The notes under the pieces were generated by a model. It worked only from the letters and a program-made list of their open reading frames with translations, had not been told where the DNA came from and searched no databases. Below are positions 1 through 44,505 of a stretch of DNA of 44,505 bases, one piece after another; position 1 is the stretch's first letter; every line of letters starts with the position of its first letter. Source of the stretch: Xanthomonas cannabis pv. cannabis (lineage in GTDB: Bacteria > Pseudomonadota > Gammaproteobacteria > Xanthomonadales > Xanthomonadaceae); assembly GCF_000802365.1 (NCBI RefSeq), contig NZ_JSZE01000083.1, positions 1-44,505 on the forward strand, in the 5' to 3' direction. Made by a program: the position numbers and the translations under genes.

Positions 1-925
1 CATCCATGCCGCCAAGGGTCCCGCGACGGTGGGCGGGCAAGGACCAGTGGAGATGGTCGGTCCGCATGGATCTCAACAGCGACTCGCAAGCTGGCTGCCC
101 GGTGACCTTTGCTCTTCGACAAAACCACCAACCAACTGTCTGGCGTGGTGTCCTTGCCGATTGCGGGACCGTGTGGCGGCATGGATGCCGCCACCGAGCC
201 CCCATGGACGGGTTTACGGCGTGTCCCGCGAGCGGTGAGGGCACCGCGCCCTCGACCAGACTTGAAGACAGCCGAGCGATCACGATGCGCACAGCGCATG
301 GGTCTCAACCTGATTGTTCACTACGAACAGATCAGGCGGAGAGCTGATCATCTGCGCCTTTGCTGCAGGGCCCTTGCCCGCCCACCATCGCGGGACACGC
401 TGCAAGTACGTCCATGTAGCTCCGTAGCGGCATCCATGCCGCCAAGGGTCCCGCGACGGTGGGCGGGCAAGGACCAGTCGAGATGGTCGGTGTGCATAGA
501 TTTCAACAGCAACCAGCACACCGTGCGACGCGGTGTCTTTGCTTTTCAACAAAACCGCCAGCCAACTTTCTAGCGTGGTGTCCTCACCGATTGCGGGACC
601 GTGTGGCGGCATGGATGCCGCCACCGAGCCCCCATGGATGGGTTTACGGCGTGTCCCGCGAGCGGCGAGGGCACCGCGCCCTCGACAGACTTGAAGATAG
701 CCAAGCGATCGCGAGACGCACGATGCAGTCGTCGCTGCCTGATTGCCCAATTACTGGTAGACCAGGCAGAGAGCGGACCGTGTGCGCCGTTGCTGCAGGG
801 CCCTTGCCCGCCCACCATCGCAGGACACGCCGCAAGTACATCCCTATAGCTTCGTGGCAGCATCCATGCCGCCACAGGGTCCGGCGACGGGGGCGGGCAA
901 GGACCAGTCACGATGGTCGGTGCGC
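1..925. repeat. Tandem 430-bp palindrome-rich repeat, two full copies plus part of a third
   Basis: Copies begin at 1, 431 and 861, each with catccatgccgcca. The spacing is 430 bp both times. Each unit holds two nested hairpin modules. The first (about 577-681 in copy 2) has arms like tcctcaccgattgcgggac and gtcccgcgagcggcgagg around the palindrome ggcggcatggatgccgcc. The second (about 372-472 and 802-902) has arms cttgcccgcccaccatcg and cggtgggcgggcaag around a similar inner palindrome. The open reading frames running through the block follow the repeat, shift frame between copies and resemble no protein, so I read it as non-coding. A related repeat in the opposite orientation lies at 23757-24420. 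Confidence 0.85.
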
Positions 926-1427
926 TGTGTCTGCAGTCGGTGCGCAGTGGTTTCAACAATCAGCCGACCAGCCACGCTTCAACGTCTGGCTTGACCGCAT
1001 CCAGCGGCCCGACGCCAAGGCCCCGTCGCTGCAACCGATTGCGCCTCATGGCACGCCACTTGCAGTCTTGCGGTATGACAGCCCGGCCACCAGCCCGTGA
1101 CAGCGCGTGGGCCAGGCTGCAATCTGTTGGGGTTGCGTTCGGTCGTCACGTCGTAGTCTGCCGCGCGGTCCTCGTCGGGAGGGGCGAAGACTGCACAATG
1201 GCCTTCGCTTCCTTTAACGGTCGATTCTTTAGGATGAGCCGCGACGTTGCGTCGCCGCCAGGAGAGTTTGTGCATCGGAGTGGTTTCATAGCTGCCAACA
1301 CTGCGACCTGGTCGCACGCCGCCGGGCACGTCCTGCATGCGGTGCACCTGGCAACGTCGCTACGCGTTGCGGGGATGGACCTCCCGCATCAGCCCTTACT
1401 GCCGCCAGCGTGCGGCGGGCAGCCTTG
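926..1427. other. Non-coding stretch upstream of mdoH, nothing recognised
   Basis: After the third partial repeat copy the sequence becomes unique. Frames are open only in short stretches and their translations are arginine- and proline-rich shadows. The mdoH promoter should lie here, but I see no convincing -35/-10 pair. No mdoG gene is present upstream, although mdoG precedes mdoH in enterobacteria. Confidence 0.5.
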
Positions 1428-3365
1428 ATGGACGGCACCGTGACTCTTCCCCCCGCACCAACCGCAGTCTCTTCCGTTTCCGCCCTCGATGCCGGCCAGC
1501 CTACGCTGCCGCCGGAAGCGCCCTTGGCGATGCCCGAACAAAGCCTGCGCGAAGGCAGCCTGCAGGTTCGCCACCAGCGCACCTCGCCGGTGGGCATCGG
1601 TGTGCGCCGCTTCTATCTGATTGGCGGCACCTTCGCCACTACGGCCATTGCGGTATGGGTGATGCTCAGCGTGCTGTGGCCCGACGGCATCAGCGTGCTG
1701 GAAGGCTGCCTGCTCGGCCTGTTCGTGCTGTTGTTCGCCTGGATCGCCATGTCGTTTGCCAGCGCGGTGGCCGGTTTCGTCACCGTGGTGGCGCGCGCCG
1801 GGCGCAAGCTCGGCATCGACCCCGAGCAGCCGCTGCCCACGCTGCGCTCGCGCACCGCGCTGCTGATGCCGACGTATAACGAAGACCCGCGCCGCCTGCT
1901 GGCAGGCCTGCAGGCCATCTACGAATCGGTGGCCGAAACCGGCCAGCTGGAGCACTTCGATTTCTTCGTGCTCAGCGACACCACCCGCGACCACATCGGG
2001 CGTGCCGAAGAACTGGTCTACAAAGAACTGTGCGACCGCGTCGAGGGGCACGGCCGCATCTTCTACCGCCGCCGCGCCGACAATGCCGCGCGCAAGGCCG
2101 GCAACGTGGCCGACTGGGTGCGCCGTTTCGGTGGCAGCTACCCGCAGATGCTGATCCTGGACGCCGACAGCGTGATGACCGGCGACACCATCGTGCGGCT
2201 GGTTGCCGGCATGGAAAACAACCCGGACGTGGGCCTGATCCAGACCCTGCCGGCCGTGGTCAATGGCCAGACCCTGTTCGCCCGCATGCAGCAATTCGGC
2301 GGCCGCGTGTACGGGCCGATCATCGCCTTCGGCGTGGCCTGGTGGCATGGCGCCGAGAGCAACTACTGGGGCCACAACGCCATCATCCGCACCCAGGCCT
2401 TCGCCGATCATGCCGGCCTGCCGTCGCTGCGCGGGCGCAAGCCGTTCGGCGGGCATGTGCTCAGCCACGACTTCGTCGAAGCGGCGCTGATGCGCCGTGG
2501 CGGCTGGGCCATGCACATGGTGCCGTACCTGCAGGGTAGCTATGAAGAAGGCCCGCCCACGCTCACCGACCTGCTGATCCGCGACCGCCGCTGGTGCCAG
2601 GGCAACCTGCAGCATGCCAAGGTGGTCGGCGCCAAGGGCCTGCACTGGATCAGCCGCATGCACATGCTGATCGGCATCGGCCATTATTTCACCGCGCCGA
2701 TGTGGGGCCTGCTGATGCTGATCGGCATCGGCATTCCGCTGGCGGGCGGCGGCATCGATCTGGCCGGCAACCTGCCGTTCTCGCCGGCGCGCTACTGGCA
2801 CGGCAGCAGCCAGGGCAATGCGATCTGGATCTTCGTCTGCACCATGTTCGTGCTGCTGGCGCCCAAGCTGCTGGGCTATATCGCCCTGCTGCTCAACCCG
2901 CGCGAACTGCGCGCCTGTGGCGGCGCCATCCGCGCCATGCTGAGCATCCTGCTGGAAACCGTGCTGGCTGCCTTGATGGCGCCGGTGGTGATGTACCTGC
3001 AGTCGCGCGGCGTGTTCGAAGTGCTGGCCGGCAAGGATTCCGGTTGGGACGCCCAGGTGCGCGACGACGGCAAGCTGTCGTGGCCGGCCTTGCTGCGTAG
3101 CTATGGCGGGCTGACCGTGTTCGGCCTGTTCATGGGCGCGGTGGCCTACACGGTGTCGCCGTCGCTGGCGGCCTGGATGGCGCCGGTGATCGTGGGCATG
3201 GCGTTGTCGATCCCGGTGGTGGCGCTGACCTCGCTGCGCCGTTCCGGCCTGGCGTTGCGCCGTGCCGGCATCTTCTGCATCCCCGAAGAACTTGACCCGC
3301 CCAAGGTGCTGGTGCGTGCGTCCGAGCTGCGCCGCGCCGCGGCGCTGGAACCCTCGCTGATCTGA
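1428..3365 (+). CDS. mdoH: Glucans biosynthesis glucosyltransferase H (OpgH/MdoH)
   Basis: This inner-membrane family 2 glycosyltransferase builds the beta-glucan backbone of osmoregulated periplasmic glucans from UDP-glucose. The protein is 645 residues. A hydrophobic segment near residues 45-70 is followed by a cytoplasmic catalytic domain with a DADS motif (D245 and D247) and a late RDRRW element (W389) that matches the family's processivity motif. Several further membrane spans occupy about residues 405-600. I start at ATG 1428, giving [16 protein letters not shown]; a GTG at 1410 would add six residues. The protein is shorter at the N-terminus than E. coli MdoH, which matches the Xanthomonas form as I remember it. 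Such glucans are needed for virulence in several plant pathogens. No mdoG partner is visible in the window. Confidence 0.95.
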
Positions 3366-3536
3366 GTGCCCGCAGGGGCGATCCGCCACAGCGGACCGGC
3401 GCGTGCCCCGGCGCGCGCGCCGATCGCTGCAGACCCATATGCCCGCTTCCGGTCCTGCGCTGCGGCGGTCCGGCCCTGGCGTGATCGGGCCGATCCGGCG
3501 CGCAGGGCATAATGCCCGGCCCCCAAGCGGAGCTGG

Positions 3537-4205
3537 ATGATGCTGGAAGTGATCGAACGCGAGACCGGACCGAACCCGCAATGGAGCGTGCTGTGGCTGC
3601 ACGGGCTGGGCGCCGATGGCAGCGATTTCGCCCCGATGGTGCCGGAGCTGGTGCGCCCGCAATGGCCGGCGCTGCGCTTCGTGTTCCCGCATGCGCCGAT
3701 CCGCCCGATCACCATCAACAACGGCGTGCGCATGCGCGGCTGGTACGACATCGTCGGCATGGATTTCGCCCAGCGCGCCGACAAGGCCGGCATTGCCGAA
3801 TCGGTGGCCCAGGTCGACGCCCTGATTGCCCATGAGCAAAGCCGCGGCATCGCGCCTGAGCGCATCCTGCTGGCCGGCTTTTCGCAAGGCGGCGCGGTGA
3901 CCCTGGCCGTCGGCCTGCAGCGCAGCGTGCCGCTGGCCGGGCTGATCGCCCTGTCCACCTATCTGCCGGATCCGGCCGCGGCCGCCAGCCAGTTGCAGCC
4001 GGCGGCCCTGCGCCAACCGCTGTTCATGGCCCATGGCACCGCCGACCCGGTGGTGCCGTTCGCGGCCGGCCAGGCCAGCATGCAGACCTTGCGCACGCTG
4101 GGCTTTGCACTGGAGTGGCACACCTACCCGATGGGGCACCAGGTCTGTCTGGAAGAGATCGAGGCCCTGCGCGACTGGATGCAGGCGCGCTTCACCGCCG
4201 CCTGA
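3537..4205 (+). CDS. Carboxylesterase of the phospholipase/carboxylesterase (PF02230) family
   Basis: A cytosolic alpha/beta hydrolase of 222 residues, the usual length for this family of short-chain esterases and acyl-protein thioesterase relatives. The oxyanion/HGxG-like segment LHGLGADGSDF lies at about residues 20-30. The catalytic triad is visible: Ser116 in GFSQGG, Asp170 in GTADPVVP and His201 in MGHQVC. Two adjacent ATG codons (3537 and 3540) are possible starts. The stop lies only 5 bp before the next gene (the sensor kinase), so the two are probably co-transcribed. The natural substrate cannot be deduced. In Pseudomonas this family is called EstB. Confidence 0.9.
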   Translation: MMLEVIERETGPNPQWSVLWLHGLGADGSDFAPMVPELVRPQWPALRFVFPHAPIRPITINNGVRMRGWYDIVGMDFAQRADKAGIAESVAQVDALIAHEQSRGIAPERILLAGFSQGGAVTLAVGLQRSVPLAGLIALSTYLPDPAAAASQLQPAALRQPLFMAHGTADPVVPFAAGQASMQTLRTLGFALEWHTYPMGHQVCLEEIEALRDWMQARFTAA

Positions 4206-4210
4206 GCCCA

Positions 4211-5263
4211 ATGGCCCAGCGCGCGCCACAGATCGCCTGGATGCCGGACCTGTGCCGGCTGCCCCGGCTGGGCGCGATGCTGGGCCTGGCCGAACTGGTG
4301 GTGCTGGTGGTGACCCTGGTGCCCGACGCCGGCGCCGCGCGCGGTATCACCCTGTCGCGCTTCATCTCGGCCAGCGGCCTGGCGCTGTGGCTGGCCCTGG
4401 CGGTCAGCGTGCTGCTATGCGTGTTGCGGCCCTGGTTGTCGCGCTTGCCGCCCAGGCTGGGCGGGCTGGCCGCGCTGTCGATCGCCGCGGTCGTGGCGAT
4501 GCTCGGTGCCGGGATCGTGCACGGCCTGTACGCGGTGCTGGACCAGGCCCCGCTTGGCCGCCTGGTCGGCTTCTGGCGGTTCACCCTGGGCAGTGCCGCC
4601 ACGGTGGTGCTGATCACCGCGCTGGCGCTGCGCTATTTCTACGTCAGCGACCGCTGGGAGGCGCAGGTGCAGGCCAACGCGCGCGCCGAGGCCGATGCCC
4701 TGCAGGCGCGCATTCGGCCGCATTTTTTGTTCAACAGCATGAATCTGATCGCCAGCCTGCTGCGCCGTGACCCGGTGGTGGCCGAGCAGGCCGTGCTGGA
4801 CCTGTCGGACCTGTTCCGCGCCGCGCTGGGGGCCGGCGAGGGCCTGTCCACCCTGCGCGCCGAATGCGAACTGGCCGAACGCTATCTGGCGATCGAATCG
4901 CTGCGCCTGGGCGAGCGCCTGCAGGTGCGCTGGCACCGCCAGGAGCCGTTGCCCTGGGAACTGCCGATGCCGCGCCTGGTGCTGCAACCATTGGTCGAAA
5001 ACGCCGTGCTGCATGGCGTGTCGCGCATGCCCGAGGGCGGTACGCTGTACCTGTCGTTGCGCCAGCGCGGCAACCAGCTGCAGATCCGCATCGTCAACCC
5101 CGCCCCGCAACCGGGCACCCAGTTGCCGCTGCTGGCCGGTGCCGGCCACGCCCAGGCCAGCATCTCGCACCGGCTGGCGTTCCAGTTCGGGGCGGGGGCA
5201 CGGATGGCGGCCAGCTGGACTGAAGGCTACTATGCCTGCGAGATCACATTGCCGCTGCCGTGA
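4211..5263 (+). CDS. algZ: Sensor histidine kinase of the LytS/AlgZ (FimS) family
   Basis: The protein has 350 residues. The N-terminal half carries about four hydrophobic spans (roughly residues 20-150) and no extracellular domain. The C-terminal half is a His_kinase (PF06580) domain: the phosphoacceptor-like motif is RPHFLFNS with His171, and the ATP-binding N-box is LVENAVLHG with Asn264. AlgZ/FimS-type kinases pair with LytTR response regulators, and such a regulator follows 30 bp downstream. In Pseudomonas the same pair precedes hemC, as here, and controls twitching motility and exopolysaccharide. I start at ATG 4211, just after the esterase stop; the open frame extends upstream only through the esterase gene. 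The signal sensed is unknown. Confidence 0.9.
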   Translation: MAQRAPQIAWMPDLCRLPRLGAMLGLAELVVLVVTLVPDAGAARGITLSRFISASGLALWLALAVSVLLCVLRPWLSRLPPRLGGLAALSIAAVVAMLGAGIVHGLYAVLDQAPLGRLVGFWRFTLGSAATVVLITALALRYFYVSDRWEAQVQANARAEADALQARIRPHFLFNSMNLIASLLRRDPVVAEQAVLDLSDLFRAALGAGEGLSTLRAECELAERYLAIESLRLGERLQVRWHRQEPLPWELPMPRLVLQPLVENAVLHGVSRMPEGGTLYLSLRQRGNQLQIRIVNPAPQPGTQLPLLAGAGHAQASISHRLAFQFGAGARMAASWTEGYYACEITLPLP

Positions 5264-5293
5264 GGGGAAAGTCACTGCAGCGAGGGGGAGCCC

Positions 5294-6025
5294 ATGACGG
5301 CCACGCAAGTGCGGGTGCTGATCGCCGATGACGAGCCACTGGCGCGCGAGCGCCTGCGCATGCTGCTGGCCGAGCATCCGCAGGTCGAGGTGATCGGCGA
5401 GGCCGAAAACGGCGCGCAGGTGCTGCAGCAGTGCGAACACCTGCACCCGGATCTGGTGCTGCTGGATATCGCCATGCCCGGGGTGGACGGGCTGGAAACC
5501 GCCCGCCTGCTGCGGCAACGCCAGCCGCCTCCGGCGGTGGTGTTCTGCACCGCCTACGACCAGCACGCGCTATCCGCCTTCGACGCGGCCGCGCTGGATT
5601 ACCTGATGAAGCCGGTGCGCCCGGAACGCTTGGCGTCTGCGCTGGAAAAGGTGGCCACCTTCCTGGCCGGCCGCGCGCCCAGTGCCGCGCAGGCCCCGCT
5701 GCGCACGCATTTGTGCGCCCGTCTGCGCGGCAGCCTGCGGTTGATCCCCGTCGGCGACATTCGTTACCTGCAGGCCGAGGAAAAGTACGTCATCGTCCAT
5801 CACGCCCGGGGCGAAGACCTGATCGAAGAGTCGCTCAAGTCATTGGAGGACGAATTTGCCGACCGTCTGGTGCGCATCCATCGCAACTGCCTGGTCGCTC
5901 GCGACGAACTGGTGGAACTGCGCCGCAGCAGCGATGGCCAGGTGCACGCAGTGCTGCGCAACGTGCCGCAGCCCCTGGAAGTGAGCCGCCGTTGCGTGGC
6001 CAGCCTGCGCGAACAACTGCGCTAG
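5294..6025 (+). CDS. algR: LytTR-family response regulator, AlgR type
   Basis: A DNA-binding response regulator of 243 residues. The N-terminal receiver domain has the acidic pair in IADDEP, the phosphoacceptor Asp58 in LVLLDIAMPG and the conserved Lys106 in YLMKPV. The C-terminal domain, from about residue 135, is a LytTR DNA-binding domain (RYLQAEEKYVIVHH, then RIHRNCLVA). It is the likely partner of the kinase encoded just upstream, with a gap of 30 bp holding a purine-rich ribosome site (gagggggag). By analogy with AlgR/FimS it may regulate type IV pili or polysaccharide genes. Part of its 3' coding end is duplicated downstream at 6085-6255. Confidence 0.93.
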   Translation: MTATQVRVLIADDEPLARERLRMLLAEHPQVEVIGEAENGAQVLQQCEHLHPDLVLLDIAMPGVDGLETARLLRQRQPPPAVVFCTAYDQHALSAFDAAALDYLMKPVRPERLASALEKVATFLAGRAPSAAQAPLRTHLCARLRGSLRLIPVGDIRYLQAEEKYVIVHHARGEDLIEESLKSLEDEFADRLVRIHRNCLVARDELVELRRSSDGQVHAVLRNVPQPLEVSRRCVASLREQLR

Positions 6026-6084
6026 CGCAGGTGGATCGCAGTGGGCCGGCTGGAGCAGCACGGCACGGAGCAGCGGGCGATGGC

Positions 6085-6255
6085 GGGTGGAGCTGTGCCG
6101 CAGCAGTCATCGACGGCGCACGCGGTGTAGCGCAACGTGGCGCAGCTGCTGGAAGTGCGGCGACGCAGCGTAGCCAGACTGCGCGAACGACTGCGCCAGA
6201 GCAGGCCAATCGCCGTGGGCCGGATGGAGCGGAGCGTACGCGCAGACACGGTGCG
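6085..6255 (+). pseudogene. Degenerate tandem duplicate of the algR 3' end and its downstream flank
   Basis: The stretch beginning gtggagctgtgccgcagcag repeats gtggaactgcgccgcagcag of algR (about 5911), and the match continues through cgcaacgtggcgcagctgct (6131) against cgcaacgtgccgcagcccct (5957). The offset is 174 bp, exactly 58 codons. The similarity passes the algR stop and continues in the non-coding flank (tgggccggatggagc against tgggccggctggagc). The copy has an internal stop (gtgtag, 6125-6130), so it is not translated as AlgR. The rest of the gap to hemC (6256-6484) holds no recognisable feature. Confidence 0.8.
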
Positions 6256-6484
6256 CCGCTGACGGCGGACGAGCGAGTCCTTCGCCGAAAGATGACGCTG
6301 CCACCGCCGGAATCTGCTCCGCGGTCTCGGGCGTCATCGGTTGCACCGCTCTAGCGCTGATCTCTCCATGTGCCGCAGGCTGGCGCCAGCCTGCGGCGCC
6401 GCGCGCTGGCGGCCATGCCGTCGCCTCAGTCCTTCTGTTGCGGGGTGTGTATGAGTTACGCGCCGGCTCCGCGATAATGGGTGG

Positions 6485-7399
6485 ATGACCACGCTCCGCA
6501 TCGCTACCCGCAAGAGCCCGCTCGCCTTATGGCAGAGCGAACACGTCGCCGCCGCGCTGCGCCAGCACCATCCCGGCCTGGAGGTTACGCTGGTGCCGAT
6601 GAGCACCCGCGGCGACGAGGTGCTGGACCGCTCGCTGGCGGCGATCGGCGGCAAGGGCCTGTTCCTGAAGGAGCTGGAGCTGGCCATGCTGCGCGGCGAG
6701 GCCGACTGCGCGGTGCATTCGCTGAAGGACGTGCCGATGGAGCTGGACGCCCCATTCGTGCTGCCGGCGATTCTGGGCCGCGGTGATGCTGCCGATGCGC
6801 TGGTGTCCAACCTCTACGCAAGCCTGCAGGCCTTGCCGCTGGGCGCACGCGTGGGCACCTCGTCGTTGCGTCGCCAGGCGCAGCTGCGCGCCGCGCGCCC
6901 GGATCTTGAGCTGATCGACCTGCGCGGCAACGTCAATACGCGTCTGGCCAAGCTGGATAACGGCGGCTACGACGCCATCGTGCTGGCCTGTGCCGGCCTG
7001 CAGCGGCTGGGTCTGGATGCGCGCATCAGTGCGCGATTGGACGCGCCGGAATGGTTGCCGGCTCCGGCGCAGGGCGCAGTGGCGGTGGAGTGCCGTGGCG
7101 ACGATGCGCGTGTCCACCGTCTGCTGGCGGTGCTGGACGCGCCCGCCACCCGCGTCTGCGTGGAAGCCGAGCGCGCGATGAACCGCGCGTTGCACGGCAG
7201 CTGCCACGTCCCGGTGGCAGCATTCGCCCGCTGGGAAGGCGAAGGCCTATACCTGCAGGGCATGGTCGGCAGCGCCAGCGACGGACGCCTGATCCACGCC
7301 GATGCCCATGGCAGCGCTGCAGAGACAGAAGACCTCGGCCGCCGCGTCGCGCAGGGCCTGTTCGACAAGGGTGCCGCGCAGCTGCTGGCCGAGCTCTGA
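6485..7399 (+). CDS. hemC: Hydroxymethylbilane synthase (porphobilinogen deaminase)
   Basis: This cytosolic enzyme of haem synthesis joins four porphobilinogen units into hydroxymethylbilane. At 304 residues it has the normal family length. Family motifs are present: an N-terminal [13 protein letters not shown], then [32 protein letters not shown] and LRGNVNTRL. Cys240 in HGSCHVPVA is the residue that anchors the dipyrromethane cofactor. The start at ATG 6485 gives [12 protein letters not shown]. Pseudomonas has the same algR-hemC order, usually followed by hemD; here no hemD follows, and a triple hairpin repeat comes next. Confidence 0.97.
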
Positions 7400-7427
7400 C
7401 CCGGGCCCGGAAACAGACATCTGCCTC

Positions 7428-7782
7428 GTAGGAGCGGCCCTGGCCGCGAGGGGCGTTACCGCGGTAAAGCCCTCGCGGCCAGGGCCGCTCCTACAGGGGC
7501 GCAGTTGCGGATTCGAACGTGGGACCGATCGACCACCGCCTCGGCCAGGCCTATCCGGCAGGGCGCCGCTCTTCGTAGGAGCGGCCTTGGCCACGAGGCT
7601 TCACCGGGAAAGCCCTCGCGGCCAGGTCCGCTCCTACAGGGCGCAGTTGCGGATTCGAACGTGGGACCGATCGACCGCCGCCTCGGCCAGGCCTATCCGG
7701 CAAGTCGCCGCTCTTCGTAGGAGCGGCCTTGGCCGCGAGAGGCTTCACCGGGAAAGCCCTTCGCGGCCAGGTCCGCTCCTAC
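7428..7782. repeat. Three tandem hairpin repeats after hemC (period about 145 bp)
   Basis: Hairpins lie at 7428-7497, 7575-7640 and 7717-7782. The first has perfect 25-bp arms starting gtaggagcggccctggccgc, with a loop of about 20 bases. The later two are slightly imperfect. The spacers between them are nearly identical too (gcagttgcggattcgaacg onward, then cggccaggcctatccggca), so the whole unit of about 145 bp is duplicated. The first hairpin could end hemC transcription and the last could end the convergent DUF481 gene. The remaining bases of the gap hold nothing else. Confidence 0.85.
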
Positions 7783-7795
7783 ATTTGCGGGTTGT

Positions 7796-8596
7796 TTACT
7801 TGAAGGTATAGACCAGGTTGACCGTAGTCAGCGTGTCGGTCTTCTTGTCGCCATCGCTGACTTCGCTGTTATGGCGCATCTGCCAGGCCGCCTTCAGCGC
7901 GAAATGCGAGTTCATGCTCACCTGCACGCCGAAGTCGTTCTGCGCATAGGTGTTGTATTCGCCCGATTCCACCAGCAGCGTGTTGATCAGGTCGGTGTTG
8001 TCGGTGACGGTGTACTTCAGGTCGAACAGGCCGCGCCCGATCAGGCCGGTCTCGTTGCGGTCCTCGTCGCTGTTGTGTGCGCGGCGGATACCCGGGCCCA
8101 CCTGCGCGTCCAGATAGAACCGGTCGGCGTTGATCAGGCGTGTGCCGTAGCCGATGCCGAAGGTGGCCAGGCGATCGTAGGTAGCGAAGTCGTCGTGTTC
8201 ATAGCGGCCGGTGGCGGTGAGTTGGCGGTGTTCGCCCAGCTGCAATGCGCTGCCGGCGCTGCCGGTGTAACGCTCGGCGGTGGTCTGGCGCTCGCGCGTG
8301 GTGCTGCCGTCGTCATTGGTGTTGGTGTATTCCGAGCTCGAGCGCAGCGCGGTGGCATCCAGGCTGTGGATCCAGTCGCCGTCGGTATAGCGCAGGCGGA
8401 TGCGGCCGTTCAGGCTGTCGGTGGTGCTGTTGCCATGCGCGGCGGCGTAGCCAAGCTCGCCGCTGCTGCCGCCCCAGGGCGATGGCATCACCGCCGCGGC
8501 GGGGTCCACCGGCGTTGGTGCAACTGCCTGGGCCCAGACGGCGGGCGTGATCAACAACAACGGCAGCAAGGCAGACAACGGGGCACGGCGGGACAT
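7796..8596 (-). CDS. DUF481 family outer-membrane beta-barrel protein
   Basis: The 266-residue protein starts with a Sec signal peptide (MSRRAPLSALLPLLLITPAV, cleavage probably after AWAQA). The rest is an alternating series of amphipathic strands typical of the YdiY-like DUF481 family (GELGYAAAHGNSTTDSLNGR, RYEHDDFATYDRLATFGIGY, HFALKAAWQMRHNSE), and it ends in VNLVYTFK, like a beta-barrel protein. The function of the family is unknown; some members are salt-inducible. The gene is convergent with hemC and divergent from the WYL regulator. There is no sign of truncation. Confidence 0.85.
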   Translation of the reverse strand: MSRRAPLSALLPLLLITPAVWAQAVAPTPVDPAAAVMPSPWGGSSGELGYAAAHGNSTTDSLNGRIRLRYTDGDWIHSLDATALRSSSEYTNTNDDGSTTRERQTTAERYTGSAGSALQLGEHRQLTATGRYEHDDFATYDRLATFGIGYGTRLINADRFYLDAQVGPGIRRAHNSDEDRNETGLIGRGLFDLKYTVTDNTDLINTLLVESGEYNTYAQNDFGVQVSMNSHFALKAAWQMRHNSEVSDGDKKTDTLTTVNLVYTFK

Positions 8597-8974
8597 GGGC
8601 GGCTCGCTTGAGGGCAGGGCAGGAGGGTGGAAGCGATTTCATGATAACGGACTGTGCGGTCCGTCATAACCGGGTGAACGCCACGCTTCATTGGCGGTTG
8701 GGATGCTGGTGCGTGCGTTTCGCTTGAGCTCGGCATACGGGTTTGGTTGCCGCCACGCTGCTGGAACCCACCACGGTGCCCGCAGCACCTGTGCCTGGAT
8801 CCCTGGCACCGGGCCATGGTTGGATCGCGCTGCCACCAAGCTCGCACGCCAGCCGCCAGAAGGCGCGTCTGCCGGCAGCGCCTCCAGCACACCACGCGCC
8901 CGCGGGCACCCGCCGCACCACGGCACAGGTGCCACGCTCACCCCGTCGCGCGAAGACTCGGACATAATCGGCGC
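8597..8974. other. Divergent intergenic region between DUF481 and WYL regulator genes
   Basis: These 378 bases should hold the promoters of both divergent genes. Translations of both strands are compositional shadows. I see no repeat and no clear operator. Since WYL regulators often act on neighbouring genes, this is where to look for a binding site. Confidence 0.45.
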
Positions 8975-9940
8975 ATGGACCGCTATGAACGCATCAACTC
9001 CCTGCATCGCTTGCTCAAATCGGCGCGCTACCCGGTCACGGTGGCGCGGCTGCAGGATGAGCTGAGCTGTTCCCGTGCCACCGTGTACCGCGACCTGGCG
9101 TTTCTGCGCGATGCGCTGATGGCGCCGGTGGAAGGCGATGGCGAATCGGGCTTCCGGTATCTGTCCGGCGAGAGCGATCGGTTCGAACTGCCCGGCCTGT
9201 GGCTGAGCTCGGAAGAGCTGCACGCGCTGCTGGCCTCGCAGCAGTTGCTCGCACGCACCGGTGGCGGTGTGCTGTCCTCGATGCTGGCGCCGCTGCAGCA
9301 ACGCATCGAAGGCCTGTTGGCCGCCCAGGCGGGCGTATCGCAGTGGCCAGTGGATCGGGTGCGGGTGATTCCGCACCGCGGCCGCAAGCTGGACGAAGCC
9401 AGCTTCCGCACGGTGGCTTCCGGCGTGCTGGAGCGCAAGCAGCTGAGCTTCGATTACCGCGCGCGCTCCACCGACGAGTCGACCAAGCGCACCGTGTCGC
9501 CGCAGCGCATCACCCATTACCGCGACAACTGGTACCTGGATGCCTGGGACCACGGCCGCGACGGCGTGCGGAGCTTTGCGGTGGACCGCATCAACCACGC
9601 GCGTCTGCTCGATGCCGCGCCGCGCGATGTGCCCGACAGCGAGCTAGATGAGCAGCTCGCGGCCAGTTACGGCATCTTTTCCGGCGCGCCCAAGGGCTGG
9701 GCGACCATCGTGTTCAGCGCCAAGGCCGCGCGCTGGGTGGCCGACGAACATTGGCATTCCAAGCAGCAGGGCCGTTTCATGCCCGATGGCCGCTACGAGC
9801 TCAGATTGCCGTACAGCAATTCGCGCGAATTGCTGATGGACGTGCTGCATTACGGGTCGGACGCTGAGATCGTCGAGCCGGTCTCGCTGCGCGAGCAGGC
9901 CAAGGCGCTGCTGTCGCTGGCATTGAGCAACTACGACTGA
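8975..9940 (+). CDS. HTH/WYL-domain transcriptional regulator (YafY type)
   Basis: The protein has 321 residues. Residues 1-60 form a helix-turn-helix of the DeoR/HTH_11 type (MDRYERINSLHRLLKSARYP, then LSCSRATVYRDLAFLRDAL). From about residue 130 a WYL domain follows, with the signature around DNWYLDAWDHG, and a WCX-like C-terminal extension. WYL regulators sense nucleic acids or other negatively charged ligands and include controllers of DNA-damage and defence genes; no defence genes are nearby. I start at ATG 8975 because the helix-turn-helix begins there. The open frame extends to 8747, but that part translates as low-complexity sequence. Confidence 0.88.
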   Translation: MDRYERINSLHRLLKSARYPVTVARLQDELSCSRATVYRDLAFLRDALMAPVEGDGESGFRYLSGESDRFELPGLWLSSEELHALLASQQLLARTGGGVLSSMLAPLQQRIEGLLAAQAGVSQWPVDRVRVIPHRGRKLDEASFRTVASGVLERKQLSFDYRARSTDESTKRTVSPQRITHYRDNWYLDAWDHGRDGVRSFAVDRINHARLLDAAPRDVPDSELDEQLAASYGIFSGAPKGWATIVFSAKAARWVADEHWHSKQQGRFMPDGRYELRLPYSNSRELLMDVLHYGSDAEIVEPVSLREQAKALLSLALSNYD

Positions 9941-9949
9941 GCCAGACTG

Positions 9950-9969
9950 GACGCCTCTGCGCAGGCGTC
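9950..9969 (+). terminator. Weak hairpin terminator candidate after the WYL gene
   Basis: A 7-bp stem (gacgcct / aggcgtc) with a 6-base loop starts 10 bp after the stop codon and is followed by ttgtg. The T-tract is poor, so confidence is low. Confidence 0.35.
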
Positions 9970-10167
9970 TTGTGCACCTGTTGGGCGGCTCGCTAGCGAC
10001 ATCCAGGGTCACGGGCCATCTCTTCAACGCAGGCACGCTGCTGACGGGGTTCGCCCGCGCGCGGCGCCGGTAGCCGGTGCCTCCGCCACTGTGCGTGCAC
10101 GCCACGCGCGGACGATGCACTCGCTGCACAGAGACAGGCTTGCTGCCGCAGCGTAACGGCAGCCGGC

Positions 10168-10737
10168 TTAGCGCTCGTTCGGCACTTCAAAGCCCAGGCG
10201 GCCCACCTGTTCACGCAGCTGCGGCACCCGCTTGAGTTTGTCGGTGTAGATGGAATAGTCGTCGCGCATCTTGTTGACCAGGGTGCGGTACTGGTCGCGG
10301 CTCATGTCCGGCTTGCGCGCGAAGATCCAGGCCAGGTCGCGGCCGGGGTAGGAGATCAGCATCCAGGAACCATCCGGTGCGATTTCCAGGATGCGTTGCT
10401 TGGCCGGGATCACCTTGTAGAACCACACCCGCCAGTCGCGATTGCCGCTCTCTGCATCCACCGACGCGCGTGCGTTGACTTCCTTTTCCGGCTCGCTGAA
10501 GCCTTCGCGATACAGATAGCGCACCGCCACCTTGCCGTCTTCGACCAGGGTGTATTCGTCGCGGCTGGTCACGTGGCCGCGCTCGACCGCGTTGGGCATG
10601 CGCGCAATCACATACCAGGTACCCATGATCTTGGACAGATCGATCGCCGGCTCGGTGGTGGACGTGTCCCTGGCATGCGCCACGGGCAGGCCGAGGACGA
10701 GCAGGAAAGCGAGGGCGATCGTAACGGTCAGGCGCAT
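10168..10737 (-). CDS. blc: Lipocalin family protein, Blc-like
   Basis: The 189-residue protein has a signal peptide (MRLTVTIALAFLLVLGLPVA, cleaved near AHA-RD). The lipocalin signature GTWYVIARMPN lies at about residues 36-46, and the Blc-like pattern includes RDEYTLVEDGKVAVRYLY, VWFYKVIP, SYPGRDLAWIFARKP and the late LGFEVPNE. Bacterial Blc is usually an outer-membrane lipoprotein that binds fatty acids or lysophospholipids; here no lipobox cysteine is present, so the protein is probably soluble in the periplasm. I choose ATG 10737 because the signal peptide starts there; the frame stays open upstream to 11034 without recognisable protein. Confidence 0.88.
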   Translation of the reverse strand: MRLTVTIALAFLLVLGLPVAHARDTSTTEPAIDLSKIMGTWYVIARMPNAVERGHVTSRDEYTLVEDGKVAVRYLYREGFSEPEKEVNARASVDAESGNRDWRVWFYKVIPAKQRILEIAPDGSWMLISYPGRDLAWIFARKPDMSRDQYRTLVNKMRDDYSIYTDKLKRVPQLREQVGRLGFEVPNER

Positions 10738-11352
10738 CGCAACATCACAAAGGAGCGGTAGGTGCAGCACACTACCGCATGCAGGGGGCAAGTTCGCGTC
10801 AACGGTCGGGCCTGGCGCGCGCCACCGGCCCAACGGCAGCCGCTGGCGCCCCGAACGGCGGGTGACGCGTAGGCAGCGAGTACTGGTCAGTCCGGCCAAG
10901 GACATTGCTGCGCATGGCTGGAACAACGTCGCGGTGCCCATGCCGCGTTGACGGGGCCGCATATCGTGCTGCGGTGGCGAGGTGCGACGTTGGACAGGCG
11001 TCCTAGCTGGCCGATCGACGCATTGAACGCGCATCGGTGCCGTCGGCTACCTTCTCGCTGACAGGCCAGCGCTGCCGCATCTCGGCAATGCGACGGGGCG
11101 GTGCGAATGGCGTTGCCCCAAGCGCGCGAGTGTCCGAACCCCGGACCCCGAATCCCCGCCAGCCCACCCGACGCGCCCACGATCGCCACATGCCGCCGCC
11201 GAACGGCGCCGACCAGCCGTCCGCCGCCGCCCAGGCCCCGCGCAGCACCCGCCCCAGCGCCTGGAGATCCCAGTATCCAGGTCGCAGTCGGTGAGATGGA
11301 CGCAGGCAATGCTGCGCGCCTGTTCCGATCCCTTCTGCCACGGAGTGCCGCC
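10738..11352. other. 615-bp gap without recognisable genes
   Basis: Long frames are open on both strands but their translations are arginine-, proline- and alanine-rich, overlap each other and resemble no family. I see no repeat. The segment divides the minus-strand lipocalin gene from the plus-strand small membrane protein and should contain both promoters. Confidence 0.45.
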
Positions 11353-11664
11353 ATGTCGCATCGTTCTTCCCGTCTTTCCGAACGCCCCGACCCGCGCGTG
11401 CTGCGCCCGGTCCGGCAGATCGCCCTGGCCGGGCTGGCCCTGGTGCTGGTGTGGCCGGCCGCGCGCGGGCACAGCGCGTGGATCGGCTGGCTGCCGCTGT
11501 GGCTGGTAGGCATGCCGATGCTGGCCTGGTGGAGCCTGCACCGGTTTGCATTGCCGACGCTGGCGCGTCCGTGGGCACGAAGGGCCGCGCCGCGCCGACG
11601 CGGCCCGCAGGCGCAGCGCCGGCGGGTGGCTTCGCGGGCGGCGGCTCCGGCGCGCGCGGCCTGA
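11353..11664 (+). CDS. Small hypothetical membrane protein
   Basis: A 103-residue protein with a basic start (MSHRSSRLSERPDPRVLRPV) and two likely membrane spans (IALAGLALVLVWPAA and WIGWLPLWLVGMPMLAWW). Its tail from about residue 75 is strongly basic and rich in Arg and Ala. The start at ATG 11353 follows a weak ribosome site (ggagtgccgcc). I recognise no family. The hydrophobic segments followed by a basic cytosolic tail make it more likely real than the neighbouring open frames, but this remains uncertain. Confidence 0.55.
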   Translation: MSHRSSRLSERPDPRVLRPVRQIALAGLALVLVWPAARGHSAWIGWLPLWLVGMPMLAWWSLHRFALPTLARPWARRAAPRRRGPQAQRRRVASRAAAPARAA

Positions 11665-11733
11665 CCTTCGGCAGGGGAGGGCCGGCGAGGCGCTGTGCTA
11701 GGTTTTGCGGCATTGGTTTTTCCGGAAAAATAC

Positions 11734-13827
11734 ATGCCCAAGTTCGCCTCGATCTGCCTGGTTGCCGGCCTGATCACCGCTGGCGCCGTCTCTGCAGAGG
11801 AAACCGCTGTGTCCAACGACCCCTACGCCTGGCTGGAAGATGTCACCGGCGCCAAACCGCTGGACTGGGTCAAGGCCCAGAACGCCAAGACCGAAGCGCG
11901 CCTGGCCACGACGCCGGCGTTCAAGCAGATGGAAACCAGCATCCGCGAGGTGCTGGATTCGGACGCCAAGATCCCGGGCGTGCAGAAGATCGGCGCGTAC
12001 TACTACAACTTCTGGAAGGACAAGCAGCACGAGCGCGGCCTGTGGCGGCGCACCACGCTGGACGAATACCGCAAGCCGGCGCCCAAGTGGGAAACGGTGC
12101 TCGACCTGGACGCGCTCAACAAGGCCGAGGGCGAGAACTGGGTCTGGCACGGCGCCGACTGCCTGCGCCCGGAGTACCAGCGTTGCCTGATCGCGCTGTC
12201 GCGCGGCGGCGCCGATGCCGATGTCACCCGCGAGTTCGACCTGGGTAGCAAGCAGTGGGTCAAGGATGGCTTCTTCCGTCCCGAGTCCAAGGGCGGGCTG
12301 GGCTGGATCGACCGCGACACGGTCTATGTTTTCACCGATTTCGGTGCCGGCAGCATGACCAGCTCCGGCTACCCGCGCATCGCCAAGCGGTGGAAGCGCG
12401 GCACCCCGCTCAGCGCCGCGGCGGTGGTGTACGAAGGCAAGCCGACCGACATGTACATCGCGGCGATGCACGACGACACGCCCGGCTTCGAGCGCGATTT
12501 CGTCAGTCGCACGCTGGCCTTCTACAACGACGAGCTGTATCTCAAGGGCGCCGACGGCAAGCTGGTCAAGGTGGACGTGCCCAATTCGGCCAGCAAGGCG
12601 GTCAAGCGCCAATGGCTGACGCTGGAGTTGCGCGAGCCGTGGACGGTCGGTGGCAAGACCTACAAGGCCGGCTCGCTGCTGGCCACGCGCTTTGACGACT
12701 TCATGGCCGGCAAGCGCAGCTTCGATGTGCTGTTCGAACCCACCGAGACCACCTCGCTGGCGGGCGTGGCGTGGACCAAATCGCACCTGGTGTTGAACGT
12801 GCTGGAAGACGTCAAGAACCGCCTGAGCGTGGTCACCCCGTCGCAGGACGGCTGGAAGAAGAGCGCCTTCGTCGGCGCGCCCGCGTTCGGCACGGTGGAT
12901 GTCAGCGCGGTGGACAGCGACGACAGCGATGCGCTGTGGCTGACCGTCACCGACTACCTGACGCCCACCACCTTGTCGTGGGTCGAGGTGGGCAGCGCGC
13001 CGCAGCCGCTCAAGACCATGCCGACGTTCTTCGATGCCGGCAAGGACAGCATCGAGCAGCACTTCGCCACCAGCAAGGACGGCACCCGCGTGCCGTACTT
13101 CCTGGTGCGCCCGAAGGATCTCAAGCTCGACGGCAGCACGCCGACGTTGCTATACGGCTATGGCGGTTTTGAGATTTCGATGACGCCCAATTACTCCGGT
13201 GGCCTGGGCCGCGCCTGGCTGGAAAAGGGGGGCGTCTACGTGGTGGCCAACATCCGCGGCGGCGGCGAATACGGCCCGCGCTGGCACCAGGCCGCGCTCA
13301 AGCAGAACCGCCACAAGGCCTATGAAGACATGGCCGCGGTGGCCAAGGACCTGGTGGCGCGCAAGATCACTTCCACCAAGCACCTGGGCGTGCAGGGCGG
13401 CAGCAACGGCGGCCTGATGACCGGCAACATGCTCACCCAGTATCCGGAGCTGTTCGGTGCGGTGGTGGTGCAGGTGCCGCTGCTGGACATGAAGCGCTAC
13501 AGCCACCTGCTGGCCGGCGCCTCATGGATGGCCGAATACGGCAACCCGGATACCGACGACTGGAAATTCATCCAGACCTTCTCGCCGTACCACCTGTTCG
13601 ATGCGAAGAAGACCTACCCGCCGGTGATCTTCCTCACCTCCACCCGCGATGACCGCGTGCACCCGGGCCACGCGCGCAAGATGGCGGCCAAGATGATCGA
13701 GGCCGGCAAGGACGTGACCTACTACGAGAACATCGAAGGCGGCCACGGCGGCGCAGCCAACAACGCGCAGGCTGCGCATATGGCGGCGCTGGCCTACAGC
13801 TTCCTGTGGGAGCGGTTGGCCGACTGA
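11734..13827 (+). CDS. Prolyl oligopeptidase family serine peptidase (S9A), exported
   Basis: The enzyme should cut short peptides after proline. It has 697 residues including a signal peptide (MPKFASICLVAGLITAGAVS, then AEE), so it acts outside the cytosol. The N-terminal part (PYAWLEDVTGAKPLDWVKAQ) and the seven-bladed propeller are followed by the alpha/beta hydrolase domain. Ser557 lies in GGSNGG, the acid is in TRDDRVHPGH (Asp639/640) and His671 is in EGGHGG. NIRGGGEYGPRWH is the usual segment before the nucleophile. I start at ATG 11734, where the signal peptide begins; the frame reaches back to 11695. A second S9A peptidase lies at 15406, beyond an aminotransferase gene. Confidence 0.92.
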   Translation: MPKFASICLVAGLITAGAVSAEETAVSNDPYAWLEDVTGAKPLDWVKAQNAKTEARLATTPAFKQMETSIREVLDSDAKIPGVQKIGAYYYNFWKDKQHERGLWRRTTLDEYRKPAPKWETVLDLDALNKAEGENWVWHGADCLRPEYQRCLIALSRGGADADVTREFDLGSKQWVKDGFFRPESKGGLGWIDRDTVYVFTDFGAGSMTSSGYPRIAKRWKRGTPLSAAAVVYEGKPTDMYIAAMHDDTPGFERDFVSRTLAFYNDELYLKGADGKLVKVDVPNSASKAVKRQWLTLELREPWTVGGKTYKAGSLLATRFDDFMAGKRSFDVLFEPTETTSLAGVAWTKSHLVLNVLEDVKNRLSVVTPSQDGWKKSAFVGAPAFGTVDVSAVDSDDSDALWLTVTDYLTPTTLSWVEVGSAPQPLKTMPTFFDAGKDSIEQHFATSKDGTRVPYFLVRPKDLKLDGSTPTLLYGYGGFEISMTPNYSGGLGRAWLEKGGVYVVANIRGGGEYGPRWHQAALKQNRHKAYEDMAAVAKDLVARKITSTKHLGVQGGSNGGLMTGNMLTQYPELFGAVVVQVPLLDMKRYSHLLAGASWMAEYGNPDTDDWKFIQTFSPYHLFDAKKTYPPVIFLTSTRDDRVHPGHARKMAAKMIEAGKDVTYYENIEGGHGGAANNAQAAHMAALAYSFLWERLAD

Positions 13828-13886
13828 GTTGGTCTTGGAAGCAAGTCCTCAACTTGATCTGCTTTTTTATGTGTTGCGTTGAACCA

Positions 13887-13916
13887 AGCCCTGGGCCGAG
13901 TGGTCCAGGGCTTTTT
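13887..13916 (+). terminator. Rho-independent terminator after the prolyl oligopeptidase gene
   Basis: The stem agccctgg / ccagggct (8 bp, 10-base loop) is followed directly by a run of five T (13912-13916). It lies 59 bp after the stop codon and is the clearest intrinsic terminator in the window. Confidence 0.8.
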
Positions 13917-13922
13917 GTTATT

Positions 13923-13965
13923 TCCTTCTCCCGCCGGGAGAAGGTGCCCGAAGGGCGGATAAGGG
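13923..13965. repeat. REP-like element, ccttctcccg...gggagaagg type
   Basis: An inverted pair ccttctccc / gggagaagg is followed by a second small palindrome in gtgcccgaagggc and by ggataaggg. The same element occurs at 17562-17603 and, in the other orientation, three times at 34380-34655. The rest of the gap to 14111 holds nothing else. Confidence 0.75.
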
Positions 13966-14111
13966 TACGGTCGCACGCACAAGGAGGTGTTCCTGAGCGC
14001 AAAAAGTAAAAGCGCAGAGCCTGAAAAAAGCTGCTTTTATCGACCGCAGTGAGCGATGTTGCGGCTGAATGCCGCTACAGCGATGAGCCGTGCGAAACGC
14101 GCGTTATGTGA

Positions 14112-15296
14112 TCAAAAATGCTTCAACCCACGCGCGATCCGCTCCACCGCCTGCTCCAGGCGTGGCAGGCTCTGCGTGTAGGCGATGCGTACGTGCTGGT
14201 TGGCGCGGTGGAAACCGAAGTCGATGCCGGGGGTGAAGGCCACATGTTCGGTTTCCAGGAAGTGCGCGCAAAACGCCTGTGCATCGTCTGAAAATCCGCT
14301 GATGTCGGCATAGAGGTAGAACGCGCCTTGCGGTTCGACGGCGATCGTGAAGCCTAGCTCGCGCAGGGCGGGCAGCAGGTAGTCGCGACGTTGCTGGAAC
14401 TGCGCGCGGCGCGCTTCGAAGATAGCGATGCTGTCCGGGGTGAAACACGCAAGCGCCGCGTGCTGCGCAATGGTGGAGGCGCTGATGTAGAGATTCTGCG
14501 CGAGTTTCTCCAGCTCCGGCACCGCGTCGGGCGGCGCGATCAGCCAGCCCAGCCGCCAACCGGTCATGCCGAAGTACTTGGAAAAACTGTTCAGCACAAA
14601 CGCACTGTCGTCCACTTCCAGCACGCTGTGTGCGTCCAGGCCATAGGTCAGGCCATGGTAGATCTCGTCCACCACCAGATGCCCGTCATGTGCACGCACG
14701 GCATGCGACAACGCGGCCAATTGATCGTGTGACAGCACGCTGCCGGTGGGGTTTGCCGGCGAGGCGACCAGCGCACCTACGCTGTCGGTGTTCCAGCACG
14801 CGTCCACCAGGGCCGGGGTGAGCTGGTAGTCGCTGTCGGGCCCCACAGGCACCAGCTGCGCGGCACCTTCGACCAGGCGCAGGAAGTGCCGGTTGCACGG
14901 GTAGCCGGGGTCGGCGAGCAACCAGTGCTTGCTCGGGTCCACCAGCAGGCTGCTGGCCAGCAGCAGCGCACCGGAGCCGCCGGGGGTGACCAGGATGCGT
15001 TCCGGGTCGACGGTGCAGCCGTAGCGTTGTGCATAAAACCCGGCAATCGCCTCGCGCAATGCGGGCAGCCCGCGTGCGGCGGTGTAGCGGGTATGCCCGG
15101 CGGCCAAGGCAGCCTGCCCGGCAGCCACGATCGGCGCGGCGGTGGTGAAGTCGGGTTCGCCGATTTCCAGGTGGATCACATCGTGACCTGCCTGTTCGAG
15201 TGTGTTGGCGCGGGCCAGCAGCGACATCACATGGAATGGGGCGATGTCCTGGCTGCGTCGGCTGTACCCGGCCGCGGGCGAAAGCGTTGAGTTCAT
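14112..15296 (-). CDS. PLP-dependent class I/II aminotransferase
   Basis: A cytosolic fold-type I aminotransferase of 394 residues. Visible family residues are the substrate/PLP segment HLEIGEPDF, Asn182 in ASPANPTG, Asp210 and Tyr213 in VVDEIYHG, the Schiff-base Lys240 in NSFSKYFGMTGWRLGW, and the carboxylate-binding Arg in HVRIAYTQS. The order and spacing are those of aspartate/alanine-type enzymes. The exact substrate is not readable. I start at ATG 15296 (MNSTLSPAAGYSRRSQ); an upstream extension to 15359 lacks similarity. It is divergent from the protease gene at 15406, with about 110 bp between for both promoters. Confidence 0.9.
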   Translation of the reverse strand: MNSTLSPAAGYSRRSQDIAPFHVMSLLARANTLEQAGHDVIHLEIGEPDFTTAAPIVAAGQAALAAGHTRYTAARGLPALREAIAGFYAQRYGCTVDPERILVTPGGSGALLLASSLLVDPSKHWLLADPGYPCNRHFLRLVEGAAQLVPVGPDSDYQLTPALVDACWNTDSVGALVASPANPTGSVLSHDQLAALSHAVRAHDGHLVVDEIYHGLTYGLDAHSVLEVDDSAFVLNSFSKYFGMTGWRLGWLIAPPDAVPELEKLAQNLYISASTIAQHAALACFTPDSIAIFEARRAQFQQRRDYLLPALRELGFTIAVEPQGAFYLYADISGFSDDAQAFCAHFLETEHVAFTPGIDFGFHRANQHVRIAYTQSLPRLEQAVERIARGLKHF

Positions 15297-15405
15297 TGCG
15301 AAGATGATAGGCCAGCATGACCTAGGACACATGACGTCCGTCGACGGGCTCTTCCACACTCGGGCGCTGGGATGGCATTGCGTTCATCCGACGGACCCCA
15401 ATCTG

Positions 15406-17520
15406 ATGAAACCTGTCCTGACCTTGTTGATCGCCAGCCTGATGACCACAACCGCATCCTCTGCACTTGCCGCTCTCCCCACGCCGCCAGACGTCGCCAG
15501 GCACCCGCATGTGGTCAAGGCGCCGTTCGGTGCGACCCGCAACGACGACTACTACTGGCTGCGCGACGACAAGCGGCAGGACAAGGCGATGCTGGCCTAC
15601 CTCAACGCCGAGAACGCCTACACCGATAAGGTGATGGCGCCGCTCAAGCCGCTGGAAGATGCGCTCTACGGCGAGATCGTCGGGCGCATCAAGCAGGATG
15701 ATGCCAGCGTGCCGTATCGCGAGCGTGATTATTGGTATTACACCCGGTTCGAGGCCGGCAAGGATTACCCGATCCAGGCGCGCCGCAAGGGCAGCATGGA
15801 AGCGCCGGAAGAAATCCTGCTGGACGTCAATCAGATGGCGCAAGGCAAGGGCTACTTCAGCGTGGGCGAGGCGGAGGTCAGCCAGGACAACCGCATTCTT
15901 GCCTGGGCGGACGATGCGATCGGCCGCCGTCAGTACACGATCCGTTTCAAGAACCTGGACACCGGCGAGATTTATCCGGATACCGTGGAAGGCGTTGCGG
16001 CCAACCTGGTGTGGGCCGATGACAACAAGACGGTGTTCTATGTCGAAAACGACCCGGAGACACTGCTGACCGTCCGGGTCAAGAAGCATGTGCTGGGCAC
16101 TCCCGCCAAGGACGATGTGCTGGTCTACGAGGAAAAGGACGACAGCTTCTACATGGGCGTGGGCCGCACCCGCGACGACAAGTACATCACCATCGGCGTG
16201 GAAAGCACGGTGTCCTCCGAAACGCGTTACGCATTGGCGGCCAAGCCGGACACCTTCAAGGTGCTGGCCAAGCGCGAGCGCGATGTGGAATACAGCGCAG
16301 AACACTTCGATGGCCGTTGGGTGATCCGCACCAACGCCGATGGCGCCGAGAACTTCAAGCTGGTGACTGCACCGACCGACGCGACCACGCGTCAGCAGTG
16401 GACCGACTGGGTGGCGCACGACGAGAGCGTGTATATCGAAAACTTCGAGTTGTTCGACGGCTTCACCGCCATCGAAGAACGCTCCGGCGGCCTGGAGCGT
16501 GTACGCCTGCTCAAGCGCGATGGCAGCCATGAATACGTCAAGGCCGATGAGTCGGCATATTCGATGGGCCTGTCGGTCAATCCCGAGCCGGACACCGCGG
16601 GGCTGCGCTACAGCTACACCTCGTTGACCACGCCGGCGACCACCTACGAACTCAATACGCAGACCGGCGAACGCAAGCTGCTCAAGCAACAGCCGGTGAT
16701 CGGCTACGACCCGGGCAAATACGTCACCGAGCGGGTCTGGGTGACCGCGCGCGACGGCGTCAAGGTGCCGGTGTCGCTGGTCTACAAACAGGGCTTCAAG
16801 AAGGACGGCACCGCTGCGTTGTTCCAGTACGCCTACGGCAGCTATGGCATGTCCACCGACCCGGCGTTCAATCTGCCTGCAGTGAGCCTGCTCGATCGCG
16901 GCGTGGTGTATGCGCTGGCGCATATCCGTGGCGGCCAGGAGATGGGCCGCAAGTGGTACGACGATGGCAAGTTGCTGCACAAGAAGAACACCTTCAACGA
17001 TTTCATCGACGTCACCCGCGGGCTGGTGGCGCAGGGGTACGTCGCCAAGGACCGGGTTGCGGCGTCCGGCGGCAGTGCCGGTGGGCTGTTGATGGGCGCG
17101 GTGGCCAACATGGCGCCGCAGGACTACCGCGTGCTGGTGGCGCAGGTGCCGTTTGTCGATGTGGTGACCACCATGCTCGACGCCAGCATTCCGTTGACCA
17201 CCAACGAATACGACGAGTGGGGCAACCCGGAAGAGAAGGATTACTACGATTACATGCTGTCGTACTCACCGTACGACAACGTGCGCAAGCAGGCGTACCC
17301 GGCGATGTTCGTGGGCACCGGCTTGTGGGATTCGCAGGTGCAGTACTGGGAGCCGGCCAAGTGGGTGGCGAAGTTGCGCGATGACAATACCGGGACGCAG
17401 CCGATCGTGTTCCGCACCAACATGGAGGCGGGGCACGGTGGCAAGTCCGGGCGTTTCCGGCGCTACCGCGAGCTGGCCGAGTCGTATGCGTTCGTGCTGG
17501 ATCAGCTGGGCGTGAAGTGA
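15406..17520 (+). CDS. ptrB: Oligopeptidase B (protease II), exported S9A peptidase
   Basis: Oligopeptidase B cleaves short peptides after Arg or Lys. The protein has 704 residues with a signal peptide (MKPVLTLLIASLMTTTASSA, then LA), unlike E. coli PtrB, which is cytosolic. The mature start PHVVKAPFGATRNDDYYWLRDD is typical. The triad is Ser557 in SGGSAGG, Asp642 in GLWDSQVQYWEPAKW and His677 in EAGHGGKSGR. EWGNPEEKDYYDYMLSYSP matches the family segment linked to basic P1 specificity. The start at ATG 15406 is set by the signal peptide. It could process host or cell-wall peptides in the periplasm. Confidence 0.94.
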   Translation: MKPVLTLLIASLMTTTASSALAALPTPPDVARHPHVVKAPFGATRNDDYYWLRDDKRQDKAMLAYLNAENAYTDKVMAPLKPLEDALYGEIVGRIKQDDASVPYRERDYWYYTRFEAGKDYPIQARRKGSMEAPEEILLDVNQMAQGKGYFSVGEAEVSQDNRILAWADDAIGRRQYTIRFKNLDTGEIYPDTVEGVAANLVWADDNKTVFYVENDPETLLTVRVKKHVLGTPAKDDVLVYEEKDDSFYMGVGRTRDDKYITIGVESTVSSETRYALAAKPDTFKVLAKRERDVEYSAEHFDGRWVIRTNADGAENFKLVTAPTDATTRQQWTDWVAHDESVYIENFELFDGFTAIEERSGGLERVRLLKRDGSHEYVKADESAYSMGLSVNPEPDTAGLRYSYTSLTTPATTYELNTQTGERKLLKQQPVIGYDPGKYVTERVWVTARDGVKVPVSLVYKQGFKKDGTAALFQYAYGSYGMSTDPAFNLPAVSLLDRGVVYALAHIRGGQEMGRKWYDDGKLLHKKNTFNDFIDVTRGLVAQGYVAKDRVAASGGSAGGLLMGAVANMAPQDYRVLVAQVPFVDVVTTMLDASIPLTTNEYDEWGNPEEKDYYDYMLSYSPYDNVRKQAYPAMFVGTGLWDSQVQYWEPAKWVAKLRDDNTGTQPIVFRTNMEAGHGGKSGRFRRYRELAESYAFVLDQLGVK

Positions 17521-17561
17521 TCTGCGGGGCAAAACGACGCAACTGAGACTGCGGCATGCTT

Positions 17562-17603
17562 CCTTCTCCCGTCGGGAGAAGGTGCCCGAAGGGCGCATGA
17601 GGG
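17562..17603. repeat. REP-like element, second copy of the 13923 type
   Basis: ccttctcccgtcgggagaag, then gtgcccgaagggcgcatgaggg. It begins about 40 bp after the protease stop and may serve as transcript end or stabiliser. The following 17604-18084 (about 480 bp) holds no recognisable gene; open frames there are compositional. Confidence 0.75.
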
Positions 17604-18084
17604 AAAGGTTGCGCAAAGCCATTGCAGCGATGCGATGACACGCGCCGTCTGAAGTCGTGAGTCCAGCCTTGAAGGCAGGGCTTGAGATCAAGCGTGGTCG
17701 AGGGCGCCGTGCGCGGGTGACCCGTGTTTGGCAAAGGTCACCTCACCAGAGCCGCTGTCGCTGGACGTGATGACGTCCTGCGCTTTTCCGCACGGGGCAC
17801 TCTGCCGAGCTCGCAGCGCTCAGACGAGGGCGCTCCCGCGGCCGCACGCGGCTGCCATGCTCGCTCGCGGTCAGGTGGCGTGCTGACACATGGCAAGGCA
17901 CGCGCAACAGCCATGCGTGACGGTAGCGCTGGCAGCGCTCGGCCTGGCGCGCGTCGGGCCGTGTGGCCGGAAGGCGCTGGCGCGATTCAATGCGATGCGC
18001 CGGCACCTCGGGTGGGGACAGGCAGGACGCGCGCCTTGGCTGCGCTGGAGAGACCGTGGCCCGCTGTGGTCGTATCATTTGGCC

Positions 18085-18483
18085 ATGACGCGACCGAACC
18101 GATTCCGCTGGGCCTGGTGGTTGCTGGCCTACGCCAGCCTGGCCACCGGCATCGTCGGCATCTTCGTGCCCGGGTTGCCGACCACCGTGTTTATCCTGAT
18201 CTCTGCCTGGGCGGCGTCGCGTGGCTCCGAGCGCCTGCATGCGTGGTTGCTGTCGCATCCCCGCTTCGGGCCGGCGATCGTGGAATGGCAGACCTATCGC
18301 GCGGTCAGCCGCAAGGCCAAGTGGATGGCGACGCTGACCATGACGGTGTGCGCCGGGATCATGCTGTGGTGCGTGCCGGTGTTCTGGGTGAAATGCCTGT
18401 CGATCGGCAGCATGGTGGTGGTGGCGATCTGGCTATGGCTGCGTCCGGAGCCGCCGCCGCGGACGATGCCGGCACCGCAGTGA
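18085..18483 (+). CDS. YbaN family (DUF454) small membrane protein
   Basis: The 132-residue protein matches the DUF454/YbaN pattern: a first span (WWLLAYASLATGIVGIFVPG) leading into LPTTVFILISAWAASRGSER, a central HAWLLSHPRFGPAIVEWQ, and two further spans near residues 75-120. The function is unknown. I start at ATG 18085 because the family homology begins there. The frame is open upstream to 17890 but the extra part is arginine-rich. It lies 41 bp before the lptM-dapF operon in the same direction. Confidence 0.85.
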   Translation: MTRPNRFRWAWWLLAYASLATGIVGIFVPGLPTTVFILISAWAASRGSERLHAWLLSHPRFGPAIVEWQTYRAVSRKAKWMATLTMTVCAGIMLWCVPVFWVKCLSIGSMVVVAIWLWLRPEPPPRTMPAPQ

Positions 18484-18524
18484 GCGCACACGGCAGTCAG
18501 GGTGTTCTGGCTATACTCCGGTCC

Positions 18525-18779
18525 ATGAGCATCATGTCCCGACCGTCTGTTCGTCTCGCACTGGTTGGTGCGACCTTTGTCCTGCTTGCCGCCTGCGGCA
18601 ACAAGGGCCCGCTGGTGATGCCGCAGAAGCCGGTGCCGGTGGAAGCCCAGCCGGTGCCGCAGCCGCCGGATGCGCCGCAACCGCTGGATGAGTCGACGCC
18701 GGCATCTGCGCCGGTGCAGACCGAGCCCACGCCCGCCCCCACCACCGACCAGCCCGCTAGCAGCGGCAATGAGCGCTGA
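18525..18779 (+). CDS. lptM: LptM (YifL)-like small lipoprotein
   Basis: An 84-residue lipoprotein: the lipobox LLAAC is followed by GNKGPLVMP, the signature of the YifL/LptM family, whose members assist disulfide formation in the LptD outer-membrane LPS translocon. The remainder is a proline- and alanine-rich tail. ATG 18525 and ATG 18534 are both possible starts. The stop codon overlaps the dapF start by 11 bp, as in the conserved proteobacterial order yifL-dapF-yigA-xerC, so the genes are surely co-transcribed. Confidence 0.88.
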
Positions 18780-19620
18780 CGGTCGCAGCGCGCGTCTGCG
18801 TTTCACCAAGATGCATGGCGCCGGCAACGATTTCGTGGTGCTGGATCTGCGCGACGGGGCGCCCCCCCCGGACGCCGCATTGGCGGCGCGGCTGGCCGAC
18901 CGGCATTTCGGTGTGGGCTGCGACCAGATCCTGACCATCGAGGCCCCGCGCAGCGACGGCGCCGTGGCGGCCTATGGCATCTGGAATTCCGATGGCTCGC
19001 CGGCGCGCCAATGCGGCAACGGCGCGCGCTGCGTCGCGGCCTGGCTGGTGCGTGACGGCACCGCCCAGGGTGAGCGCTTCGTCATCGACAGCCCGGTCAC
19101 CGCGCACGCGGTCGAACGCATGGATGCCGGCACCTACGCGGTGGCCATGGGCGTGCCGCAGTTCGAGCCGACCCGCATCCCCCTGGCAGGGTTTGCACAT
19201 GCGCGTGAGGAATATGCGTTGCCGGTGCACGGTGAGACGGTGCGCTTTGGCGCGGTCTCGATGGGCAATCCGCACGCCGTGCTGGAGGTCGGGCGCGTGG
19301 ATGCCGCACCGGTGGAGCGCCTGGGCAGCTTGTTGCAGCAGAACGCTGCCTTCCCCGATTCGGTCAACGTCGGCTTTGCGCAGGTGGTGGACCCCACGCA
19401 TGTGCGGTTGCGCGTATTCGAACGCGGCGTGGGCGAAACGCTGGCCTGCGGAAGCGGGGCATGTGCCGCGGCGGTGGTGCTGATGCAGCGCGGCCGCGTG
19501 GAGCGCGACGTGCGTGTATCACTGCCCGGCGGCGAGCTGCGCATTCGATGGCCCGGCGATCAGGACGAGGTGGTGATGTCCGGCCCGGCCGTGTTCGTCT
19601 TCGATGGAGAATGGAACTGA
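18769..19620 (+). CDS. dapF: Diaminopimelate epimerase
   Basis: This enzyme converts LL- to meso-diaminopimelate for lysine and peptidoglycan. It has 283 residues. The N-terminal [13 protein letters not shown] is diagnostic. The two catalytic cysteines are Cys82 in RQCGNGARC and Cys227 in ACGSGAC. The gene overlaps lptM at its start, and its stop overlaps the next start (ATGA). A run of eight C (18862-18869) sits early in the coding sequence. Confidence 0.97.
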
Positions 19621-20291
19621 TGAGCGACAACACGGACAAGTTCGGTGCGCACGAGGTCGCAACGTGGTTGCGTCGCCATCCCACCTTCCTCAAGCAGTTC
19701 CCGGATCTGGCCGTGAGCCTGCTGGTGCCGCGCGACGAAGGCCCCACTGCCTCGCTGGCGACCTATCAGCTGGAAGTGCTGCGCGACAAGAACCGCGAGC
19801 TGTCGCGACGGCTGCACGAGCTGGGCAGCAATGCGCAGATCAACGAGCGGCTGGCGGTACGCACGCACCAGTTGACGCTGGCGTTGATGCGCCAGACCAG
19901 CGCAGCCGACACGCTCAAGGCAATGGCGGCCTCGCTGGCGGAAGATTTCAACGGCGAACTGGTGCGGCTGGTATTGCTCAAGCCGGTTGCTGCGCTGGAG
20001 GCAGACTGGCTGCAGGTCATCGCCGCCGACGATGCGCGGCTGGCCCCGTTTCGCGATTGCCTGAGTGATGGCGAGCCGATCTGCGGCCGCCTGCAGGCCG
20101 ACAAGCATGCGCTGCTGTATGCCGACCAGGCGGGCGAGGTGCAATCCACGGCGTTACTGCCGTTGCCGGGCATCGGCCTGATCGCTGTCGGCAGTAGCGA
20201 TGCCAACCGGTTCTATCCCGGCATGGGCACGTTGTTCCTGCGCATGATGGGCGAGTCGCTCGGCGTGGCGCTGCAGCGTTTCGACGCGTGA
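19620..20291 (+). CDS. DUF484 (YigA) family protein
   Basis: The 223-residue protein begins with the DUF484 opening HEVATWLRRHPTFLKQFPDL, then has a short coiled-coil-like stretch (LEVLRDKNRELSRRLHELGS) and a GAF-like C-terminal domain (LPGIGLIAVGSSDANRFYPG). The molecular role is unknown, but the gene almost always sits between dapF and xerC, as here. Its ATG overlaps the dapF stop (ATGA at 19617-19620 region), and an in-frame ATG at 19611 is an alternative start. Confidence 0.9.
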   Translation: MSDNTDKFGAHEVATWLRRHPTFLKQFPDLAVSLLVPRDEGPTASLATYQLEVLRDKNRELSRRLHELGSNAQINERLAVRTHQLTLALMRQTSAADTLKAMAASLAEDFNGELVRLVLLKPVAALEADWLQVIAADDARLAPFRDCLSDGEPICGRLQADKHALLYADQAGEVQSTALLPLPGIGLIAVGSSDANRFYPGMGTLFLRMMGESLGVALQRFDA

Positions 20292-20357
20292 TGCCGGTCG
20301 CGCGCCGCATTGCGTTGCGGTTGCGGCGCAACGCAGCGTCGATGGCGCGGCAACGGG

Positions 20358-21269
20358 GTGGCTGAAGTGTCTTCGTCGGTGGATGCCTTCCTGTCGTACC
20401 TGCAGGTCGAACGCCAGGTCTCGGCACATACGCTGGATGCCTACCGGCGCGATCTTGCGGCCTTGCTGAGCTGGGCGGCCGAGCAGCACGGCGACGGCGC
20501 GCCTGTGGAGGTTGCGCAGCTGGATAGCGCGCAGCTGCGGCAGTTCGTGGCGGCCGAGCATCGGCGCGGCCTGTCGGCCAAGAGCCTGCAGCGGCGCTTG
20601 TCCGCCTGCCGCAGTTATTACGCGTGGTTGCTCAAGCATGGCCGGATCGCGGCCAGCCCGGCGGCGGCGTTGCGCGCGCCCAAGGCGCCGCGCAAGTTGC
20701 CGCAGGTGCTCGACGCCGACGAGGCGGTGCGGCTGGTCGAAGTTCCCACCGATGCACCGCTGGGCCTGCGCGACCGTGCGCTGCTGGAGCTGTTCTATTC
20801 GTCCGGGCTGCGCCTGAGCGAACTCTGCGCGTTGCGTTGGCGCGATCTGGATCTGGCCAGCGCATTGGTGATGGTGCTGGGCAAGGGCGGCAAGCAGCGG
20901 CTGGTACCGGTGGGTTCGCATGCGATTGCTGCATTGCGCGCGTGGCAGCGCGACAGCGGCGGCCGTGCGGACACGCACGTCTTCCCCGGCCGCGCGGGCG
21001 GCGCGATCTCGCAACGCGCGGTGCAGATCCGCATCAAGCAACTGGCGGTGCGCCAGGGCATGTTCAAGGACGTGCACCCGCATATGCTGCGGCATAGTTT
21101 CGCCAGCCACATCCTCGAATCGTCCGGCGATCTGCGCGGTGTGCAGGAATTGCTCGGGCATTCGGACATCGCCACCACGCAGATCTATACGCATCTGGAT
21201 TTCCAGCACCTGGCCAAGGTCTACGACGCCGCGCATCCGCGTGCGAAGCGTAAGAAAGCGACTGAGTGA
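20358..21269 (+). CDS. xerC: Site-specific tyrosine recombinase XerC
   Basis: XerC with XerD resolves chromosome dimers at dif. With GTG 20358 as start the protein is 303 residues and begins MAEVSSSVDAFLSYLQ, matching the family N-terminus. An ATG start at 20310 would add 16 basic residues without similarity. The catalytic set is complete: Arg152 (SGLRLSEL), Lys176 (GKGGK), His242 and Arg245 (HMLRHSFASH), His268 (LLGHSDI) and Tyr277 (QIYTHLD). The last gene of the lptM-dapF-DUF484-xerC operon. Confidence 0.95.
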   Translation: MAEVSSSVDAFLSYLQVERQVSAHTLDAYRRDLAALLSWAAEQHGDGAPVEVAQLDSAQLRQFVAAEHRRGLSAKSLQRRLSACRSYYAWLLKHGRIAASPAAALRAPKAPRKLPQVLDADEAVRLVEVPTDAPLGLRDRALLELFYSSGLRLSELCALRWRDLDLASALVMVLGKGGKQRLVPVGSHAIAALRAWQRDSGGRADTHVFPGRAGGAISQRAVQIRIKQLAVRQGMFKDVHPHMLRHSFASHILESSGDLRGVQELLGHSDIATTQIYTHLDFQHLAKVYDAAHPRAKRKKATE

Positions 21270-21388
21270 GCGCTGGGGTGTGTGATGTCAGCGACATCGC
21301 TGCATGATTGGCTGATGGAACTGATCTGGCTAATGCAACGGCGAGCCGTCCACTAGCGGCGGCGGGCGCGTTCTGAAGAAGGGGCTCA

Positions 21389-21414
21389 AGGCCTCTCTCC
21401 CGGTGGGAGAGGGG
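21389..21414. repeat. Short REP-like inverted repeat in the xerC-hslV gap
   Basis: ctctccc / gggagag around a gg-t centre, related to the element at 34739-34778. The 332-bp gap otherwise holds only the hslV promoter described separately; no gene is seen in it. Confidence 0.6.
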
Positions 21415-21550
21415 CTAGGTGGCTAGCGCGTTGGCATGGCCTCACTGTTTGCTTTCGGACCGAGTGCGGCGCGCGTCCGGTTGAGGCAGTCGATCGCCGT
21501 GTCGCGAGGCTTCTCCATGTCGCGTGCCCGCGTCGCTTCGTCGCAGCGCG

Positions 21551-21578
21551 CTTGAACCCGGCAGGGGCGTCCCCACCT
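21551..21578 (+). promoter_or_regulatory. Sigma-32 (heat-shock) promoter for hslV
   Basis: cttgaa at 21551-21556, a 14-base spacer and ccccacct at 21571-21578 match the RpoH consensus CTTGAA-N13-15-CCCCATNT with one clear mismatch. It lies 24 bp upstream of the hslV ATG, with a strong ribosome site (ggagga, 21593-21598) in between, and so fixes the hslV start at 21602. Confidence 0.8.
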
Positions 21579-21601
21579 CTTTGGAAACCCCCGGAGGACC
21601 C

Positions 21602-22153
21602 ATGGATCCCAGCCAGAACCCCAACATCGTTCACGCCACCACCATCATTTCGGTTCGGCGTGGTGGGCATGTCGCCGTCGCGGGCGATGGTCAAGTTACG
21701 CTCGGCCATACGGTCATGAAGGGCAACGCGCGCAAGGTGCGCCGTCTCGGCCGCGAAGGTCAGGTGCTGGCGGGCTTTGCCGGTGCGGCCGCCGATGCCT
21801 TCACCCTGTTCGAGCTGTTTGAAGCCAAGCTCGACAAGCACGGTCAGCTGACCCGCGCCGCGGTGGAACTGGCCAAGGACTGGCGCACCGAGCGCCGCCT
21901 CGGCAAGCTCGAAGCGTTGCTTGCGGTGGCCGACAAGGAGACTTCGCTGATCATCAGCGGCACCGGTGATGTGATCGAACCGGAAGACGGCATCATCGCC
22001 ATCGGTTCCGGCGGTTCTTACGCCCTGTCGGCCGCACGCGCGCTGCTGACGCATACCGAACTGGATGCCAAGACCATCGCCACCGAAGCGATCAACATCG
22101 CCGGCGATATCTGTATCTATACCAATCGCAACGTGGTGGTTGAAGAGCTGTGA
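21602..22153 (+). CDS. hslV: ATP-dependent protease proteolytic subunit HslV
   Basis: HslV forms the double-hexamer peptidase core used by the HslU unfoldase. The 183-residue protein has a 12-residue leader ending in HA before the catalytic Thr of [10 protein letters not shown]. Further family segments are [29 protein letters not shown] and [15 protein letters not shown]. The start at ATG 21602 follows a strong ribosome site and a sigma-32 promoter. hslU follows after about 100 bp occupied by a palindromic repeat. Confidence 0.97.
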
Positions 22154-22160
22154 TTCGGGA

Positions 22161-22254
22161 GTGGGGATTGGGGATTCGCAATAGCGCTCCTTTCCCTGCG
22201 CCCGGATACCTATCGACCGTTCCTACTCCGCTTCTACGAATCCCCAATCCCCAA
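22161..22254. repeat. Inverted repeat element between hslV and hslU (ggggattggggattcg family)
   Basis: The left arm gtggggattggggattcg (22161-22178) pairs with the right arm cgaatccccaatccccaa (22237-22254), 17 of 18 positions, around a 58-bp unique centre. The right arm ends on the A of the chosen hslU start codon. The same arms recur after the TonB receptor gene at 44415-44505 with a different centre. Confidence 0.8.
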
Positions 22255-23621
22255 TGCCAAATCCCGAGACTTCAACCATGACTCCGCGCGAAATCGTGCA
22301 GGAGCTCGATCGTCATATCGTTGGCCAGCACGACGCCAAGCGCGCGGTTGCCATCGCGCTGCGTAACCGCTGGCGCCGCATGCAGTTGCCGGAAGAACTG
22401 CGCAACGAGGTGATGCCCAAGAACATCCTGATGATCGGCCCGACCGGTGTCGGCAAGACCGAGATTGCACGACGTCTTGCAACACTGGCCAACGCACCGT
22501 TCGTCAAGGTCGAAGCCACGCGCTTTACCGAGGTGGGTTATGTGGGCAAGGACGTGGAGCAGATCATCCGCGACCTGGCCGACACCTCGGTCAAGCTGTA
22601 TCGCGAGCAGGCCAAGGTGCGCGTGCGCAACCAGGCCGAGGAACGCGCCGAGGATCGCATCCTGGATGCGCTGCTGCCGCGCCGTGCGGCCGGCATCGGG
22701 TTCGACCCGGAAGCGGCGCGCAACGAGCCGTCGTCGCAGGACAACGAAACCCGCATCAAGTTCCGCCGCATGTTGCGCAACGGAGAGCTGGACGAGCGCG
22801 AGATCGAGCTGGAAGTGGCCGTCAATGCCAGCATGGACATCATGACCCCGCCGGGCATGGAAGAAATGGGCCAGCAGTTGCGGCAGATGTTCGCCAACAT
22901 CGGTGGCGGCAAGTCGCAGAAGCGCAAGCTCACCATCAAGGCCGCGCGTCCGCTGTTGATCGAGGAAGAAGCCGGCAAGCTGGTGAACGAGGACGATGTG
23001 CGCACCGCGGCGATCGAAGCCTGCGAGCAGCATGGCATCGTGTTCATCGATGAGATCGACAAGGTGGCCAAGCGTGGCGAAGCCGGCTCCAACGGCGGCG
23101 ATGTCAGCCGCGAAGGCGTGCAGCGCGATCTGCTGCCGCTGGTGGAAGGCTCCAACGTGTCCACCAAGTACGGCACGGTCAAGACCGACCACATCCTGTT
23201 CATTGCATCAGGTGCGTTTCACCTGGCCAAGCCCAGCGATCTGATTCCGGAGCTGCAGGGCCGCTTCCCGATTCGCGTGGAATTGACCGCGCTGACCAAG
23301 GCCGATTTCGTGCGCATCCTCACCGAGCCCAAGGCGGCGTTGATCAAGCAGTACGAAGCCCTGCTGCAGACCGAGGGTGTGCGCTTGACCTTCGGCGCCG
23401 ATGCGGTGGAGCGCCTGGCGGAGATCGCTGCACAGGTCAACGAGCGGCAGGAAAACATCGGCGCGCGCCGCCTGCACACGGTGCTGGAGCGTCTGCTCGA
23501 TGTGCTGAGTTACGAGGCGCCGGACCGTGACGGGCAGAGCGTCACCGTCGATGCGGCCTATGTCGATGCGCAGCTCGGCGAGCTGGTGCAGGATCCGGAC
23601 CTGAGCCGCTACATCCTCTGA
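22254..23621 (+). CDS. hslU: ATP-dependent protease ATPase subunit HslU
   Basis: HslU is the AAA+ unfoldase that feeds HslV. The 455-residue protein contains the opening [17 protein letters not shown], Walker A GPTGVGKT, the pore segment EVGYVGKD, an intermediate I-domain (about residues 110-240), Walker [10 protein letters not shown] and a C-terminal tail SRYIL that inserts into HslV. The start ATG 22254 overlaps the end of the upstream inverted repeat; ATG 22278 (MTPREIVQ), eight codons on, is the alternative and fits the usual family start better. It is expected to share the hslV heat-shock transcript. Confidence 0.96.
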
Positions 23622-23756
23622 TCACAGCGCAGCTGCGCGCAGATGCCAAATGCAATGCGCGTATGGCATCTGGCGTGAAATGCAGTGCAAGCGCGGCAGA
23701 AACGCATCGCAGGACGATGCATGCTGGCAGATGCAGTCAAAGGCCGAGTCGGTCGA

Positions 23757-24420
23757 GGGCGCGGCGCCCTCACCGCTCGCGGGACACGCCGTGAATCCAT
23801 CCCTGAAGGCCCGGTGGCGGCATCCATGCCGCCACACGGTCCCGCAACCGGCGAGGACACCACGCCAGACAGTTGGCTGGTGGTTTTGTTGAAAGGCCAA
23901 AGACACCGCGTCGCAGCTTGCTAGTCGCTGTTGAAATCCATGCAGACCGATCATCTCGACTGGTCCTTGCCCGCCCACCGTCGCGGGACCCTGAGCGGCA
24001 TGGATGCCGCGCCGGAGCCTACATGGACGTACTTGCGGCGTGTCCCGCGATGGTGGGCGGGCAAGGGCCCTGCAGCACACTCGCAGCGTCGAGGGCGCGA
24101 TGCCCTCACCGCTTGCGGGACACGCCGTGAATCCATCCCTGTAGGCTCGGTGGCGGCATCCATGCCGCCACACGGTCCCGCAACCGGCGAGGACACCACG
24201 CCAGACAGTTGGCTGGTGGTTTTGTTGAAAGGCAAAGACACCGCGTCGCAGCTTGCTAGTCGCTGTTGAAATCCATGCAGACCGACCATCTCGACTGGTC
24301 CTTGCCTGCCCACCATCGCGGGACCCTGAGCGGCATGGATGCCGCGCCGGCGCCTACATGGACGTACTTGCGGCGTGTCCTGCGATGGTGGGCGGGCAAG
24401 GGCGCTGCAGCCAGGTTGCA
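23757..24420. repeat. Two tandem copies of a 336-bp nested-palindrome repeat, inverted relative to the 1-925 block
   Basis: gtgaatccatccctg recurs at 23791 and 24127, a period of 336 bp, and the copies are nearly identical. Each contains two nested hairpin modules: one around ggcggcatccatgccgcc, and one (23965-24066 and 24299-24401) with arms ccttgcccgcccaccgtcg and gatggtgggcgggcaag around a second inner palindrome. Read on the minus strand the segments match those at 372-472 and 577-681. The rest of the 903-bp gap between hslU and the deaminase gene (23622-23756 and 24421-24524) contains no gene. Confidence 0.85.
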
Positions 24421-24524
24421 GATCACTCCCTGCAACGCAGGCTCAGATCATCGGCTCTGCAAAGGACCTTCACCTTGGCAGCCGCCTGCACTGCACAGCC
24501 AACCCGCTAAATCCGGCAAACCGC

Positions 24525-24980
24525 TCAGTCCTCGCCGATGTCCTCGTTCCACACATCCGGGTTGGCGGAAATATAGCCACCGAGCAGATCGATACATTCC
24601 TGGCTCTGCAGATCGATCACGTTGACGCCGTGCTCGTGCAACCACGCGATGCCGCCCTGGAAGGTGACCGACTCGCCGACTACCACGGTGCCGATGTTGA
24701 ACTGGCGCACCAAGCCGCTGCAGTACCAGCATGGCGCCAAGGTGGTGACCATGATGGTGTCCTTGTAGCGGTGCTGGCGGCCGGCCTTGCGGAAGGCATC
24801 GGTTTCGCCATGCACGGACGGGTCGTTTTCCTGCACGCGGCGGTTATGGCCGCAGCCGAGCAGGCGCCCGTCGTTGTGATACAGCGCTGCACCAATCGGG
24901 ATGCCGCCTTCGGCCAGGCCCTGGCGGGCTTCGGCAATGGCGGTGTCGAGCAGGGCGCGGTAGTCGGGGGTGGTGATCAT
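24525..24980 (-). CDS. Zinc-dependent deaminase resembling yeast cytosine deaminase (Fcy1)
   Basis: A 151-residue member of the cytidine/deoxycytidylate deaminase fold. The zinc site is His57 and Glu59 in HGETDAF, with Cys84 and Cys87 in PCWYCSG. Beyond the common motifs it shares yeast-cytosine-deaminase features recalled from that enzyme: GGIPIGAAL, GRLLGCGHNRRVQ, VVGESVTFQGG and a C-terminal PDVWNEDIGED. This suggests deamination of cytosine or a related free base rather than a nucleoside or tRNA adenosine. Its ATG overlaps the stop of the acetyltransferase gene (ATGA), so the two are co-transcribed. Confidence 0.8.
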   Translation of the reverse strand: MITTPDYRALLDTAIAEARQGLAEGGIPIGAALYHNDGRLLGCGHNRRVQENDPSVHGETDAFRKAGRQHRYKDTIMVTTLAPCWYCSGLVRQFNIGTVVVGESVTFQGGIAWLHEHGVNVIDLQSQECIDLLGGYISANPDVWNEDIGED

Positions 24981-25477
24981 GCGGACTCCAGGGTGGCCGC
25001 GCCGGCGGGGCGCAGCATGTCGAGATGGGGAATGCCGTCTTCCAGATACTGCGCCGATGAGGGCACAAATCCGTGGGCGGCGTAGAGGGCGTGCAGGTGG
25101 GCCTGCGCACCCAGTTGAATCGCGCTGCCGGGCCAGTGCGCGTGCACCAGCCGGATGCCTTCGCGTAGCAGCGCGTGGGCCAGGCCGGTGCCGCGCTGTG
25201 CGCCGGCGACGACCACGCGGCCGATGCTGGGCTCGGGGTAACTCAGCCCCGGCGGCAGCACACGCAGGTAGGCGACCAGCTCTCCGGTCTGCGTGCTGCC
25301 CAGCACATGCAGCACGCCGGGCTCGGTGTCCTTGCCATCCAGCTCGGGATAGGCGCACTGCTGTTCCACCACGAAGATATCCGTGCGCAGCCGCAGCAGC
25401 GCATACAACTGCACGGTGCTCAGTTGCGCAAAGCGCAGGTGCTGCCAGAGCAGGGGTGGCGTTAGTATGGAGGGCAT
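24977..25477 (-). CDS. GNAT family acetyltransferase, ElaA type
   Basis: A 166-residue protein with the ElaA-like opening (LSTVQLYALLRLRTDIFVVE, then QQCAYPELDGKD), the acetyl-CoA binding motif GRVVVAGAQRGTGLAHALL (about residues 85-103) and the late AQAHLHALYAAHGF. The substrate of ElaA proteins is unknown. I start at ATG 25477 (MPSILTPPLLWQHLRF); the frame is open to 25573 without similarity. The downstream deaminase overlaps by 4 bp. The 148 bp upstream, toward the efflux genes, contain nothing recognised. Confidence 0.88.
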   Translation of the reverse strand: MPSILTPPLLWQHLRFAQLSTVQLYALLRLRTDIFVVEQQCAYPELDGKDTEPGVLHVLGSTQTGELVAYLRVLPPGLSYPEPSIGRVVVAGAQRGTGLAHALLREGIRLVHAHWPGSAIQLGAQAHLHALYAAHGFVPSSAQYLEDGIPHLDMLRPAGAATLESA

Positions 25478-25625
25478 GGGCGCATGATAGCGGCTGCTCC
25501 GCCTGCGGACGGCGTGACGGCGCGGCGCGTGGTGGCTGCGCAGGTGACCGAAGCGCTCTGCACTGCAGTGCACGCATCTGGGTCCGCACGCCGTGCCTGT
25601 GCACGCGCGGTGCCGGCAGCCGCGC

Positions 25626-26714
25626 TCAGTCGCCTGCGCTGGCGGTATCGACCGCGACCACCACCGACATGCCCGGGCGCAGCCGCGGTGCCAGCGCCTG
25701 GCCGGGGTCGACGCTGATCCGCAGTGGAATGCGCTGGGCGATCTTGACGAAGTTGCCGGTGGCGTTATCGGCCGGCAGCACGCTGAATTCCGAGCCGGCG
25801 GCCGGCGAGATCTCCTGCACGCGACCCTGCAGGCGTGCGTTGTCCAGCGCGTCCACGGTGAAGCTGGCGCGCTGGCCCACGCGGATCTTTGCCATCTGGG
25901 TTTCCTTGAAGTTGGCCACGACCCACAGCGTGTCCGGCACCAGCGACATCAGTTGGGTGCCGTTGGTGACGTAGGCGCCCTGGCGCACGCCGAGCTGACC
26001 AAGCTGGCCATCGCGCGGGGCCACGATGCGGGTATTGTCCAGATTGATCTGCGCCAGCTGCAGGGCGGCCTGTGCATTGGCAACGGCCGCTTCCAGCGCG
26101 GCGCGATTGACGGTGACGCTGCGCGCGTTCTCTTCGGCTGCCTGCACGGCAGCCCGGGCCTGGCTGACGCGGGCATCGGCCTGCGCGCGTGCGGCAAAGG
26201 CGGTGTCGCGGTCCTGCTCGGAAACCAGCTTCTGGCTGGCCAGCTGTTGCGTACGCGCATACGCCGAGCGGGTACGGTCGCGCTGCGCCTGATTGCTGCT
26301 CAGCGCCGCACGTTGTTCGGCAATGGTGGCCTCGGCGCTATGCCGTTGCTGCTCCCAGTTGGCCAGGTTGGCCTGCGCGGTCTGCACTTGCGCCCTGGCC
26401 TGTTCGAGTTGCTGGGCGTAGATGCGGTCGTCGATGGTGACCAGCAACTGGCCGTGTTTGACGTGGGCGAAGTCCTGCACCGGCACGTCAGTGACGTAGC
26501 CGCTGACCTGCGGCGCGATGACCGTGATCTGGCCATGCACCATGGCATTTTCGGTGCGCTCCACGGCACTGACGAATGGCGGCAACTGCCAGGAGTAGAG
26601 CACCAGCGCCACGCCGATCAAGGCGAGCCCGCCAAAACCAAGCGCGCCGGTGATGCGCCGGCGGCGCCGGCGTTGCTGATCGGCGACAGAGGGAGCTTCG
26701 GCAGGTGTATTCAT
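25626..26714 (-). CDS. emrA: EmrA/HlyD-type membrane fusion protein of a drug efflux pump
   Basis: The 362-residue periplasmic adaptor links an inner-membrane transporter to an outer-membrane channel. After a basic cytosolic start (DQQRRRRRRITGALG) there is one membrane span (about residues 25-42). A biotinyl-lipoyl segment (MVHGQITVIAPQVSGYVTDV, then PVQDF) and a long alpha-helical coiled coil (about residues 95-215) follow, and the barrel ends in IPLRISVD and LRPGMSVVVAVDT. The ATG 26714 overlaps the stop of the upstream transporter gene by 4 bp (ATGA), so they form one operon. Confidence 0.92.
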   Translation of the reverse strand: MNTPAEAPSVADQQRRRRRRITGALGFGGLALIGVALVLYSWQLPPFVSAVERTENAMVHGQITVIAPQVSGYVTDVPVQDFAHVKHGQLLVTIDDRIYAQQLEQARAQVQTAQANLANWEQQRHSAEATIAEQRAALSSNQAQRDRTRSAYARTQQLASQKLVSEQDRDTAFAARAQADARVSQARAAVQAAEENARSVTVNRAALEAAVANAQAALQLAQINLDNTRIVAPRDGQLGQLGVRQGAYVTNGTQLMSLVPDTLWVVANFKETQMAKIRVGQRASFTVDALDNARLQGRVQEISPAAGSEFSVLPADNATGNFVKIAQRIPLRISVDPGQALAPRLRPGMSVVVAVDTASAGD

Positions 26715-28417
26715 GGGCGCACAGGGGAGGCAGGAGAAGGGGACTGCACGGACGGGCGCAGATAACGCCGCCACACCAGCACGGACAGGATCCACAGCCC
26801 GGTGGCGATGGCAATGCAGCCGATCAGCAGGAACACATCGTTGTAAGCCAGCACATTGGCTTCGCGCGTGGCCACGCTGCCCAGTGCACGCACGCCCTGC
26901 GCCTGGCGCAGCGCCGGGTCGCCGATGGCGCGCCCGTAGACGTTGGCGTATGCCTGCACGCGCGCGGCCACTTGCGGGTCGGTCAGCACCAGATGCTCGA
27001 CCAACTGGCTGGAATGGTATTTCTCGCGTACCACCTGCACGGTGCCGAGCAGGGCGCTGCCGAGCAACCCGCCCATGTTCTGTGCCATGCCGAACAGCAC
27101 GATGAAGCTGATCAGGTTGCCCGGTTGCGCAATGACCCGCCCGATCCCGGCCACCATGGCCGGGCCGATGAAGAACGTGCTGCCGAAGGCGAGCAGGAAT
27201 TGGCTGACGTACATCTGTTCGGGGCGGGTGAGGCTGGTGGCATCGGCGTCCATGAAGCAGCCGATGCAGATGGCGGCCACCGCGATGATCAGGTGTTCGG
27301 CAACCCGCGCCGGGTTGATCAGCCACGCACTGGCGGCCACGCCCACCACCGCGCCCAGCAGCATCAGCGCAAACAGCGTCTGCAGCTGCACGTTGGCCAG
27401 GCCCAGGGTCTGAAAGAAGCCGATCGCGCCGGTGCTCTGTTCCGACAGCACCAGGCGGATCAGCAGGATGGCCAGCCCCAGCCGCAGCATGTCCGCGCTG
27501 GCCAGCCAGCGCGTGTTGATCATCGGGTTGCGGCGGTTATGTTCGATCCACGCTGCCAGGCACAGCAGCACGATCGAAGCCGCCAGCACCACGCCCAACC
27601 ACGGCGTACTGGTCCACCACAACAGCCGGCCCAGCGACAGCACCGCCGCCAGACCGGCCGCACCGGCGGCGAACAGGCTGAAGGTGAGGAAATCCAGCGG
27701 CTCGAATACCCGGTAACGGTCGCCCGGCGGCAGCTTGAGCGCCAGCACGCAGGCCAGCGCAAACACCGCCAGCCCGAACTCGAACAGATACAGCCCCTGC
27801 CACTGGCCAAATTCCAGCAGGTCGGTGGAAAACACCCGCGCCAGCGGCAACGCCAGCTGGGTGACGCCCAGCCCCAGCACCACGGCCTTGAGCCGGTATT
27901 TGCCCGGGAACGCCTGGATCACGTAATACAAGCCCAGCGAGCTGAGCGCGGCGCCGACCAGGCCGTGGGCGGCTCGCACGGTGATCGCCGAGCTCAGGCT
28001 GTGCACGAACAGATGCGCCAGGGCGATGGCCGCATACAGAGCCAGGAAGATCTCGGTGAAGCGGCGCAGCCCGAACTGCTGGCGAAACTTCACCAGCAAC
28101 AGGTTCGCCGACATGTTGGTCATCACATAGGCGGCCGGCAGCCAGGCCATTTCGGTGGCGTAGGCGCCCAGCGCGCCCTGAAGGTAGGGCAGGTTGGCGG
28201 TGACCAGCGCATTGCTCAGGCCCCCGGTCAGCGCCACCACCATGCCGACCAGGCCGTACTGGATGCGGCGCCGGGTGGGGTGCAGCGGGGTGGAGGCCGA
28301 GCCCGGCAGGGTGGGCTTTTCGTGGGGCTGCCAGTCGCGCTGGGCGTACTTGTCACGCACGCAATGCTCGCAAGGCAGGGGCGGAAGAGTGCGCGATTGT
28401 GGTCCGGTTGCGGTCAT
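26711..28417 (-). CDS. emrB: EmrB-type MFS efflux transporter (DHA2 family)
   Basis: A 568-residue transporter with about 14 membrane spans, partner of the EmrA-like adaptor encoded next. Typical segments are [40 protein letters not shown] and the late [20 protein letters not shown]. The substrate is not deducible; relatives export hydrophobic toxic compounds. Unusually, about 50 cytosolic residues precede the first span and include a [14 protein letters not shown] motif. The start at ATG 28417 is 29 bp from the divergent ubiE start, so the two promoters overlap or one is embedded in the other gene. Confidence 0.9.
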
Positions 28418-28446
28418 GGTGGCGTCAGCAGTGCGATAATCCGGCC

Positions 28447-29208
28447 ATGAGCGAATCCCCCTATACCTCCGGTACCACCCATTTCGGCTTTCGCGATGTC
28501 GCTGCCAAGGACAAGCAGAAGCTGGTCGGCGAAGTGTTCACCTCGGTCGCGCGCAACTACGACCTGATGAACGACCTGATGAGCCTGGGCGTCCATCGCG
28601 CATGGAAACGCTACTTCGTGGCGACCGCGCAGGTGAAGCCGGGCGACCGCGTGCTGGACCTGGCCGGCGGTACCGGCGACATCGCCGTGCTGCTCAAGGA
28701 GCGCGTGGGCGAAGAAGGCGCGGTGGTGCTGGGCGACATCAATGCCGGCATGCTGTCGGTGGGCCGCGACCGGCTCACCAACCGCGGGCTGGTGTCCGGG
28801 TTCGATTACGTGCAATGCAACGCCGAAGCGCTGCCGTTCCCGGACCAGAGTTTCGACCTGGTGACCATCTCCTTCGGCCTGCGCAACGTCACCGACAAGG
28901 ACGCCGCACTGCGCGAGATGTACCGCGTGTTGAAGGTGGGCGGGCAGGCACGTGTGCTGGAGTTTTCCGAAGTGACCGCCGACTGGTTCAAGCCAATCTA
29001 CGACTTCCACTCGTTCAAGATCCTGCCCAGGCTGGGCCAGCTGTTCGCGCGCGACGCCGACAGCTACCAGTACCTGGCCGAAAGCATCCGCAAGCACCCG
29101 CCGCAGGAATCGCTCAAGGGCATGATGGGCGAGGCCGGATTCGCGCGTTGCCATTACAAGAATCTGACTGGCGGCATCGTGGCCATCCACTCCGGCTACA
29201 AGATCTGA
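28447..29208 (+). CDS. ubiE: Ubiquinone/menaquinone C-methyltransferase UbiE
   Basis: UbiE carries out the SAM-dependent C-methylation step in ubiquinone (and menaquinone) synthesis. The 253-residue protein has the opening [39 protein letters not shown], the SAM motif [10 protein letters not shown], the later [11 protein letters not shown] and the characteristic end [13 protein letters not shown]. The start at ATG 28447 fits family length; the open frame reaches 28399. Its gene is divergent from emrB. Confidence 0.97.
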
Positions 29209-29400
29209 CCACGCGCGCCGGGCCGCCGAGGCGGCGCGCGCATCGCGCGCCGCAGCCTGGATGAGCTCGCGCCGCTTGGGTTCGCTTGGCGCGCCCTGGC
29301 TGCTTGCACAGGTGTGCGCACCAGCGGATTTCTGGGACGCTCGTCGCGTTGGCTCCACTGACTGTCGGCGACACTAGGCGCCCCTTTGCCGGAGAGTTGG

Positions 29401-30291
29401 ATGCGCTTGTACGCCGGGCTCTCGCGCGTGTTTCCCCGTTCCTTCAGCGCCAAGTTGCTGGCGGTGACCTTCATCGGGATCCACCTGCCGCTGCTGTTGT
29501 TGATCGCCTGGCTGGCCTCGCAGAGCGAGCTGGAAGGCCGCCCGTTGTGGTCGGTGGTCATCGTGGCCTTGCTGGCCACCTTGGCAGGCACCGCGCTGAC
29601 GCTCTCGGCGCTGTATCGCCTGCTTGCCCCGTTACGCATCGCCGCCGACGCGCTGGACACCTACTACGCCGACCAACGTCTGCCCAGCCTGCCCGAGCAT
29701 GGCGACGACGAACTGGGCCGGCTGCTGCGCGGCATCAACCGCAGTCTGCGTGGCATCGACGCGGGCATGCGCGATCTCAGGAAGCACGCGCTGTTCGACC
29801 CGCTGACCGAAGCGTTGAACCGGCGCGGTTGCGAACAGGCCATGCGCGATTCGGTCGCCGCCTCGCAGCGCGAAGGCTGGCCGTTCGTGTTGTTCGTGCT
29901 GGATATGGACAACCTCAAGCCGATCAACGACCGCTTCGGGCATCTGGCCGGCGACCGCGTGCTGGTGCGGCTGGTGGAATCGGCCTATGGCTGGCTGGGC
30001 GCGCAGGACTGGATCGGGCGCTGGGGCGGCGATGAATTTCTGATCGGCGTGCATGCCAGCGAAGACGAAGCCACGCTCAAGCTCAATCAGTGGCTGTCGA
30101 TGCTTGAACGCGAAGACGGCGATGAAGCGCCGCTGCATCTGAGCGCCGGCAGCGCGGTCTGCGAACAGGGGCTGGACGCCACCGAACTGTATCGGCGCGC
30201 GGATGCGGCGATGTACCGCGCCAAGTTCTCCGGCGGGCGGCGGCTGGTGCGCGATGGCCACGACACCCCGCGCAGTCATCCAGTGACCTGA
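29401..30291 (+). CDS. Membrane-bound diguanylate cyclase (GGDEF protein)
   Basis: The 296-residue protein has two membrane spans (about residues 15-40 and 48-75) with almost no periplasmic loop, a HAMP-like linker (about residues 76-125), then a GGDEF domain with intact GGDEF at residues 209-213 and FDPLTEALNRRG and DMDNLKPINDRFGH upstream. It should make cyclic di-GMP. The Arg of the product-inhibition I-site (RxxD five residues before GGDEF) is absent: the place reads GAQD. The ATG at 29401 with ggagag (29391-29396) is preferred over TTG 29386. Regulatory input is not apparent. Confidence 0.9.
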   Translation: MRLYAGLSRVFPRSFSAKLLAVTFIGIHLPLLLLIAWLASQSELEGRPLWSVVIVALLATLAGTALTLSALYRLLAPLRIAADALDTYYADQRLPSLPEHGDDELGRLLRGINRSLRGIDAGMRDLRKHALFDPLTEALNRRGCEQAMRDSVAASQREGWPFVLFVLDMDNLKPINDRFGHLAGDRVLVRLVESAYGWLGAQDWIGRWGGDEFLIGVHASEDEATLKLNQWLSMLEREDGDEAPLHLSAGSAVCEQGLDATELYRRADAAMYRAKFSGGRRLVRDGHDTPRSHPVT

Positions 30292-30389
30292 GCACCGACG
30301 GCGCGGCAGCGCTGGCGTGAGCAAGCGCTGGCCGTCGGCTGCGCGCCCGCACCCGGCGGCACGGGCAGGCCGTGGCCGGGAGCGCTAAA

Positions 30390-32369
30390 ATGCCCAATTC
30401 CCTCGCTGCGGTGCCGTCGATGCGCTTCACTTCCCTGTCGCTGTCCCTGGCCGTGTCCCTCGCACTGGCCGGCTGTTCCAATGAGTCCACGCCGCCGGCT
30501 GCCACCACCGCCGCACCGGCCGCCACTGCCAAGGCCCCCGTGAAAGCAGACGCCCGCACCCACGACGAGAGCTCCTATGCCCAGCCGCAGCTGGTGGTCA
30601 TCAAGGACCTGGCGCTGGACCTGAAGCTGGATTTCGATGCCAGGCAGATCGGGGGCACCGCCACCTACACGCTGCAGTGGAAGGACAAGGCCGCCAAGCA
30701 ACTGGTGCTGGACACGCGCGAGCTGAGCATTGCGCAGGTGCAGGCCGACGATGGCAAGGGCGGTCTGTCGCCGTTGCAATTCGCACTGGCGCCGGCCGAC
30801 AGGACCTTTGGCAGCAAACTCACCATCGAAGCGCCGACCCAGCCGGGCAAGGTCGTGATCACCTATCACACCGCGCCCACCGCCTCGGGCCTGCAGTGGC
30901 TGGAGCCGGCCATGACCGAAGGCAAGCAGCTGCCTTTCATGTTCAGCCAGTCGCAGGCGATCCACGCGCGCAGCTGGGTACCGCTGCAGGACACCCCGAG
31001 TGTGCGCTTCACCTATAGCGCGCATGTCACCTCGCGTCCGGACGTGATGGTGCTGATGAGCGCCGACAACGACCCCAAGGCCGCGCGCGACGGCGATTAC
31101 AGCTTCAAGATGCCCGAGCCGATTCCGTCCTACCTGCTGGCAATCGCCGCCGGCGATGTGGTGTTCAAGCCGATCTCCGCACGCTCGGGCGTGTGGGCCG
31201 AACCGGCGATGGCCGACAAGGCTGCCAAGGAGTTCGAAGACACCGAGAAGATGATCGGTGCTGCGGAAAAACTCTATGGCCCGTATCGCTGGGGCCGTTA
31301 CGACATGCTGGTGCTGCCGCCGTCGTTCCCGTTCGGTGGCATGGAAAATCCGCGCCTGACCTTCGCCACGCCCACCGTGATCGTCGGCGACAAGTCGCTG
31401 GTGTCGTTGGTGGCGCACGAATTGGCGCACAGCTGGTCGGGCAACCTGGTGACTAATGCCAGCTGGAAGGACATCTGGCTCAACGAAGGCTTCACTACCT
31501 ACGTGCAGGGCCGCATCACCGAAGCGCTGTACGGCACCGAGATGGCCGAGATGGAGCGCGAGATCGACCAGGGCGATCTGCTGGCGGAAGTAAAGGACAT
31601 GCCGCCGGCCGACCAGGTGCTGGAGTTGCCGCCGCTGGCGCAGCGCGACCCGGACGAGGCTTTGAGCCAGGTGGCCTACGTCAAGGGCGCGTGGTTCCTG
31701 CAGTTCCTGGAGCAGCGTTTCGGCCGCGAGGTGTTCGACCCGTTCCTGCGTGGCTGGTTCGACGATCACGCGTTCCAGAGCGCCACCACCGACCAGTTTG
31801 TCGATTACCTGCAGAAGAACCTGCTGGCCAAGCATCCCAACACGGTGAGCGCCGCCGAGGTGGATGCCTGGCTGAAGCAGCCGGGCATCCCGGCATTCGC
31901 GGCCAAGGCGCGCTCGCGCAGCTTCTCCATCGTGGACACCGCACGCATCGCCTGGAGCGGTAGCGGTACGCTGCCCAGCAAGCAGGTCACCGGCGAATGG
32001 GGCACGCAGGAGTGGGTGCATTTCCTCAGCGGCATGGGTGCCACCTTGAAGCCCGAGCAGCTCAAGCAGCTGGATGAGGCGTATCACTTCACCGGCACGC
32101 CCAATGGCGAGATCGCCATGCGCTGGTATCCGCTGGCGACCCGCAGCGGCTACACCGACGCGCGCGCTGCCGCCGGTGAGTTCATCGAGCGCGTCGGCCG
32201 TCGCAAGCTGGTGCTGCCGATCTATACGGAACTGTTGAAGACCCCGGACGGCATTGCGTTTGCCGAACAGGCGTTCGAAAAGGCCAAGCCGGGTTACCAC
32301 CCGATCACCACTGCGTCGGTGACCGAGATGATCGCCAAGGCCAAGGCGGCTGCGCCGACGCAGCCGTAG
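30390..32369 (+). CDS. M1 family zinc aminopeptidase lipoprotein
   Basis: The 659-residue enzyme should remove N-terminal residues from peptides in the periplasm. A lipobox LALAGC shows a lipoprotein, followed by an Ala/Thr-rich linker. The domain order is that of leukotriene-A4-hydrolase-like M1 enzymes: a beta-sandwich, the GGMENP exopeptidase motif, the zinc site HELAHSWSGN with the third ligand in WLNEGFTTY, and a helical C-terminal domain. ATG 30390 has gggа-like spacing from a ribosome site; ATG 30420 (MRFTSLSLSLAVSLALAGC) gives a tidier signal peptide and is an equal alternative. Confidence 0.93.
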   Translation: MPNSLAAVPSMRFTSLSLSLAVSLALAGCSNESTPPAATTAAPAATAKAPVKADARTHDESSYAQPQLVVIKDLALDLKLDFDARQIGGTATYTLQWKDKAAKQLVLDTRELSIAQVQADDGKGGLSPLQFALAPADRTFGSKLTIEAPTQPGKVVITYHTAPTASGLQWLEPAMTEGKQLPFMFSQSQAIHARSWVPLQDTPSVRFTYSAHVTSRPDVMVLMSADNDPKAARDGDYSFKMPEPIPSYLLAIAAGDVVFKPISARSGVWAEPAMADKAAKEFEDTEKMIGAAEKLYGPYRWGRYDMLVLPPSFPFGGMENPRLTFATPTVIVGDKSLVSLVAHELAHSWSGNLVTNASWKDIWLNEGFTTYVQGRITEALYGTEMAEMEREIDQGDLLAEVKDMPPADQVLELPPLAQRDPDEALSQVAYVKGAWFLQFLEQRFGREVFDPFLRGWFDDHAFQSATTDQFVDYLQKNLLAKHPNTVSAAEVDAWLKQPGIPAFAAKARSRSFSIVDTARIAWSGSGTLPSKQVTGEWGTQEWVHFLSGMGATLKPEQLKQLDEAYHFTGTPNGEIAMRWYPLATRSGYTDARAAAGEFIERVGRRKLVLPIYTELLKTPDGIAFAEQAFEKAKPGYHPITTASVTEMIAKAKAAAPTQP

Positions 32370-32399
32370 TGGCAGCGGAGGGCGTCGCAGACGCCCTCC

Positions 32400-32810
32400 G
32401 TCGCTTCCATCGCCGCATCGTGCCTGCAACCACCCTCGTAGGAGCGCACCCGGGCGCGACAGGGCTTTCCCGGTGAAACCCCCGTCGCGCCCGGGTGCGC
32501 TCCTACGACGCGGGGTAGCTGATCGCGGGTGGTGCGGCAGGCTGGTACCGTTGCCGTTGCCGTTGCCATGCCGTTGCCATGCCGTTGCCGTCCATGCCTT
32601 CCGGAAGCGACGATGCAGTCCCGCCGTTGTGCATGCTCGCCCGCCACTCCATCGCGGCATCGTGCCTGCAACCACCATCGTAGGAGCGCACCCGGGCGCG
32701 ACAGGGCTTTGCCGGTGAAACCCCCGTCGCGCCCGGGTGTGCTCCTACGGTGTGCGGCGGTTAATCGCGGTTGATCGCGGGTCATGCGGACAGGCTGCTA
32801 TCGTTACGGC
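32400..32810. repeat. Duplicated 242-bp segment with long perfect hairpins and a gttgcc microsatellite
   Basis: Hairpins at 32438-32506 and 32680-32748 share arms beginning gtaggagcgcacccgggcg (23 bp, perfect in the first copy) and loops with cggtgaaacccc. The flanks are duplicated as well: cgtgcctgcaaccacc before each hairpin, and gatcgcgggt with ggctg after each, giving a period of 242 bp. Between them lies a run of gttgcc/gccatg units (about 32549-32600). No gene is seen in this 463-bp gap. Confidence 0.8.
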
Positions 32811-32832
32811 TGCATTCGCCCCGGAGTCGACG

Positions 32833-33552
32833 ATGAAGTATCTGCTGAGCGCGGCCCTGTGCGTCGCGGCCCTGACTGCCTGCACCGACCGCGAGGCGCA
32901 ACGCAAGGCGCAGGAAACTGCACAGGCGCAGGCCAAGGAAACCCAGGCCGATGCGCTTGCCAAGCAATACGACGAGGCGGTGAAGGCGCAGAACTGGGAC
33001 ATGGCGCGCGCCCACGGCGCCGCCTTGCTCGAAGGCTATGCCGGCACTGCAGCCGCCACACGCATTGAGCCCGGCTATGCCGACATCAAGGCCAAGGGCG
33101 AGCAGGCGCGCGAACTGCGCCGCATGCAGGCGCTGTGGCAGTACTCGCAGGTGCCGGCCAAGGGTGGCACCCAGCGCTCGGCGATGATCGAGGCCAAGGA
33201 GCGCGTGGATGTGGATGGCAGTGGGCCAAAGCCGGTCAGCCTGGTGTTCCGCGATCATCCGCAGTGGAAGCGCCACAGCTATCTCGTGCTCAAGGCCGGC
33301 GACTTCAATTGCTACGCTGGCTGCAAGGTGCAGGTTGCGACCGACGGCGGCGCACCACGCGCGATGGCGGCGCATCGACCGGATACCGATGAAGCGATCG
33401 CCATGTTCATCGACGACGACAAGGCACTGTGGAAGCTGGTGCGCAACGCCAAGCGCATCAACATCGCCTTCCCGGTCAAGGCCGGCGGCACGCGGACCGC
33501 GGAATTCGAGGTGGGCGGGCTGGACACCACCCAGATGCCGGGCTGGAAATAA
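32833..33552 (+). CDS. Hypothetical lipoprotein
   Basis: The 239-residue protein begins with a lipoprotein signal (MKYLLSAALCVAALTACTDR, lipobox LTAC). A charged, Ala/Gln-rich helix (about residues 20-65) follows, then a mainly beta domain containing two close cysteines (FNCYAGCKV). I recognise no named family. The start is ATG 32833, after ccggagtcgacg. The next gene begins 4 bp after the stop, so both are probably co-transcribed. Confidence 0.75.
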   Translation: MKYLLSAALCVAALTACTDREAQRKAQETAQAQAKETQADALAKQYDEAVKAQNWDMARAHGAALLEGYAGTAAATRIEPGYADIKAKGEQARELRRMQALWQYSQVPAKGGTQRSAMIEAKERVDVDGSGPKPVSLVFRDHPQWKRHSYLVLKAGDFNCYAGCKVQVATDGGAPRAMAAHRPDTDEAIAMFIDDDKALWKLVRNAKRINIAFPVKAGGTRTAEFEVGGLDTTQMPGWK

Positions 33553-33555
33553 CCC

Positions 33556-34185
33556 ATGGACGGCGCGATTGCCGCACGCCTGCCGCTGTCTGCGTGCCGG
33601 CATTGGGTGTTCGACATGGATGGCACGCTGACCGAGCCGGTGCACGATTTTGCATTGATCCGACGCGCGCTGGAGATCCCGCCCGACGCGGACATCCTGC
33701 ATCACCTGGCTGCATTGCCGGCCAATGAGTCGCAGGCCAAGCATGCCTGGTTGCTGGAGCACGAGCGTGTCCTGGCAGAGGCGGCACGCCCTGCGCCCGG
33801 TGCGCAGCAGCTGGTGCGCGCGCTGCAGGCCGATGGCTGCCGGCTGGGCTTGCTGACCCGCAACGCACGCAGCCTGGCGCAGGTGACATTGGAGGCGATC
33901 GGTCTGGCCGATGCCTTTGCGCCGGACGACATCGTCGGCCGTGACGAAGCGGCACCCAAACCCGCGCCCGATGGCCTGCGCCACTTCCAGCGGCGCTGGG
34001 CAGTGAGCGCCGCGGCACTGCTGATGGTCGGCGACCATCACAACGACCTGGCCTGTGGCCGCGCCGCCGGCGCAGGCACCGTGCTGGTCAATACCCCGGG
34101 CGATCCCTGGCCTGGCCTGGCCGATTGGCGCCTGCGCGATTGCGCTGACCTGTTACAGCACTGGCAGGCCCGCGCTGGTCAGTAG
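33556..34185 (+). CDS. HAD superfamily hydrolase, phosphoglycolate phosphatase-like
   Basis: A 209-residue haloacid-dehalogenase-type phosphatase. Motif I is VFDMDGTLTEP with both Asp residues, motif II LGLLTRNAR, motif III the Lys in AAPKPAPDGL, and motif IV VGDHHNDLACGRAAG. A small helical cap sits between motifs I and II (subclass IA). The substrate is unknown; the family includes phosphoglycolate phosphatases. It lies 4 bp after the lipoprotein gene. Confidence 0.88.
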   Translation: MDGAIAARLPLSACRHWVFDMDGTLTEPVHDFALIRRALEIPPDADILHHLAALPANESQAKHAWLLEHERVLAEAARPAPGAQQLVRALQADGCRLGLLTRNARSLAQVTLEAIGLADAFAPDDIVGRDEAAPKPAPDGLRHFQRRWAVSAAALLMVGDHHNDLACGRAAGAGTVLVNTPGDPWPGLADWRLRDCADLLQHWQARAGQ

Positions 34186-34379
34186 TTTCGCTGTCTTCAC
34201 TTGGCACGGCGGCATATCGTGTGGCGCTCGCGCGTTGCGAGTTGCCCCGATGTCGCGCCGACGCAGCTCGCCAATCCACTGTCGCGCGCCTTGCGACATG
34301 GGTTCGGCAGGCTGCGATCGGTCAATCTGCGGCACTGTTTTGCAGCGCTGTGCTGCACAGCGCGCACTACATTGAGTTC

Positions 34380-34655
34380 CTGCAGCACACCTGCCCTCAT
34401 CCGCCCTTCGGGCACCTTCTCCCGGTGGGAGAAGGGAGGCGTCTGATGCGGTGATTGAAACGTACTGCATTGCGTCCCTGCAGCACACCCGCCCTCATCC
34501 GCCCTTCGGGCACCTTCTCCCGGTGGGAGAAGGGAGGCGTCTGATGCGGTGATTGAGACGCACTGCATTGTATCCCTGCAGCACACCTACCCTCATCCGC
34601 CCTTCGGGCACCTTCTCCCGTTGGGAGAAGGGAGGCGTCTGATGCGGTGATTGAA
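34380..34655. repeat. Three tandem 98-bp REP units upstream of the PQQ operon
   Basis: ccctcatccgcccttcgggc begins at 34394, 34492 and 34590, exactly 98 bp apart. Each unit has the palindromes gcccttcgggc and ccttctcccggtgggagaag, then gaggcgtctgatgcggtgat and a shared tail with actgcattg and ccctgcagcacac. The core is the same element, inverted, as at 13923 and 17562. Bases 34186-34379 before it contain no gene. Confidence 0.88.
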
Positions 34656-34738
34656 AGCGGTAGCGTTGCTGCTGGTGAGCACAACAAGCGCAAGCTCCAG
34701 GGCTCAGCAAAGTGCTAGAGCGCTCAGCACGGTGCTAG

Positions 34739-34778
34739 CCCCTCTCCCCGCGGGAGAGGGGTTGGGGTGAGGGTACGG
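34739..34778. repeat. REP-like inverted repeat cccctctcc...ggagagggg
   Basis: cccctctccccgcgggagag plus ggg forms a perfect inverted repeat, followed by ttggggtgaggg. The following 34779-35255 (about 480 bp) is unique sequence with no recognisable gene and should hold the promoter of the operon starting at 35256; I cannot point to a convincing -35/-10 pair. A purine-rich ribosome site (gagagggg, 35239-35246) precedes the first ATG. Confidence 0.65.
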
Positions 34779-35255
34779 CCCAGGCGCCATCGGCACATCC
34801 TCGCGCCTTCGGCACATCCTGAGTGCATCGCGCAAAGACGCTGCATGGTGCGTGCATCGTCGTGAGCAGTGCACGTCTCCAACCGTCCAATGCCCGCCCT
34901 CATCCTTCATCGTGCTTGGCCTCCCAGCGGGCGAAGGCAGACAACACCTTCCAACGATCCTGCGCACGTGCCTGGGCACCGCAAGAGCGCCACGCCTTCA
35001 CCCAACCGCACGCAGTGCTCCACCAGCGCGACAGCACGCCCGGCGCAAACTGTGCCAAATGCGTGACACCTGGTGTGCTGCGGCAACCACGCGTGCGCAA
35101 CGCGCTGCCACTGCAAGGTGCTGCGACGCAACAGTACGCTGGCACGCGCTGTGCTCTGTCGTCTCCCGGTACCCACCCGTTTGCGCCGTCGCTGCGCAGC
35201 AAGCGCGCGTGGCTCTTCGTTCGATTGGATTCTTCACCGAGAGGGGTAGACGCAT

Positions 35256-37277
35256 ATGCACCAATCTTCCTGTCGCCGCATCGGCAGCTCGGCGCTGCTG
35301 ATGCTTGCGCTGAGCATCGTGTTGGCCGGTTGCAAGAAAGACACGCCGGCTGCCGATACCGCACCGCCCGCACCTGCCGCCGCACCCGCCGCGACGCCGG
35401 CCGCCGCCGTGGTCGACACCGACGGCGAATTCACGGCCAACGCCAGCAATGCAGACAACTGGGGCGGCGTGGGGCGCGACTTCGCGCTCACCCGGCATAG
35501 CCCGTTGGCCGAGATCAATCGCGACAACGTCAAGAATCTGAAGATGTCGTGGGAGATGAAAACCGACGCAACGCGCGGCCACGAAGGCCAGCCGCTGGTG
35601 ATCGGCAGCATCATGTACATGGTCAGTGCGTACCCGAACAATGTGTTCGCCATCGACCTCGCAGCGCAGGACGACGGTGGCAAGGTACTGTGGAAGTACA
35701 CCCCGCAACAGGACGAACGCTCGGTGGCGGTGGCGTGCTGCGACACGGTCAACCGCGGCGCCTCGTATGCCGATGGCAAGCTGGTGTTTGGCAGCCTCAG
35801 CGGCGATGTGATTGCGCTCGATGCCAAGACCGGCAAGGAAGTGTGGAAGCAGAAACTCGCGCACCCGGACAAGGGCGAAACCATCACCATGGCGCCGATC
35901 ATCGCCGATGGCAAAGTGGTCGCCGGCATCAGCGGCAACGAGTTCGGCGTGCTCGGGCGCGTGGCCGCCTACAACCTGTCCGATGGCAAGCAGGCCTGGT
36001 CCTGCGATGCGGCCGGCACCGACAAGGCCATCTGCCTGGGTCCGGATTTCAACAAGGCCAATCCGCAGCATGGCCAGCTCGGCGATCTCGGGGTGAAGAC
36101 CTTTCCCAACGACGAATGGAAGCGCGGTGGCGGCGCGGCCTGGGGCTGGTACAGCTACGACCCGAAGTTGAAGCTGGTGTACTACGGCACCGGCAATCCC
36201 GGCCTGTGGAGCCCGTCGTACCGCTGCGGCAAGACCACGCACGAGGAATGCAACAACGGCGAGCATGACAACAAGTGGTCGATGACCTTGTTCGCACGCA
36301 AGATCGATACCGGCGAAGCGGTGTGGGGCTATCAGAAGACCCCGTTCGACCAGTGGGATTACGACGGCATCAACGAGCCGATCCTGGTGGACCTCACCAT
36401 CGACGGCAAGCAGGTTCCGTCGGTGGTGCAGTTCGATCGCAATGGGTTTGCCTATGTGCTCGATCGTCGCGACGGCACGTTGTTGCGCGCGCATAAATTC
36501 GTGCCGGCCAACTGGGCCGAACGCATCGACATGAAGACCGGCCGCCCGGTCAAGGTGGCGGCGCATTCGCCGCTGGAACGCGGCAAGAAAGTGCAGGCGT
36601 TCCCGTCGGCGATGGGTGGCAAGGACCAGCAACCGTGCTCGGTGGATCCGGCCAACGCGGCGGTGTTTTTCTGCGGTACCAACAACTGGCACATGGAGCT
36701 GGAGCCGCAGGAGCGCGGCAATACCATGATGGGCCTGCCGTACGTGTTCGCCAACGTGATGATGAAACCGAACGAGCCGGGTGCGCTGGGCATCGTCAAG
36801 GCGTTCGACGTGGTGGAAGGCAAATCCAAGTGGGAGATCAAGGAAAAGTTCCCGGTGTGGAGTGGCACCCTGGTCACCGATGGCGGGCTGGTGTTCTACG
36901 GCACGCTGGATGGCTGGTTCCGTGCGGTGGACAAGGACAGCGGCAAGAAGCTGTGGGAGATGAAGCTGCCCTCCGGCATCATCGGCAACCCGATCGCCTA
37001 CAAGGCCAACGGCCACCAGTATGTGGCGGTGTTCTCCGGCATCGGTGGCTGGATCGGCCTGCCGGTCGCAGCGGGGTTGGATCCGAGTGACCCGTATGGC
37101 GCACTGGGTGCGGCCGGGCTGGCGTTCGGGGCCGGTTTCGACAAGATTCCGCTCGGCGGCATGGTGCATACCTTCCGCCTGGATGGCGCCGGCAAGACCG
37201 TGTCGACCACCACGACGGCCACCGCAGCGGCCGGGGGCGGCGGTACCGCCAACGCAGCCGCGAAGACGGCACGATGA
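35256..37277 (+). CDS. xoxF: PQQ-dependent alcohol dehydrogenase, lanthanide type (XoxF-like), lipoprotein
   Basis: A quinoprotein that oxidises methanol or similar alcohols to aldehydes in the periplasm and passes electrons to a cytochrome. The 673-residue protein has repeated PQQ-propeller blades, the vicinal disulfide Cys161-Cys162 (AVACCDTVNRG) and metal ligands Glu229 (GNEFGVLG), Asn314 (GTGNPGLW) and catalytic Asp368. Asp370 in WDYDG is the additional residue that marks lanthanide-dependent enzymes; calcium-type MxaF has Ala there. Odd features are a lipobox (VLAGC) with an Ala/Pro-rich linker, whereas XoxF proteins are normally soluble, and an Ala/Thr/Gly-rich tail after about residue 645. 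It is the first of six genes likely forming one operon; the next start overlaps its stop (ATGA). Confidence 0.88.
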   Translation: MHQSSCRRIGSSALLMLALSIVLAGCKKDTPAADTAPPAPAAAPAATPAAAVVDTDGEFTANASNADNWGGVGRDFALTRHSPLAEINRDNVKNLKMSWEMKTDATRGHEGQPLVIGSIMYMVSAYPNNVFAIDLAAQDDGGKVLWKYTPQQDERSVAVACCDTVNRGASYADGKLVFGSLSGDVIALDAKTGKEVWKQKLAHPDKGETITMAPIIADGKVVAGISGNEFGVLGRVAAYNLSDGKQAWSCDAAGTDKAICLGPDFNKANPQHGQLGDLGVKTFPNDEWKRGGGAAWGWYSYDPKLKLVYYGTGNPGLWSPSYRCGKTTHEECNNGEHDNKWSMTLFARKIDTGEAVWGYQKTPFDQWDYDGINEPILVDLTIDGKQVPSVVQFDRNGFAYVLDRRDGTLLRAHKFVPANWAERIDMKTGRPVKVAAHSPLERGKKVQAFPSAMGGKDQQPCSVDPANAAVFFCGTNNWHMELEPQERGNTMMGLPYVFANVMMKPNEPGALGIVKAFDVVEGKSKWEIKEKFPVWSGTLVTDGGLVFYGTLDGWFRAVDKDSGKKLWEMKLPSGIIGNPIAYKANGHQYVAVFSGIGGWIGLPVAAGLDPSDPYGALGAAGLAFGAGFDKIPLGGMVHTFRLDGAGKTVSTTTTATAAAGGGGTANAAAKTAR

Positions 37278-39049
37278 GCTCCACGCACGGCGTCGGACGC
37301 GCATGTCGGCAGATGCCTGCCGGCGTGCGCGGCATGACCGCGCACCTGCACACGGTGCTGCTGGTTTGCAGCCTCGGACTCGTCGCCGCAGGTTGCACAC
37401 GCGAGCCGTCTTCACCGACGGCTCGCGTTTCTGACTCCGGTGCGGTTCCGGCCGCGGCGCCGGCACACACCGCGCCACCGGCATCCACTGCAGCGTCGGT
37501 GTCTGCGCCGCCGCCCACGCCCGATCCAACGGTGCTGCGGGTGTGTGCAGACCCGGGCAACATGCCGCTGTCCAACCAGGCCGGCGAAGGCTTCCAGAAC
37601 AAGATTGCGCAGGTGGTGGCCGCTGCCATGGGCCGGCGGCTGGAATACGAGTGGCGCACCTATTACCAGCGCGGGCTGGCCCGCAGCACGATCAACGCGG
37701 GTCGCTGCGATCTGTTGATGGACCTCAACAGCGATTTCGAGCAGGGGTTGACCACGCGCCCGGTGTATCGCTCGGCCTATGTGCTGGTGACGCGCAAAGG
37801 CCTGAACCTGGTACCGACCTCGCTGGACGACCCCGCACTGAAGAAGCTTCGGCTGGGCGTGTTCCAGAGTTCGCCGGCGCGCCAGGCGCTGTACGAACAC
37901 GGCGTCAGCGGTGAGGTGCAGTACCTGTTCTACGACTCGGCCACCGCACCGGAAGAACATCCCGGCAAGCTGGTGGAGCAGGTGGCCGCCAATGCACTGG
38001 ATGCGGCCGAATCCTGGGGCCCGGTGGCCGGCTATTACGCGGCGCGCAGCGGGCTGGGCGTGGTGCCGTTGAACACCATCGACGATGCGGTGCTGGAGTA
38101 TTCGATGGCGTGGGCGGTGTCGCGCAAGAACGCGCAGCTACGCGATGCATTGAACAAGGCACTGCAGGACAACGCCGCAAAGATCGCCGAGATCCTGCAG
38201 GCTTATCACGTGCCGCTGGTCCGTTGCAGCGACTGCATCGTGGCTGGCGATCTGCCGTCGCATGGGCCTTACACCACACCGGCCCCCGCATCGACTGCGC
38301 GCAGTCCTGCCGCCTCGTCGCAGGAACTGGCGCAGCTGCAGCTGCGCATCGCGGACGGCGCCAACCCCAACCAGGAACTGGCGCATGCGCTGGATGCCGG
38401 CGATGCGCTCCGTGCGGCCTGGTTGCTGCGTCACGGTGCCGACGCCAACACGCCCAACCTGCTCGGCGAGCCGCCGCTGCATCAGGCCATCCGCAACCAG
38501 GAACCGGATCTGGTCGGTCTGCTGCTGGATGCCGGTGCGCGGCTGGATGCGCGCGATGCCAGCGGCTGGACCGCCTTGATGAAGGCAGCCTGGGCCAACG
38601 ATGCCGACAGCGTCAGCCGCCTGCTGCGCAAGCGCGCGCCGGTGGACACCGTGTCCGGCGATGGCTGGAGCGCGCTGGATCTGGCGGTGTCCTACGCCGA
38701 CGCCGAGGTGGTGCAGGCACTGCTTGCTGCCGGCGCAAATGCACGGCGCGCCAACGCCACTGGGTTTACGCCGGTGATGTTTGCAGTGGCACGCGATGAC
38801 CCGGCCATTCTCGACGCGCTGCTCGCGCGCGACGCCGACGTGGGGCGCGCCAATCAGGCCGGTGTCACCGCCTTGATGCTGGCCGCAGCGGCCGGACGCG
38901 AGGACGTCGCAAAGCGTCTGCTGGCGGCCGGTGCCGACCCGGCGGCACGCAACCGCGATGGCAAGACCGCCGCGACATTGGCACAGGACCGCGGCGATAC
39001 CGCGCTGGCTTCGCTCCTCAACGAGGCCAGGCGCCCTGCCAGACGCTGA
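37274..39049 (+). CDS. Quinoprotein-associated binding protein (MxaJ/XoxJ type) fused to ankyrin repeats, lipoprotein
   Basis: The first half (about residues 87-330) is a periplasmic solute-binding domain of the type found beside PQQ dehydrogenases (VLRVCADPGNMPLSNQAGEG, then RCDLLMDLNSDFEQGLTTR). XoxJ is thought to activate or assemble the dehydrogenase. From about residue 363 to the end there are six or seven ankyrin repeats (e.g. GVTALMLAAAAGREDVAKRL), presumably for protein contact. A lipobox LVAAGC shows membrane anchoring. ATG 37274 overlaps the xoxF stop; ATG 37334 (MTAHLHTVLLVCSLG) gives a more typical signal peptide and is the alternative start. A terminator-like hairpin lies just after the lipobox codons. 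Confidence 0.85.
   Translation: MSSTHGVGRACRQMPAGVRGMTAHLHTVLLVCSLGLVAAGCTREPSSPTARVSDSGAVPAAAPAHTAPPASTAASVSAPPPTPDPTVLRVCADPGNMPLSNQAGEGFQNKIAQVVAAAMGRRLEYEWRTYYQRGLARSTINAGRCDLLMDLNSDFEQGLTTRPVYRSAYVLVTRKGLNLVPTSLDDPALKKLRLGVFQSSPARQALYEHGVSGEVQYLFYDSATAPEEHPGKLVEQVAANALDAAESWGPVAGYYAARSGLGVVPLNTIDDAVLEYSMAWAVSRKNAQLRDALNKALQDNAAKIAEILQAYHVPLVRCSDCIVAGDLPSHGPYTTPAPASTARSPAASSQELAQLQLRIADGANPNQELAHALDAGDALRAAWLLRHGADANTPNLLGEPPLHQAIRNQEPDLVGLLLDAGARLDARDASGWTALMKAAWANDADSVSRLLRKRAPVDTVSGDGWSALDLAVSYADAEVVQALLAAGANARRANATGFTPVMFAVARDDPAILDALLARDADVGRANQAGVTALMLAAAAGREDVAKRLLAAGADPAARNRDGKTAATLAQDRGDTALASLLNEARRPARR
37399..37430 (+). terminator. Intragenic terminator-like hairpin (possible attenuator)
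   Basis: A perfect 12-bp stem acgcgagccgtc / gacggctcgcgt with a 6-base loop (ttcacc) is followed by ttctg. It lies about 120 bp after the xoxF stop and inside the start of the next coding region. The T-tract is short, so termination would be partial. It could also protect the xoxF message 3' end. Confidence 0.55.
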
Positions 39050-39110
39050 CCGTTTCATCCGCCGCGTGCACGGGGTGCGCGGCGTTCCCTCCGATCAGAA
39101 AGGTTCGTTC

Positions 39111-39761
39111 ATGCGCAAGTCCACCGTGGGTTGTATCGATCGTTCCGTCCGCGCAGCACTGTGCGGCGTGCTGCTCAGTGCAGTGCTGGCGGCATGCGGC
39201 AAGGAAGAAGCGCCGCCGCCTGCTCCGGCGCCGGATGCGGCGGCACCCGCTGCCGCTGCCGCCGGCGCACCAGCACCAGCACCAGCCGCCACAGCGCCAG
39301 CACCGGCCGCCACAGCGCCAGCACCGGCCGCCACAGCGCCGGGAATGCCTAATCTTGCCGCCGGGCCGGCGCCCGATCCGGCCACACCGCCGGCACCGCC
39401 GGCCACCGTGGCGCCGATTCCGAAGGGACCCGAGGTCAAGGTCACCCCGGAGCTGGTGGCCGAAGGCAAGAAGATCTATTTCTCTGCTGGCTGCAATGCC
39501 TGCCATGGCGGTACCGGTGGCGGCGGCATGTGCCCGCCGCTGACCAACGACATCTGGGTGTATGGCAGCGACGACGACACCTTGCGCGCGCTCATCAGCG
39601 AAGGCACTGCCGCGATGATCACCCACGGCAAGACCCGCATCGGGCACGAAAAGGTGGTCGGCCAGATGCCGCCGTTCGCACCGGTGCTCAAGCCGGGCGA
39701 CACCGAAAAACTGCTGGCCTTCATCCATTCGATCAACAAGACTGCAGGCAAGCCGCAATGA
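39111..39761 (+). CDS. c-type cytochrome, lipoprotein (XoxG-like electron acceptor)
   Basis: The 216-residue protein has one haem site, Cys128-Asn-Ala-Cys131-His132 (GCNACHGG), and a likely axial Met186 in GQMPPFAP, so it is a class I cytochrome c. A lipobox LAAC anchors it, followed by an Ala/Pro linker of about 80 residues that includes a 21-bp tandem repeat. Its position after the dehydrogenase and the XoxJ-like gene suggests it takes electrons from the quinoprotein. ATG 39111 follows agaaagg; the frame is open to 38931, but that part overlaps the previous gene. The stop overlaps the next start (ATGA). Confidence 0.88.
   Translation: MRKSTVGCIDRSVRAALCGVLLSAVLAACGKEEAPPPAPAPDAAAPAAAAAGAPAPAPAATAPAPAATAPAPAATAPGMPNLAAGPAPDPATPPAPPATVAPIPKGPEVKVTPELVAEGKKIYFSAGCNACHGGTGGGGMCPPLTNDIWVYGSDDDTLRALISEGTAAMITHGKTRIGHEKVVGQMPPFAPVLKPGDTEKLLAFIHSINKTAGKPQ
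39268..39342 (+). repeat. 21-bp tandem repeat in the cytochrome linker
   Basis: gccgccacagcgccagcacc repeats with a 21-bp period from 39285 (copies at 39285, 39306 and a partial at 39327), preceded by short caccag repeats. It encodes the in-frame unit APAPAAT, so copy changes would alter linker length without a frameshift. Confidence 0.85.
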
Positions 39762-40825
39762 CGCATGGCCCGCTGCGAACGGCGTGCGCAAGCTGGCAGC
39801 GCCGCTGCACCGCGGTTGCGGTGGGCGCACTGCTGGCCTTGGCCGGCTGCCAGCGCGATGCGGCAGTGCCGGCGGCGGCTGCCGGTGCGCCGCCTGCTCC
39901 GGTAGACGCCGCAACTTCGCCTGCACCCGCACCGGTCGTTGCCTACGTGCCCAATCAGCGCAGCGGCACGGTGTCGGTGATCGACACCGGCACCGACACG
40001 GTGGTGCGCACGCTCAGCGCGCAGGGCCAGCTCGGCAAGCGCTTGCAGCAGGTGTTGCCCGGCCCGCAGGGGCATCTGTACCTGATCGATGCCGAGCACC
40101 ACCGCTTGATCGAACTGGACACCGCCAGGGATGCGGTGCTGCGTCAGGTCGACATCGGCGAAAACGCCGAAGGCATCGCGCTGTCGCCCGATGGCAAGCA
40201 GTTTGCCGTGTGCGTGGAAGGGCAGAACCAGGTGATGCTGATCGATGCCGCGCAGTTCCGCGTGCAGCAGGTGATCGCCACGCGTGGACAGGCACCGGAG
40301 CACTGCGCATATACGCCCGATGGGCAGTGGTTGCTCACCAGCAACGAGGGTTCCAGCGACATGGACATGATCGAGCTGGCCACGCATCGGTCGCGTGGCG
40401 TGGTAGCTACCAGCGGGCATCCGCGCGGCATGGCGTTCGCCCCGGACGGGCGCAGCGTCTACATCGCGCAGGAGACCGCCAACGTGGTGGACGTGGTCGA
40501 CCTGCAGACCCGCACCCGACGCGCCAGTCTGCCGGCCGGCGTGCGCACCGCCGGGGTCGCCTTGTCGGGCGATGGCACGCGGCTGTACGCGTCCAACGGC
40601 GGCGCCGGCACGGTCAGCGTGATCGACACGCAGAACGGGCGCAGCGTGGCCGAGATCCCGGTCGGGCTGCGGCCCTGGAATCCGGCGCTCACCCCGGCCG
40701 GCGACAAGCTCTACGTGGCCAACGGGCGCTCCAACACGGTGAGCGTGATCGACACCGCCAGCCTGCGCGAACGCAAACAGATCCCCGTCGGCGAACTGCC
40801 GTGGGGCGTGGTCATCGCGCGCTGA
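39758..40825 (+). CDS. YVTN beta-propeller lipoprotein of the PQQ-catabolism-associated type
   Basis: The 355-residue protein has a lipobox LALAGC and an Ala/Pro linker, then seven-bladed propeller repeats with the YVTN signature (SGTVSVIDTGTDTVVRTL, AGTVSVIDTQNGRSVAEI, SNTVSVIDTASLRERKQI). Such proteins are often encoded beside PQQ dehydrogenases. Their role is unsettled; a scaffold or an accessory for cofactor loading is possible. ATG 39758 overlaps the cytochrome stop. The frame is open to 39530, but only inside the previous gene. Confidence 0.85.
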   Translation: MTHGPLRTACASWQRRCTAVAVGALLALAGCQRDAAVPAAAAGAPPAPVDAATSPAPAPVVAYVPNQRSGTVSVIDTGTDTVVRTLSAQGQLGKRLQQVLPGPQGHLYLIDAEHHRLIELDTARDAVLRQVDIGENAEGIALSPDGKQFAVCVEGQNQVMLIDAAQFRVQQVIATRGQAPEHCAYTPDGQWLLTSNEGSSDMDMIELATHRSRGVVATSGHPRGMAFAPDGRSVYIAQETANVVDVVDLQTRTRRASLPAGVRTAGVALSGDGTRLYASNGGAGTVSVIDTQNGRSVAEIPVGLRPWNPALTPAGDKLYVANGRSNTVSVIDTASLRERKQIPVGELPWGVVIAR

Positions 40826-40860
40826 GCGGCGGCCATGCCGACGCGCGCCGGGGAGGCGGG

Positions 40861-41967
40861 ATGAAGACACGCGCTGCGGTGGCCTGGGGTCCGCATCAGC
40901 CGCTGACCATCGAGGAGGTGGACCTGCAGCCGCCGCGTCCCGGCGAGGTGCTGGTGCGCCTGGTCGCCACCGGCGTCTGTCATGGCGACGCGCATGCATT
41001 GGTGCATGGCCGCGCGAGCAGCTTCCCGGCGATCCTGGGCCAGGAGGGCGCGGGTATCGTCGAAGAGGTCGGCATCGGCGTCACCAGCGTGCGCGCCGGC
41101 GATCACGTCATCCCGCTGTACATGCCCGAATGCGGCGTGTGCAAGTTCTGCCGCTCCGGCCGCACCAACCTGTGCCAGGCGATCCGCAGCAGCCAGGAAC
41201 GCGGCCTGATGCCCGATGGCAGCAGCCGGTTCTCGTTGAACGGCCGGCCGATCCTGCACCACATGGGCACCAGCACGTTTTCCCAATACACCGTGCTGCC
41301 GGAGATTGCGGTGGCACGCATCCACCCCGACGCGCCGCTGGACCAGGTCTGCCTGCTGGGCTGCACGGTCACCACCGGGGTGGGCGCGGTGCTCAACAGC
41401 GCGCATGTACGCCCCGGCGATTGCGTGGCGGTGTTCGGCTTGGGCGGCATCGGCCTGTCGGTGATCCAGGGCGCGGTGCTGGCGCAGGCCGGGCGCATCG
41501 TCGCGGTGGATATCGACCCTGGCAAGTTCGCACTGGCGCGCGTGTTGGGCGCCACCGATTGCCTGGACCCGCGCGACTACGGTGCACCCATCCAGCAGGT
41601 GATCGTGGATCTCACCGATGGCGGCGCCGACCACAGTTTCGCCTGCGTGGGCGACGTCGCGGCGATGCGCGCGGCGCTGGAGTGCTGCCACAAGGGCTGG
41701 GGTGAGAGCGTCATCCTTGGCGTCGCCGACGACGCGCAGGAAATCAGCACCCGTCCGTTGCAGTTGGTCACCGGGCGGGTCTGGCGCGGCAGTGCATTCG
41801 GCGGGGTGAAGGGGCGCAGCGAATTGCCCGGCTACGTCGAGCGCTATCTGCAGGGCGACATCCAGTTGGCACCGCTGATCACCCGCAGGCTGGCGCTGGA
41901 GGACATCAATCAGGCGCTGGCGGATCTGCGCGCAGCGCGCGGCATCAAATCGATCGTGCTTTATTGA
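40861..41967 (+). CDS. Class III-type zinc alcohol dehydrogenase relative with altered active site
   Basis: A 368-residue NAD-type medium-chain dehydrogenase whose sequence follows S-(hydroxymethyl)glutathione dehydrogenase closely (TNLCQAIRSSQERGLMPDGS, HHMGTSTFSQYTVL, CHKGWGESVILGVA, RPLQLVTGRVWRGSAFGG). The structural zinc cysteines 91, 94, 97 and 105, the NAD motif GLGGIG and Arg109 are present. Catalytic Cys40 and Cys168 are present, but the His zinc ligand is Gln61 (ILGQEGAG) and the Thr after Cys-His is Gly42 (VCHGD). The loop with two acidic glutathione-binding residues also differs. By context it should act on the aldehyde made by the quinoprotein. A strong ribosome site (ggggaggcggg) precedes ATG 40861. 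Confidence 0.87.
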   Translation: MKTRAAVAWGPHQPLTIEEVDLQPPRPGEVLVRLVATGVCHGDAHALVHGRASSFPAILGQEGAGIVEEVGIGVTSVRAGDHVIPLYMPECGVCKFCRSGRTNLCQAIRSSQERGLMPDGSSRFSLNGRPILHHMGTSTFSQYTVLPEIAVARIHPDAPLDQVCLLGCTVTTGVGAVLNSAHVRPGDCVAVFGLGGIGLSVIQGAVLAQAGRIVAVDIDPGKFALARVLGATDCLDPRDYGAPIQQVIVDLTDGGADHSFACVGDVAAMRAALECCHKGWGESVILGVADDAQEISTRPLQLVTGRVWRGSAFGGVKGRSELPGYVERYLQGDIQLAPLITRRLALEDINQALADLRAARGIKSIVLY

Positions 41968-41977
41968 AGGAGACGAC

Positions 41978-44410
41978 ATGACGTCGACCCACCAGGTGCT
42001 GGTTCATTGCAGGACACCGCGACCTCGCGCTGCACAAAAGCGATGCAATGCACTACGAAAACATCGCTTGGCCTACGCCTGCGCAGCGCTGCTGTGCAGT
42101 AGCACGATCGGCAACGTCCTTGCCGACGATACCCCGCAGGTGACCTGGCTGGACCGTATCGAAGTCACCGCCACGCCCATCCCCGGCACCACCATCGATG
42201 CGGCGCAACTGCCGTACATGGTGCAGTCGGCGACCAATGCCGAGCTGTCGCGCGGGCGCAGCAACAACCTAAGCGATCTATTGCAGCGGCGCTTCGTGGG
42301 TGTAGATGGCAACGACGTGCAAGGCAGCGCGTTCCAGAACGACCTCACCTTCCACGGCTTTCGCGCCTCCGCCTTGCCGGGCGCGTCGCAAGGCGTGTCG
42401 GTGTATCTGGATGGCGTGCGCGTCAACGAACCGTTTGCCGACATCGTCAGCTGGGACATGCTGCCCGAATCGGCGATCACTGCGGTGACGCTGATGCCCG
42501 GTTCCAACCCCTTGTTCGGGCCGAATACGCTCGGCGGCGCGGTGGTGCTGTCCACCGCGTCCGGGCTGACCGCGCCCGGGTTGCAGGGCGAAGTGAGTAG
42601 CGGCAGCGGCGCGCGCAAGCGGCTGGATGCCAGTTACGGCGTCGCTGGCGCCGATGGCTGGCATGGCTTTGTGGCGGTGACCGGGTTCGATGAAAATGGC
42701 TGGCGCGATGCCTCCGAGGGGCGGCTCGGCACGCTGTTCGGCAAGCTGGGCAGGCAGGGCGAGCAGACCGACTGGAGCCTGTCGCTGCTGCATGGCCGCA
42801 GCCGTCTGATCGGCAACGGGCTGCTGCCCGATACACGCTACACCGACGAAGGACCGGCACCTGGCTTGTACCGCGCCGATCGGCGTTCGGTGTACACCTC
42901 GCCCGATCTCACCCGCAACCGCAACACGCTGCTGACCGCGCAGCTGGACCACCGTTTCGACGAAGACACCGCGTTGCACGCGCTGGCCTATTCGCGCGTG
43001 GGTCGTCGCGACACCGTCAATGGCGATATCGGCGAAGACTACGAAGGGTTCGTGGAAGAATGCGCCTCCGGCTACGCTGCCGATGGCCGTGCGCTGGATG
43101 CCGAATGCGATGTTGCGCGCGCCGATGCCGATGCCTTGCCCACCGGCGCGCTCAATACCACCCAGATGCGTCAGGAAGCACAAGGCGTTGCGCTCAACCT
43201 GAGCACGCAGTGGGGCGCACACGCGCTCACCACCGGCGTTACCTTCGACCGCGGCCATGTGCGGTATCGGCAGTTCGCCCGCGAGGGCTGGGTGCAACCG
43301 GACCGTTCGGTGGTGGCCGATCCGGCTGCAGAGCGGGCGTTCTTCTCCGGCGTGCGCGGCAGTTCCAAGACGCTCGGCGCGTTCGTCGCCGATACCTGGG
43401 AGCTGGACGCTGCCACCCACCTCACCGCGGCGGTGCGCTGGAACCGCGTCGTGGTGGACAACATCCTGTCCACCGCAGAGGACGGCGACCGCCCGCGCGA
43501 GCGCTTCGTCTATGCCAAGGCCAATCCCTCGCTGGGGCTCACCCACCGGCTGGAGTCCGGGCTGACGGTGTACGGCTCGGTCGCGCAGAACACGCGTGCG
43601 CCCACGGCGATCGAGCTGGGCTGCGCCGACCCCACCCAGCCATGCCGGCTGCCGACCGGCCTGCAGGCCGACCCGCGCCTGGAGCAGATCGTGTCGCGCA
43701 CCTACGAACTGGGCGCGCGCTGGGCGCCGTCGGCCGACAGCAACGCCACCGTGTCGGTGTACCGCGCCGACAATCGCGACGACATCCTGTTCCTGCGCGC
43801 GCCGGAGACCCAGCTGGGCTACTTCGACAACGTGGGCCGTACCCGCTACCAGGGCGCCGATGTCGCGCTGGCGCTGCGCAGCGGCGCTTGGCAGTGGTCG
43901 GCCGGGTACAGCTATCTGGACGCCACCTATCGCAGCGACGGCGAACTGTTGTCCGGCGAGCGTGTGATCACCCTGCGGCCCGGTTTACGGATCGCCGCGC
44001 TGCCAAGGCACCAGCTCAAGCTCGGGGTGGACTGGCAACGCGACGCGCTGACACTGGGCGCCGGCGTGCGTGCAGTGTCCGGGCGCGTGGCCAGCGGCAA
44101 CGAAGATGGCCAGGTCGACAACGCGCAGGAGGGTGAGGCCGCGCCAGAACGCATCGACATTGGCACCGCCGGCTACGCGCTGGTCGATCTGCAGGCGCGC
44201 TGGGCCGTCACCGCGCGGGTAGCGGTCTTCGCACGCATCGACAACCTGTTCGATCGCCAGTACGCCACCTATGCCGCCGTGGCCGAAGACGTGTTCCCCG
44301 ACGGCGAACTCGCCCGCCCGCAGGACGCGCCGGTGGAAACCGGACCGGCACGCTTCCTGGCGCCCGGGGTGCCGAGGCAGTACGTGATCGGGGTGCGTTG
44401 GGCGTTTTGA
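41978..44410 (+). CDS. TonB-dependent outer-membrane receptor
   Basis: The 810-residue receptor has a long signal sequence (about 50 residues, ending CSSTIGNVLA-DD), a TonB-box-like DRIEVTATP, a plug (LSDLLQRRFVGVDGND, VSVYLDGVRVNEPF, NPLFGPNTLGGAVV) and a barrel ending in RQYVIGVRWAF with the terminal Phe usual for outer-membrane proteins. Two close cysteine pairs (EECASGYAADGRALDAEC and LGCADPTQPC) probably form extracellular disulfides. The ribosome site aaggaga lies 10 bp after the dehydrogenase stop, so it is in the same operon. From context the cargo may be a lanthanide complex or PQQ, but sequence alone does not tell. Confidence 0.88.
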   Translation: MTSTHQVLVHCRTPRPRAAQKRCNALRKHRLAYACAALLCSSTIGNVLADDTPQVTWLDRIEVTATPIPGTTIDAAQLPYMVQSATNAELSRGRSNNLSDLLQRRFVGVDGNDVQGSAFQNDLTFHGFRASALPGASQGVSVYLDGVRVNEPFADIVSWDMLPESAITAVTLMPGSNPLFGPNTLGGAVVLSTASGLTAPGLQGEVSSGSGARKRLDASYGVAGADGWHGFVAVTGFDENGWRDASEGRLGTLFGKLGRQGEQTDWSLSLLHGRSRLIGNGLLPDTRYTDEGPAPGLYRADRRSVYTSPDLTRNRNTLLTAQLDHRFDEDTALHALAYSRVGRRDTVNGDIGEDYEGFVEECASGYAADGRALDAECDVARADADALPTGALNTTQMRQEAQGVALNLSTQWGAHALTTGVTFDRGHVRYRQFAREGWVQPDRSVVADPAAERAFFSGVRGSSKTLGAFVADTWELDAATHLTAAVRWNRVVVDNILSTAEDGDRPRERFVYAKANPSLGLTHRLESGLTVYGSVAQNTRAPTAIELGCADPTQPCRLPTGLQADPRLEQIVSRTYELGARWAPSADSNATVSVYRADNRDDILFLRAPETQLGYFDNVGRTRYQGADVALALRSGAWQWSAGYSYLDATYRSDGELLSGERVITLRPGLRIAALPRHQLKLGVDWQRDALTLGAGVRAVSGRVASGNEDGQVDNAQEGEAAPERIDIGTAGYALVDLQARWAVTARVAVFARIDNLFDRQYATYAAVAEDVFPDGELARPQDAPVETGPARFLAPGVPRQYVIGVRWAF

Positions 44411-44414
44411 AGCC

Positions 44415-44505
44415 GGGATTGGGGATTGGGCATTGGGGATTCGCAACATCGAAGGCCAGCACCGCCGCTGTGCTGGTGTTGACGAATCCCCAATCCCCAA
44501 TCCCC
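44415..44505. repeat. Inverted repeat element after the receptor gene (second ggggattggggattcg copy)
   Basis: gggattggggattgggcatt and ggggattcg (44415-44442) pair with cgaatccccaatcccc from 44483; the window ends inside the right arm. The centre contains a small hairpin, ccagcac / gtgctgg (44457-44477). The element begins 5 bp after the stop and could also end transcription. Confidence 0.75.

Follow-up and report, generated by a model that had tools for sequence, protein, structure and literature searches.

What does an operon built around a lanthanide-type alcohol dehydrogenase do in a plant-associated bacterium? The question is raised by a 44,505-nucleotide stretch of Xanthomonas cannabis pv. 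cannabis DNA (NZ_JSZE01000083.1, here called the window). This stretch is a complete contig (C240) of a genome of 4.76 Mb in 257 contigs, so the region 3' of the operon is visible only in relatives. The best overall explanation, held with moderate confidence, is a lipid-tethered XoxF1 chain that would be activated through sigma-54 and would serve a dissimilatory purpose. Gene content, residues, lipoprotein signals, promoter and synteny are read from the sequence itself.

Operon layout and the dehydrogenase

Profile searches of the window, with computed junctions, confirm the six same-strand genes with overlaps or short gaps claimed in the preliminary description, at 35256-44410 on the + strand (Table 1). 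Two junctions are 4-bp overlaps; the remaining gaps are 10, 35 and 61 bp. The gene families named there (XoxF-like, XoxJ-like, cytochrome c, YVTN, class III relative, TonB) are likewise matched by profiles. The YVTN propeller also scores 161 bits against TIGR03866, under the cut-off of 287.

Table 1. Features of the operon and its upstream region in the window
Feature	Position	Strand	Basis
TGT-N12-ACA dyad	35051..35068	+	recurs 5' of promoter in relatives
Sigma-54 (-24/-12) promoter, ~115 bp 5' of xoxF	35140..35155	+	pattern match, conservation across loci
xoxF: XoxF1-clade PQQ alcohol dehydrogenase, lipobox LAGC	35256..37277	+	TIGR03075, 7o6z, ligands, tree
J-ankyrin fusion, lipobox AAGC	37274..39049	+	TIGR03871, Pfam ankyrin models, XoxJ 6onp
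Cytochrome c, one CxxCH, lipobox LAAC, long Ala/Pro linker	39111..39761	+	Pfam Cytochrome_CBB3 and Cytochrom_C, sequence
YVTN beta-propeller lipoprotein (predicted), lipobox LAGC	39758..40825	+	TIGR02276, 165 bits
Class III ADH paralogue, altered catalytic-zinc site	40861..41967	+	TIGR02818, alignments with human class III ADH and relatives
TonB-dependent receptor	41978..44410	+	Pfam plug and barrel

The synteny comparison across Xanthomonas proposed earlier bears the layout out: all six genes are matched in the same order in 24 of 28 loci from the genus, three of them with one gene in two pieces (J in L066, tonB in L073, xoxF in L082). The other four comprise L075, without a J gene, L097, cut by a contig end, and the remnants L083 and L084. 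The six genes are under purifying selection (dN/dS 0.013-0.34 against eight other Xanthomonas loci). Near full-length xoxF is found in 27 of 35 genus genomes (in two frames in G016, from residue 47 in G011); two of the eight genomes without it retain visible fragments.

Several local observations stand beside this picture. In L083 and L084, from two Xanthomonas genomes, just the xoxF start and the tonB end are left, as after an internal deletion. At the locus represented by L075 and L113 (X. arboricola pv. juglandis by L113) the operon is otherwise intact and lacks the J-ankyrin gene and the cytochrome gene start. A 98-bp repeat in three tandem copies, 94-100 % alike, lies at 34363-34656, with a HAD gene on one side and the operon promoter on the other. 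The contig also carries two genes of the prolyl oligopeptidase family (11695-13827 and 15202-17520).

The dehydrogenase scores 593.5 bits against TIGR03075 (cut-off 480), and its top PDB match, at 891 bits, is 7o6z, a neodymium XoxF1 of Methylacidimicrobium. The lanthanide ligands E229, N314, D368 and D370 are all present, together with the vicinal pair Cys161-Cys162; in the alignment the extra-Asp position is Asp in the window protein and Ala in two MxaF-like control rows. The description's lanthanide-type PQQ alcohol dehydrogenase thus holds, by its four ligands and its nearness to a solved neodymium enzyme. Lanthanide as the metal and methanol as the substrate are what we infer for it.

Relatives were collected by scanning one genome per species; the best 80 of 207 were kept as 78 loci, and locus counts therefore describe a best-first sample. 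A quick maximum-likelihood tree built from 66 rows places 59 of them, the window protein included, in an XoxF1 set (SH-aLRT 100). Lysobacteraceae rows group in the same tree (SH-aLRT 100) and then join three Rhodanobacteraceae rows (98). The nearest named relative among the best 80 of 207 is Xanthomonas pisi, which is also the closest row in the tree (99 % over 588 columns), and the XoxF1 set of these 80 includes methylotrophs of the genera Hyphomicrobium and Methyloceanibacter, among others. Locus L109, with the operon, comes from the leaf isolate Xanthomonas sp. Leaf148. Four Methyloceanibacter and Hyphomicrobium-type loci among the best 80 of 207 (L134, L136, L141, L153) have a second xoxF within the stretch.

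An Asp before the metal-binding Glu is described as diagnostic of XoxF1 in the accessible part of PMC8546591. Among the best 80 of 207 relatives, this position is Asn in all 32 rows of the window and L100-L130; the remaining 50 XoxF1 rows have Asp (46), Asn (three) or Ser (one) there. By tree position the window protein is thus in the clade, and by the published residue it fails, having Asn in place of Asp. Its group is treated here, on the tree, as a XoxF1 sub-lineage without the published marker.

The J-ankyrin fusion and lipoprotein signals

The J protein scores 260.6 bits against TIGR03871 (cut-off 212), also matches XoxJ 6onp, and falls under the cut-off of the MoxJ model TIGR03870. Its XoxJ-like domain spans residues 88-316, with ankyrin repeats at about 376-581 of the same protein; the true start may be an in-frame ATG at 37334. 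Among 79 XoxF1 loci including the window (best 80 of 207), J and ankyrin lie in one frame in 72 of the 73 with a J gene, the sole non-fused case, L141, being broken up. The examined stretch of six of the 79 (L113, L162, L172, L174, L175, L177) has no J gene. In three further XoxF1 loci from a class search (L080, L081, L085) the alignment spans both halves. No ankyrin occurs in 27 loci of other XoxF/MxaF types (24 distinct places, many short), which hold 15 J rows, 12 of them distinct. With fusion in 72 of 73 XoxF1 loci and ankyrin in none of the 27 others, the fusion marks XoxF1 systems, and it spans Alpha-, Beta- and Gammaproteobacteria and Verrucomicrobia. The accessible part of the open-access literature yielded no mention of ankyrin with XoxJ or XoxF.

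Four window proteins carry a lipobox (Table 1), the Cys of XoxF being residue 26. In the Lysobacteraceae set of 29 loci (the window and L100-L127, from the best 80 of 207; L122 is a MAG grouping with Xanthomonas), the lipobox is found in J in 28/28, YVTN in 26/26, cytochrome in 25/26 and XoxF in 26/29. The XoxF misses are L110, with a different N-terminus, and L124 and L126, which read PAAC. Outgroups mostly have ordinary signal peptides. By a stricter rule their lipobox-like matches number 0/45 for J, 1/36 for YVTN, 4/44 for cytochrome (including L128 and L129, members of the sister group) and 1/50 for XoxF; by a loose rule there are 2, 1, 4 and 6, respectively. When the lipoprotein state is assigned by group on the XoxF tree, one change is enough. 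XoxF, J, cytochrome and YVTN are therefore all predicted lipoproteins in Lysobacteraceae. None of the predicted lipoproteins has Asp at +2, which by the E. coli rule would send them to the outer membrane; the cytochrome reads CGK, which we take to resemble an inner-membrane signal of Pseudomonas.

One XoxF lipoprotein prediction is already in print. The available portion of a study of Xanthomonas campestris lists the methanol dehydrogenase XC_0679 among predicted lipoproteins, with mRNA 5.4-fold up in a lolB mutant, where XC_0677 is 7.0-fold up (PMC8739992). By its printed signal peptide XC_0679 is an orthologue of the window XoxF; what that portion reports of it is mRNA in the lolB mutant, with no discussion of operon, partners or promoter (PMC8739992). 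Two genes 5' of the operon, at 32833-33552, the window encodes another predicted lipoprotein, whose signal resembles the one printed for XC_0677 in that portion (PMC8739992). No statement of whole-chain lipidation was found in the accessible part of the open-access literature.

Promoter and adjoining activator

The element TGGCACGCGCTGTGCT has the form of a sigma-54 promoter. The window contains no second match of its pattern, with 0.18 expected; as the pattern is also matched in 17 of 100 shuffles, the single match is weak on its own. Conservation was scored by requiring GG and GC, at least 14 of 16 positions and a location no more than 500 bp 5' of the dehydrogenase domain, for a background of 0.029 per 500 bp. 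Among the best 80 of 207 relatives, such a site is found in 43 of the 46 XoxF1 loci from Gamma- and Betaproteobacteria and in none of the 30 others. The two groups were assigned by record title once the sites had been inspected a first time; 27 of the 43 are close kin, and L159, L146 and L166 were omitted as too short. The site is missing from L124 (Lysobacter), L126 (Pseudoxanthomonas) and L154; L124 and L126 also showed no ADH or receptor gene next to the operon. At 13 of 16 positions, two of the 30 other loci (L145, L177) have a site.

Upstream of the promoter, TGT-N12-ACA recurs in 34 of the 43 loci, with 0.034 expected per region, and in 23 the dyad has 5 or more of its 9 positions paired. 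Other spacings from N8 to N16 reach at most 7 of 43. The sigma-54 activator probably binds at this dyad.

In Xanthomonas an activator gene follows the receptor gene in convergent orientation (about 0.9 kb off in L062; Sigma54_activat, 206 bits). Its product is AcoR/DhaR-like: it matches DhaR and further sigma-54 regulators that control the catabolism of small molecules, each under its family cut-off. In the window's genome the activator orthologue is on contig C146 and stops 23 bp short of the contig end. Within the best 80 of 207, an activator is found in 19 of the 28 loci L100-L127, several of which are cut; it is on the same strand within the cluster in L142, L149, L159, L164, L165, L169 and L173, with weaker matches in L131 and L132. 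It is also present (E <= 1e-160) in 27 of 27 genus genomes with near full-length xoxF among 35, though cut in G016 and with one stop in G027. Of the eight without such a xoxF, seven lack it at E <= 1e-160 and G008 has it broken. Since the activator adjoins the operon, a shared deletion could explain the co-occurrence.

Beside the activator, L187 encodes at 4034-5812 an X-Tfes XVIPCD domain protein, of a type IV secretion effector family. The L187 genes past the activator (the X-Tfe domain, MreB, MreC, a penicillin-binding protein, RodA/FtsW and GH28) gave no clue to a substrate.

Proposed function and competing readings

Substrate, metal, localisation, electron flow, receptor ligand and activator signal are what we infer in the following scheme. 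XoxF would carry out periplasmic PQQ- and lanthanide-type alcohol oxidation, with methanol as the probable substrate, and electrons would pass from XoxF to the cytochrome and on to the respiratory chain. The J domain may help XoxF mature, while the ankyrin half may dock partners. As dehydrogenase, J-ankyrin protein, cytochrome and propeller are predicted lipoproteins, the chain would be tethered to a membrane and not free in the periplasm. The sigma-54 promoter would be switched on by the AcoR/DhaR-like protein encoded just past the operon, its signal probably an alcohol or aldehyde.

PQQ supply is consistent with this scheme. The preliminary description asked for a genome search for pqq genes, and the two searched, pqqE and pqqC, are present elsewhere in the genome, both above their cut-offs. 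The co-occurrence of pqqC and xoxF proved uninformative as a functional test, pqqC being above its cut-off in 35 of 35 genus genomes. Other quinoprotein-like frames in the genome fall under the alcohol-dehydrogenase cut-off, the best of them on contigs 229 and 255. The receptor may import a scarce cofactor, a lanthanide chelate or PQQ. Of the cofactor or metal uptake claimed earlier, the TonB receptor stands, and no named ligand model passed: no NCBIfam receptor model scored above its cut-off, the PqqU model NF041535 gave 78 bits, its cut-off being 1200, and no PDB sequence matched at 1e-5. A lanthanide-chelate receptor would be of the LutH/LanA type.

Aldehyde handling by the class III relative, another earlier claim, is weakened. 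The fifth gene scores 593 bits against TIGR02818 (cut-off 544), and alignment with human class III ADH shows the zinc-ligand motifs GHE changed to GQE and CHT to CHG, so that of the catalytic-zinc ligands Cys, His and Cys the His is replaced by Gln. Gln stands there in all 24 Xanthomonas rows scored, with CHG in 22 and CHS in two, whereas GHE and CHT are kept in 13 of 13 outgroup rows above 400 bits, some of them outside the operon itself. For this loss of the His, and despite TIGR02818, the protein is not filed as a glutathione-dependent formaldehyde dehydrogenase, and its role in aldehyde handling is doubtful. Its dN/dS of 0.06-0.31 suggests that it is kept for something, with glutathione-dependent formaldehyde oxidation a doubtful candidate. 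Contig 249 encodes a canonical class III ADH (746 bits) near an S-formylglutathione hydrolase (425 bits), and formaldehyde would go mainly to this pair. The best formate dehydrogenase match in the window's genome reaches 529 bits, under the cut-off of 666.

The methylotroph C1-assimilation markers fae and RuBisCO each have 0 matches in the window's genome, so the role is probably dissimilatory, and methanol use as a carbon source, suggested earlier, is not supported. Dissimilatory oxidation of methanol or another alcohol is probably the best reading, and the operon would serve energy or detoxification. The absence of these markers also fits a main substrate that is a larger plant-derived alcohol or aldehyde, sensed by the AcoR/DhaR-like activator, with methanol minor. 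The activator's likeness to DhaR and small-molecule regulators, all under family cut-offs, and the altered class III paralogue lean the same way, and we hold this reading to be possible though unlikely, given the methylotroph genera (Hyphomicrobium, Methyloceanibacter) in the XoxF1 set and a closest solved relative, 7o6z, that the accessible part of its source calls a high-affinity methanol dehydrogenase (PMC8546591). Xanthomonadaceae labelled by 13C-methanol have been reported, and as xoxF1 is mentioned in the available text, xoxF1 in this family is not new (PMC9258066).

A calcium-dependent enzyme, with lanthanides playing no part in Xanthomonas, seems more doubtful still: Ca is reported for a Methylomirabilis XoxF1 in the part of PMC6028718 available, and the receptor matched no named ligand model and no PDB sequence, but the lanthanide-coordinating extra Asp is present where the two MxaF-like control rows have Ala. 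That the operon is a relic in decay, without a present role, is highly improbable, because the eight of 35 genomes lacking near full-length xoxF, the further one with it in two frames, the L083 and L084 remnants and the changed ADH active site are set against dN/dS of 0.013-0.34 across six genes, a promoter and dyad kept across species, and gene order held in 24 of 28 genus loci.

The favoured reading, a tethered XoxF1 chain under sigma-54 control, resembles several known systems. The XoxF1 of Methylacidimicrobium thermophilum AP8 (7o6z) is its best PDB match and shares the XoxF clade and the lanthanide ligands; it differs in having Asp172 and Cys240, in the accessible part of its description, where the window XoxF has Asn and Ala, and three Methylacidimicrobium-type loci have an ordinary signal in place of the lipoprotein signal. 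The xoxFGJ clusters of methylotrophs (XoxG, XoxJ 6onp) likewise combine a dehydrogenase, a cytochrome c and a J protein, whereas the window has J fused to ankyrin (a XoxF1 trait generally), a propeller, an altered class III ADH and a receptor in the operon, and sigma-54 control. The ped cluster of Pseudomonas putida (PedE, PedH) also oxidises alcohols with PQQ in a non-methylotroph and has a J-like PedG, according to the portion available (PMC12997753), but its dehydrogenase is another one and its rare-earth switch is, in a similarly partial source, the two-component PedS2/PedR2 (PMC6115532). Predicted lipid anchors, ankyrin fusion and sigma-54 control set the present system apart as a variant of known XoxF systems. 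The earlier interpretation keeps its outline and is weak where aldehyde handling is concerned; it did not include the lipid anchors, the ankyrin fusion, the sigma-54 promoter and activator, or the ADH active-site change.

Taken at its widest, the material tentatively suggests, at somewhat less than even confidence, that Lysobacteraceae, plant-associated bacteria which are not known to be methylotrophs, rebuilt a complete chain of lanthanide-type alcohol respiration as a lipid-anchored assembly of four lipoproteins, held by the ankyrin half of J, with a metal or PQQ receptor of its own next to it and with a dedicated sigma-54 activator. Through the conserved sigma-54 site and the adjoining activator, effects of an inducer and of lanthanides can be tested directly, and the loss of xoxF in 8 of 35 genus genomes invites a comparison of lifestyles. 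The ankyrin-fused J can serve to recognise XoxF1 systems and offers a way into how XoxF is matured or docked. If the favoured reading is true, XoxF systems would have a membrane-anchored form, and lanthanides would matter to a major plant-pathogen genus through a metabolic route hardly studied there.
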